Shown one piece after another: positions 1-64,000 of a DNA stretch of 64,000 nt. The position numbers were made by a program, and so were the translations under genes. Source of the DNA: Rhodococcus sp. 06-235-1A (lineage in GTDB: Bacteria > Actinomycetota > Actinomycetes > Mycobacteriales > Mycobacteriaceae); NCBI RefSeq assembly GCF_002258785.1, contig NZ_NOYI01000036.1, positions 62,001 through 126,000 on the forward strand. Direction: 5' to 3'. Position 1 is the first letter of the stretch. Every line of letters starts with the position of its first letter. The notes under the pieces were generated by a model. It did no database searches. It saw nothing but the letters and a program-made list of their open reading frames with translations, and was not told the origin of the DNA.

Positions 1-116
1 ATAGCCGAGGCAGGGAGTGGCTCGACGTCGGTTGCGGCGCACCAGTCGGCAAACAGTGACCACTCGTAGCGGTAACCGCTCGGCGGAGTAGCGCTGCGTT
101 CGGGCGACACGGTCAA
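1..116 (-). CDS. Tyrosine recombinase partner (rec2-like), N-terminal part, cut by window edge
   Basis: The minus strand reads an open frame through the left window edge. It contains YEWSLFADWCAATDVEPLPA, which closely matches the N-terminal stretch (WSLFEDWCTAHDETPLAA) of the intact recombinase at 15619-16713. Only this piece of the core-binding domain is visible. The start is uncertain: TTG at 116 and GTG at 110 are both possible. In the intact transposon the homologous gene overlaps its partner recombinase by 4 bp. Here the partner's end is 1.3 kb away (1420-1533), so this looks like the remainder of a second, interrupted copy of the element. Whether the gene is otherwise intact cannot be seen. 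Confidence 0.6.
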   Translation of the reverse strand, partial: MTVSPERSATPPSGYRYEWSLFADWCAATDVEPLPASA

Positions 117-458
117 TGACGCTACCCACCTGCACCGACACCGCTGAGTCGAAACACTCAAAACTCGTTTCCCGCCAGAGCAGATTCCGACCATCCCCGG
201 GGGTGCTGCGCCGGTCTGGCGCAATATTGAACCGCCGAACATGCCCAGGGATGGAACTGACCACGCGCGGTTGGGCGGCGAGTTCGTGTTGCGTGAGCAC
301 GCAAATCACACCCCTGGGTGGGCTTGTCACTGTCGTCGGCAGGCGAGGGCCAGGCGGCAGTTCGATTGCTCCCGAAGTGAATACGAAGACCGAAGAGCCA
401 CCGAGTGAGCTGCACCTCATCGACTTGCGGCACCGTCCACAGCCCGGAGACTCGAAAC

Positions 459-1184
459 ATGACATCTTTTGTGGCGCTCAGCCGCGAAACAGCCATCGGC
501 GCGGAGGCTCGACTGTCGTGGATACTGTCCGCGCTGGCCGGAATGGTGGGTGCTGTCGCATTTCTGCATTCGGCGGGGTATTTCGTGACGTTCATGACCG
601 GCAACACCGAACGCGCCGTCATCGGCCATTTCGGCAGTCCGGAAGGAAAGCCCGTTGCACCCGGCGCATCGCCGTGGGCCGCACTGGCGTTGATGGGTGC
701 CTTTCTGGCGGGAGTGGTGATCGCGTCGATCTGCCGCCGCCGATACTGGTCAAATCACCCGCACGGAGCAACGGTTGTCACGACCATCGCGCTCGCCGTG
801 GCAGGACTCATCGACATCGGAGTTTCCGGCTGGTCGTCCGACGGCGTAGATTTTTATCCCATTTTGTTGGTTGCGTTCGCCCTCGGCGCGCTGAACACTG
901 CATTCACGAAACGAGAAGAAACCTACATTCCCCTGAGCTACGTCACCGGCACCGTCGTCAAACTGGGCCAAGGGATCGAGAGACACCTACTGGGAGGCGG
1001 TACCTACCTCGACTGGCTTTGCTACGCAATGCTTCTCGGCTCCTTCGCAGCCGGAGGTGCAGCCGGGGCTCTGATCGGTGTCGTGATCACCGGACCTCAA
1101 GTACTCCTGGTTACCGCAGCCATCAGCCTGCTGGCAACCATCTTCACCTTCACCCACACCGAGCGACGATCCCTGTGGGGATAG
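459..1184 (+). CDS. DUF1275 (YoaK-type) integral membrane protein
   Basis: This 241-residue protein is very hydrophobic, with about six membrane segments. It has the family pattern: an early GMVGAVAFL segment, then FVTFMTGNTER, and later AFTKREETYIPLSYVTGTVVKLGQ, which resembles the conserved N-x-x-F and TYVTGTL region. The function of DUF1275 proteins is not established; a transport role is often assumed. I chose ATG 459 because GGAG precedes it; a GTG at 405 in the same frame is less likely. The gene sits, in the opposite direction, between two fragments of the recombinase pair that are adjacent in the intact transposon. It was therefore probably inserted or joined there by recombination. 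Confidence 0.8.
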   Translation: MTSFVALSRETAIGAEARLSWILSALAGMVGAVAFLHSAGYFVTFMTGNTERAVIGHFGSPEGKPVAPGASPWAALALMGAFLAGVVIASICRRRYWSNHPHGATVVTTIALAVAGLIDIGVSGWSSDGVDFYPILLVAFALGALNTAFTKREETYIPLSYVTGTVVKLGQGIERHLLGGGTYLDWLCYAMLLGSFAAGGAAGALIGVVITGPQVLLVTAAISLLATIFTFTHTERRSLWG

Positions 1185-1419
1185 GCCCTCTTCCCGTCCG
1201 GCGAAAATCTACGGGTCCGCACTCCCGAGACTGTTCTGCTCGAACCGGTTGAACCCGCCCGGACTCGACCGACGTAACACTGGCGCAACGTGAACCGATC
1301 GGTTCGGACGTGTGGAGAGGATGCTCGGCTCGATACACATCATTTCTCACTTGGTCCTGATCTCGATGCCACGCGTCAGCGATGCCGTTAGTTGCATCGG
1401 ATGGAGTTGCGCTCGGCCG

Positions 1420-1533
1420 TCACGGACCGAGTTCGGTGACGGCGTTGCCGACGAGCGGAGCGTTCTCGCGGGCATAGATTTCGACCAGGCCCGGGGTGGC
1501 GTGTCCGGTTTGACGCATGATCGCGTGTGCGTC
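1420..1533 (-). pseudogene. C-terminal fragment of tyrosine recombinase rec1
   Basis: About 37 codons encode DAHAIMRQTGHATPGLVEIY followed by ARENAPLVGNAVTELGP and a stop. This is nearly identical to the last residues of the intact recombinase at 16710-17882, including the GH of box III and the catalytic tyrosine. The upstream part of the gene is gone: similarity ends near 1540 and unrelated sequence follows. It is a relic of a second copy of the transposon's recombinase pair. Confidence 0.85.
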
Positions 1534-1543
1534 GGCGAAGTTC

Positions 1544-1918
1544 CAGATCAGGCCGTCGGTGAGGACGACGTCGGCGTTCTTCCTGGTGTCGTTGTGGAAT
1601 GGCGCAGAGGGAGTCGTCGACGCCGGCAGCGAGCTCGACTTCAAGATCTACAGCAACCAGAGTTCGGTTGCCCCGGGTGGATTGCGGTCCTGCTCGTGCG
1701 CCAGCCGCGCGGTTCTGCGCGACAACGACAACTACGACCACAATGCTCGCGCCGAAGTCAGCGTGAGCATCCAAGGCCAGCAGGGCTTCTGGTACTTCTA
1801 CGTGCGTAGCCCCGTCGCGCACCGGGACGGCCCGCCCGCCGGCCAGGCGACGATCTACCGGTTCCGGCCGGCGGACCATTTGTCCGGCGACTCACTCGGT
1901 GGGGACCACTCGTTCTAG
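1544..1918 (+). pseudogene. Unrecognised protein, probably 5'-truncated
   Basis: An open frame without a convincing start runs directly out of the recombinase relic. It encodes a coding-looking stretch with VVDAGSELDFKIYSNQSSV and IQGQQGFWYFYVR before a stop at 1918. The aromatic, beta-strand-like pattern and good codon use suggest the C-terminal part of a real secreted or structural protein whose 5' end was lost at the junction near 1540. No family is recognised. Confidence 0.35.
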
Positions 1919-1996
1919 CAATCAGGTGTGGGATGCGACAAGATCGTGGTCGCATCCCACACCTGTGCATGACCTTCGGATGGAGAACTGGTTCAG

Positions 1997-2470
1997 ATGG
2001 CCGACTACACGTTGCTCCTCCCTGCGTCCGGACTCGTCGCGCAGTACCGCAGTGACGACGACACGATGCGCGTGGTGCCGGCCGCTGCCGTCGACAGTGA
2101 CCTGGATTGGGGCTCTACGACCGACCTTTCGACGACCGACCCGGAGTCGTTTCCCTTCGAGCTGAAACAGCAGGTGTGGCCCGGTGACGCACCTGGACCT
2201 ACCTGGTGGGTTCTGATCACTTCTTTGCCGCCCGCAGTCGGGGTGAAAGCGCATGCCGTCGACGGCGAGGAGCTCGCGGTGCTGAGAATGGGTCCGGTGA
2301 CGGTCATCGAATGGGTGAGCACCCCGAAGACCATCATCGTCACAGCGGGGTCTCATACCCACAAAATCTCGCCGTTTCGTTCGGGATCTCGCGGCCCAGC
2401 CGCGTACTCGTTCGACGAGAAGCCCAAGTCGGAAGACGACAATGGGGTGGATTTCGGAAGACTGGACTGA
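1997..2470 (+). CDS. Hypothetical protein, 157 aa
   Basis: The frame begins with ATG and encodes a soluble, acidic protein with no signal peptide or membrane segment. It is rich in tryptophan and valine, with short predicted strands such as TWWVLITSLPP and VTVIEWVSTPKTIIVTAG. Codon use fits high-GC coding DNA. It follows the truncated frame ending at 1918 by 78 bp in the same direction, so the two may once have formed one unit. No domain is recognised. Confidence 0.5.
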   Translation: MADYTLLLPASGLVAQYRSDDDTMRVVPAAAVDSDLDWGSTTDLSTTDPESFPFELKQQVWPGDAPGPTWWVLITSLPPAVGVKAHAVDGEELAVLRMGPVTVIEWVSTPKTIIVTAGSHTHKISPFRSGSRGPAAYSFDEKPKSEDDNGVDFGRLD

Positions 2471-2638
2471 CCGCTACGGGTACCCGGCATGCCGGGGACG
2501 CAACGCCTCTCAGACGCACCGTCCCACATCAAGTACGCACTCCATATGTGCCTCTACACAACACTTCTCGCGCATTCGTTCGATAGCGAGTGGAGGGGCA
2601 GCCTCTTTCTGGTGGGCGGTAACGTCAGCGTCGACCGC

Positions 2639-3244
2639 TCACGTTCCCGTCGGCCGATGCGGAGGCCTCTGCTGCCGGGTCGGTGGTCGGTGCCGGCGTC
2701 GCCGCCACCTGAGTTCGGCCTTCGCCACGAGCGGAACACGCATAAGCCGTTTGGGTAGTCGACCTCGATACGGTCCAACCCAGAGTGGGCTTTGGAAGTG
2801 CCCATCGGCCCACTTCTGCCATGCGTAGCCCTCCGAGTCGGTGAAGCCGACGTTCGCTCTGAGTTTGTCGTTACCGTCGACCGGGTAGGGATCGGGCTCC
2901 GCGAGAAGGAGTTCGTCGTAGTTCAGAGTCGCTCCGGGTTCGACGGTGTGTGCGCCAGTGAAAGGCGTTTGACCAGGCTTGACGTACTGACTATCGACCC
3001 ACAAGGTTACGGCCGTGATAGGTCTGTCCCCATGGTTTGTGACGCTGCTCTGGGCTCGCACGACGCCTTCGCCCGCGCTCTGGATGTGCGTCGGTGAGAC
3101 GGTCACAGCTTCGACGTGTCGCTGCATTCTTTCGCGTACTTCTCTCCGCGATTTGCGGACGTTGTGCACTTGAAAGCTGACTGTTGCCACCAGTGAGATG
3201 ACAGCAACTATCAGGGAACACACTGCAATCTCAGTGGGCGTCAT
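2639..3244 (-). CDS. Membrane-anchored protein with extracellular beta-type domain
   Basis: This is a 201-residue protein. The N-terminus (MTPTEIAVCSLIVAVISLVA) is one transmembrane anchor, followed by a basic, helical stretch (about residues 30-45). The next part contains PITAVTLWVDSQYVKPG and looks like an immunoglobulin-like beta fold. The C-terminus is extremely Arg/Pro-rich, which suggests the end of the frame may have drifted or been replaced. ATG 3244 was chosen because the hydrophobic segment starts there; the frame stays open further upstream, inside the resolvase gene. It overlaps the 3' end of the resolvase by 14 bp and is probably co-transcribed with it. Function unknown. Confidence 0.55.
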   Translation of the reverse strand: MTPTEIAVCSLIVAVISLVATVSFQVHNVRKSRREVRERMQRHVEAVTVSPTHIQSAGEGVVRAQSSVTNHGDRPITAVTLWVDSQYVKPGQTPFTGAHTVEPGATLNYDELLLAEPDPYPVDGNDKLRANVGFTDSEGYAWQKWADGHFQSPLWVGPYRGRLPKRLMRVPLVAKAELRWRRRRHRPPTRQQRPPHRPTGT

Positions 3245-3824
3245 TGGAAACTCCAGTCCGGCTTTGGTGTGCGGCTTTCTCGAAGTGGCGATAGAGGGTG
3301 CGTTTGCTGACCCCGAGTGCGTCGGCGATGTCACCGATTGTGTTGCCTTGGTTCCGCATTCGCGTTGCCTCCCGCTTCTTCGTAACCGTGAGTGCAGGTG
3401 GGCGGCCGCCGACCTTTCCTCGTTCGCGGGCTGCTGCGAGGCCGGCGTGGGTGCGTTCGCGGAGTAGTTGGCGCTCGAAGCTGGCGAGGGCCCCGAAGAT
3501 GTGGAAGGTGAGTTCTCCGCCGGCGGTGGTGGTGTCGATCTGTTCGGTGACCGACGCGAACGCCACTCCCCTGGTTTTCAGGTCTGCGATGAGTTCGATG
3601 AGATGTGGGAGGTTGCGGCCGAGTCGGTCGAGTCGCCAGACGGCGAGCACGTCGCCGGGCAGAAGGACGTCGAGGAGTTCGGTCAGTGCCGGCCGGGTGG
3701 TGGTGGATCCGCTCGCGGTGTCGGTGAAGATGCGTTCGCAGCCGAAGGCGCTCAGGGCGTCGCTCTGTAGGTCGAGGTTCTGTTCGGCGGTTGAGACCCT
3801 GGCGTATCCGTATTTGTGGCCCAC
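3231..3824 (-). CDS. Serine resolvase/invertase (Tn3/Hin family)
   Basis: This 197-residue site-specific recombinase has the expected layout. The catalytic domain starts with YGYARVSTAEQNLDLQ (nucleophile Ser in ARVST, about residue 11), followed by VWRLDRLGRNLPHLIELI and the E-helix region LASFERQLLRERT. The C-terminal helix-turn-helix is GNTIGDIADALGVSKRTLYRH. It would resolve dimers or cointegrates at a res site normally located just upstream of the gene. The TniABQ transposon end is only 104 bp upstream of the start codon and the gene lies outside the inverted repeat. It therefore belongs to the target element, not to the transposon. Confidence 0.92.
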   Translation of the reverse strand: MGHKYGYARVSTAEQNLDLQSDALSAFGCERIFTDTASGSTTTRPALTELLDVLLPGDVLAVWRLDRLGRNLPHLIELIADLKTRGVAFASVTEQIDTTTAGGELTFHIFGALASFERQLLRERTHAGLAAARERGKVGGRPPALTVTKKREATRMRNQGNTIGDIADALGVSKRTLYRHFEKAAHQSRTGVSNDAH

Positions 3825-3928
3825 GATGGTTCACTGTGCCACAACTCATCGGTTTCAATGTTTTGACATGCGCGGGTTTCGCGTACGTTTTTGGCACTAC
3901 TCAACGGCTGGTCGACGGATCGGCTGAT
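3825..3928. promoter_or_regulatory. Resolvase upstream region, probable remnant of the res site
   Basis: This 104-bp stretch separates the resolvase start from the transposon terminus. It should hold the resolvase promoter and the proximal part of its res site. It is AT-richer than its surroundings, with runs such as CAATGTTTTGACATG and GTACGTTTTTGGCAC. The assignment rests on position, because resolvase families place res directly upstream. I could not define the 12-bp subsites. Confidence 0.45.
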
Positions 3929-3974
3929 TGTCAGTTTCAGAAGACGACTGCACTAGTTCAGAAGACGACTGCAC
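3929..3974 (+). repeat. Left terminal inverted repeat (3929-3953) plus adjacent iteron (3957-3974)
   Basis: The 25-bp terminus begins TGTCAGTTTCAGAAGACGAC. An 18-bp copy of its inner part, TTCAGAAGACGACTGCAC, follows after 3 bp. Terminal repeats plus 19-bp-type iterons are the TniA binding sites in this transposon family. Confidence 0.92.
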
Positions 3975-4084
3975 TTACCCACCACACGGGAGCGCCGGTC
4001 AGTAGCATTCATCCCGCCGAGCTACGCGTACAACCACCATATAGAACAGCTTCTGTGATCGAAAAGTCCTCGATCTACCAGTGA

Positions 4085-4650
4085 ACATGATTGCCCTCGA
4101 CACGTCGTGTGTGTTCCCTTGGAGTCTTTGACTTTGACGTAGCTCGTCACCGGTATGTTGAGTGCGCTTGTGCGCCAGACGTTCTATGCGTTCGATTCGA
4201 AGTATCCCGATTCACTCTCGACCTACTGCAGTGGGGTTAAATTGGGTGGCGCAGTTCATGTTCGAGTGTGGTCTAGTCGACTGCGTGTCGATGCGGCGTG
4301 GCAATGAACCTCGGTTCCGAGCCTGGTGCCCGCTCTGAGTTCGACGACAATGCTGTGTTCGGCGAAATGTTCAGCGTCTTGGTGACGCCGTGTGCCACGT
4401 ACCCGTGTTGAGAAGATCGCGGTGGTCGGCGGATCGGGAATACCGGGCTTGATACGCGAACACAGGTGTCCAATCCGACCCGTTGCACGGCCGGTGCCGT
4501 CGTGGCCGGTGCCGTCGTGGCCGTTAGTCGAGCTCAACAACCGGGTTCGGTTGTTGAGCTGCAGCGCTGGCACATAGACACCTCGGCCTGCTGACCGAGA
4601 ATCTCGAACGTACATCGGATCTGCTTGGGTCGATCCCTGGTCAGGCTATA
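4085..4650. other. Non-coding stretch with tandem repeat and strong hairpin
   Basis: I see no credible gene between the left transposon end and the fluoride riboswitch. It holds a perfect 15-bp tandem duplication (CCGGTGCCGTCGTGG, 4491-4505 and 4506-4520). Next to it is a hairpin with 12-bp perfect arms AGCTCAACAACC / GGTTGTTGAGCT (4531-4560, 6-base loop). The hairpin may act as a terminator or insulator for the operon that follows, although no T-run follows it. Confidence 0.6.
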
Positions 4651-4655
4651 GTGGT

Positions 4656-4737
4656 GTCCGGCGATGGATCTCCGCCGAGACCGCCCCGTAGGGGGTTGTC
4701 TGAACCGCCCCAACCCTGGGGCTGATGGCTCCTTTCC
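4656..4737 (+). promoter_or_regulatory. Fluoride riboswitch (crcB motif)
   Basis: The segment carries the conserved parts of the fluoride aptamer in the right order: GGCGATGG at 4660-4667 with CCGCC just after, GAACCGCC at 4702-4709, and GGCTGATGGCTCCT at 4720-4733. It lies immediately upstream of two crcB genes. The 3' part of the aptamer (GGCTCCTTTCC, 4728-4738) can pair with the ribosome-binding stretch GGAAGGAGTC (4744-4753) of the first crcB. I infer that, without fluoride, this pairing hides the ribosome-binding site and fluoride binding frees it, giving translational control. Confidence 0.9.
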
Positions 4738-4758
4738 CTGAGTGGAAGGAGTCTGTCC

Positions 4759-5244
4759 ATGAACGGCCATCACGACCCGAATCCGACCCTACCGGTCGAT
4801 CCCGACAGTGCGCCCCCAAGCCCGCTGCATGCGCGAGCGTCCGCGATCGCCGCCGTCGGTGTCGGTGGATTGGTCGGGGCCCCGCTCCGATACCAACTCG
4901 GACTGTGGTGTTCCTCTGCCGCGAGTGGCTGGCCGGTGACGACCTTCGCTATCAACATCGTCGGGGCGTTCCTGCTCGGAATGCTGCTGGAGGGATTGGC
5001 TCGCCTGGGCCCGGACACAGGGTGGCGGCAGCGGGTCCGGCTGTTGGTGGGCACCGGGATGCTCGGTTCGTTCACTACCTACAGCACACTGGCCGTCGAT
5101 ACCGATCTGTTTCTGCGCAGCCATCAGTGGTGGGCCGCCGGCAGCTACGCGGCCGGCACCGTACTGGTGGGTCTGGTCGCCACCACCGCCGGAATCGCGA
5201 TCGCCGCGCGACTGCGGACACGGCCCGCGGAGGCAACACAATGA
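4759..5244 (+). CDS. crcB: Fluoride channel subunit CrcB/Fluc, first of a pair
   Basis: This 161-residue, four-helix membrane protein has the Fluc signature. A glycine-rich start of helix 1 (VGVGGLVGAPLRYQLG, with the conserved Arg) is followed by TFAINIVGAFLLGMLLEG with the N of the polar track, and GTGMLGSFTTYSTLAVDT in the broken third helix with its two-strand crossover. The N-terminal 25 residues are a hydrophilic extension. CrcB proteins work as antiparallel dimers that export fluoride. Gram-positive bacteria often use two different subunits, as here. It overlaps the next crcB by 4 bp (ATGA). Expression is under the fluoride riboswitch just upstream. Confidence 0.95.
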   Translation: MNGHHDPNPTLPVDPDSAPPSPLHARASAIAAVGVGGLVGAPLRYQLGLWCSSAASGWPVTTFAINIVGAFLLGMLLEGLARLGPDTGWRQRVRLLVGTGMLGSFTTYSTLAVDTDLFLRSHQWWAAGSYAAGTVLVGLVATTAGIAIAARLRTRPAEATQ

Positions 5245-5606
5245 CGACACTCTGGATCGCCTGCGCGGGCAGTGCAGGGGCGATCGTCCGTTTTGTGCTC
5301 GACGGGGCCATCAGGCACCGCCGGGCGTCGGATTTTCCCTGGGCGACAGCGATCATCAACGTGACCGGATCACTGCTCCTCGGATTCGTCACCGGACTGA
5401 TCCTTTTCCACGGACTACCCCAGGAACTTCAGCTGATCGTGGGCATCGGTTTCTGCGGCGGGTACACCACCTTCAGCACCGCCAGTTTCGAGACGGTGCG
5501 GCTGATCCAACGTCAGAAGTACATCGCTGGCGTGTTGAACGCGGTCGGCACCCTGCTGGTGACTGTCGTCGCCGGCGGTGCCGGTCTCGTCCTGGCTTCC
5601 GTATGA
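5241..5606 (+). CDS. crcB: Fluoride channel subunit CrcB/Fluc, second of a pair
   Basis: This 121-residue protein has the same fold as its upstream neighbour: AGSAGAIVRFVLDG in helix 1, TAIINVTGSLLLGFVTGL in helix 2 and GIGFCGGYTTFSTASFET in helix 3. At normal minimal Fluc length it most likely forms a heterodimeric channel with the first subunit in opposite membrane orientation. It starts inside the stop region of the first gene (ATGA), so the two are translationally coupled and share the riboswitch. Confidence 0.95.
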   Translation: MTTLWIACAGSAGAIVRFVLDGAIRHRRASDFPWATAIINVTGSLLLGFVTGLILFHGLPQELQLIVGIGFCGGYTTFSTASFETVRLIQRQKYIAGVLNAVGTLLVTVVAGGAGLVLASV

Positions 5607-5634
5607 GGAGAAAACAATATGAGGAGAAAACAAT
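5603..5634 (+). repeat. 16-bp tandem duplication that doubles a start/RBS
   Basis: ATGAGGAGAAAACAAT occurs twice back to back (5603-5618, 5619-5634). Each unit supplies an ATG and a GAGGAG ribosome-binding sequence. The first ATG overlaps the crcB stop (ATGA). The ATG at 5633, which begins in the last two bases of the second unit, is the best start of the stress-protein gene. It looks like a recent slippage duplication. Confidence 0.9.
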
Positions 5635-6193
5635 GACCGAGGACGATCCCAGCCACGCCTCCTGCGACGACCTAGGGGACTGGCGCGCTCCGCTACAGGT
5701 GGACGGCCCCGCCGCCTCGGTAGAACCGGTGTGCCACCTGGTCGTGGGGTTCGACCGGCACCCAGCAAGCCACGCTGCCTTGACCTACGCGATGGACCTT
5801 GCCGGTCGACTGAACGCGTTCCTGCATGTAGCGCACATCGTCGACACCGATGACCTGCCGATCGACCCGGACAGCGACGACTGGGAACAACGCATCGCCG
5901 ACGCTGTCGAACAAGAGCGCCGCGAGGCATGCGCGATGCTGGCCGCCATCCCCGGGAACTGGGCGTTCTACTCGAGGCGGGGCAACCCGGCTCGACTGTT
6001 GACCACGATCGCCGACGCCAACGACGCCCTGATGATCATCATCGGTACCACCCGCGGCGGGATGATGTCACTGGTGGAGAGGGCCGTCGGCGAATCGGTG
6101 TCCGCGACACTCGCCCGCCACGCCCACCGCCCGGTCCTCCTCGTCCCCGCTACCGATAGGCAGCATAGTGACGCAGCCCAAACACGCCGGTGA
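5633..6193 (+). CDS. Universal stress protein (UspA family)
   Basis: This 186-residue cytoplasmic protein has a single Usp domain after about 40 residues of leader. VCHLVVGFDRHPASHAALTY is strand 1 and helix 1. GTTRGGMMSLVERAVGESVS (about residues 140-160) matches the ATP-binding G-2x-G-9x-G-S/T pattern, and HRPVLLVP is the terminal strand. Usp proteins are commonly encoded with crcB in fluoride operons. Its exact role there is not known; a stress or metabolic signalling role is assumed. The start at 5633 has two good ribosome-binding sites upstream because of a 16-bp tandem duplication. The 3' end overlaps the remains of an MFS gene. Confidence 0.9.
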   Translation: MTEDDPSHASCDDLGDWRAPLQVDGPAASVEPVCHLVVGFDRHPASHAALTYAMDLAGRLNAFLHVAHIVDTDDLPIDPDSDDWEQRIADAVEQERREACAMLAAIPGNWAFYSRRGNPARLLTTIADANDALMIIIGTTRGGMMSLVERAVGESVSATLARHAHRPVLLVPATDRQHSDAAQTRR

Positions 6194-6757
6194 CCCATCC
6201 GCCGCACCGGGTTCCCGCCGCGCGCTTCCAGAAAGAAATCCACCGAACCGCCACGACCATCGATGGGGGGCGTGTCGGTTCGTTGTCGCGTTCGGGACGG
6301 TCAGCATGCTCGCGGACTTCGTCTACGAAGGTGCCCGCTCGATCACCGGCCCCCTCGCCTCGCGGGGGGCTACCGCCTTCGTCGTCGGGGTGTGGTCACC
6401 GCATCCGACGAGGTCGCAGCGCTGATGGTGCGCTCGGTCTCCGGCCCGGTGGCATACACCAAGCCGCCGCTTCTGGGCGTCGACGTTTCCGGTTACGCCC
6501 ACCCCGTCATCGCCGTGCACTTCCTCTGGATCGCCGGCGCACTGGCGCGTCTGCGTTCTCGTGATCGACGAACGGAGCGGCAAAGCCATCCGTTCCCCAG
6601 CCGAAAACCGATCTGCTCTACGACATTCGATTCCCGCGTCGCTCACCGTCGTTCCCGCAATCCAGGTCATCGCAGTGGCCGCCCTACTCGCCACCGGTCG
6701 TCGCCGCACCTGGCACCCCACCGTCCATCCCACGCAACCCAACCAAGGAAAGTCACC
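6168..6757 (+). pseudogene. Decayed MFS transporter gene of the fluoride operon
   Basis: Three pieces in different frames together resemble one MFS permease. The N-terminal piece has AFGTVSMLADFVYEGARSIT and GATAFVVGV. After a shift near 6390 a frame gives DEVAALMVRSVSGPVAYTKP and the next membrane segments. Then another shift leads to VIDERSGKAIRSPAENR, the cytoplasmic loop between the two halves. After about 6640 the sequence jumps to what looks like the end of the last helix (VIAVAALLATGRRR), so most of the second half is deleted. MFS permeases with the EGARSI motif are frequent neighbours of crcB. The gene is dead, but downstream reading continues to the PAP2 gene. Confidence 0.75.
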
Positions 6758-6758
6758 T

Positions 6759-7439
6759 ATGTTTCCTGCTCGTCCGTGGATTCGGCCGTTTGCCGCCGCT
6801 CTGCTCGCATTTGCCGCACTGCTCGCCGCCGGCACTCTCGCCTCCACCACTGCTGTGACAGAGGCGGGTCTGCGGTTCCACGACCGTATCGCCCTTCATC
6901 GCGCCGGCTGGGCCACTGCCCTCGCCGAATTTGTCACGGACTGCGCACAACCGGTCGTCGGAATCGTGGTGGCGATCGGTATCGCCGCATGGCTCACGTG
7001 GAGAGGCCGACGGGTCGACGCGGCATGGGCCCTGGCAGTGATGGCATCTACCCTCGTCGTGTCGACAATCGCGAAATACAGCATCCGCGAACCCCGTCCC
7101 CCGCAACGGTTCTGGCTGATTCCTCCCGACACCGTGTGGTCGTTCCCGTCTGGACATACAGCGGTGGCTGCGGCCATGATCGGGCTTGTGGTCCTGCTCA
7201 CCGCTCGGGCGCACGTAATTGTCCGGCGGTTGGCCCGCACGACATCAGTGCTGTTCGCGCTCGCCGTCGCTGCCTCCCGGCTGTACCTCGGCGTACATTT
7301 CCCGCTCGACGTCGCCGCGAGCATTCTTGCCGCCAGCACTGCGCTCCTCGCACTGTGGACCATGTGGTCGATCCCTCCGGTCCGACACTGGGTCAATGTC
7401 CGGCTCGGACCGACCCCTCAGGCAGCCTCACCCGACTGA
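6759..7439 (+). CDS. PAP2-superfamily membrane phosphatase
   Basis: This 226-residue integral membrane protein has all three parts of the PAP2 active site: KYSIREPRPP (K-x6-R-P), SFPSGHTAVAAA (P-S-G-H) and SRLYLGVHFPLD (S-R-x5-H-x3-D). Members dephosphorylate lipid phosphates or undecaprenyl pyrophosphate at the outer face of the membrane. ATG 6759 follows AAGGAA at good distance. It is the last gene of the fluoride-inducible group. Fluoride inhibits many phosphatases and pyrophosphatases, so a phosphatase here may offset that damage; this link is inference. Confidence 0.88.
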   Translation: MFPARPWIRPFAAALLAFAALLAAGTLASTTAVTEAGLRFHDRIALHRAGWATALAEFVTDCAQPVVGIVVAIGIAAWLTWRGRRVDAAWALAVMASTLVVSTIAKYSIREPRPPQRFWLIPPDTVWSFPSGHTAVAAAMIGLVVLLTARAHVIVRRLARTTSVLFALAVAASRLYLGVHFPLDVAASILAASTALLALWTMWSIPPVRHWVNVRLGPTPQAASPD

Positions 7440-7698
7440 TCGCGGACCCACTCCGACTCCGAGCACTACGTGACGGGAAGGTGAATACAAGTCCGCCGTC
7501 GACCGTCCGCGGCTGGTAGCGCAGGTGAGGATCGTTGCCCACAACTCGATACCCTCAGGTTGGTCAGCCGTTGAGAGCGTGCACGCCGACGGGGCCTTCA
7601 TCTCGCTGAGAGGCGTCAGGTCTAGACGGATGAGCGCCCGGACGTCCGGGCGCGGTCTCGCTGGGAACATGGCCCGACGTTAGCCCCAGCACCTGCGT

Positions 7699-7742
7699 GG
7701 AAGGTCAAGGATTTGACCTTCCACCCGACTCGAAGGTTTATC
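7699..7742 (+). promoter_or_regulatory. MerR-type metal promoter/operator
   Basis: A -35 TTGACC (7713-7718) and a -10 near TTTATC (7737-7742) are separated by an over-long spacer of about 18 bp. The spacer contains the dyad ACCTTC (7716-7721) / GAAGGT (7732-7737). This matches the architecture and much of the sequence of CueR/ZntR-type promoters. A second perfect 10-bp inverted repeat, GGAAGGTCAA / TTGACCTTCC (7699-7722), overlaps it. The merR-like gene starts 10 bp downstream, so regulator and pump are probably autoregulated from this one promoter. Confidence 0.82.
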
Positions 7743-7751
7743 CTCGTGCGC

Positions 7752-8183
7752 ATGTCCGCTCTGCGCATTTCACAGCTGTCATCGGCGACCGGCGTCCCGG
7801 CGACCACGCTACGGTTCTACGAAAGCGAGGGCCTGCTCCCGGCGGACCGTTCGGCGAACGGTTACCGCGTTTACGACGACCGCGCTCGGCAACGCTTGGC
7901 GTTCATCACCGCCGCCAAGAGCCTGAACCTGTCGCTGCCGGAGATCAAACTTCTCCTTCGTGTCTGGGAGAAAGACTCCTGCGCAGCAGTCAAAGCCGAA
8001 CTCGGCCCCGCCATCGAGTCCCACATCGCGCACGCCAACGAATCGATCGCTCAATTGACCGCTCTGCGTGAGAGTTTGACCGACGCGCTGGCCCGGCTCG
8101 GGGACACACCCGACGCGCCGACGCCATGCAATCCGGACTGCACCTGGCTGATCTCAGCGAACACCGCGGTGGGCACCGCATGA
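7752..8183 (+). CDS. MerR-family metal sensor
   Basis: This is a protein of about 143 residues. The N-terminal winged helix (LRISQLSSATGVPATTLRFY, then YRVYDDRARQRL) is followed by a dimerisation helix and a C-terminal metal loop. It has a Cys near residue 77 (KDSCAAVKAE), the position that marks divalent-metal sensors such as ZntR, CadR and MerR. It also has a PCNPDC pair near residues 125-129. ATG 7752 was chosen because the DNA-binding domain begins there; the frame is open further upstream through the operator. It overlaps the following transporter gene by 4 bp (ATGA), so the sensor controls its own operon. Confidence 0.9.
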   Translation: MSALRISQLSSATGVPATTLRFYESEGLLPADRSANGYRVYDDRARQRLAFITAAKSLNLSLPEIKLLLRVWEKDSCAAVKAELGPAIESHIAHANESIAQLTALRESLTDALARLGDTPDAPTPCNPDCTWLISANTAVGTA

Positions 8184-9214
8184 ACATATCGAGCACCACC
8201 TCGGTGGTGGCGTGGCTGGAGAAGTTCCAGATCCCGCTCTACCTGCTGGCCCTGCTCATCGGTGGCGGTGTCGGTTTGGGTGCGCCGTCGTCGGCGCATG
8301 CGTTCGAGATTGCTATCAATCCGGTACTGATCGTGTTGCTCTACGCTACGTTCCTCGCGGTTCCGTTCTCCGCCATCGGCGCATCGCTGCGCGACGGCAC
8401 ATTCTTGCTCAGCGTCGTAGTACTGAATTTCGTGCTCGTTCCAATCGTCGTATTCGCTCTGACCCGGTTCGTTGCTGCTGATCAGGCGGTACTCGTCGGT
8501 GTGCTGTTGGTGTTGTTGGCTCCCTGCATCGACTACGTCATCGTCTTCAGTGGGTTGGCCGGTGCAGCGTCGGAACGGCTCCTCGCGAGCGCGCCGCTGT
8601 TGATGTTGTTGCAGATCGCGTTCCTGCCGCTCTACCTGTGGTTGTTCGTCGGGTCCGAGCTGGTGGAGATCATCGACATTGCACCGTTCGTCGAAGCGTT
8701 CGTGCTGTTGATCGTTGTTCCTCTGGTGTTGGCGGCCCTGACGCAAGCACTTGCGCGTCGTCGGCGTATCGGCACCCAGATCATGGATGTGATGGCCGCG
8801 GCGATGGTGCCGGTCATGATGGCCACTCTTGCCGTCGTCGTGGCATCGCAGATCGACGCAGTCCGCTCCGAAGGCTCCCAGCTGTTTGCCGCGGTGCCGA
8901 TCTTCGTCGCGTTCCTGGTCATCATGGCGGTTGTCGGATGGGCGACGGCCAGAGTGACCCGCCTGGACGTCCCGGACGCTCGGGCCTTGATCTTCTCCGG
9001 TGCCACCCGAAATTCGTTGGTCGTTCTGCCGCTGGCGCTCGCGCTGCCACCAGCACTGTCTCTTGCTGCCGTGGTCGTGGTGACGCAGACACTGGTGGAG
9101 CTGATCGGAATGGTCGCCTACGTCCGACTCATCCCCTGCCTTGTCCCAGCTCACGCTGCGAGAGCACCGGTGAAGTTCGAAACAACTCGCACGAACCAAG
9201 GCAATCCTGGGTGA
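8180..9214 (+). CDS. BASS/ACR3-superfamily exporter (arsenite-type or other metal)
   Basis: This 344-residue protein has about ten membrane segments. It resembles the bile acid:sodium symporter/ACR3 arsenite exporter superfamily: LYATFLAVPFSAIGASLRDG, VLLAPCIDYVIVFSGLAGA (with the Cys of the arsenite-exporter helix, as in the ACR3 pattern PC) and a late FSGATRNSLVVLPLALALP, equivalent to the conserved ATRNS helix. These conserved parts favour an arsenite-resistance-like pump. The overlapping MerR gene has divalent-metal cysteines, so the substrate may differ from arsenite. The C-terminal 25 residues are hydrophilic. Confidence 0.85.
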   Translation: MNISSTTSVVAWLEKFQIPLYLLALLIGGGVGLGAPSSAHAFEIAINPVLIVLLYATFLAVPFSAIGASLRDGTFLLSVVVLNFVLVPIVVFALTRFVAADQAVLVGVLLVLLAPCIDYVIVFSGLAGAASERLLASAPLLMLLQIAFLPLYLWLFVGSELVEIIDIAPFVEAFVLLIVVPLVLAALTQALARRRRIGTQIMDVMAAAMVPVMMATLAVVVASQIDAVRSEGSQLFAAVPIFVAFLVIMAVVGWATARVTRLDVPDARALIFSGATRNSLVVLPLALALPPALSLAAVVVVTQTLVELIGMVAYVRLIPCLVPAHAARAPVKFETTRTNQGNPG

Positions 9215-9384
9215 CGAGAACTGGATAAAAGCAGGTGGCGTCAGTGAGGGTGAACGAACCACGGGATCCAGTGCCGCGACCCCGTTCCACTTCCCGCGAG
9301 CATTGAGCATCGAATGGGGACTTTTCCGGCAAACGCGCCTGTGGGCTCCGCGCCCGCTACGACTGCAGTCTCTACGCTGGCACC

Positions 9385-10290
9385 GTGCCCCTGCCGACCC
9401 ATGTGACCGACCTGATCAGCTACGAATTATTGCTGTCCGTCGCCGAGCTGGGAAGCATCGGACGCGCAGGGGAGGCGCATGACATGTCGCAGCCAGCGGC
9501 GAGCGCACGCCTGAAAGCACTCGAAAGCCGCATCGGGGTAGCACTCCTGCATCGCGGGCAGCGAGGTGCCACCCTCACCGCAACCGGCGAACTGGTCGCC
9601 GGCTGGGCCGAGCGCGTCATCGCCGAAGCCGCCGAGCTCGCCACGAGCATCGCAATGCTGCGCACCGACCGCCACAGCCACATTCGTATCGCCGCAAGCC
9701 TCACCATCGCCGAATACCTCATACCGCGATGGCTCATCACACTGCGCTCCCACGACACTTCCATCACACCGACTCTCACCTCCGGAAACTCTGTCGACGT
9801 AGCCGCATCGGTGCTCGACGGCCGCGCCGACATCGGATTCGTCGAAAGCCCCGATCTGCCCAGCGGACTCCACTCGAAGGACGTTGCCCGCGACGAACTC
9901 GTCGTCGTCGTCGCCCCCGATCATCAATGGGCTCGACGAACGATCACGGCGAGCGAACTGGCCGCGACACCGCTGGTCACCCGCGAACCCGGGTCCGGCA
10001 CACGTCTCGCGCTCGAACGTGCGCTCCGGACTGCGGGCCCACTCGCCGCGCCACTGCTCGAGGTGTCCTCCACCACTGCCATCAAAGCTGCCGTCATCGG
10101 CGGCCTCGCACCGGCCGTACTCAGCTCCCTCGCGGTATCCGCCGAGATCGCCGCCGGAACGCTGGCCCGCGTTCACACAGAGGGGCTCGACCTGCGCCGG
10201 TTCCTGCGTGCCGTGTGGCCCGCGGGCCGTGAACTGCGAGGACCGTCGAGCGACCTGCTCGTCGTCGCCCTCAAATCCCCGCAGTCATAA
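9385..10290 (+). CDS. LysR-family transcriptional regulator
   Basis: This 301-residue regulator starts at GTG 9385. The winged helix-turn-helix occupies about residues 10-70, with LLLSVAELGSIGRAGEAHDM and SQPAASARLKALESRIGVAL. The periplasmic-binding-like effector domain follows, with IRIAASLTIAEYLIPRWL and DIGFVESPDLPSGL. The closest kind is the CysB/YwqM-type single-domain LTTR, but the effector cannot be read from sequence. It lies 69 bp upstream of, and in the same direction as, a TDT-family channel gene. It most likely controls that gene. Confidence 0.92.
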   Translation: MPLPTHVTDLISYELLLSVAELGSIGRAGEAHDMSQPAASARLKALESRIGVALLHRGQRGATLTATGELVAGWAERVIAEAAELATSIAMLRTDRHSHIRIAASLTIAEYLIPRWLITLRSHDTSITPTLTSGNSVDVAASVLDGRADIGFVESPDLPSGLHSKDVARDELVVVVAPDHQWARRTITASELAATPLVTREPGSGTRLALERALRTAGPLAAPLLEVSSTTAIKAAVIGGLAPAVLSSLAVSAEIAAGTLARVHTEGLDLRRFLRAVWPAGRELRGPSSDLLVVALKSPQS

Positions 10291-10359
10291 CCTGAGGTTG
10301 GGACCGGCCAGGTAATCGGTGTCTACCGGTGACGACTGTGTGCGAGGACGCTGGAAGTC

Positions 10360-11532
10360 ATGACCACGACAGCTCTGCACCGCTCCTCCATCACGTCTCG
10401 GCGCGGCGACGATACCGAGCGGCCGCGCAAGTGGCCGGTGCTCTCCGACCTCGACCACCCGAGCCAGATCTTCGAACACATCACCCCCAACTGGTTCGCC
10501 TCGGTCATGGGCACCGGTATCGTCGCCAACGCCGCCGCCACCCTGCCCGCCCACATCCCCGGACTGCACGTGTTCGCAACGATCGTGTGGATCGCAGCGT
10601 CGGTCGCCTTGATCACACTCTCCGGTGCCTTCGCAGTGCACTGGATCCGACACCGGCAGTATGCGCGTGAGCACGCCGCGCATCCGGTGATGGTGCAGTT
10701 CTACGGCGCACCCCCCATGGCGCTGCTGACCGTCGGTGCCGGGACGATGCTGCTGGGCAAAGACGTCATCGGAGCGGCGCCCGCAACCGTGATTTTTGCC
10801 GTCCTGTGGACCGCTGGCACAGCCCTCGGGCTGATCACCAGCATTCTCGTGCCCTACCTGATGATCACCGCCCACGATCACCAGACCGCCGTCGCACTCC
10901 CGGCGTGGTTGATGCCCGTCGTACCGCCGATGGTGTCCGCCTCCACCGGTGCGCTGCTGCTCCCTCATATCGCGGATGGGCAATGGCGCCTGGCCATGCT
11001 GTCCGGTTGCTACGCGATGTTCGGGCTGTCACTGATCATCGGAATGCTGACCATGACGCTCATCTACGGACGGCTCGTCCACGGCGGAATCCCGCCGGTC
11101 CAGGCAGCACCGACGGTGTGGATCACCCTCGGCATGATCGGTCAATCGATCACCGCCGCGAACCTGCTCGGCAACGATGCACCCTTGGTGTTCACCGGCG
11201 AGACCGCCTCCGTCGCAACCGGCCTGCACGTGTTCGGCATTCTGTACGGACTGACGATGGGCGGCTTCGGCGTCTTGATGTTCACCCTCGCAACCGCCCT
11301 CACCATCCATGCCGCCCAGAAGGGACTGACATTCTCACTGACCTGGTGGTCGTTCACCTTCCCCATCGGCACCTGCGTCACCGGTGCCACTGCCCTCGGC
11401 GGCGCTCTGGGGTCGGCCGCGGTCGAGGCCCTTGCAATCGGACTGTATGCGGCCTTGCTCGCAGCCTGGGGCACAGTCGCCGCCCACACTCTCCGCGGCA
11501 GCGTGCAAGGAAAACTTTTTCAACCCAGCTGA
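10360..11532 (+). CDS. TDT/SLAC1-TehA family transporter
   Basis: This 390-residue membrane protein has about ten helices. The family signature ITPNWFASVMGTGIVANAAA opens the first helix (about residues 43-62). The TDT family includes the tellurite-resistance protein TehA, malate permeases and sulfite exporters such as SSU1; all pass small anions. The upstream LysR regulator and the stress-resistance setting make export of a toxic anion plausible, but the substrate is unknown. The N-terminal 40 residues are hydrophilic. A separate short membrane-protein gene follows after 95 bp. Confidence 0.88.
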   Translation: MTTTALHRSSITSRRGDDTERPRKWPVLSDLDHPSQIFEHITPNWFASVMGTGIVANAAATLPAHIPGLHVFATIVWIAASVALITLSGAFAVHWIRHRQYAREHAAHPVMVQFYGAPPMALLTVGAGTMLLGKDVIGAAPATVIFAVLWTAGTALGLITSILVPYLMITAHDHQTAVALPAWLMPVVPPMVSASTGALLLPHIADGQWRLAMLSGCYAMFGLSLIIGMLTMTLIYGRLVHGGIPPVQAAPTVWITLGMIGQSITAANLLGNDAPLVFTGETASVATGLHVFGILYGLTMGGFGVLMFTLATALTIHAAQKGLTFSLTWWSFTFPIGTCVTGATALGGALGSAAVEALAIGLYAALLAAWGTVAAHTLRGSVQGKLFQPS

Positions 11533-11627
11533 ACCGACCGCCGGGTAGTACCCACTCGGAACGCTGATACCGAACGAACAGCGTTGATCCAATCGACCAC
11601 TGACCCCGGAAAGGACTCACGATCACG

Positions 11628-11975
11628 ATGAACACACCGAATGCAGACACACCGACTTCCGATACCCCGAGACGGGGCAGCCGCGGACGCGTCTGGGCAC
11701 GAGTCACCGAAAATTATCTGACCTGGCTGTTGCTGATGGCGGGAACAGCTGCTGCGGGGGCCTTTCTCACGGCCCTCGCCGGCGGGTTCGAGGGCTGGAC
11801 CGTCGTCGCAGCGATCGTGACAGTGGTGCTGTTCGCGGGATGTTGGTTCTCATATCGAGACGGTGCACGCCGGGGTGCCGCCGAACCACACATCATCCAG
11901 TACCACCCCGACAGCCCGGACGAGGTGATCGACATCGACACCGACACCGGCGAACGCCAGCCCCACCAGGACTGA
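11628..11975 (+). CDS. Small two-helix membrane protein, 115 aa
   Basis: A basic N-terminus (about 35 residues) is followed by two hydrophobic helices, YLTWLLLMAGTAAAGAFLTA and GWTVVAAIVTVVLFAGCWF. The acidic tail contains VIDIDTDTGERQPHQD. ATG 11628 has GGAAAGGA upstream. No family is recognised. Position suggests co-transcription with the TDT channel, perhaps as an accessory subunit. Confidence 0.65.
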   Translation: MNTPNADTPTSDTPRRGSRGRVWARVTENYLTWLLLMAGTAAAGAFLTALAGGFEGWTVVAAIVTVVLFAGCWFSYRDGARRGAAEPHIIQYHPDSPDEVIDIDTDTGERQPHQD

Positions 11976-12006
11976 CCGGTCGGAGGCAGCAGCAGCACGA
12001 TCCGCC

Positions 12007-12642
12007 CTACCTCAGCACAGTGCGGGGTTCAGGTGCCTTCTCCAGGTGCGTTGCGACCGACAGTGCTGCGTTGATCAACCGCTGGCGAGCAGCCGCCGGT
12101 GCGTGTGCGTTGCGAGCCGAGGGGTGCGGTGCCGCTATCACCGGGAGGAGGCGGGTGGGAGCAGATGCAGTGATGACGCGCATGTAGCCATCGAGAGCCT
12201 TCGCACCAAGAACGAAAACCACCTCCAGTTTCGGCAGCAAGGCCATAAGCTCGCCGACATATGGGCCCGCCTCACCGAGAACGGATGCCGTCGGCGATAC
12301 CGGATGACCGGCGTCATCGAGCACTGCCCACGGCACAATATTCCACTTGACGCACTGCACCCGGTCGATACCCGCGTCGGCGAACACCGATTTCAGCACG
12401 GGGTTCGTTCGATCTGGATTGTCGAACGAACACATGTTGGTCCCGCCCGGACGTATCGTTTTCGGCCCCGGAGACTCCAACAGCACCAGACAGCGAGCCG
12501 CGTCGCCGCCGTCGTCGGGATCGAACAGTGGAATGGACCGTGCAGTGTCGATCCTCCATCGCAACACCGACGCATTGAGTGAGCGGACCGGGGCATCGTG
12601 CGCTCGGGCGTGCTTTCCGGACCACACGTCATCATCTGTCAT
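12007..12642 (-). CDS. Uracil-DNA glycosylase superfamily protein
   Basis: This 211-residue protein has the UDG-like core. LVLLESPGPKT corresponds to the G-E-x-P-G substrate loop. WNIVPW follows the second strand (KWNIVPWAVLDDAG). LLPKLEVVFVLGAKA is the central strand, and APHPSARN is the H-P-S leucine-loop motif. Such enzymes remove uracil from DNA; relatives of this branch are common on actinobacterial mobile elements and their substrate is less certain. The substrate loop has Ser-Pro where classical family 4/5 enzymes have Ala/Pro-Pro. ATG 12642 was preferred over GTG 12651. It runs opposite to the neighbouring TDT operon. Confidence 0.85.
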   Translation of the reverse strand: MTDDDVWSGKHARAHDAPVRSLNASVLRWRIDTARSIPLFDPDDGGDAARCLVLLESPGPKTIRPGGTNMCSFDNPDRTNPVLKSVFADAGIDRVQCVKWNIVPWAVLDDAGHPVSPTASVLGEAGPYVGELMALLPKLEVVFVLGAKALDGYMRVITASAPTRLLPVIAAPHPSARNAHAPAAARQRLINAALSVATHLEKAPEPRTVLR

Positions 12643-13146
12643 ACGCCGCACTCACTGCTGACCCACGCCACACGTACTGCTGGCCATGGGGAAACGCACC
12701 GTGAGCCGTAGACGCCAGCTCTCGGTGGCTCGCCTCGACGACCACTGCTGAGCGTTTGACGACTCCGCTGCCTGAACACACCTATGAGATAACCACGACA
12801 GGCCGTGTGGTGCCTATTGCACCCGTCTTCTCATCGACTTCGATTCCAGATCAGGTCGGATACCCCCTAGGGTACTTACATACCCCCCTTGGTATATGCC
12901 ACAGTGGGTACCGAACCGACCGAAAGTATGCACGACTTTTCTGGAATGAGTCCGGAAAACGAGCGACGGACCGATGCGGTGCGGCGAACGCAGAGCCAGC
13001 GCGTTCGGACTCGGATGTCGATCCGGGGTACGTCGTCAGCGTCCCGATCTCACTCGACCGCGGTCCAGCCGTTCGGGCGGCCACGCGACCGACACGCTGT
13101 CCGAGGCACCGCATCGAAACCTGCCCGTGTCCGTGACGACTCGGTC
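12643..13146. other. Non-coding stretch around copper-type operators
   Basis: No convincing gene is seen on either strand here. The short frames lack coding character or merely continue from the anti-sigma gene. The only clear signal is the pair of TACCC-N5-GGTA boxes. It may be the upstream part of a copper operon whose genes were lost. Confidence 0.5.
12861..12894. promoter_or_regulatory. Two tandem TACCC-N5-GGTA boxes (RicR/CsoR-like copper operators)
   Basis: TACCCCCTAGGGTA (12861-12874) and TACCCCCCTTGGTA (12881-12894) each fit TACCC-N5-GGTA, the motif known for the copper repressor RicR. They are also close to CsoR boxes. Their 20-bp centre-to-centre spacing places them on one face of the helix. 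No copper gene follows closely on either side: the nearest start is the glycosylase gene 219 bp to the left. Confidence 0.6.
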
Positions 13147-13824
13147 TCAGCGAGAGGCCCGCGCGATCGTGTTGCCCGCCGGATCGTCGATCACGATCGA
13201 GTGGATGTCCTCGACAGAAAGGGACGTTGCGCCGGTCACCGCTGCTGCTCGGCTCGCGGTGACCGACCATTGAGCTGCTTGTTGTCGAGTCCCGTCGTTG
13301 CCGACCACTTGCAGAGTGAGGATGCCTGCGCCGGGGAGTTGTTGAACGTCGACGTCGATCGATGTGCCCCAGGCTTTCGTGGTGAGCTCGAGGTCACCTG
13401 TGGCCCCGACGGTGCTCGACAGAACGAGCGGGCGGGCACCCGCATCGTTCACCGTTGTCGAATCGTCGGAGCGGGCGAGGGTACTGAGCGGGACGATCGC
13501 CGCAGCGACTCCCAGAACGAGGGTCGCCGACACCGCAGTCCACACTCGCCGCCGCCTCTTCTCGGAGGTCCGTTGATGCCTCATCGCGCTCAGCAGGTGG
13601 TCGAGTCGCTGGTCTGCACCGGCCGTCGAGTGCACCGGTGAGAGATCTGCTGGCTGCCTGCGACGTCGAAGCACTCCTGCGACGGGTGCCAGGACGTCGA
13701 TTTCGGTTCGGCAGGCAAGGCAGTCGTCGAGGTGTCGTCGTACCGCTGCTCGGTCGTCGCGCTCGAGTCCGTCGAGTACGTACGCCCCGAGCAGTGGTCG
13801 GATCTCGTCGTGCGCTGAGCTCAT
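13147..13824 (-). CDS. Membrane anti-sigma factor with zinc-finger (ZAS) domain
   Basis: This protein has 225 residues. The N-terminal cytoplasmic domain has the zinc-anti-sigma motif HLDDCLAC (H-x3-C-x2-C) near residues 29-36, after HDEIRPLLGAYVLDGLE. One membrane helix (VWTAVSATLVLGVAAAIVPL) follows near residue 100. The extracytoplasmic domain contains LELTTKAWGTSIDVDVQQLP and resembles the RskA/anti-sigma-K C-terminal domain. It should bind the sigma factor encoded just upstream and release it on an envelope signal. Its start overlaps the sigma stop by 4 bp. Confidence 0.92.
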   Translation of the reverse strand: MSSAHDEIRPLLGAYVLDGLERDDRAAVRRHLDDCLACRTEIDVLAPVAGVLRRRRQPADLSPVHSTAGADQRLDHLLSAMRHQRTSEKRRRRVWTAVSATLVLGVAAAIVPLSTLARSDDSTTVNDAGARPLVLSSTVGATGDLELTTKAWGTSIDVDVQQLPGAGILTLQVVGNDGTRQQAAQWSVTASRAAAVTGATSLSVEDIHSIVIDDPAGNTIARASR

Positions 13825-14372
13825 GGAATCAATCCCAACTCGTCGAAGATCCGGCGTAGGGCACGCACAGCGTAATAGGAGCGGGACTTGACCGTGCCGA
13901 CCGCGATATCGAGGTGCGCGGCCACTTCGGAGACGGTTCGACCCTCGTAGTAGATGAGCACGATGACTGCTCGATGCTCCTCGGACAACCGACGCAGCGA
14001 CTCGTCTATGAGCCACCCGTCGAGGACCCCGCCCAATTCGTCGTCGATGCACTCGGCGGCGAGTGCGATCTGATCGTGGACGAGAGTCGGCCTGCTCGTG
14101 CTCGCCCGCCACTGATCGGTGAGTACGTTTCGCGCGATGGTCATGAGATAGGACCGCGTCGATGCTGCCGTCACATCGATGCGGTCGATCCCGCGCCACG
14201 CGCGCAACATCGTCTCCTGGACGATGTCCTCACACTGCTCGCGGGTCTGGGTGTAGCGGCTGACGAATCGAGTCACTGCGTGCTGGTGCTCGCGGAAGAG
14301 CGCCGACATGGCGACTTCGGACGCATCGACGAGCTGGTGGTTGTGCTGTGAGCCGGATTCGACACCGTCCAC
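13821..14372 (-). CDS. ECF sigma factor
   Basis: This 183-residue group 4 sigma factor has only regions 2 and 4. Region 2 runs from LFREHQHAVTRFVSRYTQTR through EDIVQETMLRAW to YLMTIARNVLTDQWR. Region 4 is LRRLSEEHRAVIVLIYYEGR, then VSEVAAHLDIAVGTVKSR. It resembles the SigL/SigK type. The GTG start at 14372 directly follows the TAG of the lipoprotein gene upstream, and the anti-sigma gene overlaps its end, so lipoprotein, sigma and anti-sigma form one operon. Autoregulation from a promoter upstream of the lipoprotein gene is expected. Confidence 0.93.
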   Translation of the reverse strand: MDGVESGSQHNHQLVDASEVAMSALFREHQHAVTRFVSRYTQTREQCEDIVQETMLRAWRGIDRIDVTAASTRSYLMTIARNVLTDQWRASTSRPTLVHDQIALAAECIDDELGGVLDGWLIDESLRRLSEEHRAVIVLIYYEGRTVSEVAAHLDIAVGTVKSRSYYAVRALRRIFDELGLIP

Positions 14373-15359
14373 CTAACTGCCCGAGCCGGAAGCGGCATCG
14401 GTGAAACCGGTCGTGGCGGCGGCGACCATGTCGAGAACAGGATTGGTCGGCGAGATCGAATGCCGAGCGGCGAGTACACGGATATCGGGGTGAGCCACGT
14501 GAACGATCCCTTCGGCATCCTGCCACGCCACGTATCGGGCGGGGAGGTCGATCCCCATGGTCTGCTGCGCTCCGACCAGCGCAGTCGAGACCGCAGGATT
14601 ACCGACGTAGGTGACCATGGTGGGCCTCAGAGGTGTCTCGGCAGCGGCGGACGCGAGATCGACGGTTGCGACTGTGGGCTGATTCTTGGCCGCGAACGCT
14701 GCCTCGTATCGGGCAATGGACGCTGCAACCGATGCATCACTGGTCTTCTCGACCAGGTATCCCGGCGCTGCGGACACATCGGTGCCCTCTGCGGCGGCCG
14801 CCGAGGATCCCGTCGCATCGGACGCGGTCGATGCCGAGCCGGCCCGGAGTCCGTCGAGGGCGTCGGACGAGACCGGGATGCCTGCGAGCGTCGCGATGTA
14901 CTCGGCGGAGTTGTATGCCAGAAACACCGTTCCGTTGGCGGCCTGCCAGACCAGGTACTTCTGTGGAAGGTCGATCGCGGCCCGTTGGTCCGCGGCGATC
15001 AACGGCGACGCCGCTTTCGGATTCCCCCCGATCACCACGGTGGTCGGGCGGATCGTCTCACCTGCTCCCTGTGCCAACTTCTCGAAATCCACAGTGGCTG
15101 CCACAGCTCCCGCCGTCTCCAGCGCGCGCTGTACCCGAGAGACCGTGTCACTCACAGAGTAGTTACTGGCGTACACCACCAGTCCGGGTTCGGACGGTGC
15201 CACATCGGGTGTCGCAGCCTTCGCGTCCGCCGACGTGGACACCGGAGTGCTCGACACCGCCACCGAACCGGTGGGTTCGGTGGAACCGCACCCGGCGAGG
15301 GCGATCACCGCCGCCGACGCGAGCAGCGACGTTGCCATACGGAACCTTGAAGTGCTCAT
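14373..15359 (-). CDS. Lipoprotein with two tandem DUF302 domains
   Basis: This 328-residue secreted lipoprotein has a lipobox, VIALAGCGS, at about residue 25, then a Ser/Thr-rich linker. Two DUF302 domains follow. The first runs from LVVYASNYSVSDTVSRVQRA to VWQAANGTVFLAYNSAEYIA. The second runs from LVEKTSDASVAASIARYEAA to VAWQDAEGIVHVAHPD. DUF302 has no settled biochemical function; it occurs in envelope and stress contexts, including metal islands. As first gene of the sigma/anti-sigma operon it is probably an envelope stress target or sensor. ATG 15359 was chosen because the signal peptide starts there. Confidence 0.88.
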   Translation of the reverse strand: MSTSRFRMATSLLASAAVIALAGCGSTEPTGSVAVSSTPVSTSADAKAATPDVAPSEPGLVVYASNYSVSDTVSRVQRALETAGAVAATVDFEKLAQGAGETIRPTTVVIGGNPKAASPLIAADQRAAIDLPQKYLVWQAANGTVFLAYNSAEYIATLAGIPVSSDALDGLRAGSASTASDATGSSAAAAEGTDVSAAPGYLVEKTSDASVAASIARYEAAFAAKNQPTVATVDLASAAAETPLRPTMVTYVGNPAVSTALVGAQQTMGIDLPARYVAWQDAEGIVHVAHPDIRVLAARHSISPTNPVLDMVAAATTGFTDAASGSGS

Positions 15360-15618
15360 CACGTGTCCTGTCCTCGTGCCCACGCCAGCGGTGGGCTTCA
15401 CTGTGGTGTACGCACACCGAGCCTGAGGGGTTCACCCGAACCGAAGTTCCCTCCGGCGATTGCTCCCGGAATGTCGGTGCACCGGAGGGCGACACAGTCG
15501 AGTTCACGCAAGCGGAGATCTGATCGATCGGTTCACCCCGGTCTCGTCGAGCGTCTCCACGCCACAGAAGCGGCCTGAACGGGTGCAGGGACCATCTTCG
15601 CGGCACGAACGGCCGACC

Positions 15619-16713
15619 TCACGGCGGCACTTCTGCCTCGACGAATTCGAGAAGCCGCTTCAACAGTGAATCCGCACGCTCTTCGACGTCGTCGAGCGTC
15701 GAATCGACGCCACCGAGTAGCTGGTGTGCGTCTCGGCGTGCCCGAGTCCCGTGTTCGTAGTAGCCGGGGTCGAGTAGCGAAGCCGAGGCGGGCTTGGGTA
15801 CGAGATCTGTGCTCGGCTGCCGTGCCTGCACCGAATGGTGTCGGTGCACAGGTGCTCGTCCGTCCAGGTGCGCTCGAACGATGTCGGCGACCGCATGGGC
15901 GGTAAGTGCAGTCGCAGTCAGCGGGGTGTGACCCCACCGGTCGATTGCGGTCGACAGCGGCTGTCGACCGGCCGGATCGACGTACCGGTCGAATCCGCTG
16001 AGCCCGGTACCGCCCACGGCATCGAGAGCGTCGGCGAGCATTCGAGTGTTCGGGTACCGCGTGTGATGGCCCAGCACCTCCAACCAGCGCTGGAACACCG
16101 TCCGCGGCGAGATACCCGTCTCCATCAGTGCGAGAGGAGTGACGGTGCGAACGCCGCGGCCTGTGTCGATACGAAGGGCATCGATCCTCGGATCGGCGGT
16201 GACGTCGCAGGGCCGCAGGGCCGCGATCTGGGTGTACGGCAGACCGGTCGAGGCAAAGACCAGGACGAGGGCGTCTCGCCGCGCGAACAGTTCGGACGGC
16301 CAACCGGATTCGGGGAGGCGCGCGATGACGCCGCCGATCACGGCTGCCAGCTCGTGCAGGCGCGCCGTACGCGCCACGTCCAGCGCAGCCCGGACGACCT
16401 CCGCACGGCCCGGCTGGGGTAACAGGTGCCGGGAATGGGCGGCGTCGATCACCGCGATCCGGCGGCGCTGGGTCGTGGACGCCGCGGGGTGCGCCGAGAG
16501 GAACCGAGCAAGTGAATCCGGGGAGGCCGCCAGTGGTGTTTCGTCATGGGCGGTGCACCAGTCCTCGAACAGTGACCACGTGTGCCGATCCCGCTTCGGC
16601 ACCGCCACGTTCGTGATATCCGCTGGTCGAATCGAACCGGTGCAGTCGTCGTGGTCAGCATCTACCCCGGTCGCCCTATCGGCGTTCACGGGTGAAGTCA
16701 CACGCCCGGTCAT
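15619..16713 (-). CDS. Tyrosine-recombinase-like partner (rec2), catalytic residues missing
   Basis: This 364-residue protein has the recombinase fold. The core-binding SAM-like domain is around WSLFEDWCTAHDETPLAASP and TTQRRRIAVIDAAHSRH. A catalytic-type domain begins with ALVLVFASTGLPYTQIAALR. At the box I position, where active enzymes have G-L-R-x-S-E, it has GLPYTQI, so both the catalytic Arg and the Glu are changed. No H-x-x-R box II or catalytic Tyr region is recognisable. It probably acts as a non-catalytic partner of rec1, whose gene it overlaps by 4 bp. The far C-terminus is acidic and helical. Confidence 0.82.
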   Translation of the reverse strand: MTGRVTSPVNADRATGVDADHDDCTGSIRPADITNVAVPKRDRHTWSLFEDWCTAHDETPLAASPDSLARFLSAHPAASTTQRRRIAVIDAAHSRHLLPQPGRAEVVRAALDVARTARLHELAAVIGGVIARLPESGWPSELFARRDALVLVFASTGLPYTQIAALRPCDVTADPRIDALRIDTGRGVRTVTPLALMETGISPRTVFQRWLEVLGHHTRYPNTRMLADALDAVGGTGLSGFDRYVDPAGRQPLSTAIDRWGHTPLTATALTAHAVADIVRAHLDGRAPVHRHHSVQARQPSTDLVPKPASASLLDPGYYEHGTRARRDAHQLLGGVDSTLDDVEERADSLLKRLLEFVEAEVPP

Positions 16714-17882
16714 AGACCGAGTTCGGTGACCGCGTTGCCGACCAGAGGGGCGTGCTCGCGGGCATATGTCTCGACCATTGCGGGTGTGGTGTGCCCGGTC
16801 TGGCGCATGATCGCATGTGCATCGGCACCGTTACGGAAGGCTTGGGTGACGAATCCTGCCCGCAGGGAATGGCCGCCGAGCTGCATGACAGTCTCGGGGT
16901 CGTACCCGGCGTGAGCTGCGCGGCGGCGGATCGCCGCATGGACCGCTGCCCCGGACAACACAGTGTCGGAGAGGTTGCCGTTCTTGCGGACAGACCGGAA
17001 CAGCGGCGACCGTTTCTCGGCGGTCGGCAGGGTGCCGCGGCAGAGATGGGAGTCGAATTGTGCTGCGCGAGAAAGCAGTCGAATGACGGCGGCTCTGCCC
17101 CCGGTGTCGAACGCGGCGACGATCTGCAGCCATCGCACCCACGCGCAGACCGGGCAGGATTCGTGGCAGTCGGTGAACGGAAGCGCTTTCACCGTTCCGA
17201 TGCCGGTTCCGTCCTGGTCGGTCTTCGATCTTCGGATCCGTACGTGCGCACCGTCGAGACGGTCGCGGCGCACATCGCGGCATTCCAGCGCTACGAGTTC
17301 GCTGCGTCGAAATGCGCCGGTGTATCCCATCAGCAGCAGCGCGGTGTCGCGGCGTTCGAGCACCTCCGACGCCCACCCCGCTGTAGTGCGTCGGGCGTGG
17401 TCGACGATCGTGGTGATGTCGGAGGTCAGCAGCGGTGCGCGCGGGTTGCGGGGCCGCTCCCCCGCCGACGCGTAGTCCCGCCGGATACCGGCGAGGGTGG
17501 CGCGCACCATCTCGTGCCCGCACGGGTTGTCGTGTCCGGTAGCGCGGTGGCGGTCGGCGATCGCCGCAATCCACTTGCCGAACGTCGCGGCCGCGTACGC
17601 CCGCGTCCCGTCGACGGTGAGCGTGTCGGCCGCGGCGACGAGGTAGGCCGCCACTGTCGCGGGATGCGCCGGCAACGCGTGGTGCCCGGCGACGGTGCAC
17701 CAGGTCTCGAAGCGTCGCCACGCCGAGGTGTAGGCCCGGCGGGTACCGGTCGAGCGGGACGCGGCCATGGAACGCTCGATCCGAGCAGCAACCTCGGGCG
17801 GTAGGTCTGGAAACACCGCCGCGGCACCCGGCACGACAGCCGGGATCGTGGTCGGGCCGTCTACGAGCTGGCGATCTGTCAT
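16710..17882 (-). CDS. Tyrosine recombinase (rec1), probable cointegrate resolvase of the transposon
   Basis: This 390-residue recombinase is complete. The core-binding domain includes RRAYTSAWRRFETWCTVAGH. Box I is MGYTGAFRRSELVALECRDV with the catalytic Arg. Box II is GGHSLRAGFVTQAFR (H-x-x-R). Then come RQTGHTTPAMVETYARE with GH and the nucleophile Tyr. The start at ATG 17882 follows a 204-bp gap after tniQ. TniABQ transposons leave cointegrates that need a resolvase. The classical TniR is a serine enzyme, and this tyrosine enzyme is the obvious replacement. It is translationally coupled to the inactive rec2. Confidence 0.93.
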   Translation of the reverse strand: MTDRQLVDGPTTIPAVVPGAAAVFPDLPPEVAARIERSMAASRSTGTRRAYTSAWRRFETWCTVAGHHALPAHPATVAAYLVAAADTLTVDGTRAYAAATFGKWIAAIADRHRATGHDNPCGHEMVRATLAGIRRDYASAGERPRNPRAPLLTSDITTIVDHARRTTAGWASEVLERRDTALLLMGYTGAFRRSELVALECRDVRRDRLDGAHVRIRRSKTDQDGTGIGTVKALPFTDCHESCPVCAWVRWLQIVAAFDTGGRAAVIRLLSRAAQFDSHLCRGTLPTAEKRSPLFRSVRKNGNLSDTVLSGAAVHAAIRRRAAHAGYDPETVMQLGGHSLRAGFVTQAFRNGADAHAIMRQTGHTTPAMVETYAREHAPLVGNAVTELGL

Positions 17883-17981
17883 GGCTGGACTGTAGCGGGC
17901 CCTCCCGACAGACTTCTCAGGCCGAAAGCACGCTGAGCAGGCGTTTCCGCGGACACGGTGCGGGAAGGAAAATTCTCGTCG

Positions 17982-18007
17982 GTCACCGCACACATAACGT
18001 TGGTGAC
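17982..18007. other. Inverted repeat in the tniQ-rec1 gap, possible recombination core site
   Basis: GTCACC (17982-17987) and GGTGAC (18002-18007) face each other across 14 bp inside the only sizeable gap of the transposition operon. Tyrosine-recombinase core sites have this general form and often lie beside the recombinase gene. The arms are short, so this is only a candidate. Confidence 0.3.
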
Positions 18008-18086
18008 TATGACCCCGGCGCGAAAACGGGCTTCTCGGCCGTCGCAGCGTGTGCGTCGCGGACAACCCCGCTCCATCGGGTGATAG

Positions 18087-19319
18087 CTACGTCGGCGGAT
18101 GTTGCAGCGGGATCCCGTGGTCGAGGAACAGTTGCACCGTCTCATCCAGCGCCGCTGCGGTGCGGCACCCCCAGCGCAGGAAGTTGTACAACGAACTGGC
18201 GGATGCGGGATCGACGCGCGCTGCCGCGATGGCGGCCTCGGCCGCAGCGTGCGCGTCAGCCCACAAATCGCGCTCGGGTGCGGGATTAGACGAGCGCGTC
18301 GGAGCTGTCCCGGGATCGACCGGCTCATAGGGACGTGGGCTCAGCAGAGATGCGTGCGCACCGCCGGCGTCGACCTCACCGCTTTCGACCATCGCAATGC
18401 CGATCGCTGCGGCCTCCAGAACTTTCGCCTGCTCGTCCCAGTGCAGGTCCTCGAACGGAACCCACGCGGTCCGGAGCGGGCGAGAACGACCGGCGGCCTT
18501 CCAGATCGCAACGAGTCTTGTCGCCCACCGTCCGGTGCGAACCAGTGGTGTGGACACTTCGTCGGCGACGGTGCGCAGCAGCCGGAACCAGACTGCGGCG
18601 TGCACTCGGCCTGGGCCGAGTTCCACCCATCCGGTCGTCAGAGCCTCGGTGGTGCGCCGATCGAGTTCCGTGACCGCTGAGGGAACCGGAACGGGCGAGA
18701 CCCGTTCGTCCGAACCGAACCGGACTTGGTCCCAGAAGATTGCATGACCAGGGAAAGCAGAGCAGGGTTCGAGTCGACAACGGTGGTCGAGGCAGCTGCT
18801 CAGCACCGGATATTGCTGCAGCAGAGTCATGTTGATATCAGCAGTGGATTCGAGGCTGTCGATACACGCCGGGCATGCCCGACTGCGCGGAGTGCTGGCC
18901 CACGGCAACCATGCGTCGTGCGTGGGTGTGCGGCGGCGTCGATCCTCCCTCGCGAGGTCGGCCGGTAGCAGGATCGAGAATTGGTGGACGTAGGTGTCGA
19001 AGTCGCAGTCGGCGGGGTCGGTGCTGTCGAGTAGCCACGGTGTCCACCCCGCCAACGTCATCATCCGCGCCCTCTCTACCGGGACTGCGCCGCGACCGGC
19101 CAGCTCGGCGAGGATCGGCTCCGGTGTGTAGCGGTCGAGATCCTCGACAGCACAATCGATATCGAGGTCTGCAAGCAGGTCAGAAGACTTGATGTGCGGA
19201 TACAGCTCGCATATCCGGGCCAACCAGGACGAGAGGGCCTCGCCGGGCTGTGGCGGCGGGTGCAGCGGCCACGGGCGAACGTACGCATCATCGGGCATCG
19301 CCGCGAGCCGCGCGTTCAC
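18087..19319 (-). CDS. tniQ: Transposition/target-selection protein TniQ
   Basis: This 410-residue protein starts with the TniQ signature PPQPGEALSSWLARICELYP. It has a zinc-finger region with CPACIDSLE and later LSSCLDHRCRLEPC (Cys/His clusters around residues 145-180). In Tn5053/Tn402 and Tn7-like elements TniQ (TnsD) helps choose the target and links it to the ATPase TniB. The GTG start at 19319 overlaps the tniB stop (GTGA). It is the third gene of the leftward tni operon. The C-terminal region is alanine-rich and helical. Confidence 0.93.
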   Translation of the reverse strand: MNARLAAMPDDAYVRPWPLHPPPQPGEALSSWLARICELYPHIKSSDLLADLDIDCAVEDLDRYTPEPILAELAGRGAVPVERARMMTLAGWTPWLLDSTDPADCDFDTYVHQFSILLPADLAREDRRRRTPTHDAWLPWASTPRSRACPACIDSLESTADINMTLLQQYPVLSSCLDHRCRLEPCSAFPGHAIFWDQVRFGSDERVSPVPVPSAVTELDRRTTEALTTGWVELGPGRVHAAVWFRLLRTVADEVSTPLVRTGRWATRLVAIWKAAGRSRPLRTAWVPFEDLHWDEQAKVLEAAAIGIAMVESGEVDAGGAHASLLSPRPYEPVDPGTAPTRSSNPAPERDLWADAHAAAEAAIAAARVDPASASSLYNFLRWGCRTAAALDETVQLFLDHGIPLQHPPT

Positions 19320-20254
19320 GCGAGGTGGCGTTCGAACTGGCGACGTCGCTCGGTGGGACCGAGGTACGGAGTGCGCGTGAGCACCGAGGAGGTGATCGCT
19401 TCCTCTCCGCTGTCGACGGCGGTCACTGCTGCGGCAGTGAGCAGCGTTGCCAGTTCACCGATGGTGCCCTCGGAGCGAGTGAGGAGGTAGTCGGTCATCT
19501 CCGGTGATGTCAGGTGCGAGGGTTTGCGGAGGGGGAAGCTCGTGGTGAAGCTGGCCAGCAGCGATCTGGTGTCGGCAGTGTTGGTCCAGACCGGCAAAGT
19601 CATGGGGTGGAATCGGTTCTCCAGCTGGGGATCGGTACGGATGGCGAGGTAGGCGTCACGGGTGCCGACAGCGACAAGAGGAATGCGTAGTTCGTTGCCC
19701 AGGAACCGCAGCACGTTCAAGAATTCGCGGCGGACGTTGTCGCGGCCGGCGAGAACATTGTGGAGCTCGTCGATGATCAACATCTTCACGCCGGTGGCGC
19801 GGAGCAGCATCAATGCTTGCTGTTCGAGTTCGTGGACCCGATTGCGTGGTCGGGTCGGTGTTCCCAACGCTATGAGCAGTGCGAGGTAGAACCGGCCGGG
19901 TGACGGGTCCGGGGGCATCTGCATACACAACACCGGTATCTGCTCGCGGTCGGACAAGCTGATCGGCGGATGAGTGCGCCGGAACTTTTCGATGATCATC
20001 GACTTGCCGTTGTTCGTCGGACCGAGCAACAGTAAGTTCGGCATACGCTGCCGGTCTGGCCACGACAACAACGACTCCAGATGGTCGACGACCGTACGGG
20101 CCTGCGGATACCCGATCCACCTCTCCGACCGGATCAACCGGATCCGCTCCGCGTCGTCGAGTGCGGTGAGCGGTCGAACCGACTCCCGCAGGTGCCCCAA
20201 ATCCTCGATGGACGACTCGGCGGGTTCGTCGCTGCTTCCTGTCGATGCGGTCAT
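19316..20254 (-). CDS. tniB: AAA+ transposition ATPase TniB
   Basis: This 312-residue AAA+ protein has a Walker A-like LLLLGPTNNGKSMIIEKF (GPTNNGKS, about residues 75-82) and a Walker B VKMLIIDELHNVLAG. Then come the sensor-type VAVGTRDAYLAIRTD and arginine-rich ENRFHPMTLPVW. It belongs to the TniB/TnsC family that binds target DNA and activates the transposase. ATG 20254 lies 4 bp after the tniA stop. An earlier in-frame start inside tniA is possible but unlikely. Confidence 0.94.
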   Translation of the reverse strand: MTASTGSSDEPAESSIEDLGHLRESVRPLTALDDAERIRLIRSERWIGYPQARTVVDHLESLLSWPDRQRMPNLLLLGPTNNGKSMIIEKFRRTHPPISLSDREQIPVLCMQMPPDPSPGRFYLALLIALGTPTRPRNRVHELEQQALMLLRATGVKMLIIDELHNVLAGRDNVRREFLNVLRFLGNELRIPLVAVGTRDAYLAIRTDPQLENRFHPMTLPVWTNTADTRSLLASFTTSFPLRKPSHLTSPEMTDYLLTRSEGTIGELATLLTAAAVTAVDSGEEAITSSVLTRTPYLGPTERRRQFERHLA

Positions 20255-20258
20255 CGCC

Positions 20259-21938
20259 TCACCATTCCTCGATGTCTCTGAAGACCGGCGTTGCGGTGCC
20301 GCCGCCCGCTCGAGGCTCCACCGGCGGGTGGATCGCCGAGATCGGTGCAGACGCGGCACCGTTGAGATGCATGCGGCGGGCACGGTTGCGCCGGGCTTTG
20401 CGGGTGGCTTTCTGCGAGCGGTCGGTGACCTCGCGCATCTGCTCGATCATCGAAAACAGTGCGCTCTCATCGACGTTCGACCGACCTTGTTCGCGGAGAC
20501 GGGCGATAGCAGCTCTGTGCTCCCACAGTGTCACCGCGGGATGTGACATCGTCCGGTACGGCACCTCGACATAGCCGGCACCGTCTGGCTCGAGGACCCA
20601 GATTCTGCTCAGATCGCGTGGATCACGTCGTATCACGAACCGCCCCAAATCCTCTCGCCGCGCAACCCACGGTTTGAGCGCGTTCGAGAAGTAGTGCACG
20701 TGATCCAGAACGAAGCCCGTGCGCGTCAAACGTCGCCGGATGACGGGAAGAAAGTCCACCAGGAACGCGGTTTCGCCGAGCACCACACGAGGGGCATGAC
20801 CAGCTGCGGCGACCCCGCCGGCCCACACGGCGGCCGGAGTGTTCCCGATCCCTGTGTGAACGCTCGCGTGATACGAGGCTATGGCCAGGACCAGCCAGCG
20901 CTCCAACTCATGCAATGTCAACGCCGCGTGCTTGTCCGAGTCGTAACTTCCTCGGTCCGCTGGGTTCGAGAAGGTGGTCCCAGGCAGCTCGTGCACCGCC
21001 GTCATCGCCGTTCCGATGATGCGTTCGACGATCCCGCCGTAGTGAGGTCGGCCCGGAGGACGGTATTCGAGTGTGATGGCGTGCTGGGCGCATCCGCGGC
21101 GCAGCGCTTCGCTTTTGAACTCGGAGGCGTTGTCGAGATACAACTGTTTTGGCTTCCCTGCCATCGGCCACTGCACCTGCTCCGCGAGCTCGCATGCCTC
21201 CAGCCATGTCTGCTTCTCGCAGCACACCCGGCCCAGGCACAACCCGACCGATACCGCTGATGGCGGCTCCAGAGTGACGACGAATCCGAGTACGGAACGG
21301 CTGAAGACATCGATGGCGATCGTCAGGTAAGGGCGACCGATCGGTTGCCGCTCGTACTCGTCAACGACCATCAGATCGACGACGGTGTGGTCGATCTGGA
21401 CCTGATCGAGAATCCCCGAAACCGTCGGTGGACTGTCGCCGGCGGACTGACGCGGGCGGGCGGCATCGGGTCCTCCGCGGGACCTGGCGACCGATGCCGG
21501 ATGGAGGGCGGCGATACGCGCAGTGACGGTGTTTCTGGCCGGCACCGGCAGACCCGCGCGGTGACAGGCCAGCGCGATACGTCGGTGCAGCGCAGCGACA
21601 CTCGGCTTCTGGCAGTGAAGAAAATATCGAGTGAGATGGTCGCCGATCACGTCCTCGACGTCAGCCGCTACTCGGCTGCGGCCACGCCCTCCCGACGAGA
21701 CCTTCGTCAGAAGATCGGTGACTGTCCCCGTCCCGTTCCTGAGCCTGCCGAGTAACGTGTAGACCTGCCGCCTGGACAATTCCAACCGCTGTGCTGCATC
21801 GTCAACCGCTTCCGAACGCACCGGATGCATCTCCAGCAAGGGAGCCAGGACAGCGAAACGGACCTCGGCCTGGGACCACCGCTCCCCCGACGCTGTCAGC
21901 ACACCGGTCTCCACGACATCGAGCTTGTCGGGGTCCAT
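20259..21938 (-). CDS. tniA: DDE transposase TniA (Mu/TnsB type)
   Basis: This 559-residue transposase has an N-terminal helix-turn-helix (LELSRRQVYTLLGRLRNGTG). The rve integrase core has the three acidic residues in QIDHTVVDLMVVDEY, LYLDNASEFKSEALRRG and HYGGIVERIIGT. A Mu-type C-terminal beta barrel follows (YFSNALKPWVARREDLGRFV). It cuts and joins the transposon ends at the inverted repeats. ATG 21938 was chosen because GGGAGG lies 7 bp upstream. The right terminal repeat and iterons lie within 131 bp upstream, as usual for tniA. Confidence 0.95.
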   Translation of the reverse strand: MDPDKLDVVETGVLTASGERWSQAEVRFAVLAPLLEMHPVRSEAVDDAAQRLELSRRQVYTLLGRLRNGTGTVTDLLTKVSSGGRGRSRVAADVEDVIGDHLTRYFLHCQKPSVAALHRRIALACHRAGLPVPARNTVTARIAALHPASVARSRGGPDAARPRQSAGDSPPTVSGILDQVQIDHTVVDLMVVDEYERQPIGRPYLTIAIDVFSRSVLGFVVTLEPPSAVSVGLCLGRVCCEKQTWLEACELAEQVQWPMAGKPKQLYLDNASEFKSEALRRGCAQHAITLEYRPPGRPHYGGIVERIIGTAMTAVHELPGTTFSNPADRGSYDSDKHAALTLHELERWLVLAIASYHASVHTGIGNTPAAVWAGGVAAAGHAPRVVLGETAFLVDFLPVIRRRLTRTGFVLDHVHYFSNALKPWVARREDLGRFVIRRDPRDLSRIWVLEPDGAGYVEVPYRTMSHPAVTLWEHRAAIARLREQGRSNVDESALFSMIEQMREVTDRSQKATRKARRNRARRMHLNGAASAPISAIHPPVEPRAGGGTATPVFRDIEEW

Positions 21939-21976
21939 CACAAGCCTCCCTGTCACCGAGAGCCGAACATGCGACC

Positions 21977-22020
21977 GTGCACCGCACTTCTGACATCAGA
22001 ATGTCAGAAGACACGTGCAC
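21977..22020. repeat. Two inverted 19-bp TniA-type iterons
   Basis: GTGCACCGCACTTCTGACA (21977-21995, pointing left) and TGTCAGAAGACACGTGCAC (22002-22020, pointing right) both resemble the inner part of the terminal repeat. They sit between the right terminus and the tniA start. They are probably TniA binding sites and may also overlap the tni promoter. Confidence 0.8.
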
Positions 22021-22044
22021 TCACCCTCGAAACGCCTGCAAAGA

Positions 22045-22069
22045 GTGCAGCCGTCGTCTGAAACTGACA
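22045..22069 (-). repeat. Right terminal inverted repeat of the transposon
   Basis: Read on the minus strand it starts TGTCAGTTTCAGACGACGGC and matches the left terminus at 23 of 25 positions. TGAT follows immediately outside, as it does outside the left end. Confidence 0.93.
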
Positions 22070-22144
22070 TGATCCGGCGGGACCTAAACGGCTCCGGGCC
22101 CTGTTCGGGACCGCGCCGACGGCCTGCGATCGCGCCTTCGTTCG

Positions 22145-22187
22145 GGCCGCACCCGTGTCTCACGGATCGGTGCCCCAGAAACGACCG
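22145..22187 (+). repeat. 43-bp direct repeat, copy 1
   Basis: The segment includes CCCGTGTCTCACGGATCGGT and then CCCAGAAACGACC. It matches copy 2 at 23675-23717 with three mismatches, in the same direction. The pair brackets the 393-aa gene. Its nature is unknown: attachment site, resolvase subsite or transposon-end relic are all possible. Confidence 0.8.
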
Positions 22188-22324
22188 TTAGCAAGACAAC
22201 GCATGATCATGCATAGCCATGCACAGATCCCAACTCGTCGTTTAGCTTCCGGCGGCACAATCAGCATCGAGCTGGCGTCAAGCGTGTCAGCGGCAAACCT
22301 CTCGAATCGGGCAGCGTTAGGTAG

Positions 22325-23506
22325 CTACAGCTGTTTGCTGAGTTTGTAAAGATAGAAATAGGGCTCTTGATTGCGTTTGGTGATCTCGTCGAAGCGGGCC
22401 TTCGCAATACCCAACCCACTAGTGATCACGCCACCCGCCGCAGCGCTACCCAAGCCCATGGTGGCGAGGTCGGGCAGAGTGATTTGCGCGTCAGACAGCA
22501 GTAGAGATGCTTCTACGCCTACGCCGGAGACAACGGCGGCGACCGTGGTCTTCATCGCATTAGCGGCATCTAGCACGACCTTTGTCTTGGCCAGCTCGCG
22601 TTGAAAGTCACGCAACTTGGGCTCGACTTGGTCTCTGAACAGATCTTGGATGTCAGCTTCCAAATTGGAGTAGTCGAACGCATCTGACTTGATCGTTTCC
22701 GCGGCGATTTTCATCTCGGCGCGGTAGGACAGCAACGGTTCGCGCAGCTGATCTCGCGCATCGATAACGTCTTTCATTGACGCCTCGGGGAACGTGGGCA
22801 GTTGCGCAATCAACCCCGCACCCACGGCGGCTCTACGAGCTCGCGCCTGGGTGTAGTCATCCGTTAGCGGTTCGCCGGACGACTGCGCGTCCAAGACACG
22901 CCGCGACATCCTCTCGTCCAGGACCGGTTGCAAGCGACGATCTTTGAGCAGGCGGCCCAGTGCTTCGGTGTATACCGAAGCCTTGTCTTGGGTCGGGTCG
23001 AGTGCGAAACCATCCGGAGCGAGCGTCAATAGTCCGAGATCCATGACCTGCTGGAGGTCTTTCATGTGCCCTGATTCCAGTACTGAGCCGATGTCGTGAA
23101 GGTCGGGTGTCAGCTCCTGGATGGACAGCAGGTGTTCGACGGCCTCCATCATGCTGGCATTGATTCTCCGAGCGCGCCGGCGTATCTCTTTCCGTTGCCT
23201 GCCTGTCAGGGTTGAGTCTTGTAGAACCGAAGGGTCGAGTCCGAGCCCCCGGAGTACGTCGTCAGTGTGGGCAGCTAGGTATTCCATTCGTCGCTCGTAG
23301 CCAGCGAGGTCCGCGGCACAGAAGTCTTCGAGCATGGCCGCTGAGTACGAAAAGAGAGTTACTGAATCGGCGTAGAGAAGTGAGGACTTGACCATTCGGA
23401 TGTCATCCTCAATTGAGAACGCTCCTCCGCCCCCTGAATGCGCAGTGACAACAGCCATACGGAGTGCAGAGGTTCGCCCGGCCGCTTCCAACCCTGTCTC
23501 CTTCAT
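22325..23506 (-). CDS. Unrecognised 393-aa protein of the candidate defence locus
   Basis: This is mostly a helical, soluble protein. Early on it reads VVTAHSGGGGAFSIEDDIRM and VKSSLLYADSVTLFSYSAAM. A long central helical part follows (TGRQRKEIRRRARRINASMM; RDQLREPLLSYRAEMKIAAE). A Gly/Ala-rich hydrophobic stretch near the end (MGLGSAAAGGVITSGLGIAK) could insert in a membrane. The start at 23506 is tentative; ATG 23458 (MAVVTAHSG) is an alternative. It faces away from the kinase gene and lies between two 43-bp direct repeats. I do not recognise a family and assign no function. Confidence 0.7.
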   Translation of the reverse strand: MKETGLEAAGRTSALRMAVVTAHSGGGGAFSIEDDIRMVKSSLLYADSVTLFSYSAAMLEDFCAADLAGYERRMEYLAAHTDDVLRGLGLDPSVLQDSTLTGRQRKEIRRRARRINASMMEAVEHLLSIQELTPDLHDIGSVLESGHMKDLQQVMDLGLLTLAPDGFALDPTQDKASVYTEALGRLLKDRRLQPVLDERMSRRVLDAQSSGEPLTDDYTQARARRAAVGAGLIAQLPTFPEASMKDVIDARDQLREPLLSYRAEMKIAAETIKSDAFDYSNLEADIQDLFRDQVEPKLRDFQRELAKTKVVLDAANAMKTTVAAVVSGVGVEASLLLSDAQITLPDLATMGLGSAAAGGVITSGLGIAKARFDEITKRNQEPYFYLYKLSKQL

Positions 23507-23674
23507 AGGTCATGACGTAACCGAGTCGCAACGCGGCGAACAACTGCCGTGCTTCGAATACTAGGTGTCTCACCTGCGAGTGTCCCGGCAACGTTCGTTT
23601 GTGGGGCATACGTCATCGAGGACCCAACCCGCCATCGCGGTCACTCTTCAGACCAAACCGACTCAGTTGATTCT

Positions 23675-23717
23675 GGCCGCGCCCGTGTCTCACAGATCGG
23701 TGGCCCAGAAACGACCA
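23675..23717 (+). repeat. 43-bp direct repeat, copy 2
   Basis: The segment includes CCCGTGTCTCACAGATCGGT and then CCCAGAAACGACC. It differs from copy 1 at three positions. It lies in the divergent region between the 393-aa gene and the kinase gene. Confidence 0.8.
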
Positions 23718-23899
23718 TTTCTGAGGCACTGCTGCAAAATCAAGTTTGTGAAATAAGCACCACAAGGGTCGATTCGAGACATACTTGCGAATTGGCCCAC
23801 ACGCCCGTTGACCGCTACCCCACACTCCCGTTCACTGCTACTGAGTGCAGATCGACTCCCAGTATGCGAATATTGTCGGGTGAGCCAGAGCGAAAGCGC

Positions 23900-24778
23900 A
23901 TGACGGTCCCCTTCTCCGATGACGAGTTGATGCAAGCATTTGCCGATTATCAACTGGCCTTACCTGAGCTAGGTGAGGGTTCTTACAAGGTTGCTTACCG
24001 GGGCCGTAGCGGATCAGACGACATTGTCATCAAAATTGTAAAGGAGCCACTTCCGGAGGACGACTTTGACTCCGACGACTCCATCCCGTTTCCGACCCGC
24101 TTCGGCCGCGAGATCGAGGGTATGTCCCAGGTCGATTCGCCCCACGTGGTAAAGCTCGTCGAGCCGCCCAGAAAATGCAGGCTCTCAAGACGAGACTACA
24201 TTTGGTATGCAGAGCCCTACTACCCAGGGGGGACTCTCGATCAGGCTATTAAGAATTTCGGTGGAAACGAGGATCTTTCTCGACGTCTGGTTATTGCGCT
24301 ACTTCGAGCAGTCAACGCAATGTGGTCGGACGCAGGAATTGTGCATCGCGACATCAAACCCGGCAACATCGTCTTCGACGATGCAGGTTCTCCGGTTCTG
24401 CTTGATCTGGGAATTGCGTACCACAATGATCTTTCGCCGCTCACCGATGCGTACGGCGCATCGCCACGCACAGGTAGATACGCCGCACCTGAGCAATTCG
24501 AGATGAGACGGATCGCAGAAATCGACTTCAGAACAGATCTTTTTCAGATCGGGATTGTCGCATTTGAAGCGCTTGTCGGGCACCATCCATTCTGGTATGA
24601 AAAAATAGACAGTAGCGAGTACTTTCGGAGACTACAAAGCTTCGACGCCTCCTCCTTTGAGGGCGTGTCGTGCGAAGAGGACCTGCAGGTAGTCATCACG
24701 CGTCTGCTGGCTCCGCGCCCCAGCCAGCGGTATAGAAATGTGTCAATTCCGCTACGCCGACTTGGAGTTACGGTATGA
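23900..24778 (+). CDS. Eukaryotic-like Ser/Thr protein kinase
   Basis: This compact, 292-residue soluble kinase without membrane helix or sensor domain has the standard motifs in order. The glycine loop is LGEGSYKVAYRG, the ATP-binding Lys is in DIVIKIVKE (about residue 45), the catalytic loop is IVHRDIKPGNIVF, the metal-binding motif is LLDLGIAYH (DLG instead of DFG), and APEQF forms the APE motif. ATG 23900 gives a normal domain start; ATG 23864 is in frame but has no better ribosome-binding site. It overlaps the next gene by 4 bp (ATGA). Codon use is less GC-rich than in the chromosome. Cytoplasmic kinases beside unknown effectors are frequent in antiphage systems. Confidence 0.92.
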   Translation: MTVPFSDDELMQAFADYQLALPELGEGSYKVAYRGRSGSDDIVIKIVKEPLPEDDFDSDDSIPFPTRFGREIEGMSQVDSPHVVKLVEPPRKCRLSRRDYIWYAEPYYPGGTLDQAIKNFGGNEDLSRRLVIALLRAVNAMWSDAGIVHRDIKPGNIVFDDAGSPVLLDLGIAYHNDLSPLTDAYGASPRTGRYAAPEQFEMRRIAEIDFRTDLFQIGIVAFEALVGHHPFWYEKIDSSEYFRRLQSFDASSFEGVSCEEDLQVVITRLLAPRPSQRYRNVSIPLRRLGVTV

Positions 24779-25944
24779 GCTTCTATGTTCAGCACGGATA
24801 CGGCAAGGGCAGCAAGATCTTCGACGTCTCCGATCAGGGCTCCCTCTCCGGAGTCGTGCTCAGCCCTGGTGACGAAGATGTCGCCGCACTCACCACAACG
24901 GTGACGGGACTTCGGTCGAGGGGCCTCGATGCGCTCCTCGATCCTCAATCTTATATCTACTCCTCAACCCCAGCGGGTTCGGCTCGACGCCATTCATCTC
25001 ACGCTTTGAACTTCCGCCGAATCAAGTGGTCACAAAGCGCTGGCGATGTCGCCAACCAAATAGCGTCAATCGAGGCCGCCAATACTGCGGTCGGAATTCA
25101 CAACCGTTTGATAGCACCCACGTGCATCCAGTCGACTTTTACAGATATCTGGACACCTCTAGCACTCCAGTACGCCCGATCTGCCGTCGACGCATGGGGA
25201 GGAGATAGAACCATTGCCAGTGTCGCCATCGATGAGGGCGCGTTAAGTAACTGGAAAGACATTGCCGACTGGCTCGACGTTGTCACAACCATAGATGTTC
25301 AGGGTTTCTACATAGTTGTCAATCGGGCAACTAAAGGTTATCCGCCCGCACCGTGGGACTCGAACCGCTTGTCCAACTTGCTCCGGCTTATCTACACCCT
25401 GTCAGAGGTCAACGAATATGAAGTACATTGGGGGTATTCGGATCTCGAAGGACTCCTAGGTCTGGCCGCTGGCGCTACCGCAATATCTTCTGGCTGGTTT
25501 TACACCTTAAGACAATTCTTCATCTCCAAATGGCAACCGTCTCCCGCCGGTGGTCAGCCCCCAACTGCGAGGGTGTATCTACCCGCTCTGTGGGCCTCAT
25601 TGAAGGCACAAGAGGAACTGTCATACGTTATGAACCTCCCCTACAGCGACGACATCGTGCTCCCAGAAATCAGCGCAACCTTCGCCGCCCGTGCCTTATC
25701 GTCCTGGACACGGGCGGAGGCCCAAGTGCAGTTCATGGCGCAACTGTCCAGAAGGGCCGAGGCAGGCACCACCTCAGCGGACGTACCGACTCGACTCGAC
25801 GCAGTCGAAAAGTCACTCAACGAGGCATCGAGCCTGTACAGCCGTATTGCACGAGACCGGGTAGTGCTGCCGCCCGCTTACGCTGGACGCGTCACCAACT
25901 TGCTTCACGCGGTTGAGGAAATGCGCGTTGCAGAGGGAATCTGA
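24775..25944 (+). CDS. Unrecognised 389-aa partner of the kinase
   Basis: This is a soluble protein, translationally coupled to the kinase. Regularly alternating strands and helices, such as VVLSPGDEDVAALTTTVTGL, LDALLDPQSYIY, TIASVAIDEGALSNWKDIAD and TTIDVQGFYIVVNRA, suggest an alpha/beta barrel like those of tRNA-guanine transglycosylase-type TIM barrels. No catalytic motif could be fixed. The C-terminal third is helical (RLDAVEKSLNEASSLYSRIA). It could be the kinase substrate or effector. Its end overlaps the convergent PD-(D/E)XK gene by 40 bp. Fold and function are inference. Confidence 0.8.
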   Translation: MSFYVQHGYGKGSKIFDVSDQGSLSGVVLSPGDEDVAALTTTVTGLRSRGLDALLDPQSYIYSSTPAGSARRHSSHALNFRRIKWSQSAGDVANQIASIEAANTAVGIHNRLIAPTCIQSTFTDIWTPLALQYARSAVDAWGGDRTIASVAIDEGALSNWKDIADWLDVVTTIDVQGFYIVVNRATKGYPPAPWDSNRLSNLLRLIYTLSEVNEYEVHWGYSDLEGLLGLAAGATAISSGWFYTLRQFFISKWQPSPAGGQPPTARVYLPALWASLKAQEELSYVMNLPYSDDIVLPEISATFAARALSSWTRAEAQVQFMAQLSRRAEAGTTSADVPTRLDAVEKSLNEASSLYSRIARDRVVLPPAYAGRVTNLLHAVEEMRVAEGI

Positions 25945-26642
25945 TCGCGCTGTAGCTGTCGATGCAGGAGCTCGAGAAGCCAGAGTTTTTGCGCGTCACC
26001 AAGCGGACGCTTAGGCGCGGTACGTAGCCACGACAGCCGATCGCCCGACATTTTAATCAGACCGCTCTCGTATACACCTAACGTGGGCAGGTCGACGCGA
26101 GCCGCAACGTTCTCTGGCATCAAAATTGCAGTGCGGTGGGCCATCGGCCCGAATCGCGCCACCTGTCTCACCGCACGTCGCCAGTCCGACATCTTCGCCT
26201 CCACTGCGAGTGAGTCGTGGACGAGGTTCCTCGCATGCGCGAGCTGCGAATCTTTCCAGTTTGCGGCCTGCATCTTCGACCGCAGGTCTCGGGCGTAAGT
26301 AGCCGACACCCCTACAGGTTCGTCGACATCGCCAGAAATAACCTGCGCCTCGGTGAAGGTCGCGAGTCGATTGGCCTTACGTAGGTACGAAATAAGTCCA
26401 CTTGATGAGATTGCAAGTAGGAGCACATCCGGCCGACCTCGACCGATTCGTGGTTCCAACAGCAGATGGAGGCTACGACCTGCTCCAGGAGGCATAAGGT
26501 TGTGTGCGTCTTGAGCGAACGCTTCCGTCAAGCGGGCCTCGTGGATCGGTACCCCGACAGTCCGCGTACCCTTCCCTTTCGCCACATCCGCGACGACGTC
26601 GCTATGTTGTACCAAAACGCTGGTCGATAACAAGGTGTCCAC
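25905..26642 (-). CDS. PD-(D/E)XK nuclease-like protein
   Basis: This protein has about 245 residues. A candidate nuclease core is GRGRPDVLLLAISSSGLISY, with the PD acid, followed much later by SLAVEAKMSDWRRAVRQVAR. The E-x-K and the following W...Q helix fit the last half of a PD-(D/E)XK site. The next strand is RTAILMPENVA. The fold is used by restriction and defence nucleases. The start is uncertain: GTG 26642 is used here, and the frame is open to 26813. It converges on the kinase operon and reads the same way as the small gene to its right. Confidence 0.65.
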   Translation of the reverse strand: MDTLLSTSVLVQHSDVVADVAKGKGTRTVGVPIHEARLTEAFAQDAHNLMPPGAGRSLHLLLEPRIGRGRPDVLLLAISSSGLISYLRKANRLATFTEAQVISGDVDEPVGVSATYARDLRSKMQAANWKDSQLAHARNLVHDSLAVEAKMSDWRRAVRQVARFGPMAHRTAILMPENVAARVDLPTLGVYESGLIKMSGDRLSWLRTAPKRPLGDAQKLWLLELLHRQLQRDQIPSATRISSTA

Positions 26643-27056
26643 CCCTCCACAATATGACCCCTGGCCTGTCCAGGCGCATCGGACTGGAGCCCGTGCCGTA
26701 ACGACGGTGTCAGTCTCATCGGTCCTGGCCTGAGTAGGAGATCCGGACGGTGGCAGGTGGGGCTGTATCGGACAACGGAATGTCGAACAGATGCCTGCCT
26801 GCGGGGGCAACATCCACCTCCAGGATCATTCGAGGAGGACGTTATCGTGGAGTCGCATGGTGGCCGCGAACCCCTGTTACAACGCCTCCACCTTTTGTGC
26901 AACGCCCGAACCGATCTTAGCTTCTCCACCCTCTACGGCCTCGGCTTTATGGCCAACGTTAGCGATTCGGCCTGAGCGGTGGCTTCCGAACGGCGCACCA
27001 TGGAGAGCACTCTGCCGTCGTAAAACGCCTTCGTGGACAGGGGCAGGAAGATCCGA

Positions 27057-27521
27057 CTAGCGCGGCCACCACCGCACGAGCGCTCGAGCTCGGTCATGCA
27101 GCTCGTTGATTGAATCAACCAGGAGCGCCAGCCAAGTTAATGCACTTTCAGGGCTAGGAACGAGCGTCGATGGTACGGCGTTCTGAGCGGCATCATCGAG
27201 TTGGTTGATGTTCGATGGGTAGTCGGTTGTCTTCCCGTCAACGACGTTCGGTGCACCGTCCAACCCGTAGGTGATAACGAAGGTGATTTCATGTCGATTT
27301 GCTTCGGTGAAGTGTGCAGACAGAGCCAGTTGACCCCAAACGGAACGGTCGTAGACAACTGCACCGGACCGAATTGCGGCCTGCAGCAACCAGTGCGGAA
27401 CAATCTTGCCGTGCATCCACGCTGAACCGCAGCGACGGAAGTCGATGTCGAGCGCCCGAGCTTTCGCCTCGTCCAACGTAAGCAACGGCAGGTTCTCGAT
27501 ACCGAGTACGGAACTATCCAC
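27057..27521 (-). CDS. Unrecognised 154-aa protein
   Basis: The GTG start at 27521 gives a small soluble protein containing IENLPLLTLDEAKARALDID, FRRCGSAWMHGKIVPHWLLQ and ALTWLALLVDSINELHDRAR. No family is recognised. It points toward the PD-(D/E)XK gene, with 414 bp of apparently non-coding DNA between them if the later start of that gene is right. It may belong to the same locus. Confidence 0.6.
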   Translation of the reverse strand: MDSSVLGIENLPLLTLDEAKARALDIDFRRCGSAWMHGKIVPHWLLQAAIRSGAVVYDRSVWGQLALSAHFTEANRHEITFVITYGLDGAPNVVDGKTTDYPSNINQLDDAAQNAVPSTLVPSPESALTWLALLVDSINELHDRARALVRWWPR

Positions 27522-27637
27522 CTATGTTGCCTCCTGATCTCCGGGAATGTGTCGGTCGGCAGCTGCGTCGGACCGACTTGGTGTGCGATGTACCCGCGAT
27601 AGCGGGTGAAAAGTGCAGTGGCTAGGTAATAGACCGG

Positions 27638-27997
27638 TCAGCGAATCCTGGGTCCACGCGCGAGCGGACCTGTCCGTTTGGGGAACGGTTTGCCGTCGTT
27701 GAACCGGAGACGCAGCGACTCGAGGTACTCCTCCACCGCTGCGTTGACCAGATCCGATGGGCCACGCGGCGCTCCCGGTGTCGCGGATAGTGCCTCCGCG
27801 GCGTTGAGGAGATCGTCGACAGTGGCCGTGTAGAGATAGTACGAGCGTTTGCACTTGCTGTGATCCACCGTTGATTCCGAGTTCTTCTGTACCAGTAGGG
27901 TTTCTGCGACAGGCTGAGACGTGTCGTTGCCCGGGTGAGGTGGGTTCACGGGGCTTTGTCCGGCCAGTGCGCTCTTCATCCGCTCGGGCCGCGCCAT
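27638..27997 (-). CDS. ParB-like/centromere-binding small protein
   Basis: This 119-residue protein is encoded directly after parA, sharing the TGATG junction. The N-terminal half is disordered. The C-terminal half (YYLYTATVDDLLNAAEALSA, then SDLVNAAVEEYLESLRLRF) looks like a ribbon-helix-helix or related small DNA-binding fold. Small proteins in this position usually bind the partition site and stimulate ParA. The identification rests on position and size more than on sequence. Confidence 0.7.
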   Translation of the reverse strand: MARPERMKSALAGQSPVNPPHPGNDTSQPVAETLLVQKNSESTVDHSKCKRSYYLYTATVDDLLNAAEALSATPGAPRGPSDLVNAAVEEYLESLRLRFNDGKPFPKRTGPLARGPRIR

Positions 27998-28803
27998 CAC
28001 TGCTCTCCATCAATGAGGATCTCGACTGTGTCGCGGTAGATAGTCCACAGGCTCCGCGCTTGGGTTGTTCCCCAGTCCTTCAGACTGGTCTGCGATTCCA
28101 TCGAGTCTTTGATGACGACTCGTTTCGGCACTGGATCACCGAGAATGTCAATGCTGGCTGCAATCTCGATGAGCTGTTCTCGGCCGGCGATGGTTTGGTT
28201 CTCGTGCAGGTTGATCACCGCACCGAGAAGGCGGAGGTCGGCGTTGTAGCTTCGTCTGACTGCGTCAATTGTCCGGCATAATCGCGCCAAGCCGTTCGCC
28301 GAGAACAGCGCAGATTGGCTGACGACAACAACTTTGCGTGCCGCGACGAGTGCGTTGATGGTCAGCAGGTCCAAGCTGGGCGGGCAGTCGATCAGGATGA
28401 CGTCGTACTGATCAGCAACGGTTTCGAGTGCATCTCGAAGTCGGCGTTCGCGCCCCGCTCCCGCAACCACCAGCTGGTCTCTCACATACGCGAGTGATTC
28501 GTTCCCGGGCACTGTCGGGACCAGGAAGACACCTGGCCAGATGCAGGGTACGACTGTGTCGCCGATCGTTGCTCCCGAAGAGTCCGAAAGCACGTCTGCG
28601 ACACCAAGGTCGTCGAGAGCAAGAGTCTGTGCGGCGAGGACCGTACTGAGGTTGCCTTGCGGGTCTATATCTATGACGAGAACTCGTTTGCCCGCACGCG
28701 CGGCGGCGTCGGTGAGGTGGAAGGTCTCGGTGGTTTTGCCCACGCCACCCTTCTGGTTGCAGAACGCGATGATGTCAGCGGGCATGGCGGGTCTCACTTC
28801 CAT
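27997..28803 (-). CDS. parA: ParA-family partition ATPase
   Basis: This 268-residue protein carries a deviant Walker A motif (FCNQKGGVGKTTETFHL), a switch region with VLVIDIDPQGNLSTVLA and a Walker B strand VILIDCPPSLDLLTINAL. ParA moves plasmid or chromosome copies apart together with a site-binding partner, here the next gene. ATG 28803 and ATG 28785 are both possible starts; the latter begins MPADIIAF right before the first strand. Its presence indicates that the surrounding element is or was plasmid-like. Confidence 0.94.
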   Translation of the reverse strand: MEVRPAMPADIIAFCNQKGGVGKTTETFHLTDAAARAGKRVLVIDIDPQGNLSTVLAAQTLALDDLGVADVLSDSSGATIGDTVVPCIWPGVFLVPTVPGNESLAYVRDQLVVAGAGRERRLRDALETVADQYDVILIDCPPSLDLLTINALVAARKVVVVSQSALFSANGLARLCRTIDAVRRSYNADLRLLGAVINLHENQTIAGREQLIEIAASIDILGDPVPKRVVIKDSMESQTSLKDWGTTQARSLWTIYRDTVEILIDGEQ

Positions 28804-29908
28804 TGCAGGAGTTGCGGGTGATAAGCGAAATGGTTGCGAGGGACGCATGGCACCCCAGTCTCCTGAGGGATGTATCTGAGCCGCGGCGGGCAATGGGTGA
28901 ATAGGTCGCCTTACTGGTGACGGAGGCATCACCCGAATGGGGTCTATTGCCCGACAACACATGAGAGGGAAGCATCAGCGGTGAAGGACCTGTGGTTCGA
29001 GTGGGCTCTGTCGGATCCGATACGCCTGTGGCGTGTATTGCACCTGATGCACGCGACACTGGCACTGGTGGCCAATCAGGTGATGACCGATAGACGGGCG
29101 ATTCAAGCCTTGCTGGTATTCGATGTACGGCCGAATACAGCTCGCGCAGTGCGTCATTGGATTCGTTATGACTACAGCCTGGATATTCATCACGCTTGGC
29201 CGCTGATGCCAAGGCAGGCTTGGGGATTCCGGCTCGATCGCCAATCCGCACAGGCAGTGACGGGTGAAAACGACGTGCGAGCGAAAGCAAGTGAGGCTCG
29301 ATTCGATGATGGTCAGGGGTTCTCATGGGTCCTCTTCAGTAGTGACTGGGTTCAAAGGCGTGGTACTTCGTCGGTCTGTCTCGGACCCCCCATGGCCCCT
29401 GAGCCAATTTCCGCACCCACGTTGTCCGCTCCACGTCCGATAGCCCCGCGTCACGATGGACGCGCGGCTGCTCGGTATCGCCACTCGTTCGATGATCAGT
29501 CGAGCGTGTGGTGCCTCGAGGCCGGTCTCAGAGGATTTACACAGGGTGCACAGGCCGGCGGCAGGCTGGTGTAACGTCGGGCTCTGCCAGAAAACGACGC
29601 TGCTGCGACACATCAGGCCTTTGCTAGACGGTTCACAGCGAAGGCTTGTTCGAGTGCGAGCAGAGGGGTTCGACCGCGCGATCGCGAATCGAAGCGTGCG
29701 TCATCGCCCGTTCGGCCCCTGACCGAAATCAGGGGCGGAGAACGGTGCGTCAGCGAAATGTCTTGAATCACTTGTCAAGACGCTTTATGATCGGTGGCGA
29801 AACTCCTTCCTCACGGGTTGTGGTTTCGACGCCCTCGGCTTCGGTGCTGGTAACACCGAGATTCTCCGGGGGCGTTTCAGTTTCCTGAGGGGCAGTTGGC
29901 CCCGGGCC
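28804..29908. other. Long intergenic stretch with one doubtful 197-codon frame
   Basis: Between parA and the excisionase gene only one frame is notable: GTG 28981 to 29574 on the plus strand. It is preceded by GAGAGGGAAG and starts with tryptophan-rich sequence (DLWFEWALSDPIRLWRVLHL). Its second half looks random, so I do not call it as a gene. A short inverted repeat GTCTTGA / TCAAGAC lies near 29762-29780. The stretch could contain the partition site or a replication origin, but no iteron array is evident. Confidence 0.4.
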
Positions 29909-30106
29909 TTACGCGACGCCTGAACTGGCGTCGGATTCCGCCTCGAGACCTTCGATGTACTCATCGATGGCCGTATCCGGGATGAGCCGACGCTTGCCGA
30001 CCTTCACGCTCCGGATTTCTCCGGACGCGATCTTGTTGAAGAAGTTGGATCGTCCAAGTCCCGTGCAAGCCATAGCCTCCGGGACAGACAGCAGCCGTCT
30101 GGGCAT
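29909..30106 (-). CDS. Excisionase-like helix-turn-helix protein
   Basis: This 65-residue protein is a single MerR/excisionase-type winged helix: RRLLSVPEAMACTGLGRSNF, then IRSVKVGKRRLIPDTAIDEY. Such proteins bend DNA for excision or control integrase direction. ATG 30106 was chosen because the domain starts there. It diverges from the XRE regulator and shares the operator region with it, close to the integrase gene. Confidence 0.85.
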   Translation of the reverse strand: MPRRLLSVPEAMACTGLGRSNFFNKIASGEIRSVKVGKRRLIPDTAIDEYIEGLEAESDASSGVA

Positions 30107-30127
30107 CTTCAGCACCTCCACTGATTG

Positions 30128-30184
30128 TGTGGTAGAGCCACATTTTGGGGGACTTATCGGATCAGTCCATGTGGTTCCACCACA
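30128..30184. promoter_or_regulatory. Paired TGTGG-N5-CCACA operators
   Basis: Two perfect 15-bp palindromes of the form TGTGG-N5-CCACA lie at 30128-30142 and 30170-30184, 42 bp apart. They sit in the divergent region between the excisionase-like gene and the XRE gene. The second is followed by TAGACT, a likely -10, shortly before the XRE start. They are the likely binding sites of the XRE regulator and would set the switch between excision and integration genes. Confidence 0.72.
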
Positions 30185-30244
30185 GAGTAGCAACTACGTA
30201 CCCCACCCACAAGACCGACGTATTTTCAGCTAGACTGCGTATCC

Positions 30245-30877
30245 ATGACGCAGTCTTGGGCGGAATCAATCGTTGCCCGGGTCGCCTCGGAAGTTCGCCG
30301 ACTCCGGGGTAAAGACCACTCCGCACTGTCCGCGGCAAAGCTCGCCGACAGAACCGTCGACTTCGGGTGGGGAATCTCCCGGTCGGTGGTTGCAGACTTG
30401 GAGACAGGTCGAAAGAAGAGCCTTGACATCTCGGAACTGCTCGTATTGGCTGCGGCACTGGGAGTCTCACCTGCACAGTTGGTCTTCCCCGACCTTCCCA
30501 AAGGGAAGGTCGAAGTACTCCCTGGGCTGCCGCAAGAATCTCACGATGCCCTCCGCTGGTTTAGCGGCGAGGCCGGACTCATGCGACCGAGCTCGGAATG
30601 GACCGAAGAGCAATCAGAAACTCCTCTCGACATGTGGGTCCGAGACACCTTCGACCCGAGAAACGATCGTGTCGGAATCACTCGCGAATGGCTCGATGCA
30701 CTCAAGGCCATGCGTCGCGCCCGGGTACAACTACGAAACGGATTGTCCAAGAACGAATCCGCCGAACATATCGAGTCGATGCAGTATCTGTACGAGGATG
30801 CACGACGACGCTCGGAGGAGCTCTTTCGACGGATGACAGAACTGGGCATGAACACACAGGACGAAGAGGATGGCTAG
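30245..30877 (+). CDS. XRE-family regulator of the integration module
   Basis: This 210-residue protein has an N-terminal lambda-repressor-type helix-turn-helix (VRRLRGKDHSALSAAKLADR; ISRSVVADLETGRKKSLDI) and a C-terminal helical part with ALKAMRRARVQLRNGLSKNE. Its start codon lies only about 10 bp after a TAGACT box, so the transcript may be almost leaderless. It overlaps the integrase gene by 8 bp, so the two are made together. It most likely represses the divergent excisionase gene. Confidence 0.88.
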   Translation: MTQSWAESIVARVASEVRRLRGKDHSALSAAKLADRTVDFGWGISRSVVADLETGRKKSLDISELLVLAAALGVSPAQLVFPDLPKGKVEVLPGLPQESHDALRWFSGEAGLMRPSSEWTEEQSETPLDMWVRDTFDPRNDRVGITREWLDALKAMRRARVQLRNGLSKNESAEHIESMQYLYEDARRRSEELFRRMTELGMNTQDEEDG

Positions 30878-32087
30878 GCAGCGCACTGCCCCTGGAGAGT
30901 GGGGAAAGATCACGAACACAAAGCGCGGGTCGGCTTTCGTCGCAAAGGTTCGTATCCGAGATTCCGACGGCGTGCGCCGCTTGGTCGAGGCAAGCGGCCG
31001 GTCCCCAGAGGCCGCTCGGCGGAACTTGAACGCGAAGTTACAGAACAGGCTGGCACCAACCCGCGCAAGCGGCCTGACGAGTAGTTCGACCGTCTCAGCC
31101 CTGGCCTCGAGTTGGTTTGCCGAGCAGGAACCATCACTGGCAGCGCAGTCCTACAGCCGCTATCTCGATGTTTGGAACAAGCTGTGTGCACCGGCCATCG
31201 GTGAACTACTTGTCAGGGAAGTCCGCACAGGCACCGTAGATTCGTTCCTCCGAGAACTGGCCGCGCGAGCTCCCAGTAGCGCCCGCATTGCACGTGTGGT
31301 GTGCACAGGAGTCTTCTCCAAAGCCGTCCGATTGGACCTCATGCCACAGAACCCGGTCCGAGAAGTGGCGCTGCCGAAGAAGGCCAGGCAGCCGGTCAGG
31401 TCCGTCACTCTTGACGAGCTGAACGAGATCCGAAGCCGAGTCGCAGCTTATTGCGCTCACGAAGAGGTTCTCGCGGACGGGACGGTGAAACGGAAGCCTG
31501 GCCCCAAGCCTGGCCAAGACCTACAAGACATCATGGACCTCCTGATTGCGACTGGGGCTCGGATCGGAGAGGTGCTAGCTCTTCGCTATCCGGATCTCCG
31601 TCTCGACGTCAGCCCTGCGACCGCGACGATTCAGGCGACTTTGATAGTTCCTCGGGTTGCGGGCGAGCGCCTATGGCGTCAGGAACACAGGAAAGGCGAT
31701 TCCCCGCCGTTGACATTGGTTCTGCCCGAGTTCGCAGCGACGATACTGAGGCGCCGGGCAGAATCGCCGATATTCATCAACCCTCACGAGGCAGTATTCG
31801 TGACCAGCACCGGAAACTGGCTTTCGCCATCCAACGTCAGACGATCGTGGAGGGCTGCGCTCGGCGCGGATTTCTCCTGGGTGAGACCGCATTCTTTCCG
31901 CAAGACGGTTGCCACATTGATCAAGGAAACCTATGGCATCGAGACCGCGCAAACCCAGCTGGGGCATTCATCGACGCGTGTCACCGAAGCTCATTACATC
32001 CAACGGATCAATTCTGCGCCAGATCTGACCGCAACTCTAGATCTGTACGGACCCTCGAACTACTCCGACGAGTCATCAAATCTGTAA
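30870..32087 (+). CDS. int: Tyrosine integrase of the integrative element
   Basis: This 405-residue phage-type integrase has three parts. The arm-binding domain is at the start (SAFVAKVRIRDSDGVRRLVE). The core-binding domain follows (LASSWFAEQEPSLAAQSYSR). The catalytic domain has the Arg in IATGARIGEVLALRYPDL, H-x-x-R in RPHSFRKTVATLIKE, and LGHSSTRVTEAHY with the nucleophile. It is the last gene but one before a tRNA-Arg whose 3' end faces it, the usual arrangement at an attachment site. Confidence 0.94.
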   Translation: MARQRTAPGEWGKITNTKRGSAFVAKVRIRDSDGVRRLVEASGRSPEAARRNLNAKLQNRLAPTRASGLTSSSTVSALASSWFAEQEPSLAAQSYSRYLDVWNKLCAPAIGELLVREVRTGTVDSFLRELAARAPSSARIARVVCTGVFSKAVRLDLMPQNPVREVALPKKARQPVRSVTLDELNEIRSRVAAYCAHEEVLADGTVKRKPGPKPGQDLQDIMDLLIATGARIGEVLALRYPDLRLDVSPATATIQATLIVPRVAGERLWRQEHRKGDSPPLTLVLPEFAATILRRRAESPIFINPHEAVFVTSTGNWLSPSNVRRSWRAALGADFSWVRPHSFRKTVATLIKETYGIETAQTQLGHSSTRVTEAHYIQRINSAPDLTATLDLYGPSNYSDESSNL

Positions 32088-32200
32088 CTCGGGTGGCGTC
32101 AGGTCATGCTGGTCAGGGACGGCGTGTCTGAATCGGATCGGTAGAAGATCCTCGTCTCTCGGAGCCCACTCACTGAATACTCGCCCATGACCTGGGCTGG

Positions 32201-33125
32201 TCACGACATCACTCCCGTGGCGAAGCCAAGTGATACCACTGACAACGAATAGGTCGGTTGGTTGAAATTCCCGTGCGTGATTGACCTCGCCGTGGGTGAG
32301 TTCGACGGCATTGGGTTCCCCGTCGAGCCCTTCACTTCGACATGCCGCTCGCTGGCTAGGTCCCCAGAACCGAAAAGCAGGAGGTCGAAAGGCCGGGATG
32401 CGCCGACATCCTTGCACTCGTACCCGAGCGACTCGTAGTGCTGAATCGCCTGCCGCACAGCCTGCATCTCGATCGCTCGCCGGACCTTGGGGTCCGACAC
32501 GTGACCTGCCTCGAGGGCTTGCCGGCGATCCGAACGCGCCGTCGACGACGTCTCCGATCCCTTGCCATCCACGCCTCGGTCGGCTGAAGAGTGGATCTGC
32601 GCGACAGCAAGTTCTGGCAGCACACCGAATAGCGCGGAGGGGAATTTGCTGAGGTACCCACCTTGTTTGGGGCGGAGGGTTCCATTCGAGAGAAATGCGA
32701 ACGGAAAGTAGACGCTTCCGTCACGGCCGATCTCGAGGACATCCTGCACCGAGCGGATGGCGGGTAGGCGTTCGTTCAAATCCTGGAAGGTAACCGACGT
32801 CGAGAACTCCGTGTAGTCGCGCAACAGAGCTTCTCGGCCGCTCGCGGGGCTGTTGTCGTTGTACACGAGGTTGTCGACCTCGTACGGCTCACCGTCGACG
32901 ATCGACCAACCGACGAACCTGGATGGCTTCCCATCCCGGGCTGTCGTCCAGTGGAGTACGACGTCGCCGTCCCGAACGTGGTTGACGAGCTCCCAGTACG
33001 GAGTCGAGACTCCGTTTCGCTTCGCGAACGGGACTCTGATTTCCATCGCCGAAATCGTCGCGCCTGATCGTCTCCATCCAATACCGCTCGGCAGGGTCCG
33101 TCAGCCACCACTCGTTGATCGTCAC
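32201..33125 (-). pseudogene. DUF3883 nuclease-like protein, frameshifted near the N-terminus
   Basis: The main frame (from ATG 33046) encodes 281 residues. It has YWELVNHVRDGDVVLHWTTA early and HVEVKGSTGNPM near the end, the E-V-K of the DUF3883 domain found in defence and restriction proteins. The expected N-terminus is present in another frame from GTG 33125: INEWWLTDPAERYWMETIRR, then DDFG. Joining the two frames near 33045-33060 restores a normal family member, so a single indel or sequencing error separates them. Translation from ATG 33046 alone would give a shortened product. Confidence 0.75.
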
Positions 33126-33315
33126 GACGCCACTGTGTCATGGTCGAGCCGTTCCAATGTTGGGACTGAGGCTGTCCGGCCCCGACACCGTGAACTCAAC
33201 ACTTTCGTGCCGAATTCCGACCAATGTGTTGAGTAAGTGTTGAGCCGGGCGCAACTCGGATGGTCATCGAAAATGCCCCGAACCGCATCGCTGCAGCTCC
33301 GGGGCATTTCTTCTG

Positions 33316-33388
33316 TGCGCCCGAAGGGATTCGAACCCCTAACCTCTTGATCCGTAGTCAAGTGCTCTATCCGTTGAGCTACGGGCGC
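33316..33388 (-). tRNA. tRNA-Arg (anticodon ACG)
   Basis: The minus strand folds as a full tRNA. The acceptor stem is GCGCCCG/CGGGCGC, the anticodon loop CTACGGA gives ACG on the stem CTTGA/TCAAG, and the T-loop is GTTCGAATC. CCA is not encoded; the discriminator is A. Its 3' end faces the integrase, so this is the probable attachment site of the element. Confidence 0.96.
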
Positions 33389-33441
33389 ATGTTCAGTTAT
33401 CCAACTGGTCTAGCTGAACGATAAAAATCTACCGTTCGTGG

Positions 33442-33528
33442 CGGAGGCGAGAGGATTTGAACCTCCGGTCCCGGTGAAAGGACAAGTCATTAGCAGTGAC
33501 TCCCATTCGGCCGCTCTGGCACGCCTCC
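33442..33528 (-). tRNA. tRNA-Ser (anticodon GCT)
   Basis: The minus strand shows an 87-nt type II tRNA. The acceptor stem is GGAGGCG/CGCCTCC, the anticodon loop CTGCTAA gives GCT, the variable arm is long, and the T-loop is GTTCAAATC. Confidence 0.95.
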
Positions 33529-33651
33529 TAGGCTGCCGGCCCTCTCGGACCGCCGAGGAAAGAGATTACACACGGCAAAGGCCAGAAGGCAAAACGGCTG
33601 GTCGACGCCTCAGGTTCGCACGGCGTTCGCGTAAAAGATGCTTGTTGCTCG

Positions 33652-34416
33652 TCAGCGCATGAAGCTGTCGAACCAATCGAAGATTCGGGTCTGCGCATCG
33701 ACGAGCGCGGCCTCGGCCGGGTCGGTGTGATCGCTGCTGCCCGGTTGCTCCCTGGGATGGTCGGCCCGATGCTGCACACCCGAGTAGCTGACGATGTTCG
33801 TGGCCACTGAGGCACGCGTGGCAGCGTCGCGGAGGGCTTCGATGTGTTCGGGTGGGGTGTGCGGGTCGTCCTCGCCGTAGAGACCGAGCCAGGGTGCCTG
33901 CAGCTTGGGTGCAGCCTCGACCAACGCGACCGCGTCGGAGTTGAGCGGCTCGATGATGCCCGCCGCGGCAACGCTGACCGCTGCTCCGACCGGACGACTG
34001 GTGGCCACGATCAGAGCTGCAGTGCCTGCGTCGTCGAATCCGATGACCCCAACACAATCGGGATAGACCCCGCGCTGAACCAGCCAGTCGGAGGTGGCGT
34101 CGAAGTCTGCGAAGAGGTCGTCGCCGAAGACTTCCTTGTCGTCGCCGTGGCCCCGGTGAAAGAGGTTCGGGGCGACGGCGAGCCAGCCCTCCATCGCCAG
34201 TGCGCGCAGCAGGTCGAGCAGAGACTGTGGAATTTCACGCGCCTCGTGCAGCACGACGATTCCGCCGCGCGGTCTGCCCTCCGGTTCGATGGCCGTCAGA
34301 GGCACCTTCTCTCGTGGGGGAGATTCGTGCGCGGACGTATCCACCTCGTCGTCCGCGCCGACTGTGGGCGCGGTGGCGGACCGAAGGACTGCGACGTCGC
34401 TGAAGATTCCCGACAT
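33652..34416 (-). CDS. Dienelactone-hydrolase-like alpha/beta protein, nucleophile replaced
   Basis: This 254-residue alpha/beta-hydrolase fold has GGIVVLHEAREIPQSLLDLL as first strand and oxyanion loop, GVIGFDDAGTAALIVAT as the elbow, and PWLGLYGEDDPHTPPEHIEA with the acid. The family elbow is G-x-C-x-G with Cys as nucleophile; here it reads GFDDAG, so the usual Cys or Ser is missing. The late HRADHP may carry the histidine. It may therefore have changed or lost catalysis. ATG 34416 starts the folded domain after a short leader. It diverges from the aminotransferase gene to the right. Confidence 0.8.
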   Translation of the reverse strand: MSGIFSDVAVLRSATAPTVGADDEVDTSAHESPPREKVPLTAIEPEGRPRGGIVVLHEAREIPQSLLDLLRALAMEGWLAVAPNLFHRGHGDDKEVFGDDLFADFDATSDWLVQRGVYPDCVGVIGFDDAGTAALIVATSRPVGAAVSVAAAGIIEPLNSDAVALVEAAPKLQAPWLGLYGEDDPHTPPEHIEALRDAATRASVATNIVSYSGVQHRADHPREQPGSSDHTDPAEAALVDAQTRIFDWFDSFMR

Positions 34417-34500
34417 ACTTATCGAAGATAGGACGATCGGTCCGGTCGTGCACAGCAATAACACGGACGCGTAGAAGTCAACCCCGAACCTGAGCGCATA

Positions 34501-35565
34501 ATGGCAGCCGTGACCGCGCACATCCGCCCCGACCTCGACGCAATCCCCGCTTACATTCCCGGCCGTAGCTTTCCGGGAGCAATCAAGCTGGCGAGCAACG
34601 AAACAACGCAGGGCCCGCTGCCCAGCGTGCATGCCGCGATTGCCGAGGCCGTCGGTGGCGTCAACCGCTACCCCGACATCCGGGCGACAGCACTCGTCGA
34701 ATCCTTGGCGAAGAAGCTCGGTGTAGCGACCGAAAATGTGGCCGCAGGTAACGGTTCGGTTGCACTGTGCCAAGAGGTCGTTCAGATCACGTGTGGCCCC
34801 GGCGACGAGGTGCTGTTCGCATGGCGTTCGTTCGAGGCGTACCCGATCATCACGCGCGTTGCCGGTGCGACGCCCGTGCAGGTTCCGCTGACCGCAGACC
34901 ACGTGCACGATCTCGACGCGATGCTCGCGGCCATCACCGACCGCACCCGCCTGATCTTCGTGTGCAACCCCAACAATCCGACCGGAACCGTCGTCCGGCG
35001 CGCCGAGCTCGAGGCCTTCCTGGACGCGGTGCCGTCGAACATTCTCGTCGTGCTCGACGAGGCCTACTTCGAGTACACCCGTCCCGCCGCTGACGGCGAT
35101 CACGTCGACGGCGTCGAACTCGCGCGTGGACGACGCAACGTGATCGTGTTGCGCACGTTCTCGAAGGCCTACGGACTCGCGGGCCTGCGCGTGGGCTACG
35201 CAGTTGCCGATCCCGAGGTGATCACGGCTCTGTCCAAGGTGCGGATTGCGTTCGCCGTCAGCACGATTGCGCAGCAGGCGGCGCTGTCGTCTCTGGAGGC
35301 CTCGGCGGAACTACTCGCCCGCACCGACGCCCTCATCGTCGAACGCGACCGCGTACGCGACGCTCTGGTCGCAGGAGGCTTCGACGTCAACGCATCGCAG
35401 TCCAACTTCGTGTGGCTGCCGTTGGCCGAGAAATCAGGCAAATTCGCGTCAGCTGCGGCCGAACAGGGCCTACTGCTGCGCGCCTACGGAAACGACGGCG
35501 TGCGGGTCACCATCGGCGACCCGCACGAGAACGACGCGTTTCTGAAGTTCGCCCTACAGGCCTAG
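34501..35565 (+). CDS. pat: Histidinol-phosphate/aromatic amino acid aminotransferase (Pat type)
   Basis: This 354-residue class II PLP aminotransferase has IKLASNETTQGPLPSVHAAI at the start, CNPNNPTGTVV with the cofactor Asn, VLDEAYFEY, and FSKAYGLAGLRVGYA with the PLP-binding Lys. The sequence fits the mycobacterial HisC2/Pat group, which transaminates aromatic amino acids. It is encoded alone; the following gene converges and overlaps by 12 bp. Its coding is ordinary core-genome style. Confidence 0.9.
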   Translation: MAAVTAHIRPDLDAIPAYIPGRSFPGAIKLASNETTQGPLPSVHAAIAEAVGGVNRYPDIRATALVESLAKKLGVATENVAAGNGSVALCQEVVQITCGPGDEVLFAWRSFEAYPIITRVAGATPVQVPLTADHVHDLDAMLAAITDRTRLIFVCNPNNPTGTVVRRAELEAFLDAVPSNILVVLDEAYFEYTRPAADGDHVDGVELARGRRNVIVLRTFSKAYGLAGLRVGYAVADPEVITALSKVRIAFAVSTIAQQAALSSLEASAELLARTDALIVERDRVRDALVAGGFDVNASQSNFVWLPLAEKSGKFASAAAEQGLLLRAYGNDGVRVTIGDPHENDAFLKFALQA

Positions 35566-36615
35566 CGCGCTTTCGAGCGTCGGCCAGGATTCACGCAGGT
35601 CGTCCTGCCAGTACGGCCAGCCGTGAATGCCGTAGGGGCGATAGACGGTTGTCGCAGGGATATCCAACGCGCGCAGTCTCGTGTCGAACACTGTCGTGCA
35701 GTACAGCGCGGCGGCCTCGAGGGGCCCGCCCATGAGCGCACTCTCCGGTCCGCTACCGCCGGGACCGAGTTCGTAGGGGCCGGGCAACCCGGTACCGACG
35801 GAGATGTAGACGTCCTTGCCGCGGAGGGCTTCGGCGTTGGCGGATGGGTCGTGCTGCACCCACAGAGGATCGGTGTTCTCGCCCCACATGTTGGACGCGT
35901 TTCCGCCGTTGGTCGCGACGGTAGCGCGCACCGCGTCCTTGAAGTTGGTCTGCGAATTGTCGTAGCAACCGCTCAAACCGGCGACGCCGGTGTAGAGCTT
36001 GGGGTGACGCGTGATCAGATCCATCGCGGCCTGCGCGCCCATCGAGACACCCGCGATCGCGTTGGTGCCGTTACCTGAGAATCGCGCATCGATCAGCGGC
36101 GGCAACTCCGACGTCAGGAACGTCTCCCACTTGTTCACACCGAGCACCGGATCCGGAACATTCCAGTCGGTGTAGTAACTGCTCGATCCACCGACCGGGA
36201 GCACTACGTTGACCTGCTTGTCCGCGAAGAAATCGACGATGTCGGTCTTCTGCGTCCAGGTGCTTTCCTTGTAATCGGATTCCTTACCTGCGCTGACGCC
36301 GTCGAGCATGTACAGCGTGGGGCGGGACACGGCCTGCGCGGCCGGAAGAAGAACCTGGACCTGGATGGCGCGGCCCATGGCGGGCGACTCGACCCACACC
36401 GCAGCACGGCGGTCGGTCAGCATGTCGACACGATCGATGCGCGCCGACGCCAACGGCAAGGACTGAGCTTCCATGCCGGGCACCACCACACCGCCACCAT
36501 CGGCACTGCCGGTACCGGGAAGCGGCTGCGCCCCGGCGAGACCCGACCCCAGCAGAGAAACTGCCAGAGCAGTTCCCGCTACTGCCAACACACGACGGTG
36601 CATCTGATTGCCCAT
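35554..36615 (-). CDS. Secreted mycolyltransferase (antigen 85/PS1-like esterase)
   Basis: This 353-residue secreted protein has a signal peptide (RRVLAVAGTALAVSLLGSGL, then AGA). The esterase D fold includes RPTLYMLDGVSAGKESDY, the nucleophile elbow AGVSMGAQAAMDL and the catalytic His in YGIHGWPYWQ near the C-terminus. Such enzymes transfer mycolic acids to trehalose or arabinogalactan in the outer membrane of mycolata. The start is taken at ATG 36615; ATG 36603 is almost equally good. A long upstream region suggests its own promoter. Confidence 0.92.
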   Translation of the reverse strand: MGNQMHRRVLAVAGTALAVSLLGSGLAGAQPLPGTGSADGGGVVVPGMEAQSLPLASARIDRVDMLTDRRAAVWVESPAMGRAIQVQVLLPAAQAVSRPTLYMLDGVSAGKESDYKESTWTQKTDIVDFFADKQVNVVLPVGGSSSYYTDWNVPDPVLGVNKWETFLTSELPPLIDARFSGNGTNAIAGVSMGAQAAMDLITRHPKLYTGVAGLSGCYDNSQTNFKDAVRATVATNGGNASNMWGENTDPLWVQHDPSANAEALRGKDVYISVGTGLPGPYELGPGGSGPESALMGGPLEAAALYCTTVFDTRLRALDIPATTVYRPYGIHGWPYWQDDLRESWPTLESALGL

Positions 36616-36825
36616 CCTCCCCCTGCGCACCCATACGGGGCGCAACACAAACAACTTCCGTTACTCAACGTACCCACCGACACGCGCGTACGCCGAAGCT
36701 GTGGGTCCGCTCACAATAGCCGCGGGGAAGCGGGTACAAAAGTCTGCGAGATCCTTTGTTACATGTACCCATGAAATAACGGTCTACCTGGTCGGATGCA
36801 GTCGCTGACACAGAAGCCGAGAGGG

Positions 36826-36877
36826 CACTCGATGTGACATTCGGTGGCCTTTTCGGGGGTCGATGTCACATCGAGTG
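36826..36877 (-). terminator. Strong hairpin with 15-bp perfect arms
   Basis: CACTCGATGTGACAT (36826-36840) and ATGTCACATCGAGTG (36863-36877) are perfect inverted repeats across a 22-bp loop. It lies 18 bp past the stop of the DUF3072 gene, so it most likely ends that transcript. No T-run is evident. A role as an operator cannot be excluded. Confidence 0.55.
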
Positions 36878-36894
36878 GACTTCCCGGTCGCCTC

Positions 36895-37098
36895 TCAGCC
36901 GCGGCCGGTTTCGCCCTGCAACTTGTCGATCATTTCGGACGCCTGCGCCTTGTTGAGACCCTCGGGAACTTCCTCGCCGGCTTCCTGCGCGAGGGTGCCC
37001 AGATAGCTCTTCTGCGGTCCGGTCATCGGCTCGTCGCCGGTGACCCAGTCGTCGGGATCCTTCTCGGGGTTCTGGTTGACCTGCTCGTTTTCGCTCAT
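36895..37098 (-). CDS. DUF3072 small protein
   Basis: This 67-residue hydrophilic protein has the family core WVTGDEPMTGPQKSYLGTLA, then QEAGEEVPEGLNKAQASEMI and a short helix. Function is unknown; the family is common in actinobacteria. ATG 37098 begins MSENEQVNQNPEKDP. Confidence 0.85.
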   Translation of the reverse strand: MSENEQVNQNPEKDPDDWVTGDEPMTGPQKSYLGTLAQEAGEEVPEGLNKAQASEMIDKLQGETGRG

Positions 37099-37241
37099 AC
37101 GTTCGTAGATACGCCGAATCGACGGGTTCCAAACACGTCCGTGTTCCAGGAGTCGCGGGCGTAGGTCGTGCGAATGACTTGATTGACAGTTCAATGAGCG
37201 CCCGAGAATGCTCCAGATCACACCCCCTCGATTGGAGTTCC

Positions 37242-37595
37242 ATGAAGACGAACAAACTGCTGGTCAAGATCGGAATTGCCGGCGCGATCGCAGCAGCCGC
37301 CTTGGTCACGACGCCTGCGGTCGCCTCGGCCGATCCGATCACCGATTTCCTCTGCAGCAGCGGTTCGGCGCAGTTCTGCCCGGCGCTTCTGCCACCACCT
37401 CCGGCCCCGCTGGCGGCACCTGCTCCTGCGCCACAGCCTCAGGGCGCTCCGGCACCCGCACCCCATCAGGGCGGGGCATTCCAATACAAGAACTGCGATG
37501 CGGCCCGCGACGCCGGTGCCGCTCCGGTCTATCGGGACGAGTACGGCTACGGGCCTCACCTAGACCGCGACGACGACGGCGTCGGCTGCGAGTAG
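37242..37595 (+). CDS. Secreted excalibur-domain calcium-binding protein
   Basis: This 117-residue protein has a signal peptide (KIGIAGAIAAAALVTTPAVA, then SAD). A Pro/Ala-rich linker follows (LPPPPAPLAAPAPAPQPQGA). The C-terminal excalibur motif is YKNCDAARDAGAAPVYRDEY followed by DRDDDGVGCE, the usual calcium-binding loop D-x-D-x-D-G. Such proteins are exported to the envelope; their role is unknown. ATG 37242 is the start of the signal peptide. Confidence 0.88.
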   Translation: MKTNKLLVKIGIAGAIAAAALVTTPAVASADPITDFLCSSGSAQFCPALLPPPPAPLAAPAPAPQPQGAPAPAPHQGGAFQYKNCDAARDAGAAPVYRDEYGYGPHLDRDDDGVGCE

Positions 37596-37675
37596 CGAAT
37601 TCGCACTTGTGCAGGCAGGAAGTCCACCGAATCGTCTGCTCGAGTGCGACCTCGGCAGGCGGATACGCTCACCCA

Positions 37676-38596
37676 GTGAGACGACGCCAGCAACCGCCCC
37701 TGGCGAAGCGGCACGGTCTGGACCCCGCGCGCATCCGTATGCCCGAAGACGGAACCTGGCGCACCGTCCGCGACTTCCTGACAGCGACCGAGCCGAGGAT
37801 TCCTCGACACCGGATCGACGCGATGCTCGACGCCGGCGAGGTCGTCGATATGGCAGGGCCCATCTCACCCGACGCACCGTACGTTCCCGGCGAGGCAGTC
37901 TGGTTCCACCGCGATCTGCCATCGGAAACCGTTGTGCCGTTCGATATCTCGATCGTGCACCGCGACGACGCGCTACTGGTGATCGACAAGCCCCATTTTC
38001 TGCCGACCATCCCCCGAGGCGGACACATTCTACAGACCGCACTCGTGCGACTGCGTCTCGAACTCGACCTCCCGCAGCTGGTGCCCGCGCACCGACTCGA
38101 CCGCGTCACCGCGGGCCTGGTTCTGTTCGTCGTAGACCCGGCACTTCGCGGCGCGTATCAGACACTGTTCCAGGATCGGAAGGTCCGCAAGGAGTACGAG
38201 GCGATTGCGCCCTACGACCAGTCGCTGGCGCTGCCCGCCGTCGTCCACAGTCGAATCGTCTCGGACAATGGCCACTTCACCGCCCGCGAGGTCGACGCAG
38301 AACCCAACGCGCACACCACCGTCGAACTCGTGGACCATCGAGACGGACTCGGCCGGTATCGACTGACACCGTTGACCGGACGCACCCATCAGCTACGTCT
38401 GCACATGAATTCACTCGGCGTGCCCATCCTCGGTGACGATCTGTACCCGACGGCTACCGACCGGGCCGTCGACGATTTCACCGAACCACTCCAATTACTC
38501 GCCAGTGCAATCGAATTCGTCGATCCGATCTCGAAAGCAGTACGACGCTTCGAGACGGAGTCGAGACTCGAGCGTTGGGAGAGCAGAGAAGGATGA
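37676..38596 (+). CDS. RluA-family RNA pseudouridine synthase
   Basis: This 306-residue protein has the RluA core: IVHRDDALLVIDKPHFLPTI, the catalytic Asp in PAHRLDRVTAGLVLFV (H-R-L-D-x-x-T-x-G), and LTGRTHQLRLHMNSLGVPIL. It makes pseudouridine in ribosomal or transfer RNA. GTG 37676 gives a short basic N-terminus (RRRQQPPLAKRHG); no S4 domain is obvious. It stands alone, convergent with the next gene. Confidence 0.92.
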   Translation: MRRRQQPPLAKRHGLDPARIRMPEDGTWRTVRDFLTATEPRIPRHRIDAMLDAGEVVDMAGPISPDAPYVPGEAVWFHRDLPSETVVPFDISIVHRDDALLVIDKPHFLPTIPRGGHILQTALVRLRLELDLPQLVPAHRLDRVTAGLVLFVVDPALRGAYQTLFQDRKVRKEYEAIAPYDQSLALPAVVHSRIVSDNGHFTAREVDAEPNAHTTVELVDHRDGLGRYRLTPLTGRTHQLRLHMNSLGVPILGDDLYPTATDRAVDDFTEPLQLLASAIEFVDPISKAVRRFETESRLERWESREG

Positions 38597-38606
38597 CGTC
38601 CCGCGA

Positions 38607-38948
38607 TCAGGTCGTCAAGGGATCGCGTCCCCCGAGCATCATCTCGAACTCGGAGTAGGTCTCCAGAGAAGCGAAGTGACGCGAATAGAGATCCACGACG
38701 TCTTCAGTCGGGTCCTGAAGCGTCGGAGCTACATCGACCAGGTGCGCCAATCGCACATACGACCGATCGTCACCCGTGCCTGCGGCGTATTCCAGTTCGT
38801 GCACACGCTTTTCGACCGTTTTTCTGGCCGCGGCAACACTTTCCGCATGAACCACATAGAAGTCTTCCCGATAGTACTTGCCGTCCCCGGCGGTCTTACC
38901 GAGCTCGAATACCACGATTCCGACATAGGTCTGCTTGGCAGCGTTCAT
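38607..38948 (-). CDS. DUF4288 protein
   Basis: This 113-residue protein has the family layout: YVGIVVFELGKTAGDGKYYR at the start, a central alanine helix, ELEYAAGTGDDRSYVRLAHL, and VDLYSRHFASLETYSEFE. Function is unknown. It converges with the pseudouridine synthase gene, with 10 bp between the stops. Confidence 0.8.
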   Translation of the reverse strand: MNAAKQTYVGIVVFELGKTAGDGKYYREDFYVVHAESVAAARKTVEKRVHELEYAAGTGDDRSYVRLAHLVDVAPTLQDPTEDVVDLYSRHFASLETYSEFEMMLGGRDPLTT

Positions 38949-39312
38949 ACCGCCGAAGGTAACAGCGCGCCCTCCAACAGCGAGACTGTACGAAAATACC
39001 GCGCGAAATGTTTTGCCTTCCGCAAAGCGGCACAGTCGACGTGCGTGCGTCGGGACTGGACCACCGATACCGCCAGCGAGTCAGCTGGCCCGCGAAGACC
39101 TCGGGTTGACGAACCCGTCGGCGTGGGCAACGATTGCCGCCGTCCCTGAAAACGGGACATCCGGCTTGTTTAGCAAGGTTCGTCAGGTGTCGCAAATAAC
39201 TCGCGGGGGGATGTTGGATGTCTCGGCTTCACGCTTCGCTGAGCGCAGCCGGAACCAACCCACACTGCTCAGTCGATGCTGCGCGAGATACCTCAGTGGG
39301 GCGGTGCTCCTG
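38949..39312. other. Intergenic stretch upstream of the MFS gene
   Basis: I see no gene here. It holds the divergent promoters of the DUF4288 and MFS genes. No clear operator palindrome was found. Confidence 0.5.
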
Positions 39313-40512
39313 ATGCCCGCGCAACACTTCCCACGCCGTCTTCTCCTCACCATAGATTTCGGCGTCCGCTTCGTCGGCACTGCGTGCTACACCGTCTTCA
39401 TTGCAGGTGTCTACAGCCTGTCCGGCAATGCGTTCCACGTCGGCCTGCTGGGTGCGATGATCGTGATTCCCGCGCTGGTGGTGTCGACGGGAATCGGCAA
39501 GGTAGTGGGCCGATTCTCTGCACGGCACACTCTGAACGTATTGCTGGTATCACGGCTCCTACTGTTCTTGATCGTGGTCGTGACCCCACCGTCGCTCGCA
39601 TCACTTCTCGTATCCGCTGCGGTGAACAGCTCGCTCCATCAGACATCCCTCGTCGTCAAAATGTCTCTCGATGCGTCACTCATGACAGACGACTCACGGG
39701 TCGAGTACTTGAGTACGAAAGGCATGCAATCGAGCGTCGTACTCACTGTCGCCCCGGCCGCTGGGGGTTTCCTGTTCGGGCTGGGGGGATTCGCAGGCGC
39801 GCTGAGTGTGATGGCGTGCGTCATCGGACTTGCACTGGTTGCAGTGAATCTCCTCGAGATTCCCGCATCGACGAGACAGCCCGGCGGTGTGGGTAACGTT
39901 GCTGACCGTCCATCCGCACGGTCCAGCTGGGCCGCAGTACGTGCTGTTCCCGCGCTGCACGCCGCGCTCATGCTGTACTGTCTCGTCGCTGTAATTCTGG
40001 AAACGGAAGCCCCACTTATCTTTCCGTTCGTCGACGAGAAGCTGGCCCAAGGGCCGATGCTGGCAGGAATCCTGCTCGGCGTGAGCGGTCTCGGAGGCGT
40101 CGCCGGTGCCGCTGCTACCAGGATTTTCCCAAGGATGTTGGTGCCGTCCACCATCAAGTGGCTGATTCTGGCCGACGGCATCGTCTTCCTGCTCTTCACG
40201 CTGACCAGCAACGTGATTGTCTCCATTTCGCTGTTCGCTGCCCTGGGTGCGATGGGAGCGATCACGCTGGTCATCGTCGAATCCGCAGTACAACGGGAAG
40301 TGGACAGCAAAGACCGGCCTTTCGTATTTTCGTTGATGCAGTTCTCGGCCGGGGCGGGAGGTGCAACCGTGGGAATTCTCGCTGCATTCATCGCATCCAG
40401 GGTCGGAACGCCGCCGGTTCTTGCTGCCTGTGCACTGCTCGAGATTCTCGCGGCTGTCTTCCTGATCGGACGTGCAGTCGTTCCGGTACGCCGAGCCGAA
40501 GCCCGGCCGTGA
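39313..40512 (+). CDS. MFS transporter
   Basis: This 399-residue permease has twelve helices: TIDFGVRFVGTACYTVFIAG at the start, a second half from AALMLYCLVAVILETEAPLI, and an interior RFSARHTLNVLLVSRLLLFL loop. Atypically, an acidic residue sits in the seventh helix. The substrate is unknown. The gene for a gamma-butyrolactone-receptor-like regulator follows in the same direction, which suggests control by a signal molecule or efflux of a related compound. ATG 39313 was chosen; GTG 39304 is close by. Confidence 0.85.
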   Translation: MPAQHFPRRLLLTIDFGVRFVGTACYTVFIAGVYSLSGNAFHVGLLGAMIVIPALVVSTGIGKVVGRFSARHTLNVLLVSRLLLFLIVVVTPPSLASLLVSAAVNSSLHQTSLVVKMSLDASLMTDDSRVEYLSTKGMQSSVVLTVAPAAGGFLFGLGGFAGALSVMACVIGLALVAVNLLEIPASTRQPGGVGNVADRPSARSSWAAVRAVPALHAALMLYCLVAVILETEAPLIFPFVDEKLAQGPMLAGILLGVSGLGGVAGAAATRIFPRMLVPSTIKWLILADGIVFLLFTLTSNVIVSISLFAALGAMGAITLVIVESAVQREVDSKDRPFVFSLMQFSAGAGGATVGILAAFIASRVGTPPVLAACALLEILAAVFLIGRAVVPVRRAEARP

Positions 40513-40611
40513 CCGATCGTACGAGTTCCCGCTGCCGCGAACTGTTCGGTAGCTTCGTGAGGATAGAACCGTTTCCGTCAGCAGAAACACGAGTGGGAAG
40601 CCGGGTTGTCG

Positions 40612-41256
40612 ATGCAGGAGCGCGCTGAACTCACTCGCCACGCCGTGATTCTCGGGGCAGCGAAGAGCTTCGAGAAGTTCGGTTACGCAGCGAGTTTGAC
40701 CACGATCCTGCAGTACTGCAGCGTCACCAAGGGGGCGATGTACTTCCACTTCAAGTCGAAGGAAGACCTCGCCCATGCGGTGATCGCGGCGCAGCACGAC
40801 ATGGCAATGGAGGGCACGAAGGTTGTTGCCGCCCATAGTGATTCTGCGATCGAGTCGTTGGTGCTGTTGAGTCAGGAGATGGCACGGCAGCTCGTGACGG
40901 AGCCGATTGCCCGTGGTGGAATGCGGCTCACGATGGAGATCGGCAGCATTCAGGGACCGATCGAGCAGCCGTACCGCGATTGGATCGAGGCGATCCGACA
41001 GGTTGCGACCCACGCTGCAGCAGACGGTGACCTGGTCAAGGGCACCGATATCGATGCGCTGGCGACGTTCGTCGTGGGGTCGTTCACCGGTGTGCAGATC
41101 TTGTCCGAGATGCTCACCGGCCGAGCCGATCTCTACGTTCGGCTACGGCAGATGTGGGAGTTGGTGCTCCCCACGATCGTCAGCAAACCGAAGCTCGCGC
41201 ACTTGATGCGCCTGGCGAGTCTGCCTCCGCGGAATTGGAGCGAACCGCCGCACTGA
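40612..41256 (+). CDS. TetR-family regulator, gamma-butyrolactone-receptor (ArpA/ScbR) type
   Basis: This 214-residue protein has the helix-turn-helix RHAVILGAAKSFEKFGYAAS, LTTILQYCSVTKGAMYFHF and KSKEDLAHAVIAAQHD, which resembles the ScbR/ArpA group very closely. The ligand domain includes IGSIQGPIEQPYRDWIEAIR and VVGSFTGVQILSEMLTGRAD. These receptors sense butyrolactone-type autoregulators. ATG 40612 is used. It follows the MFS gene by 99 bp and may repress it. Confidence 0.88.
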   Translation: MQERAELTRHAVILGAAKSFEKFGYAASLTTILQYCSVTKGAMYFHFKSKEDLAHAVIAAQHDMAMEGTKVVAAHSDSAIESLVLLSQEMARQLVTEPIARGGMRLTMEIGSIQGPIEQPYRDWIEAIRQVATHAAADGDLVKGTDIDALATFVVGSFTGVQILSEMLTGRADLYVRLRQMWELVLPTIVSKPKLAHLMRLASLPPRNWSEPPH

Positions 41257-41350
41257 GCGGTCGGGGACCACATCGCCGGTGGACGAGGTGTGCACATCAG
41301 TAGGACGTCGCTTGTCCGGCTTTCCCGTGTCGTGGCGACTTCTCGCTCCG

Positions 41351-42163
41351 CTACTCGGGATTCCGGTGTCGTTCGGACTTCACCAATTCTTTCGTGCGCA
41401 CCAAGCGCAACGCGGTGACCAAGACGACGCCCCCGATGATGTTGAACAGCACCGTATAGCCGAACCATTCGATCCAGGCGACGTAGCTCACGGCCGCACC
41501 GGCGTGGATGGCCCCGAAGATCAGCAGGGAATCGAGAATCGAGTGGAACAACTGCAGTCCGGCCAGAAGGAAACCAGCCGCCATGGCGGCGATGATCCGT
41601 GCGACGTCGGAGGTTGTTCCCTGCTGCATGCGAGTCAGCAGCGTCATCGTGCTGCCACCGAGAACAGCCAGGCAGATCGACTGGAGATTCAGCGGTGCGT
41701 CGACAAAATGATGTGCCGACTCGGACAACACCTCGAGCCACTGCGGAAACGCGTGCGCGATCAACCACATCACGAACCAACCGCCCAACAAGTTCGCCAG
41801 CAGAGTCCCGACCCACAGCCTCACCAGCTGCAACGGTGTTCCGTTACGGGCCACCACTGCCGCGATCGGCATCAGGAAGTCCTCGGTGAACAGCTCACCA
41901 TGGGCGAGATAAATAGCCACCAGGCCGATGCCGAACGCCAGGCCCGCCAGCAGATGACTGTCGGTCTCGTCCAGCACCGCGAGATACGCCATCACACCCA
42001 GAGCAACTTCGAGCCCGCCGAAGAATCCTGTGATCAGAACCGTGCGCACTGTGCGGTGCAATCGCTCGGCACCTTCGGAGACGACAGCGTCGAAACTCTC
42101 CTCGAGTTCCTCCTCCAGAGGTCCCTCGTTGTCGCCGTCGTTGCGCCGCGCTTCTTCGCTCAT
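41351..42163 (-). CDS. Formate/nitrite transporter (FNT) family channel
   Basis: This 270-residue membrane protein has six helices after an acidic leader (DNEGPLEEELEESFDAVVSE). Family features include VLITGFFGGLEVALGVMAYL, LAHGELFTEDFLMPIAAVVA and VRLWVGTLLANLLGGWFVMW. FNT channels pass small monovalent anions such as formate, nitrite or hydrosulfide. ATG 42163 begins the acidic leader. It is followed on the left by the convergent butyrolactone-receptor gene. Confidence 0.85.
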   Translation of the reverse strand: MSEEARRNDGDNEGPLEEELEESFDAVVSEGAERLHRTVRTVLITGFFGGLEVALGVMAYLAVLDETDSHLLAGLAFGIGLVAIYLAHGELFTEDFLMPIAAVVARNGTPLQLVRLWVGTLLANLLGGWFVMWLIAHAFPQWLEVLSESAHHFVDAPLNLQSICLAVLGGSTMTLLTRMQQGTTSDVARIIAAMAAGFLLAGLQLFHSILDSLLIFGAIHAGAAVSYVAWIEWFGYTVLFNIIGGVVLVTALRLVRTKELVKSERHRNPE

Positions 42164-42589
42164 TCGCAGGTAGTACCCACTGAGCCGGTATCGATACCAG
42201 CCGGCACAGTCTGTGTCAGCGCCGATTCGTCCACAGACACCAAACCGGCCCACCCTTGCGGGAGGAGCGGGTTCAGAACAATCGATTTGTGGCAAATGTA
42301 AGTGCATAGCATCAAACCTGTCGACGAAAACACGTCGGATGCTATGCAGGTGGTCTGACCTGTACAAAATCGCTCGAGCCTAGTATGGACCACTTCTCGG
42401 GCGTCCCCCGATCTTGGGGCATCTCCTGGCCAATCTGGGGCATGGCAGCCCGGATTCAGCTTCGTTCGGAGCGAGTGGCTACGATCCGCATTCACGCCAA
42501 CCTGCTCTCATTCAGGTAGGAGACTCACGGGGACCCGACACGTTCAATTGCCGTCCTGATTGAAGTTCGCCAGTCGAGACCCGCCGTAA
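42164..42589. repeat. Gap with direct-repeat copy 1 (42243-42280) at the left edge of region C
   Basis: No gene is seen in this gap. AACCGGCCCACCCTTGCGGG occurs at 42243-42262, followed by GCGGGTTC. It matches the segment at 47144-47180 next to tRNA-Ser almost completely. The sequence also forms a GC-rich stem. A further dyad, GCATAGCATC / GATGCTATGC (42304-42344), lies to its right. Together these may mark an old insertion boundary or a terminator of the cluster to the right. Confidence 0.55.
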
Positions 42590-43663
42590 CTACGACTTGG
42601 GTTCGCTTCCGACGGAGGTGTCATTCAGGTACTGGACAAGCGCCGCCCGTGGTTCGACTTCACCCATTTGCAAGGCAGAGGCGCACTGAAGTCCGTCTTG
42701 CATGCACCGTGCTAGGTGAGCGACCAATTCGTCTGGCGAAGCCTCCCACAGGTCCGCCGACACAAACTTGTCGAGCATACCCATCATGCGCCACGCCTTG
42801 TGTCGGGCGTATTCGAATGCGCGGGTCTGCCGTTCCGCGACTCCATTTTGGTCATCGCCGTAGCCGTCCGCTACGAACCTGTTGGGGTTCATGTCTGGCC
42901 GGCTTGGGTCCGAAGGCTCGAACGCTGACACAAGGCTGACACGACGCGGACCGGGAGCCATCGGAGACGCTCGATGCATTACGAAGGCACCGTGGATCAC
43001 TACTCCGTATCCAGGTTCCGGTAGGGGTATGTCCACACATCTGCTGTCAGGAAGTTTGCCGTGTCGGCTCAGGAGCTCCATGCTCTCGTCTCGGGTCCCG
43101 TCGAAGAACTGGAACGCTCCGCCGGTACCGCCATCCATGCCAGCAATGTTCAGTACAAGAACGACAGGGTTCTGATCAATGTGCCAATTTCCGGTGTCGA
43201 CGTCTTCCGAACCCGGCTTGTCTGCGTCCATGATGTTGATGTGCGCCATTTGATGAGGCAACGTACTGGGCACGACCTCATACCCGACGGTTCTCGACAA
43301 CAGCTGCGTAAGACGCTCGTCAGAGAAGAGACGTCTGATGTCGGTTGAACGGTAAGCCGCGCCTCGAACGACGGCGCGCCGGGGATTGCTGTCATTGCGT
43401 ATGGCGAACTTCTCGAGGTCGACAATGCACGAGTCCAGGTATTCAGCATCCGCGCGATTCAGAAGCCGGAATGGCTCACTTATCGCGAGATTGCTACCGA
43501 CCCGTTGTTGCAGTTCCGGTCCGTAGCCAATGCTTTCAAACGTGCGCAGGGTGCTGGGCAACTCCGTTGACACAACAGGGAGTGTCCAGTTGTGGTTGCT
43601 CCGAACCGGAGACTGCTGGTATAGCCGGGGATTGTGTACGGGAAAGTCAAGAGCAGGCGACAT
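42590..43663 (-). CDS. Fe(II)/2-oxoglutarate-type oxygenase (phytanoyl-CoA dioxygenase-like)
   Basis: This 357-residue protein has a double-stranded beta-helix core. The iron ligands appear in NWHIDQNPVVLVLNIAG (H-x-D) and later in GYGVVIHGAFVMHRASPM, with RRVSLVSAFEP supplying the 2-oxoglutarate Arg. Enzymes of this family hydroxylate or otherwise oxidise small molecules. ATG 43663 is preceded by GGGAGGGA. It is the last gene of a five-gene leftward cluster, 18 bp after the MFS gene. The substrate is unknown. GC content is lower than in the core genes. Confidence 0.82.
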   Translation of the reverse strand: MSPALDFPVHNPRLYQQSPVRSNHNWTLPVVSTELPSTLRTFESIGYGPELQQRVGSNLAISEPFRLLNRADAEYLDSCIVDLEKFAIRNDSNPRRAVVRGAAYRSTDIRRLFSDERLTQLLSRTVGYEVVPSTLPHQMAHINIMDADKPGSEDVDTGNWHIDQNPVVLVLNIAGMDGGTGGAFQFFDGTRDESMELLSRHGKLPDSRCVDIPLPEPGYGVVIHGAFVMHRASPMAPGPRRVSLVSAFEPSDPSRPDMNPNRFVADGYGDDQNGVAERQTRAFEYARHKAWRMMGMLDKFVSADLWEASPDELVAHLARCMQDGLQCASALQMGEVEPRAALVQYLNDTSVGSEPKS

Positions 43664-43681
43664 ATCGCGGTCCCTCCCAAT

Positions 43682-44908
43682 TCAGGCGGCATTTGGTTGC
43701 GTGACGCTTTGGTTCCTGATGCCCCAATCGCTACCGCGTAATGGTCCGAACGCAAGCGCTGCAACGAGGGCTGCAACGCCGATTGCGCTGCCAATGTAGA
43801 GAATAGATATTCGGCCGGAATCCGATAGCGCCGCCGCGATGGCAACGCTGATTGGGCCGACGACGGAGGCTATCAACTGAGACACAGCTGTAACTCGGCC
43901 GAGCATCTCATTGGGCACGGCACTCTGGAAGAGCTGTGCCAATAGACGACGAACTACCGAGAGTGCGCCGAAGAGTACGAAGGTTGCTGCAGCGAGGATA
44001 TAACTGCTCCTCGCAAACGCAAGGCTTGCCAACGCGCCGCACATCAAAGCAGCTCCTGATGCGAGGACTAGCCATGACGGTACGGCCGCCTGCACCTGCG
44101 CGAACCCAAGTCCGCCGACGATGCCGCCCACGGCACCGATTGCGACTATAACTCCCACGCTGGAGGAGCTTTGTTCAGCGGGGCCTTGAAGGAGAAACAG
44201 AAGCATCAGGAATGCGCCGGCGATCACGAAATCGAAGGCCCCTCGCCAGATCACGATGCGCCTCAACAACGAATTATCGAGCACGACACGCCAAGCCTGC
44301 TTGTAGGACTCGATAATCGTTGTGGGATTCGTGGCAACCTTCGTCGTATCGAGCGGAATGCGGCCGACGAAGATCGCGAGCGCGACGTATACGACTGTGG
44401 TGAGAAGTAGCGCTCCCCGGAGATCTATCCACTCCAACGCCAGCCCGCCGATCAGCGGACCTGCGACCTGAGTCGTCGACAGCATCGACTGCATGAGTCC
44501 GTTGGCGCGGGGAAGCGCTGCGCTGCCAACAACTTGGGGTAGTGCCGCGGCATCGGCGACAAGATATAAGCGCACGAGGAAGTCGATTGCGGCTGCGGTG
44601 ACGAACAACGCCCAGAGTGGAAGCGCACCGGTGGCGATGTCAAGAAGCGCGCAGCCCAGCATTACAGCCGCCTGAAGCGCGGCTATACAGATGAGTAGGG
44701 TGCGGCGGTTGATTCTGTCTACGATGACGCCGCCAACGATTCCGACAATGATCTCCATGCAGTAGCCGACAACGAATACCGCAGCCATGATCACCGGTGA
44801 GCCAGTGATCTGAAGAACGAGCAGCGGGATAAGCAGGTCATAGAGAGCTTCTCCCAAGCTCTGGATGGTCGCGCCACCGATCAACCAACGTCCAGCCGAA
44901 CCGATCAC
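43682..44908 (-). CDS. MFS exporter of the region C cluster
   Basis: This 408-residue permease has twelve helices, starting with GRWLIGGATIQSLGEALYDL and GGVIVDRINRRTLLICIAAL (loop 2-3, D-R-x-x-R-R). The second half is around LLRRIVIWRGAFDFVIAGAF. It is similar to drug exporters of the enterobactin-exporter/MdtH-like group. GTG 44908 was chosen because AAAGGAA lies 7 bp upstream. It lies between the gene for a small 84-residue protein and the oxygenase gene, so it probably exports the cluster's product. Confidence 0.85.
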   Translation of the reverse strand: MIGSAGRWLIGGATIQSLGEALYDLLIPLLVLQITGSPVIMAAVFVVGYCMEIIVGIVGGVIVDRINRRTLLICIAALQAAVMLGCALLDIATGALPLWALFVTAAAIDFLVRLYLVADAAALPQVVGSAALPRANGLMQSMLSTTQVAGPLIGGLALEWIDLRGALLLTTVVYVALAIFVGRIPLDTTKVATNPTTIIESYKQAWRVVLDNSLLRRIVIWRGAFDFVIAGAFLMLLFLLQGPAEQSSSSVGVIVAIGAVGGIVGGLGFAQVQAAVPSWLVLASGAALMCGALASLAFARSSYILAAATFVLFGALSVVRRLLAQLFQSAVPNEMLGRVTAVSQLIASVVGPISVAIAAALSDSGRISILYIGSAIGVAALVAALAFGPLRGSDWGIRNQSVTQPNAA

Positions 44909-44986
44909 GTGCGAATTCCTTTCACGACCTGTGCCACCGCCGTGCGATTTGCGTCGCACGGCGGTGGCAGCCAAGGGTTGAAGCAA

Positions 44987-45241
44987 TCACTCGACGGTGA
45001 CGTCGAAGTGCTCCGAGAGGATGGCGAGGGTCTCGTCGGCTGACGCTCCTTCAGGGGCGCTGGCAACGATGCTGGCCGTGATCTTGCCGAGGAAAGTTGC
45101 CGTCGCTTCGCCCATGAGATGGGGTGAAACGCACTCGATGAAGGCTTCCAGCCCCTGGCGCTCGTCTGCGTCAGTGGTGGTGGTCGCGAGTGCACGCAGA
45201 CCGTCGAGCGTGGCGTGTGCTTCTGTCATGGTATCGGTCAT
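44987..45241 (-). CDS. Unrecognised 84-aa protein of the region C cluster
   Basis: This small, acidic, helical protein contains EAHATLDGLRALATTTTDAD, ERQGLEAFIECVSPHLMGEA and DETLAILSEHFDVTVE. It has one Cys and no signal peptide. GTG/ATG choices exist upstream; ATG 45241 has GAAAGGG before it. Its place between two cupin genes and an exporter is where a carrier protein or a peptide precursor might sit. I see neither a phosphopantetheine Ser motif nor a typical leader/core junction. Confidence 0.7.
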   Translation of the reverse strand: MTDTMTEAHATLDGLRALATTTTDADERQGLEAFIECVSPHLMGEATATFLGKITASIVASAPEGASADETLAILSEHFDVTVE

Positions 45242-45275
45242 CAGAAAGCCCTTTCGAGACGTCGATGGTTGATTT

Positions 45276-45878
45276 TCATCCCCGGGAACCATTGATGCGG
45301 ACGATGGTGTCGCCCACTGGAACGCCGAAGCTTGACTCGTACGACTGTTTCGTACGAAGAATTTCTTGCTGCCGCGCGTTGATGAGGTTGAGCACCCCTT
45401 TGGGCAGTGGCAGTTCGTTCACAATCAGGCGAGGGAAGTCTGCAGGCTTGGTGGCAGTCGACATCCGAATCTGATCATTGCCGACCGAATAGTCCGAGTC
45501 CGGTCGTGATGGTGCGAAGAGTATTGGCTCGCTGCGGACGGTTACACCCTGCATTCCTGCGAAAAATGAAGCTACACCTCGCGGAATTGTAAGATACGAC
45601 TCTGCGTTCGGCGAAAACGTCAAGTTCGTAGTGGTCGCGTGTGACTTCGCTCGGCAGTCAACGAAATGACCCTTGATGACCGCTGAGGGGTCTCCGAGGA
45701 AAGTGAAGCGGTTGTCCTGCCCGATGTGCGCGATGTAGGCCTCATACGAATCTCGGTTCCAGTACTGGAAGTCGGTTACGAGCGGACCTGGATTGGCAAC
45801 CAATGTGTAACTGGCGCTACCGGTCTCCGCGCAAAAATTGTCGTTCCACACGAGCCCGTCGATCTCGGTCGTCTTCAA
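45276..45878 (-). CDS. RmlC-like cupin, second paralogue (degenerate active site)
   Basis: This 200-residue protein is clearly related to the gene before it: FTFLGDPSAVIKGHFVDCRA aligns with LTFFGPLDQKITGYFVDCRL, and DYSVGNDQIRM with DYNIANDVVNV. The region that is RGIAHTF in the first copy is RGVASFF here, so the catalytic-type His is missing. It is translationally coupled to the first cupin (ATGA). It is perhaps a structural partner in a heterodimer, or an epimerase-like fold put to another use. Confidence 0.75.
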   Translation of the reverse strand: MKTTEIDGLVWNDNFCAETGSASYTLVANPGPLVTDFQYWNRDSYEAYIAHIGQDNRFTFLGDPSAVIKGHFVDCRAKSHATTTNLTFSPNAESYLTIPRGVASFFAGMQGVTVRSEPILFAPSRPDSDYSVGNDQIRMSTATKPADFPRLIVNELPLPKGVLNLINARQQEILRTKQSYESSFGVPVGDTIVRINGSRG

Positions 45879-46513
45879 GCGACAGCACCTTCCTTGGGGC
45901 GGAGGTTGACGTATCGACGCTCGCCGTTCAACGTCACGGGGAATCGCGTCGGATAGCGTTGCATCGACTTCATGGAGTGATGCTGCAACATCAGCATGAA
46001 CTCGTACGCTGCACGGGGAATTGGGTACTGATTCGGTTGAATTGAGGGAAAGTCCTCCGGACTCACATCCCGACCCACGTTGACCACATCATTGGCGATG
46101 TTGTAGTCAGGATTGTTTCTGCTCAAAAACCACAGAGGTTCGTCACGCGTCACGACGTTCTCGAGACCGTCGAAGGTATGAGCGATGCCACGGTCGATAT
46201 GCAGTCGTCTCCTCGGGTCGGGCGAGTATACAATTTTAACGAATTTGTGCAGCGTGGGAGAGCCGAGGCGGCAATCGACAAAATAGCCGGTGATTTTCTG
46301 GTCCAGCGGTCCGAAAAACGTGAGCCTGTCGGATTGAGCGACATGTATACCGTAGTGGTTGTACGAAAAATCCGGGCTATGCGTTACGACGTCCGATATT
46401 CCGGGGCCTTCGCTTGCGATGGTAGTCGTGAGCGTCCCATCGGCGCTCTCGTGGAAATAGTTATCGAAGAAACCCAGTCCTTCAATACCGCCGATGCTTT
46501 CAAAGTCGGCCAT
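45875..46513 (-). CDS. RmlC-like cupin (dTDP-sugar 3,5-epimerase fold), first paralogue
   Basis: This 212-residue cupin resembles nucleotide-sugar 3,5-epimerases. LTFFGPLDQKITGYFVDCRL is followed by LHIDRGIAHTFDGLENVVTR, where the family has R-G-x-A-H, and then WFLSRNNPDYN. It lacks the usual opening motif of RmlC, so a sugar substrate is not certain. ATG 46513 is preceded by AAGGGGG. It is the first gene of the cluster; the promoter must lie in 46514-46620. Confidence 0.78.
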   Translation of the reverse strand: MADFESIGGIEGLGFFDNYFHESADGTLTTTIASEGPGISDVVTHSPDFSYNHYGIHVAQSDRLTFFGPLDQKITGYFVDCRLGSPTLHKFVKIVYSPDPRRRLHIDRGIAHTFDGLENVVTRDEPLWFLSRNNPDYNIANDVVNVGRDVSPEDFPSIQPNQYPIPRAAYEFMLMLQHHSMKSMQRYPTRFPVTLNGERRYVNLRPKEGAVA

Positions 46514-47142
46514 TTTGCCCCCTTCGTCGAATCAAACGAATTGTCGGTGGAACTTTGTGCCGGTTAGGTCTGCAAACGAGATAACCAACTTTCGACAGAA
46601 TGGGCAACCTGTAGAGCACCCAATTTACTTGCAGTTCATCAACTAAAGCTTGCTCACTATCGCCAATTCGCGCGTTCTTCGCTGGTCAGCGCGTTGTTTT
46701 GACCAGTTCACATCCGCGCCGTCGACTGGGATATGTTACTTCTGCGAAACACCTTCTGGGCGGATGCGCTGTAGGCCCTCGAGTGACCGGGCTGAAACCG
46801 GCAGCTCTCTGGTCCGAGAGTCGATACCCCACTCGTCACCCGCATTCTTACGCACTACATCTGGAGCAGCACCGATGCACTGGGGCCCTCCTCAAAGCCG
46901 GACTGCCACGACGACTCGCAGACAGAAACAACTGGCCAGACAACCCCGCACCGTCCGCGCACTCAGCGTCATTCACTGCCTGGCATACGCGGCAAGGCGG
47001 TATCGAACGATCTATCGAGAGCGGGAATCGAGCTCGAACGGACGGGAGCAAACGGACTGTCGAACCGAGCAGCGCTGGCACTGGTGAAAGAGGCTGAAGC
47101 AAGCGAACTTGCGACGCTACTGAGCTTCGACCGGGGCAAACA
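46514..47142. other. Long intergenic stretch upstream of the region C cluster
   Basis: The right part has weak coding-like frames, for example RAGIELERTGANGLSNRAAL near 47020, but no start-to-stop gene I can defend. The left 100 bp is AT-rich and should hold the cluster promoter. The stretch may contain debris from insertion beside tRNA-Ser. Confidence 0.45.
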
Positions 47143-47183
47143 GAACCGGCCCACCCTTGCGGGTGGACCGGGTTCGAACAACG
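47143..47183 (-). terminator. Hairpin after tRNA-Ser, also direct-repeat copy 2
   Basis: GAACCGGCCCACCC and GGGTGGACCGGGTTC form a long stem with a TTGC loop, followed on the minus strand by TTCTGTTTG. It lies 18 bp past the tRNA-Ser 3' end and should stop its transcript. Nearly the same sequence occurs at 42243-42280. Confidence 0.7.
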
Positions 47184-47192
47184 AACATGTGG

Positions 47193-47279
47193 CGGAAGCG
47201 GAGGGATTTGAACCCCCGGACGCTTTTACACGTCTCTCGCTTTCAAGGCGAGTGCATTGGGCCGCTCTGCCACGCTTCC
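47193..47279 (-). tRNA. tRNA-Ser (anticodon TGA)
   Basis: The minus strand gives an 87-nt type II tRNA. The acceptor stem is GGAAGCG/CGCTTCC, the anticodon loop CTTGAAA gives TGA, the variable arm is long, and the T-loop is GTTCAAATC. Region C begins right behind its 3' end. Confidence 0.95.
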
Positions 47280-47324
47280 GTGTGCGATCTTAAACGGCCG
47301 GGCAGCCCGGGGCCCAATCGCCCC

Positions 47325-47837
47325 TCATCGACGCGGTGTCGAGCCGGATGTGTCCATCGCTGCGTCGACCTTCTCGAAGATGTCGCCCAACACCTCGAGT
47401 TCGTGAGGCGAAAGGATGTCGATGAGGTGCCGTCGAACACTGCGGACGTGAGTGGGTGCCGCCTCCGCCAATCGTCGACGGCCTTCCTCGGTGATCACCG
47501 CGAGCACGCCCCTACCGTCGTCGACGCAGGTGCTGCGAGAGACCATGTCCTGAATTTCCATCCGCCTGATCTGATGCGTCAGGCGACTTCTCGAGGACAG
47601 AACACCGTCGGCCAGCTCGCTCATTCTGAGGGAGCCGTCGATCGATTCCGACAACATCACCAGAATCCGGTACTCCGCCATCGACAGATCGTGGCCGTCC
47701 TGCAGATCCTTGTTCAGCACCCCCATCAATCGTTGCCCGCCGTCCATGTAGGCGCGCCATGCTTTCATTTCCGCAGTGTCGAGCCACTGCGGGTCCCCCC
47801 CGGAACCAATGGCTAGTTCGGCCGTCACCCGTGACAT
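47325..47837 (-). CDS. MarR-family regulator
   Basis: This 170-residue winged-helix protein has DLSMAEYRILVMLSESIDGS, LRMSELADGVLSSRSRLTHQ (recognition helix) and DDGRGVLAVITEEGRRRLAE (wing). ATG 47837 gives a normal MarR length; the frame stays open upstream. It diverges from the aldo-keto reductase gene across 77 bp and may control it. Confidence 0.9.
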   Translation of the reverse strand: MSRVTAELAIGSGGDPQWLDTAEMKAWRAYMDGGQRLMGVLNKDLQDGHDLSMAEYRILVMLSESIDGSLRMSELADGVLSSRSRLTHQIRRMEIQDMVSRSTCVDDGRGVLAVITEEGRRRLAEAAPTHVRSVRRHLIDILSPHELEVLGDIFEKVDAAMDTSGSTPRR

Positions 47838-47914
47838 CTTAGGCAAGAAATCTACCGACGAGTAGCTTGCGCTGGTTGAATGTTCGATTCGAGTCCGCGA
47901 CATATGGTCGAGTT

Positions 47915-48949
47915 ATGACAGATCCCAACATCGACCCGCCGTACGTTGCCGCAGCCGACAGATACGAGTCCATGGTCTTCCGGCAAGTGGGGACCCGCGG
48001 GCCGAAGCTGCCGGCGATCTCGTTGGGACTGTGGCACAACTTCGGCGACGACGTACCGCTGATGAATCAGCGCTCGATCCTGCGTCGCGCCTTCGATCTG
48101 GGCATCACGCATTTCGATCTGGCCAACAACTACGGCCCGCCCTACGGCAGTGCAGAGAAGAATTTCGGCCGCATCTTCTCGGAAGACTTCGCCGGCTACC
48201 GCGACGAATTGATCATTTCGAGCAAGGCCGGCTGGGACATGTGGCCCGGCCCGTACGGCTTCGGCGGCTCGCGCAAGTATCTGCTGTCCTCGTTGGACCA
48301 GTCGTTGACACGCATGCGTCTCGACCACGTCGACATCTTCTACAGCCACCGACCCGACCACGACACCCCGATCGAGGAAACCGCAGGCGCGCTGATCAGC
48401 GCGGTCCAGCAGGGCAAAGCGCTGTACGCGGGCATCAGTTCCTACAAGCCCGAGGGGACGCAGAAGATGGCGGACCTGCTCGCCGATGCGGGTGTTCCCC
48501 TGTTGATCCACCAGCCCAGCTATTCGATGGTCAATCGCTGGATCGAGCCCGAACTGCTCGGCACACTCGACGCGGTGGGCGCGGGCGTCATCGCATTCTC
48601 GCCCTTGGCCCAAGGCATGCTCACCGACAAGTATCTCGACGGTATTCCTGCGGATTCGCGAGCAGCACAAGGCAAGTCGCTGAACCCCGACTGGCTCACC
48701 GACGACCACATCGGACACCTTCGGGCATTGAACGACATCGCCGCCGCCCGCGGCCAATCCCTTGCGCAGCTCGCGCTGAGTTGGGCCCTGCGCGACTCTC
48801 GGGTGACGTCGGTACTGATCGGCGCATCGAGCGTCGAACAGCTGGAGAACAACGTCGCGGCACTGAACAACCTCGAGTTCACGGACGACGAACTGACGCA
48901 GATCGACCAGCACGCCGAGGACTTCGGAATCAATCTCTGGGACCTGTAG
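47915..48949 (+). CDS. Aldo-keto reductase (L-glyceraldehyde 3-phosphate reductase/YghZ type)
   Basis: This 344-residue TIM-barrel reductase has ITHFDLANNYGPPYGSAEKN (catalytic Asp and Tyr), IISSKAGWDMWPGPYG (Lys plus the YghZ-type loop) and FYSHRPDHDTP (His). VLIGASSVEQLENNV near the end binds NADPH phosphate. The YghZ group reduces methylglyoxal-type aldehydes. ATG 47915 was chosen. The quinone oxidoreductase gene follows in the same direction after 35 bp. Confidence 0.92.
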   Translation: MTDPNIDPPYVAAADRYESMVFRQVGTRGPKLPAISLGLWHNFGDDVPLMNQRSILRRAFDLGITHFDLANNYGPPYGSAEKNFGRIFSEDFAGYRDELIISSKAGWDMWPGPYGFGGSRKYLLSSLDQSLTRMRLDHVDIFYSHRPDHDTPIEETAGALISAVQQGKALYAGISSYKPEGTQKMADLLADAGVPLLIHQPSYSMVNRWIEPELLGTLDAVGAGVIAFSPLAQGMLTDKYLDGIPADSRAAQGKSLNPDWLTDDHIGHLRALNDIAAARGQSLAQLALSWALRDSRVTSVLIGASSVEQLENNVAALNNLEFTDDELTQIDQHAEDFGINLWDL

Positions 48950-48984
48950 GAGTCCCTGCGGCAGTGGTGGCGCAGTATGAAGAC

Positions 48985-49974
48985 ATGCGTGCCATCACCC
49001 TCAAAGAATTCGGCGATCCCGACGTCATGGAATGGACCGAAGTTCCCGACCTCCGTCCCGGCCGCGGTCAGGTGATCGTGGATGTGTCGGCCACCGCCGT
49101 CAATCGGGCAGATCTGATGCAGCGTCAAGGCAACTACCCACCGCCCCCGGGTGCCAGCGAGATTCTCGGGCTCGAATGCTCGGGCATCATTTCCGAACTC
49201 GGCGACGGTGTCAGTGGGTGGAACGTCGGCGACAGAGTCTGCGCACTGCTGGCCGGCGGCGGCTACGCAGAGCAGGTCGCCGTGCCCGCCACCCAGCTGT
49301 TTCCCATCCCTCTGGGCCTCGATCTCCATGTGGCAGCATCACTTCCGGAGGTGGCGTCCACTGTGTGGTCCAACCTGGTGATGGACGCACACATGCGTTC
49401 GGGGCAGGTGCTGCTCATCCATGGCGGCGGCAGCGGAATCGGCACGCACGCAATCCAACTGGCCAAGCAGATGGGCGTCACCGTCGCCGTCACCGCCGGT
49501 TCGAAGTACAAGCTCGACATGTGTGCAGACCTCGGTGCCGACATTCTCATCGACTACAAGAATCAAGACTTCGTCACCGAGGTCCGTTCACAGACCGAGG
49601 ATCACGGTGCCGACCTGATTCTCGACAACATGGGCGCGAAGTACCTCGACCGCAACATCGACGCCCTGGCCATGGACGGCACCGTTGTCACCATCGGCAT
49701 GCAGGGCGGCGTGAAGGGTGAGCTGAACTTCGGCAAGCTTCTCGCCAAGCGTGGATCCGTGCACGCCGCCGGTTTGCGCGGACGGCCCGAAACCGGGCCG
49801 TCGAGCAAGGCGAACATCGTCGCGGACATGACGGCGCACCTGTGGCCGATGATCTCCGAGGGACGCGTCACCGCGGTGGTACACGCCGAGATCCCGATAA
49901 CCGAAGCGGCACAGGGACATCGAATGCTCGACGAGGCCGAGACCATCGGGAAAGTGATTCTGCGAGTCCAGTAA
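48985..49974 (+). CDS. NAD(P)H:quinone oxidoreductase, zinc-independent MDR family
   Basis: This 329-residue medium-chain reductase has the GroES-like domain (MRAITLKEFGDPDVMEWTEV; NRADLMQRQGNYPPPPGASE) and the Rossmann domain with VLLIHGGGSGIGTHAIQLAK and TAGSKYKLDMCADLGADI. There are no zinc ligands. The type equals PIG3-like quinone reductases. It corresponds in context to Rv3777 of mycobacteria. The next gene converges on it. Confidence 0.92.
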   Translation: MRAITLKEFGDPDVMEWTEVPDLRPGRGQVIVDVSATAVNRADLMQRQGNYPPPPGASEILGLECSGIISELGDGVSGWNVGDRVCALLAGGGYAEQVAVPATQLFPIPLGLDLHVAASLPEVASTVWSNLVMDAHMRSGQVLLIHGGGSGIGTHAIQLAKQMGVTVAVTAGSKYKLDMCADLGADILIDYKNQDFVTEVRSQTEDHGADLILDNMGAKYLDRNIDALAMDGTVVTIGMQGGVKGELNFGKLLAKRGSVHAAGLRGRPETGPSSKANIVADMTAHLWPMISEGRVTAVVHAEIPITEAAQGHRMLDEAETIGKVILRVQ

Positions 49975-50081
49975 CGCAGATGAGCGGTCGTGCACGAAAC
50001 CTCGTCGCCCACTACGAGGCCGGAGTGGAGCCTGCGGAACGACCCGGAGGCACCTCGTGCACGTGCGGCGGAGCCGCTCCG

Positions 50082-51287
50082 CTAGAGAGCGAGTGCAGTG
50101 AGCGCTTTGACGAGCTGATCGATTTCGTAGCGGGTGGTGTAGGGAGCAAGACCGATGGAGACGGCACCGCCCTCGTCGTTGACGCCGAGTGCGTCCAGCA
50201 GACGGCTGCCGCCATGGACTCCACTGACGCTGCCGATTCGGGCCTGCGCCAGTTGCTCGGACACCTTCACTGCAGGCATGCCCTCGACCGTGAAACTCAC
50301 GGTGGGCACACGCGTGGGTGCATTGCCCAACACCATGACGTGATCGAGCGAATCAAGCGCCTTCATCAGGTAGTCGAAGAGCCCGTCGTGGTAGTGCTGC
50401 AAAGATCCGATCGACAGTTCGAGCCGCTCACGGCGAGTGCCCGTCGCGGCGTCGTCGAGATTGGCCAGGTAGTCGATGGACGCCACCACACCGGCCAACA
50501 ACGCGTATTGGTGACTGCTGACCTCGAGCCGCGCGGGCCCCTTGGCCGACGGATTGAGCGACATGGACGGCAGTTGTTCCAGCAGCGTCGGATCGCGGAA
50601 GATGAGTGCGCCCACCGACGGCCCGCCCCACGCCGCAGCGTCGATCGCCACGACGTCGGCACCGAGCTCCTTGATGTCGACGTGCGCGTACGGAGCTGCT
50701 CCGGCCGCATCGACGACGATCAGTCCCCCGACCTCGTGCACCAGATCGGCAGCGACCCGGACGTCCGGCGCGCTCCCCACGATCGGCGACGCCGCAGTGA
50801 CCGCGACGAGCCTGGTGGTGGAGGTGATGAGTTCGTCGAACTGCCACGTGGGCAGCTCGCAGGTATCGATTTCGACTTCGGCCCAGCGCACGTGCGCACC
50901 GGTTCTGCTCGCGATCCGGAGCCACGGCGCGACATTCGCTTCCTCGTCCAGACGCGAGAGCACCAAACCGGTTCCCAGACCGAGGCGCGAACTCAGTGAA
51001 TCCGCGAGCCAGGACAGCAGCGTCGCGCGGTCCGGTCCGATGACGACTCCGGACGGGTACGCACCCACCAGATCGGCGATGGCGACACGAGCGGATTCGA
51101 GCAGAGCCGCACTGCGCTTGGCCGAGGTGTTGCCGGCCGAATGGTTGGACGCACTGTGCCGGAACGCCGTGGACACAGCGGTCGACACACGATCGGGAAT
51201 CAGCATCCCCAGCTGAGGGTCGAGATGAATCCACCCGTCACCGAGCGAGGGGATGGAACCTCTCACTCGCGCGACGTCGTAACCCAT
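50082..51287 (-). CDS. Cysteine-desulfurase-like class V aminotransferase, PLP lysine not seen
   Basis: This 401-residue protein has a class V fold. VVIGPDRATLLSWLADSLSS, VSGVHGGSRLLDALGVNDEG and GGLIVVDAAGAAPYAHVDIK contain the cofactor Asp and match the family (compare Rv3778c in mycobacteria). Where SufS/IscS have S-H-K with the Schiff-base Lys, it reads AIDAAAWGGPSVGALIFRD, so the Lys is absent. The protein may not be a normal PLP enzyme. ATG 51287 begins MGYDVARVRGSIPSLGDG. It diverges from bpa. Confidence 0.85.
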   Translation of the reverse strand: MGYDVARVRGSIPSLGDGWIHLDPQLGMLIPDRVSTAVSTAFRHSASNHSAGNTSAKRSAALLESARVAIADLVGAYPSGVVIGPDRATLLSWLADSLSSRLGLGTGLVLSRLDEEANVAPWLRIASRTGAHVRWAEVEIDTCELPTWQFDELITSTTRLVAVTAASPIVGSAPDVRVAADLVHEVGGLIVVDAAGAAPYAHVDIKELGADVVAIDAAAWGGPSVGALIFRDPTLLEQLPSMSLNPSAKGPARLEVSSHQYALLAGVVASIDYLANLDDAATGTRRERLELSIGSLQHYHDGLFDYLMKALDSLDHVMVLGNAPTRVPTVSFTVEGMPAVKVSEQLAQARIGSVSGVHGGSRLLDALGVNDEGGAVSIGLAPYTTRYEIDQLVKALTALAL

Positions 51288-51482
51288 GCCGGACACTCTA
51301 AGCGCCGACCGGTAAAGCTTGTGTTTCACGTCCTGTTTCGCCAGGGAACGGTTGCCCACCTCGCACGCTTCGTTCCCTCCCTGCTTCCACAATTTTTCGA
51401 CGAGCTGCTGTTCCCGACGACCGGACCAGGATAATCGCCCCCGACGATCGCGCAACGACGAGCGAGGCGTAATGATGGACAA

Positions 51483-52064
51483 ATGACCCAATCCGAGCCG
51501 AACAGTGCCCCCGAGGACCACGTCGTTGTGATCGGTCCCAACGGAGAACCTCTCGCCCTGAGCCGCGAGGAAGCCACCGCAGCCGCCGCCCGCGCCGCCG
51601 GATCGTCCGCGAACGAGAATTCGGACGACGGGTCGGGCCTGTCGGAGATGGTCGAGCAGCCCGCGAAGGTGATGCGCATCGGCACGATGATCAAGCAACT
51701 CCTCGAGGAAGTGCGCGCTGCACCGCTCGACGACGCCAGCCGGACGCGTCTGAAGGAAATCCACAAGTCGTCGATTCACGAGCTCGAGCAGGGACTCGCG
51801 CCGGAACTGCGTGACGAGCTCGAGCGTCTGGTGCTGCCCTTCGGCGACGACGTCGTCCCCACCGACGCGGAACTGCGGATTGCGCAGGCGCAGCTCGTCG
51901 GTTGGCTCGAAGGCCTGTTCCACGGCATCCAGACGGCTCTGTTCGCTCAGCAGATGGCCGCCCGCGCCCAACTCGAACAGATGCGTCAGGGCGCGTTGCC
52001 TCCCGGCGTGATGCCCGCACCGGGTGGCGGCCACGGTGGCAGCGGTACCGGCCAGTACCTGTGA
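51483..52064 (+). CDS. bpa: Bacterial proteasome activator Bpa (PafE)
   Basis: This 193-residue protein matches Bpa. A disordered Ala-rich N-terminus is followed by the helical core MVEQPAKVMRIGTMIKQLLE, HELEQGLAPELRDELERLVL and AQLVGWLEGLFHGIQTALFA. It ends in GQYL, the signal that docks to and opens the 20S proteasome core gate. Bpa rings promote ATP-independent degradation of unfolded proteins. In mycobacteria the gene (Rv3780) stands before the galactan export genes, as here. Confidence 0.96.
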   Translation: MTQSEPNSAPEDHVVVIGPNGEPLALSREEATAAAARAAGSSANENSDDGSGLSEMVEQPAKVMRIGTMIKQLLEEVRAAPLDDASRTRLKEIHKSSIHELEQGLAPELRDELERLVLPFGDDVVPTDAELRIAQAQLVGWLEGLFHGIQTALFAQQMAARAQLEQMRQGALPPGVMPAPGGGHGGSGTGQYL

Positions 52065-52142
52065 CAAGCTCGGAACGAGCCCACGAGCCGAAGGAAGGCG
52101 CGAGTGGAGCCTGCGGAATGAGCTAGGGCGTTTCGACGGGTA

Positions 52143-53036
52143 GTGTCGACCGTCGTGTCGGCACCAGCGAAGGATCCCGAGAGCGAGGCAGGAGAACAGA
52201 TGCCTGCTCCGGTTTCGGACTCACAGACTTATCGGCGCGCGTTCGGCGATCTGCGAACCGGTTTCAATCAGCGCGAACTGTGGCTTCATCTCGGGTGGCA
52301 GGACATCAAGCAGCGTTATCGACGGTCGGTGATCGGTCCGTTCTGGATCACCATCGCCACCGGCGTGCAGGCGATCGCCATGGGTCTGCTGTATTCGGTG
52401 CTGCTGAACATCGATCTGCGGACCTTCCTGCCCCACGTGACCGTCGGCCTGATCGTCTGGGGGTTGATCAGCGCTGCGATTCTCGAAGGCGGAGACGTCT
52501 TCGTCGCCAACGAAGGTCTGATCAAGCAGCTGCCCAGCGCGCTGAGCGTGCACGTCTATCGGCTGGTGTGGCGTCAGCTGCTGCTGCTCGGCCACAACAT
52601 GCTGATCTACATCATCATCATCGCGATCTTCTGGCCGCCCGGCGGTCTGCACTGGACCGTGATCTTCGCGATCCCGGCGCTGGTTCTGATCCTGCTGAAC
52701 GCAGTATGGGTATCGATCCTGTTCGGCATCATCGCCACCCGCTACCGCGACATCGCCCCGATCCTGAACAGCTTCGTCACGCTGATGTTCTTCATGACAC
52801 CGATCGTGTGGACCACCTCGGGCCTGCAGCAAATGGGCGGCGAGGCCGCGAACCGCGCCAAGCTCGTCGAAATCAATCCGCTGTTCCACTACCTCGACAT
52901 CATCCGGGCCCCCCTGATCGGCGAGGATCAGCAGGCGTACCACTGGTACATCGTGCTCGGCTTCACCGTCGTCGGCTGGGCGCTGGCCATTCTCGCTCTC
53001 AAGAAGTACCGGGCCCGCGTGCCCTACTGGGTTTAG
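52143..53036 (+). CDS. wzm: Galactan ABC exporter, membrane subunit (Wzm/RfbD type)
   Basis: This 297-residue ABC-2 permease has six helices: LWLHLGWQDIKQRYRRSVIG, PFWITIATGVQAIAMGLLYS, then FVTLMFFMTPIVWTTSGLQQ and the family end ALKKYRARVPYWV. With the ATPase encoded next it exports lipid-linked galactan for arabinogalactan assembly, as shown for the Rv3781/Rv3783 homologues. The start is GTG 52143; ATG 52200 is also possible. Confidence 0.93.
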   Translation: MSTVVSAPAKDPESEAGEQMPAPVSDSQTYRRAFGDLRTGFNQRELWLHLGWQDIKQRYRRSVIGPFWITIATGVQAIAMGLLYSVLLNIDLRTFLPHVTVGLIVWGLISAAILEGGDVFVANEGLIKQLPSALSVHVYRLVWRQLLLLGHNMLIYIIIIAIFWPPGGLHWTVIFAIPALVLILLNAVWVSILFGIIATRYRDIAPILNSFVTLMFFMTPIVWTTSGLQQMGGEAANRAKLVEINPLFHYLDIIRAPLIGEDQQAYHWYIVLGFTVVGWALAILALKKYRARVPYWV

Positions 53037-53046
53037 GGGTCTCGAG

Positions 53047-53853
53047 TTGTCCATCAGCATCAGCACCCATGACGCGTGCGTCGATTTCCCGATCTTCGAC
53101 GCCAAGACGCGCTCTCTGAAGAAGGCGTTCCTCGGCAAAGCCGGCGGTGCCATCGATCGCAACTCGTCCGACGTCGTCGTCGTGGAAGCACTCAAGAACA
53201 TCACGATGAACCTGAAGGACGGCGATCGCGTCGGACTGGTGGGACACAACGGCGCGGGCAAGTCGACGCTGCTGCGTCTGCTCTCTGGCATCTACGAGCC
53301 GACGCGGGGCAGTGCCACCATTCGCGGCCGCGTCGCGCCGGTGTTCGATCTGGGCGTCGGAATGGACCCGGAGATCTCCGGCTACGAGAACATCATCATC
53401 CGCGGCCTGTTCCTGGGGCAGACCCGCAAGCAGATGCTCGCGAAGATGGACGAGATCGCCGACTTCACCGAACTCGGTGACTATCTGGACATGCCGCTGC
53501 GTACCTACTCGACGGGTATGCGCGTACGCGTCGCGATGGGCGTGGTCACCAGCATCGACCCGGAGATCCTGTTGCTCGACGAGGGCATCGGGGCCGTCGA
53601 CGCGGAGTTCATGAAGAAGGCACGTCATCGGCTTCAGGAGTTGGTGAAGCGCTCGGGAATCCTGGTGTTCGCCAGTCACTCCAACGAATTCCTGGCTCAA
53701 TTGTGCGACACCGCGATGTGGATCGATCACGGCCAGGTGCGGCAGCAGGGCGGCATCGAAGAAGTGGTGCGGGCGTACGACGGTGATGACGCGGGAGACC
53801 ACGTCGCGCAGATATTGAAGGAGATCGAGCGGGAAGATGCAGCCGGTGGCTGA
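53047..53853 (+). CDS. wzt: Galactan ABC exporter, ATPase subunit (Wzt/RfbE type)
   Basis: This 268-residue nucleotide-binding subunit has Walker A GHNGAGKSTLLRLL, the signature YSTGMRVRVAMG in place of LSGGQ (typical for this exporter group), Walker B EILLLDEGIGAVD and the switch His in VFASHS. There is no C-terminal carbohydrate-binding domain. It follows the permease gene by 10 bp and overlaps glfT1 by 17 bp. Confidence 0.94.
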   Translation: MSISISTHDACVDFPIFDAKTRSLKKAFLGKAGGAIDRNSSDVVVVEALKNITMNLKDGDRVGLVGHNGAGKSTLLRLLSGIYEPTRGSATIRGRVAPVFDLGVGMDPEISGYENIIIRGLFLGQTRKQMLAKMDEIADFTELGDYLDMPLRTYSTGMRVRVAMGVVTSIDPEILLLDEGIGAVDAEFMKKARHRLQELVKRSGILVFASHSNEFLAQLCDTAMWIDHGQVRQQGGIEEVVRAYDGDDAGDHVAQILKEIEREDAAGG

Positions 53854-54748
53854 CAAGATTGTCGGGGTCATCGTCACGCACAAGCGGCGTGAGTTGTTGA
53901 CTCTGTCGCTGGACGTGATCGGTGCCCAGACGCGTCCGCTCGATCATCTGGTCGTCGTCGACAACGCCGACGAGCCCGCTGTCCGTGAGTTGGTGGAGTC
54001 GACGGCCCTGCCGACGACGTACCTCGGCTCCCGGCACAATCTCGGCGGCGCAGGCGGATTTGCCCTCGGAATTCTGTACGCCCTCTCGCTCGGTGCGGAT
54101 TGGGTGTTTCTCGCCGACGACGACGGCCGCCCCGAGGGCCCGAAGGTGCTCGAGACTCTGTACGACTGCGCCCTCACTCACGGCCTCGACGAGGTCTCCC
54201 CCGTCGTCTGCGACATCGACGACCCGGACCGGCTCGCGTTCCCCCTGCGCCGCGGTGTCGAATGGCGTCGCCTGCGATCGGAATTGATCGACCCGGAGAA
54301 CCCGGACGACGATCTCCTGGAAGGTATCGCGTCGCTGTTCAACGGCGCACTGTTCAAGGCGTCGACGATCGACGCCGTCGGCGTGCCGGATCTACGCCTG
54401 TTCGTCCGCGGCGACGAGGTGGAAGTGCATCGTCGACTGCAGCGCTCCGGTCTGAAATTCGGTACGTGCCTCACCACCGCCTACGTTCACCCCAACGGAG
54501 CCGAGGAGTTCAAGCCGATCCTGGGCGGCCGGATGCACACGCAGTACCCCGAGGACGCGACCAAGCGCTACTTCACGTACCGCAACCGTGGGTATCTGAT
54601 GTCGCAGCCAGGCATGCGAAAGCTGTTGCCGCAGGAGTGGATTCGCTTCACCTGGTTCTTCCTTGTCACCACTCGCAACCCGAAGGGTCTGGCCGAATGG
54701 TTCCGGTTGCGCGGGCTGGGGCGTCGGGAACACTTCCGCCGACCCTGA
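53837..54748 (+). CDS. glfT1: Galactofuranosyltransferase GlfT1
   Basis: This 303-residue GT2 enzyme has VGVIVTHKRRELLTLSLDVI, LGGAGGFALGILYALSLGAD and the metal-binding DDD in WVFLADDDGRPEGP. Later come LFNGALFKASTIDAVG and FVRGDEVEVHRRL (catalytic region). GlfT1 adds the first galactofuranose residues to the decaprenyl linker during galactan synthesis. It is in one operon with the exporter genes. Confidence 0.94.
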   Translation: MQPVADKIVGVIVTHKRRELLTLSLDVIGAQTRPLDHLVVVDNADEPAVRELVESTALPTTYLGSRHNLGGAGGFALGILYALSLGADWVFLADDDGRPEGPKVLETLYDCALTHGLDEVSPVVCDIDDPDRLAFPLRRGVEWRRLRSELIDPENPDDDLLEGIASLFNGALFKASTIDAVGVPDLRLFVRGDEVEVHRRLQRSGLKFGTCLTTAYVHPNGAEEFKPILGGRMHTQYPEDATKRYFTYRNRGYLMSQPGMRKLLPQEWIRFTWFFLVTTRNPKGLAEWFRLRGLGRREHFRRP

Positions 54749-54799
54749 CGGGGCCTCCAAGGGGTGCGCGCACCCACGCGCTACCGCTACCGTGTGCCC

Positions 54800-55663
54800 A
54801 TGACAGAACCTCGGAAGCTCGCGGATCGCATCAAGTCGTCGGCACGGGAGAAGCTTCAACGAGCGATCGGTGAGGTTTTGGCACAGCAGACCGCCCAATT
54901 GGCCGAGCAGACCAACGATCAACAGGCGAAATTGCTCGACGTTCTCGAACGTCAACGCCGTGAGATCGACGACCTGCACGCATTCATCCGCGGTCTCGAG
55001 ATGCGGATGCGTCGTGACATCCCGTACGCGTCCGACGTCGAAGCGGCCGCCCAGAGCGCGGAGTTCGCCGAAGAAATGATGCCGCAGGCTCCGACGTTCC
55101 TGCGGCCGCACGCGACGCTGCGATTCGCCCTCGGTGAGGTCTCCATTCGAGGCATGGCCCTCGAGTTCGGAGTCGCCAGCGGGACGACGCTCGAGATCAT
55201 CGCCGAGGAACTGGCGTCGCGCGAGGACATCACCGTCGTCGCCGGCTTCGATGTGTTCTCGGGCCTACCCGAGACCTGGCGTACGGGCTTCCCGAAAGGA
55301 CTGTTCGAGCAGGAGAGCATTCCCGAAGTGCCGGGCGCACAGATCGTCCCCGGACTGTTCGAGGATTCGCTGCCGGGTTTCCTGAAGGGCCACCACGAGA
55401 AGCTGGCGTTCCTGCACCTCGACGCCGACCTGTACTCCTCGACGGTCACCGTGCTGGATCTGGTGGCCGATCGACTCGCTGTGGGCACCGTCATCGTGTT
55501 CGACGAGTACTTCAACTTCCCCGGCTGGCGCAACCACGAGTACCGGGCGTGGACGGAATTCGTCGCACGCACCGGCACCGAGTTCGACTACCTCGGCTAC
55601 ACCGCCGACAACGAACAGGTCGTCGTGCGGATTCGCACGGCACCGAAAGTCCGCGCGAAATAG
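54800..55663 (+). CDS. Class I SAM-dependent methyltransferase (TylF-like)
   Basis: This 287-residue protein has an N-terminal coiled coil (about residues 10-75, rich in E, Q, R) and a methyltransferase domain. The SAM loop is in GMALEFGVASGTTLEIIAEE, acidic FDVFSGLPETW follows, and then LAFLHLDADLYSSTVTVLDL, where the TylF family binds metal. VFDEYFNFPGW completes the active site. It may act on a cell-wall sugar or lipid intermediate; the substrate is unknown. ATG 54800 was chosen. It converges on glfT2 with no gap. Confidence 0.85.
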   Translation: MTEPRKLADRIKSSAREKLQRAIGEVLAQQTAQLAEQTNDQQAKLLDVLERQRREIDDLHAFIRGLEMRMRRDIPYASDVEAAAQSAEFAEEMMPQAPTFLRPHATLRFALGEVSIRGMALEFGVASGTTLEIIAEELASREDITVVAGFDVFSGLPETWRTGFPKGLFEQESIPEVPGAQIVPGLFEDSLPGFLKGHHEKLAFLHLDADLYSSTVTVLDLVADRLAVGTVIVFDEYFNFPGWRNHEYRAWTEFVARTGTEFDYLGYTADNEQVVVRIRTAPKVRAK

Positions 55664-57556
55664 CTACTGCCCGTAGAGGCGAGCCCAGTTCTCTCGGCTC
55701 GTCAACTTCGGCACGGCGGCTCGGTACGACGCAGCAACCGTCGGAGTCTCGGTGCGCAGACGCTTGAGTGCGGTCACTCCGCGCTTGAGCAGCTCGGACG
55801 CATGTGCCTTGTTGCGCTTGCGAACTCGGACGCCCTCCTGCGAGCGGTCGGTGACGATCGCGTGCGAGAACAGCGAGACGTGCCACCAGTGCGCGTCGTC
55901 GGCCGAGATGGCGACGGGGCCGGGGTTCACGGTGCCGCGCCACTGATTGAGCACTCGCTTGGCCAGGACCGCGAATTCCATACTCTTCTTCGGGTGCGGT
56001 CCCGCGGGGGTGATGAACATATCGGCCGGACGCACCCCGGGAACGTCGTTCGCGTTGTGCCGCTTGGTTTCTCCGTACGCAGCACGCTCGCGTCGGATGG
56101 AGCCGGCGGCGTCCATTCCGCCGTCGAGTAGATAGTCCGGACCGGCCAGGAAGTCCTCGACAGCCTTGATCAGCGTGTGCGCCATGCCGTACTGCATCGA
56201 TACCAGGTAGCGCAGCAGATCGGTGAACAGCTGCTTGGCGAGGGTCTTACCGTCGAGTTCGATGTGCAGAGCTGCGGTGATCATGCCGTTGCGCAGGTTG
56301 AAGTAGCGATGCCACTCGTCCCAGTCCTTCCACGCGAAGTCGGCGTGCCAGACAGCCGCGCCCGGGAGCGTCACGGTTGCGAATCCATTTGCGCGAGAAC
56401 GGTATCCGTACTCGATGTCGTCCCACTGGAAGAACAGCGGCAGCGGGTAACCCACCTGTCCGACGATCTCGGACGGGATGAGGCACGACCACCACCCGTT
56501 GTAGCCGGCATCGACGCGGACGTCCTGCTGGCGCTTGCGCTTGAACGCACTCTTGTCCGAGATCGCGTTCTTGACGTGAACTCCGGCCTCGAGCTTCTGC
56601 AGGTTCGCCACCTCGGCACCGACGTGCACGCGGTCGGGATGCAACAGGTAGAGCATCTGGGCACCGATGATCGCCGGCTCGACGGTCATGTTGGCGAACG
56701 AGTTCATGCGCACGATCGCCTCGGGCTCGCACAGCACGTCGTCGTCCATGAAGATCACGTTGGCCGGATCGCCGCCCTTACCCTGCACCTCGTACAGGCC
56801 ACGGGTGAACCCGCCTGCGCCGCCGAGGTTGGGCTGCGTGATGTAGACGAGCTTGTCACCGAGTTCGGCGGCCACGCGCTGGAACTTCTCCCGCGTCTGC
56901 ACCTGATCGGTGCCTTGATCGACCACGTAGACGTTGTCGACGCCGAGCAGCGCAATCGGGTCGTCGGCCATCGCGGCGACGGTGTTGGCGCAGTCGTCGG
57001 CGCGGTTGAACGTGCAGATCACCACCGAGGTGGGACGCAGCTTCTCGGGAGCAGCAACGGTCCACTCCGCGTCCTGCACCGACAACTCGCTCGACGTCGT
57101 GGTGAAGCGGACGTACAGCGCACCGCCGTCGAGGAACTGTGTGGTGGCAACGGGGACGGCCACCTGAGTGGAGGCGTTGTGGGAATCGACCGTCCTGCTG
57201 GCCATCGTGCGCTCGTGGCCCTTGTAATCCGTGGCCACCAGATCGATCCGACCGGCACCGGCGACGGTCGCTCGAAACACCACCTCGGTGACGGTGGTCC
57301 ACCGCTGCCAGTAGCTGGCCGGGAACCGTCCGAAGTAGCTGTTGGTGTGCAGCACGCTGCGCTTGGCGATCCGGACGCCCGTGCGGGTGCGCTCGGCGTT
57401 GCCCTTGCCGACAGAGCTGTACATATCGGCACTGACCAGGGGCGACGGACCGTCGAACAGCAGTCTCTGAACTGTCAGTTCGGGCTCACCGTCACCGCCG
57501 GCAACCGCCGACACATCCGATGCGGAGCCGAGACGATCGAGAGCAGTGCCGTCCAT
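55664..57556 (-). CDS. glfT2: Galactofuranosyltransferase GlfT2
   Basis: This 630-residue GT2 polymerase has an N-terminal beta domain (FPASYWQRWTTVTEVVFRAT). The catalytic core has SVVICTFNRADDCANTVAAM, GGAGGFTRGLYEVQG and the metal site VIFMDDDVLCEPEAIVR. Next are FFQWDDIEYGYRSRANG and AAVWHADFAWKDWDEWHRYF. It builds the alternating beta-1,5/1,6 galactofuran chain. ATG 57556 is used; an ATG at 57607 would add 17 residues. Length fits the family (about 640). Confidence 0.95.
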   Translation of the reverse strand: MDGTALDRLGSASDVSAVAGGDGEPELTVQRLLFDGPSPLVSADMYSSVGKGNAERTRTGVRIAKRSVLHTNSYFGRFPASYWQRWTTVTEVVFRATVAGAGRIDLVATDYKGHERTMASRTVDSHNASTQVAVPVATTQFLDGGALYVRFTTTSSELSVQDAEWTVAAPEKLRPTSVVICTFNRADDCANTVAAMADDPIALLGVDNVYVVDQGTDQVQTREKFQRVAAELGDKLVYITQPNLGGAGGFTRGLYEVQGKGGDPANVIFMDDDVLCEPEAIVRMNSFANMTVEPAIIGAQMLYLLHPDRVHVGAEVANLQKLEAGVHVKNAISDKSAFKRKRQQDVRVDAGYNGWWSCLIPSEIVGQVGYPLPLFFQWDDIEYGYRSRANGFATVTLPGAAVWHADFAWKDWDEWHRYFNLRNGMITAALHIELDGKTLAKQLFTDLLRYLVSMQYGMAHTLIKAVEDFLAGPDYLLDGGMDAAGSIRRERAAYGETKRHNANDVPGVRPADMFITPAGPHPKKSMEFAVLAKRVLNQWRGTVNPGPVAISADDAHWWHVSLFSHAIVTDRSQEGVRVRKRNKAHASELLKRGVTALKRLRTETPTVAASYRAAVPKLTSRENWARLYGQ

Positions 57557-57681
57557 ACCGAGAAGTACCCCATCCAGTTCGAGTAGTGACAGTTCCAGCG
57601 AGCACATGTGCGGCCGTATCGATAAGAAGACCACTGACCATGGTTGCACAGCCCCCGACCGATCCGTCCGACGCTCGCCGT

Positions 57682-58515
57682 CTACTCCGCTTCCTGCACC
57701 CTCGCCATCAACACGCGGGCGGCGTCGGCAGGGTGCGTGTACGGCCACCAGTGGCCCGCATCGACCCGAACGACGCGCAGGTCGGGGATCCATCGATCCA
57801 GACCGTCGGTGAGGTTCGGCGACAGCATCCGGTCGCGTGTCGGAGCCACCACGGTGGTCGGGACGGCGCACCGCGGATCAGGCCCGCGGAGCACACGCCG
57901 CAGCACGTTCGCCCGGTACAGGGCGATGCCGCGCTTCTGGTCGGCTGCGATCGGGGTCGGCTCGCCCTCGGCACCCAGTCGCGCCACCAATCCCGGTACC
58001 CGGGTACGCAGGACGGGCACGTGAAACCCGAAGACGTACCAGGACCGGGCCAACTGCCCCACCAGCGACGGCCACCGATGCGGGCGCACCAGCCGCGCCC
58101 GTGCCACCTGCCGCAAATGATCCAGACTGGGCCCCGACACCGACGTGTACGACGCGAAGGCGGTGGCAGCCCGAGGAGCGGCCATCGCCTCCCACATCTG
58201 GACCGACCCCCAGTCGTGGGCAAAGACGTGCACTTTGCCGGTGAGCCCCGGAATCGACTCGACCACCGCGAAGGCGTCTCGCGCCAGCTGCTCGATGGCA
58301 ACGTCCGCCGCAGGCTCGAGCATGGCCGCTCCGCTGCCTCGCGTGTCGTAGGCGATCACGCGAACCGTGTCGCCGAGCTCGGCGATCAGCGGATCGAACA
58401 CGTGATGATTGTCGGGATAGCCGTGCACCAGCAGCACCGTCGAGCGCGCAGACCGGTTCCCGTACTCGAAGACGGGAAGCTCGGCACCGGGCGTGCGTAC
58501 CGTCCAGCCGGTCAT
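57682..58515 (-). CDS. Alpha/beta hydrolase (epoxide hydrolase/haloalkane dehalogenase-like)
   Basis: This 277-residue hydrolase has the oxyanion HGYP (VLLVHGYPDNHHVFDPLI), the nucleophile elbow VHVFAHDWGSVQMWEAM (Asp as in epoxide hydrolases) and the late GHWWPYTHP with the catalytic His. The substrate is unknown. Its start overlaps the TetR gene stop (ATGA), so amidohydrolase, TetR regulator and hydrolase form one leftward operon. Confidence 0.9.
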   Translation of the reverse strand: MTGWTVRTPGAELPVFEYGNRSARSTVLLVHGYPDNHHVFDPLIAELGDTVRVIAYDTRGSGAAMLEPAADVAIEQLARDAFAVVESIPGLTGKVHVFAHDWGSVQMWEAMAAPRAATAFASYTSVSGPSLDHLRQVARARLVRPHRWPSLVGQLARSWYVFGFHVPVLRTRVPGLVARLGAEGEPTPIAADQKRGIALYRANVLRRVLRGPDPRCAVPTTVVAPTRDRMLSPNLTDGLDRWIPDLRVVRVDAGHWWPYTHPADAARVLMARVQEAE

Positions 58516-59117
58516 CCTGCGTCCATCAGGGCGTGCAGGGTGCCGCCGCGCAACAGGTGAGCAATCATTCTCAGCCGCATGGCCTCCTGCTCGGGCTGCG
58601 GATGCACGACGGCCGCCAACGCCTCACCGTCGAGGAGGTGAACCACGGTGAAGATCACCGTTTCCAGATGTCGTGGATCGATCACGCCGGCGACGGGTAG
58701 CGCGCGGGCGAGTTCGCCGATCTGCTCGTGATATCGAACAGTGAACGGCTGCAGCCTCTCTCGTAGCTCCTCGTCACTGCGGGCGGCGGTCAGCAGCTCG
58801 TACCAGGCCCCGTTGATCGGGGCGCGGCACGCAGCCCTGAGCAGTTCGAGGCAGTGCTCGATCGATGCGCTCCCGAAACCGGACAGGCCACGGCGAAACT
58901 CGACGAATTGACGTCGACGAACCTCGTCGGCTGCGGCGACGATCAGATCGAGCCTGGTGTCGAAGTGCCGAAACATGGCACCGGACGACACCCCCGCGCG
59001 GCTGACGATCTCGCTGACACTGGTTGCGGCGTAGCCCTTCTCGCACAACGATGCAATGGTCGCGTCGAGCAGTTTTCCGATGGTCTCGGTCCGGCGCTGC
59101 TGCTGACTGGGGCTCAC
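58512..59117 (-). CDS. TetR-family regulator
   Basis: This 201-residue protein has the helix-turn-helix GKLLDATIASLCEKGYAATS, VSEIVSRAGVSSGAMFRHFD. The ligand domain is ordinary, with LLRAACRAPINGAWYELLTA. It overlaps both neighbours by 4 bp and is probably the local regulator of the hydrolase/amidohydrolase operon. Confidence 0.92.
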   Translation of the reverse strand: MSPSQQQRRTETIGKLLDATIASLCEKGYAATSVSEIVSRAGVSSGAMFRHFDTRLDLIVAAADEVRRRQFVEFRRGLSGFGSASIEHCLELLRAACRAPINGAWYELLTAARSDEELRERLQPFTVRYHEQIGELARALPVAGVIDPRHLETVIFTVVHLLDGEALAAVVHPQPEQEAMRLRMIAHLLRGGTLHALMDAG

Positions 59118-60901
59118 ACACGCTCCCGGCGACGAGGAGCCGTTGGAGTGCCCGCGCGCAGGAAGCTCCCGGCCCGCTCCGACACGCCGAACCAGGGGGC
59201 AAAGGTGCCGCTGGAGAACACCACTCGGCCCGCGACCAGTGTGGCGGTGACAGCGCGGTCGTTGCGATTGACCATTCGACTCAGGCCACCGAACTCCGGC
59301 ATGATCTCCTCGCGGTAGGCGAGGACATCCTCGTCCAGACCCTCCGGGTCGATCACGACGATATCGGCACGATCGCCCACCCGAAGGTGTCCGGCGTCGA
59401 CACCGTAGAAATCGGCCAACTCGCCGCTGAGCTTGTGCACGGCCTTCTCGACGGTCATGAACGGCCTACGATCGCGCTGCGCATCGTGTACGCGGTGCAG
59501 CAACCGGATCCCGAAGTTGTAGAACGCCATGTTGCGCAGATGAGCACCGGCATCGGAGAAGCCTACGGTCACCCCGGGCTGGTTGATCAGCTTGTCCATC
59601 TGCCGCTTGCGGTGATTGGCAACGGTTGTGTGCCAGCGCAGCTTTCGACCGTGTTCGACCACCAGATCGAGAAACGCGTCCACCACGTGCACACCACGCT
59701 CGGCCGCGACCTCCGCGATGTTCTTGCCGACGACCGACGCGTCGGGGCACTCGGTGATCTCGGCGTCGGCGAAGTCTCGATGCCAGACGCGCGAGCTGAA
59801 CTTCTTCTCGAAATCGGCACGGAACCAGCGGCGGTAGGCCTCGTCCGACAGCAACTCGTTGCGGTCCAACTCTTCTCGCAGATGAAGAGCTGCACGGCCG
59901 GAGCCGAACTCCTCGAACACCACGAGGTCGATGCCGTCGGAGTAGACGTCGAACGTGGTGGGCAGGTGCTGCCAGCGGAACTGCCCCTTGCCCGGCCCGT
60001 TGACCATCCGAGCGAGTGGACCGAAGACCCGATGAATCCAGGGTGACGCCTTCGCGTCCGCCGCCGCCAGCAGCGAGATCTTGAGCGGAGTGCGGCCGAT
60101 TCCGGTGGCCGAGGCGAGGAAGAACAGCATGTCGTACTTGGTGTTCAGGTTCGGAATGCTCTGCAACAGCCGACCGCGTCGACGCAGAATCTTGTGCAGC
60201 GCACGGAACTCGCTCCACCGCGCGTACGAGGACGGCAACGAACGAGAGCGGTACCGATCGCCGTCCAACTTGTCCCACGGGTTCGTCATGGTCGACATTC
60301 CGAGCAGCCCGGCATCGAGCGCTTTCTCGAGCGCGTCGGACATGGCGCGCCATTCCTCGCGGGTGGGCTTCTGACTGCGATCGGTCGAGCGGTCCAGGCC
60401 CATGACGTGCGCGCGCAGATCCGAATGACCGACCATCGCTGCGATATTGGGACCGAGAGGCAGACGCTCGAGCGCTGCGATGTACCCGTCGGGGCTGTTC
60501 CACGCCTTGTGGGTATCGACGGCTTTGAGCACATGATCGCGCGGCAGCGCCTCGACCCTACTGAACAGGTCCGCGATGTCGACCGGAGTGGAATAGAGCG
60601 TCGACAACGAACAATTCCCCAGCAGAACCGTCGTGACTCCGTGCCGGACGGACTCTTCGAGGCCCGGGCCGACGAGCACCTCGGCGTCGTAATGGGTGTG
60701 CACGTCCACGAAGCCCGGGGTGACCCACTTGCCGGTGGCGTCGACCACCTCGGTCGTCGCGCCCACCTCGAGCGGTGTGGACGACACGGCCCGCACGACG
60801 CCGTCGACGATGCCCACATCTGCTCGCACGCCCGGGCCGCCGGATCCGTCGTAGACGGTGCCGCCGGTGATGACGACGTCGAAAGGAATGTTCGGGTTCA
60901 T
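59114..60901 (-). CDS. D-aminoacylase/N-acyl-amino-acid deacylase-type amidohydrolase
   Basis: This 595-residue metal-dependent amidohydrolase has DVVITGGTVYDGSGGPGVRA, the metal site TPGFVDVHTHYDAEVLVGPG and GVTTVLLGNCSLS with the Cys of D-aminoacylases. Later come VGFSDAGAHLRNMAFYNFG with the catalytic Asp and IVVIDPEGLDEDVLAYRE near the end. It should cleave N-acyl amino acids or a cyclic amide; the exact substrate is unknown. The start is ATG 60901. It is the first gene of its operon. Confidence 0.88.
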   Translation of the reverse strand: MNPNIPFDVVITGGTVYDGSGGPGVRADVGIVDGVVRAVSSTPLEVGATTEVVDATGKWVTPGFVDVHTHYDAEVLVGPGLEESVRHGVTTVLLGNCSLSTLYSTPVDIADLFSRVEALPRDHVLKAVDTHKAWNSPDGYIAALERLPLGPNIAAMVGHSDLRAHVMGLDRSTDRSQKPTREEWRAMSDALEKALDAGLLGMSTMTNPWDKLDGDRYRSRSLPSSYARWSEFRALHKILRRRGRLLQSIPNLNTKYDMLFFLASATGIGRTPLKISLLAAADAKASPWIHRVFGPLARMVNGPGKGQFRWQHLPTTFDVYSDGIDLVVFEEFGSGRAALHLREELDRNELLSDEAYRRWFRADFEKKFSSRVWHRDFADAEITECPDASVVGKNIAEVAAERGVHVVDAFLDLVVEHGRKLRWHTTVANHRKRQMDKLINQPGVTVGFSDAGAHLRNMAFYNFGIRLLHRVHDAQRDRRPFMTVEKAVHKLSGELADFYGVDAGHLRVGDRADIVVIDPEGLDEDVLAYREEIMPEFGGLSRMVNRNDRAVTATLVAGRVVFSSGTFAPWFGVSERAGSFLRAGTPTAPRRRERV

Positions 60902-61033
60902 GTGACCTCCGTCATAGGATGACGGAACTCTAACTTAGAGAGTGATCACTCGCAATAGTCGCGTCGCTCCAGACATCGGCGTCGTGCACGACCCGACGTT
61001 TCGGTCCCCGGGCACCTCGAGAGCTAGAGTCGG

Positions 61034-63316
61034 GTGTCTTTGCCCGAACTCACGGAGTTGACCTTGCCCCCCACGGATACGCAGATCGAGAGCAGCTCTC
61101 TGCCCGACAGCAGACGAGAGCGCCTCGCGTGGGGAGCTGGGGTGGCCGCAGTGGTCGTCCTCGGCTATCTGTTGGTGCTCAGTGTCGACCCGCGCTTCTT
61201 CTACATCGACGACACCGAATCCGGCGCCATCCCCAACTGGCTGCAACTCGGGCGCATCATGCGCGACGGACACTTTCCGTCCCTCGTGCTCGATCAGTGG
61301 ATGGCAGGCAACTATCCCGTCGAAGGCCAGGGCGGGCTGTGGAACCCGGTGCAGATGGCGATCAACTACATCTCGCCGTCCGTCGACAATCTTGTACTGC
61401 TCGCAACGGTCGTCAAACTCGGCTTCTCGATCCTGCTGGCCTGGGGTGTGTACCGCGTTGCTCTCGTCTACGGGGCGCGCGCCAACTGGGCCGCGGTCGC
61501 AGGCGCGAGTGCACCGTTCGTCGGCTTCACCCTGTTCTTCGAGAACACCTCGTGGGTGACTGCCCTCATCGGCACCGCATACATCACCAACGCATGGGCG
61601 AGCTCGGTGAAGTACGCCCGCGGCCTCAGCGGCCCCGTCGTACCGTTCGCATTTCTCTACCTGGCCATCAGCGTTGGTTACGTCCACGCTGCGGTGATGG
61701 CCGGCGTCATGATCGGCTCGGTCGCGATCGGCGAACGGTTGTTCCAACGCCTGTGGCGTCCGGCTCTGAAGGTGTGCAGTGTCGGTATCGCCGCGGCCGC
61801 CTGCGGGGCCGTCACCTTCCTGCCGGGCGTACTGACCTCCGCGGTCACCTGGCGCAGCGGTGACGAGGGAACGTTCAACGACAACTTCCTGACGGCACCG
61901 TGGTCGGAATCGCTGACCGCCAGCATCCCCACGGCCGTGACCAGCATCGAGTCGTGGGCAGGCGAGACCACCGAATCGCCGGTCACCTACATCGGCTGGT
62001 TCGTCGTTCCTGCGCTCGCGTTCATCGCGTGGCGTCGCGTGCCCGGGGCTCTGCGTGAACTGGCCGCACCGCTGATCCTGTTGGCGTTCGCCCTGGTCTT
62101 CACAGCCGGGCCGAGCGACATCGGCCCCATCCGCTGGCCGGCTCGCATCCTTCCCTTCGTCGCCATCGTCGCGCTGATTCTCGTGGTCACCCTGATCAGT
62201 CGATACGGGACTCTGGACAAGCTGCGGCCCCGGCTGCTCGCCGCCGGCCTGTTGACACTGGTGTTGCTGCTGCGCGCCGGCTCCTCGGGTCCGGAGTTCT
62301 TCGGTCGCCACGTCGTTGCGGCGCTCGCAATCCTGCTGGTCGGCGCACTTGCTCTGCTGCTCGCCCACCGCTTCTCCACCCGAGCGACGGCGGCGCTGTT
62401 ACTCGTGACCATCGCACCTGTCGCGATGTACCAGGTGGCCACCTACGAGCCGCCGTTCGACAAGTGGTGGCTGCCCGCATCTCAGTCCGAAGCCAAGGCG
62501 CAGTTCCCGCAATGGCAGGGCTCGACGTTGCAACTCGGCAGCCGCGCGCTCACCGAGACGCAGGCCGACGGCCCCGACGACCCACAGCTGCCGTGGCACT
62601 CCCAGGTGTACGGCAACTCCGCCAAGGTCATGGGCCTCGACTACGTCAACGCCTACACCCCCGTCGGCTATCTCGATTTCGCAAACCTGCTGTGCTTCGA
62701 GCACGAAGGGTCGACCTGCACCGACGCCTTCGACCGGCTCTTCGAGATCGAGCCGTACACCGGCAAGACCTACGCCGATCTGATGCAACTCGACCGCGTC
62801 GTGCTGCAGAAACTGCAGTATCCGCTGGCCGAGAGGGAGGCCGCGCCCACAGGTTGGCGTTGGGTGACCGCGCCTACCCCTGACTCCGCTCGGCAGGTCT
62901 ACGTCCTCGAACGAATCGATGGATTGATTCCCGCCGCGTCCGGGCGCGTCGTAGCGACGGTGAACGCCTCCGCCGACCCGATCTCGTCCGACGCGGACTC
63001 CGAGCACGTCACCGTCACCGCACCCGCTGGTGGCAGCGTCGTCTTCTCGCGTCTGGCCTGGCCCGGCTACACCGCGACGCTGAACGGTGAGCCACTGCAG
63101 ACGAAGGGCCTGGCCGATATCTTCCTGTACGTCGATCTGCCGCCCGGAACCGATGCAGCGGACCTGGAGCTCACCTTCCGGCCACCCGGTGAACGACTCG
63201 GACTCGCTGCAATGGCCGGTGGGGTGATGGTGCTGATCGGCCTGGTGGTGCTCGATGTTCGACGGCGTCGACGCCCCTCCGCGCCGGAGTTCGGCAGTAC
63301 GACGTCCAGCAGATAG
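61034..63316 (+). CDS. Large polytopic membrane protein (GT-C/YfhO-like), Rv3779-type
   Basis: This 760-residue protein starts at GTG 61034. About twelve membrane helices fill residues 30-470, with the acidic loop PRFFYIDDTESGAIPNW after the first helix, as in GT-C glycosyltransferases (D-D/E in loop 1). The extracytoplasmic part is about residues 475-730 and ends in VVFSRLAWPGYTATLNGEPL, the YfhO-type beta domain, before a last helix. In mycobacteria a comparable protein (Rv3779) in the same neighbourhood is linked to polyprenyl-phospho-mannose. The role here is inferred from that and from the GT2 gene that follows. Confidence 0.75.
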   Translation: MSLPELTELTLPPTDTQIESSSLPDSRRERLAWGAGVAAVVVLGYLLVLSVDPRFFYIDDTESGAIPNWLQLGRIMRDGHFPSLVLDQWMAGNYPVEGQGGLWNPVQMAINYISPSVDNLVLLATVVKLGFSILLAWGVYRVALVYGARANWAAVAGASAPFVGFTLFFENTSWVTALIGTAYITNAWASSVKYARGLSGPVVPFAFLYLAISVGYVHAAVMAGVMIGSVAIGERLFQRLWRPALKVCSVGIAAAACGAVTFLPGVLTSAVTWRSGDEGTFNDNFLTAPWSESLTASIPTAVTSIESWAGETTESPVTYIGWFVVPALAFIAWRRVPGALRELAAPLILLAFALVFTAGPSDIGPIRWPARILPFVAIVALILVVTLISRYGTLDKLRPRLLAAGLLTLVLLLRAGSSGPEFFGRHVVAALAILLVGALALLLAHRFSTRATAALLLVTIAPVAMYQVATYEPPFDKWWLPASQSEAKAQFPQWQGSTLQLGSRALTETQADGPDDPQLPWHSQVYGNSAKVMGLDYVNAYTPVGYLDFANLLCFEHEGSTCTDAFDRLFEIEPYTGKTYADLMQLDRVVLQKLQYPLAEREAAPTGWRWVTAPTPDSARQVYVLERIDGLIPAASGRVVATVNASADPISSDADSEHVTVTAPAGGSVVFSRLAWPGYTATLNGEPLQTKGLADIFLYVDLPPGTDAADLELTFRPPGERLGLAAMAGGVMVLIGLVVLDVRRRRRPSAPEFGSTTSSR

Positions 63317-63327
63317 GGTCAGACCTC

Positions 63328-64000
63328 GTGACGTCCGACGCTGCTGCTCCGCACCGCATCTCCATCGTGGTTCCGGTCTACCAGGGCGAACGGACGCTCA
63401 GTGCGTTGATGGACGAGATCCTTCCGTTGACGCAGGTGACACACACTCCCGTCGGGCGTCCGATGGTCGTCGAAGAAGTTCTTCTCGTCTTCGACCACGG
63501 GCCCGACGACTCCGCTGCGGTCATTAGACAGCTCACCGCCGCGCATACGTTCGTGCGCGGTGTCTGGCTCAGCCGCAATTTCGGTCAGCATCCCGCCACC
63601 CTCGCCGGAATGGCGTCGAGCGGCGGCGAATGGATCGTCACGATGGACGAGGACGGGCAGCACGACCCGGCAGCCATCGGCGGAATGCTCGATACCGCCC
63701 TCGACCGGCAATCCACCGTCGTCTACGCCAAGCCCACCAACGTCGCACCGCACGGACTGTGGCGCAACGCTGCCTCCCGCGGCGCGAAGTGGCTGATCGC
63801 CAAAGCTCTGGCCGGGGACAACACCGTCGATTACCAGAGCTACCGCTTGGTGCTCGGTGAAGTCGGTCGCTCCGTTGCCGCGTATGCCGGTTCGGAGGCG
63901 TACCTGGACATCGCGCTCGGGTGGATCGCGGGAGACGTCACGACGAGTCCGGTGGCACTGCGGGAGGAGGTGGACCGTCGATCCGGTTACCGCCTGCGGA
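63328..64000 (+). CDS. GT2 glycosyltransferase (polyprenyl-phosphate sugar synthase type), cut by window edge
   Basis: From GTG 63328 a frame runs off the right edge with at least 224 residues. It has ISIVVPVYQGERTLSALMDE, LSRNFGQHPATLAGMASSGG and the metal site WIVTMDEDGQHDP (D-x-D plus Q-x-D), which is the DPM1/GtrB kind. These enzymes load a sugar onto polyprenyl phosphate for GT-C enzymes such as the protein encoded just upstream (12 bp apart). The C-terminal part is outside the window. Confidence 0.9.
   Translation, partial: MTSDAAAPHRISIVVPVYQGERTLSALMDEILPLTQVTHTPVGRPMVVEEVLLVFDHGPDDSAAVIRQLTAAHTFVRGVWLSRNFGQHPATLAGMASSGGEWIVTMDEDGQHDPAAIGGMLDTALDRQSTVVYAKPTNVAPHGLWRNAASRGAKWLIAKALAGDNTVDYQSYRLVLGEVGRSVAAYAGSEAYLDIALGWIAGDVTTSPVALREEVDRRSGYRLR

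Follow-up and report, generated by a model that had tools for sequence, protein, structure and literature searches.

A Tn5053-type transposon of Rhodococcus sp. 06-235-1A carries, behind tniQ, two coupled tyrosine recombinase genes, of which the first (rec1) is predicted to be active and the second (rec2) appears to be its catalytically dead paralogue, and comparison with related copies points to a working recombination site just upstream of the pair. What is new here is the coupling to a dead paralogue, together with the core site that was located; tyrosine resolvases are already known from such elements, namely from clades 2 and 3 of the Tni-type, TnsA-less Tn7-like transposons, according to the accessible part of Benler et al. 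(2021, PMC8649781). On balance, we consider it probable that the cointegrate formed by tniABQ is resolved by Rec1 at this dif-like core, with the coupled, dead Rec2 serving as a DNA-binding accessory subunit.

The window, that is, the whole stretch of 64,000 nt that was analysed, covers positions 62,001-126,000 of NZ_NOYI01000036.1 (GCF_002258785.1). It includes an element of 18,141 bp with the gene order tniA-tniB-tniQ-rec1-rec2 on the minus strand, followed by cargo. The features, in window coordinates, are these:

3231..3824, minus strand: serine resolvase outside the element, its presumed res-site target (PF00239, E 1.3e-44), 104 bp from IRi
3929..22069, minus strand: whole Tn5053-like element, from IRi (3929) to IRt (22069), delimited by its end repeats
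3929..3953, plus strand: terminal inverted repeat of the cargo end, TGTCAGTTTCAGAAGACGACTGCAC; a second copy of TTCAGAAGACGACTGCACT comes next
3954..15606, no strand assigned: cargo with two crcB-like genes, universal stress protein, PAP2 phosphatase, MerR regulator, SBF transporter, LysR regulator, SLAC1 transporter, UDG-like protein, sigma factor and DUF302 protein (the universal stress protein and the second crcB named by eye, helped by like-ordered genes elsewhere)
15619..16713, minus strand: rec2, putative catalytically dead rec1 paralogue, 364 aa, motifs IDRWGH and LDPGYYERGxxARR
16710..17882, minus strand: rec1, tyrosine recombinase, active by sequence, 390 aa (PF00589, E 5.6e-11)
17957..17980, minus strand: dif-like core, with arm GACGAGAA (17980-17973), spacer TTTTCC (17972-17967) and arm TTCCCGCACC (17966-17957)
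17957..18009, minus strand: putative res region, recognised by conservation, with inverted repeat GTCACC (18007-18002) / GGTGAC (17987-17982), then the core
18087..19319, minus strand: tniQ (PF06527, E 3.7e-16)
19316..20254, minus strand: tniB, AAA+ ATPase (Pfam; start taken as the ATG of MTASTG)
20259..21956, minus strand: tniA, DDE transposase (Pfam Mu-transpos_C; rve below its own cut-off)
22045..22069, minus strand: terminal inverted repeat adjoining tniA, TGTCAGTTTCAGACGACGGCTGCAC

Both terminal inverted repeats are 25 bp long and begin with TGTCA, ends that we take to resemble those of Tn5053. An 18-bp pattern derived from the 22069 end recurs once in the window when up to 3 mismatches are allowed, where chance would give 0.15 matches. 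Near tniA, homology to most other copies stops at 22069 or about 10 bp from there, and at the 3929 end the flank differs in copy L193. The window copy is flanked by CTGAT and TGATC, which have 4 bp in common; no perfect target duplication was found around it, and a half exchange between copies, as described below, would explain these imperfect flanks. By eye, copy L044 has the 5 bp ATTCA on both sides. No serine recombinase was found within the element: the PF00239 search of the whole genome gave 6 matches, all elsewhere, which rules out a hidden serine TniR. The TnsA model PF08722 had no match, and it was equally silent in its 14 control genomes. The sequence-only reading had put the pair in the place of TniR in a Tn5053-type element, and its position behind tniQ, with no internal serine resolvase, bears this out; the coordinates then given for the two genes and their 4-bp overlap (ATGA) were likewise confirmed.

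By its sequence, Rec1 is a Cre/Xer-like tyrosine recombinase carrying the complete catalytic set. Alignment with Cre identifies R (FRRSE), K (RRSKTD), H-x-x-R (GHSLR), H (TGHTT) and Y (VETYARE, Y373), and, in the non-redundant rec1 of 48 coupled loci (of the 56 coupled clusters, 8 yielded no whole rec1 frame and were left out), R, H, R, H and Y are each present in 48/48 and K and E in 47/48 each. Alignment and conservation thus agree with the earlier claim that the enzyme is catalytically complete.

Rec2 gave no match to the integrase models of Pfam and NCBIfam at E up to 1. It is nevertheless, as judged from alignment, a true paralogue of Rec1, apparently devoid of the catalytic residues: tblastn finds 29% identity (E 7e-9), and hhalign pairs residues 36-280 of rec2 with 45-319 of rec1 (probability 99%, E 8.6e-18). 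At the position of the first catalytic Arg, the rec2 of the 56 coupled clusters have P (24), G (11), T (9), S (9), A (1), N (1) and R (1), and Arg stands there in 8 of all 91 rec2 clusters. The match to rec1 and Cre ends ahead of H-x-x-R...Y; in the predicted structure, the match to Cre stops at Cre residue 273, and the rec1 model, as a control, follows Cre up to residue 326, beyond Y324. The crude pattern [HKR]xxR(20-40)Y is found within the last 120 residues of 33/91 rec2 and 48/48 rec1. Invariant in 21 rec2 sequences are R259-W-G-H262, Y318/Y319 and R326; in a wider set, H262, Y318 and Y319 vary and R326 hardly does. The absence of the catalytic Arg and of H-x-x-R/Tyr, first noticed in this one sequence, extends, as regards the Arg, to 55/56 coupled clusters. 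An active Rec2 with displaced residues was considered and is held to be unlikely: structural alignment of the model, whose confidence is low at residues 292-311, revealed no displaced catalytic residues and no catalytic alignment.

The putative res block stays conserved in Tni copies whose tniQ 3' ends have diverged, and homology to diverged copies resumes at 18009-17989. Its dif-like core, made of inverted arms around a 6-bp spacer, lies 92 bp upstream of the rec1 start, and the genome has no second copy of it when 1 mismatch is allowed. In 59/89 loci with a rec1 5' end (a redundant set), the pattern AA-N6-TT-NN-CGCA-N-C lies 60-104 bp ahead of the rec1 start; 28 matches were counted elsewhere in 1.5 Mb, both strands included. 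All 17 tniQ-linked pairs with at least 3 kb upstream have it, as do 2 of the 18 pairs without a tniQ match for which 3 kb upstream is present; 5 of those 18 (L048-L052) are apparently cut within the core. Across families the two arms vary together: in column pair 11/22, GC is seen 10 times, UA 7 times and AU 6 times (n=23), double-change cells number 18 against 5.6 in shuffles (0/500), and the covariation score is 0.341 against 0.124 (0/500). Of the five measures used, those for pairs changed on both sides and for further pair types are not above the shuffles, and column pair 10/23 is unpaired in 13/23.

Judging from their family, TniA, TniB and TniQ would transpose replicatively and leave a cointegrate behind. 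Rec1 would then recombine the two core copies, exchanging strands around the 6-bp spacer, and separate the replicons. Rec2 may have originated as a Rec1-like copy that lost catalysis and the H-x-x-R...Y segment, and would have been retained as a translationally coupled DNA-binding protein; its role is most likely that of a non-catalytic accessory subunit of resolution, which would make the synapse or its outcome directional. It would most likely sit on the GTCACC/GGTGAC repeats beside the core, which we guess, from their conservation, to bind Rec2, or on one core arm. The pair would be a resolution module that also occurs on plasmids without tni genes and that here stands in the place of TniR. 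The sequence-only interpretation is supported in part: an active plus a dead tyrosine recombinase do stand in the place of TniR next to a likely resolution site, and the hetero-oligomer that it suggested, like a need for rec2, would be a further step.

The linkage of the two genes is close. A rec2 match lies at most 100 bp downstream of 34 of the 35 best rec1 matches (301 family genomes, by eye), and, among the 91 rec2 clusters of full-length matches, rec1 is directly upstream in 56, further upstream in 10 and absent from the retrieved stretch, which is often short, in 25. A rec1 subfamily about 60-64% identical has no coupled rec2, with a similar site in both examples inspected (L092 and L175); among the matches listed, where only some candidates per genome were scored, the rec2-like gene of most members is found 2-12 kb downstream (by eye), and in a few it is 16-23 kb away, in pieces or unlisted on the contig. 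This subfamily, the 25/91 clusters without rec1 and the 10 with rec1 further upstream speak against a strict need for rec2.

Rec1 may also resolve alone, with Rec2 binding the res/promoter region as a repressor of the rec operon, in the manner of MrpR/YopR and SroF. Such a role has a precedent in MrpR, a repressor with a tyrosine-recombinase fold and no recombinase activity (PMC10516654, as far as the accessible text goes), and is consistent with the rec1 that have no coupled rec2 and with the middling fold scores of the rec2 model against SroF (Z 8.4) and YopR (Z 7.0). However, in fold the rec2 model comes closest to Cre recombinases (Z about 11), not to repressors, and the 4-bp overlap or few-bp gap kept in many of the first 32 loci suggests a fixed stoichiometry, so that we hold this explanation to be unlikely, though worth keeping in sight. 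An obligate, XerC/XerD-like hetero-complex in which Rec1 alone cuts, with Rec2 bound to the other arm or to the accessory repeats, is, in our opinion, improbable; one strand pair would be exchanged at the core, and replication or host enzymes would finish the junction. If this were true, a tyrosine system would hide the resolution site of the transposon from other serine-resolvase hunters.

The sequence-only reading had also proposed to survey whether the pair follows tniQ. This held for 17/35 pairs, directly upstream of which the TniQ of the window was matched, and failed for 18/35 with no match, an upper bound, as distant TniA/TniB-like genes precede the pair in at least L059 and L068. The pair is, indeed, not confined to Tn5053-type elements: pairs without annotated tni genes nearby lie on circular plasmids of Rhodococcus and relatives, and 125 plasmid records have a rec2 match. 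In viral contigs, the search for rec2 gave one weak match only, which fits rec1 better, and phylum-wide (E 1e-8) rec2 was found in 7/396 genomes, three of them of its own family, including its own genome.

These plasmid-borne pairs and records would also suit a plasmid multimer-resolution module that rides as cargo and does not serve the transposon. We find this quite improbable, since in the 17 tniQ-linked copies the pair stands directly behind tniQ with the site in between, half exchanges occur at that very site, and the element has no serine resolvase. Very unlikely, too, is a Rec2 that selects targets for TniQ, as does TnsF of Tn6022, an inactive tyrosine-recombinase target selector of a Tn7-like transposon (PMC10293859, accessible part). 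Even though serine resolvase genes adjoin the insertion in 9/29 sequences (one query, E 1e-8), rec2 is coupled to rec1 instead of tniQ, its pairs include the 18/35 with no TniQ match directly upstream and the plasmid-borne ones, and its sequence in the window has no CxxC zinc-finger motif.

Under the resolution mechanism that we prefer, a core reaction between copies at different places would swap whole element halves together with the attached DNA. Products of such swaps are seen in genomes, and Rec1 would be their maker. L036 and L042 have 0 differences in 4096 positions left of the spacer and 2851 in 6022 to its right; the window copy differs from L033 at 171/4097 positions on the left and 3/5399 on the right, from L035 at 216 and 3, and from L036 at 221 and 3. 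Window positions 1-8623, flank included, match the L033 genome at 99.95%, and the left flanks of the two copies gave no BLAST match at E 1e-10. Over about 9.5 kb compared, the breakpoint limits, left -21 to -25 (window-type swaps, bounded on the left only) and right +16 (L036/L042, bounded on the right only), meet at the core spacer. Copies that differ by halves at the core point to it as a working recombination site, and this comparative evidence gives the earlier idea of resolution a location just upstream of the pair.

Ordinary homologous recombination between related elements could produce half swaps as well, the halves being roughly 70-96% alike, enough for RecA-type exchange, and each breakpoint being bounded on one side only; recombination through copies has been proposed for the Rhodococcus Tn7-like Tn7706 (PMC12915292, accessible part). 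Left and right bounds nevertheless all converge on the core spacer, and across families the two arms of the core change together, which leaves this explanation with little probability.

By its substitutions, rec2 is under purifying selection, with dN/dS of 0.23-0.67 against 0.10-0.53 for rec1 (16 chosen loci, saturated pairs left out). That it is a decaying pseudogene is hardly credible, for even though its dN exceeds that of rec1 in most pairs computed and some copies carry stops or lie in pieces, dN/dS stays in this range in every computed pair, and rec2-specific motifs and 91 clusters of full-length matches exist.

Dead recombinase copies have known roles in repression and in target selection. 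If the accessory-subunit reading is true, one has here been retained as a partner, coupled to its active paralogue, within a resolution module that many Nocardiaceae replicons carry. The core, for which natural recombinants of either side exist, is a ready substrate for probing a non-catalytic subunit, and natural half-exchanged copies at a site near the pair make the purpose of the dead partner directly testable. The half exchanges also show a way in which cargo may be reshuffled and replicons joined by transposons of this kind.

Among known systems, XerC/XerD with dif likewise combines two paralogous subunits with a site of two arms around 6 bp, but there both subunits are catalytic; the arm GGTGCGCTAA of L029 resembles a XerC arm. 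Strand-biased integrative elements have an inactive recombinase-fold protein. In PMC5991714 (accessible part), such words refer to an inactive protomer of a drawn model. MrpR/YopR and SroF share with Rec2 a tyrosine-recombinase fold without recombinase function, but they are phage repressors, for which the accessible text mentions no coupled active paralogue (PMC10516654). RIT, BIM and actinobacterial Tn554-like elements have tandem tyrosine recombinases, including on Rhodococcus plasmids, but as trios, as a recombinase with an unknown protein or as TnpA/TnpB-like pairs, none of them behind tniQ in the accessible part of the source (PMC3414803). In the literature searched (titles and abstract openings), nothing was found on a pair of coupled tyrosine recombinases, one active and one dead, behind tniQ. 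TnsF is, like Rec2, an inactive tyrosine-recombinase-fold protein of a Tn7-like transposon; contrary to Rec2, whose partner is Rec1, it carries zinc fingers, works with TniQ and targets comM (PMC10293859, accessible part). The Benler et al. clades share the Tni-type transposon with a tyrosine resolvase, and the accessible text mentions no dead partner, coupled pair or recombination site (PMC8649781). The Tn5053/Tn402 transposons, described as res-site hunters in the accessible part of PMC7765201, have in common with the element the tniA-tniB-tniQ order, 25-bp ends that begin with TGTCA, a habit of inserting next to serine resolvase genes and, by eye in copy L044, a 5-bp duplication; whereas those transposons (tniABQR) have a serine resolvase inside, this one has an active/dead tyrosine pair and a dif-like core.

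The tyrosine recombinase pair, consisting of the active-type gene rec1 and its catalytically dead paralogue rec2, belongs to a Tn5053-like element of 18,141 bp, in which tniA, tniB, tniQ, rec1 and rec2 follow one another on the - strand.

Features of the element (window positions)
20259-21956, - strand: tniA, above the Pfam cut-off
between tniA and tniQ, - strand: tniB, above the Pfam cut-off
18087-19319, - strand: tniQ, above the Pfam cut-off
16710-17882, - strand: rec1, next after tniQ
15619-16713, - strand: rec2, next after rec1
3929, + strand: element end IRi, TGTCAGTTTCAGAAGACGACTGCAC
ends at 22069, - strand: element end IRt, TGTCAGTTTCAGACGACGGCTGCAC

An 18-bp pattern derived from the end at 22069 has a single other match in the window, the end at 3929 (at most three mismatches; 0.15 expected by chance), and homology to most other copies stops at 22069 or about 10 bp from it. 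The homologous element L044 is flanked on both sides by the 5-bp ATTCA, with rec1 and rec2 included; the window copy is without a perfect target duplication. The cargo includes a unit at 13147-15401 with a sigma factor, a DUF302 protein and a presumed anti-sigma factor, and a like set comes after the pair on plasmid pRhX5 (L195).

The sequence-only reading, in which the pair stands in place of TniR, the serine resolvase of classical Tn5053-type elements, is borne out by a PF00239 profile search of the 6.1-Mb genome, where none of the six serine recombinase genes found lies within the element. One of them (3231-3824) begins 105 bp beyond IRi, outside the element, and with this gene as the one query, an element end lay within about 200 bp of a serine recombinase gene in 9 of 29 inspected sequences, some genes being cut by the end. 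The same element end is found at about position 9073 of L192, beside a 98% identical stretch bearing the window's serine resolvase; that flank differs from the window's by a few bases, perhaps the outcome of a separate insertion event in that region. A 27-kb insertion adjoining the invertase/resolvase gene invA has reportedly been described earlier.

The two genes share the four bases ATGA, the overlap noticed originally, and their products are paralogues, with 29% identity by BLAST and a profile match (probability 99%, E 8.6e-18; rec2 36-280 on rec1 45-319) that stops before rec1 H338. rec1 is predicted to be active from its residues: as first read, the catalytic set is complete, since R, K, H-x-x-R, H and Y373 fall on the catalytic residues of Cre, and both R, both H and Y are conserved in 48/48 and K in 47/48 non-redundant sequences from coupled loci (56 clusters, eight left out for want of a whole frame). 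Its model (pLDDT 78.6) matches Cre with Z 21.9, residues 43-375 on Cre 37-326. The rec2 model (pLDDT 79.1, below 50 at residues 1-32 and 292-311) matches with Z 11.1, residues 26-287 on Cre 21-273, thus ending before the point at which H289, R292, W315 and Y324 of Cre would come. The first catalytic Arg is likewise replaced in 55 of 56 coupled clusters, one representative each (P 24, G 11, T 9, S 9, A 1, N 1, R 1); among all 91 rec2 clusters, R occurs in eight, seven of them uncoupled. The rec2 gene is not decaying, given dN/dS of 0.23-0.67 (rec1, 0.10-0.53; 16 hand-chosen loci, saturated pairs excluded). Its own motif residues are well kept: W of IDRWGH in 85, G in 90 and R326 in 87 of 91 clusters.

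In a family survey of 301 genomes, in which only some of the candidates were scored, rec2 matches occurred in 119 and rec1 matches (E 1e-40) in 118. Comparing the two match lists by eye, a rec2 match lies at most 100 bp downstream of 34 of the 35 best rec1 matches (E up to 2.5e-156), the exception (G264:C23) having rec2 5.3 kb off. From the rec2 side, rec1 is directly upstream in 104 of 159 full-length loci (redundant) or, at 95% identity, in 56 of 91 clusters, further upstream in 10 and absent from the fetched stretch, often short, in 25. Speaking against strict coupling is a rec1 subfamily from the same genus, about 60-64% identical, where, among scored candidates, a rec2-like gene is mostly 2-12 kb downstream, in a few cases 16-23 kb away or a piece only, and for some is missing among the matches listed for the contig. 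In L092, L131, L175 and the own-genome contig C10 (51567-57788), the rec2-like gene follows kilobases downstream on the same strand, separated by other genes as if cargo had been inserted between. The pair is rare outside its own family: a phylum survey gave matches in 7 of 396 genomes (E 1e-8), three of them in that family. In PLSDB, 125 plasmid records have a rec2 match (E 1e-5). Just beyond the element are a divergent rec2-like gene at window 1-92, continuing outside (own-genome C5:61124-62092), and, at 1426-1542, 39 residues from the C terminus of a rec1 (85% identity); the two are perhaps remains of another pair.

A window-TniQ match lies directly upstream of 17 among 35 coupled pairs from genome contigs, a set cut down from 39 by requiring 3 kb or more of upstream sequence. 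The other 18 are the most that could lack tni genes, since at least L059 and L068 among them are preceded by distant relatives of TniA/TniB genes (24-25% identity) and a Gordonia plasmid has TniB, transposase and TnsA-like genes close to its pair. Plasmids listed as circular also carry pairs whose preceding 7-9 kb show no tni annotation, in PLSDB gene tables that are incomplete.

Some 55 bp of the stretch separating tniQ from rec1 are kept despite a diverged tniQ end. This block contains a GTCACC/GGTGAC inverted repeat and then the dif-like core, two inverted arms with 6 bp between, which makes a conserved candidate recombination site upstream of rec1. Of 89 loci that include the 5' end of rec1 (redundant set), 59 show the core pattern 60-104 bp ahead of this gene, with 28 matches elsewhere in 1.5 Mb on both strands. 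The pattern accompanies 17/17 tniQ-linked pairs and 2/18 others; the window core is the sole copy in its genome at up to one mismatch. Five of those others (L048-L052) show only the right part of the core. They are without a tniB/tniQ match upstream, L051 keeping tniA, and their upstream homology ends inside the core, much as after a deletion or fusion whose end point is the recombination site. Further examples of the pattern exist without a close tniQ, and AA-N6-TTTCCGCACCGTCAA sites recur at L092:8164 and L080:4031 (- strand), in opposite orientation and roughly 0.8-1 kb ahead of rec2-like genes that have no adjacent rec1.

The inner arms covary among families (GAGAA/TTCCC, GATAA/TTATC, GCTAA/TTAGC, GTAAA/TTTAC). 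In 23 hand-chosen sequences, from which the structure was also read, so that the test favours itself, paired cells made up 89.1% of the total (slid versions, at most 46.4%), and both the double-change cells (18 against 5.6 expected) and the covariation score (0.341 against 0.124) were reached in 0 of 500 shuffles. The counts of pairs altered at both positions (2 against 1.9) and of additional pair types (5 against 5.7) showed no excess over shuffles in this set, and 13 of the 23 sequences have column pair 10/23 unpaired.

Half-swapped copies meet at this core in alignments. L036 and L042 have 0/4096 differences left of the spacer and 2851/6022 right of it (12-22% inside the rec genes, with no possible alignment further on). 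The window copy differs from L033 at 171/4097 positions left and 3/5399 right, from L035 at 216 and 3, and from L036 at 221 and 3; L033 and L036 differ at 214 and 2, and L034 repeats the pattern, with a further 0.3 kb or so inserted in the gap. Swaps of the window type are limited on the left by their last difference, 21 to 25 bp before the spacer begins; on the right, where the halves are alike, no close limit can be set. For L036/L042 it is the left halves that are alike and set no limit, and the first difference to the right is at +16. An exchange at the spacer would fit every one of these bounds, each swap being tightly bounded on one side only. Flanks were compared as well. Identity between the window and the L033 genome is 99.95% across window 1-8623, including the right flank (1-3928), whereas their left flanks (about 3.6-3.9 kb) did not match at E 1e-10. 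In L193 this right end adjoins another flank, and L036 and L042 have a left flank in common (95.6%). Elements at different places thus appear to have swapped halves at the core; this would also account for the window copy's lack of a perfect duplication. Another sign of modular exchange is that L044 is 97.9% identical to the window in cargo (9300-12926) and only 72-85% in the tni and rec genes.

The pair, its paralogy, the loss of the catalytic set in rec2, the conserved site and the half-swapped copies that meet there are all seen in the sequences. We propose that Rec1 would carry out this half exchange and would resolve cointegrates, with the help of Rec2. An accessory subunit role for Rec2 is suggested by its coupling, by selection and by the additional repeats next to the core. 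Alternatively, Rec2 may be a repressor; MrpR combines repressor activity with a tyrosine-recombinase fold that lacks recombinase function (PMC10516654). In TnsF, an inactive tyrosine recombinase serves targeting (PMC10293859). Tyrosine resolvases in Tn7-like transposons are already in print, being almost exclusive in clade 2 (PMC8649781); our literature searches found neither a coupled dead paralogue nor a located core. Exchange of end regions has also been noticed in Tn7706 from R. erythropolis (PMC12915292), which carries tnsA. Finally, insertion beside serine resolvase genes is a habit of the Tn5053-type res-site hunters (PMC7765201), and the element likewise adjoins such a gene.
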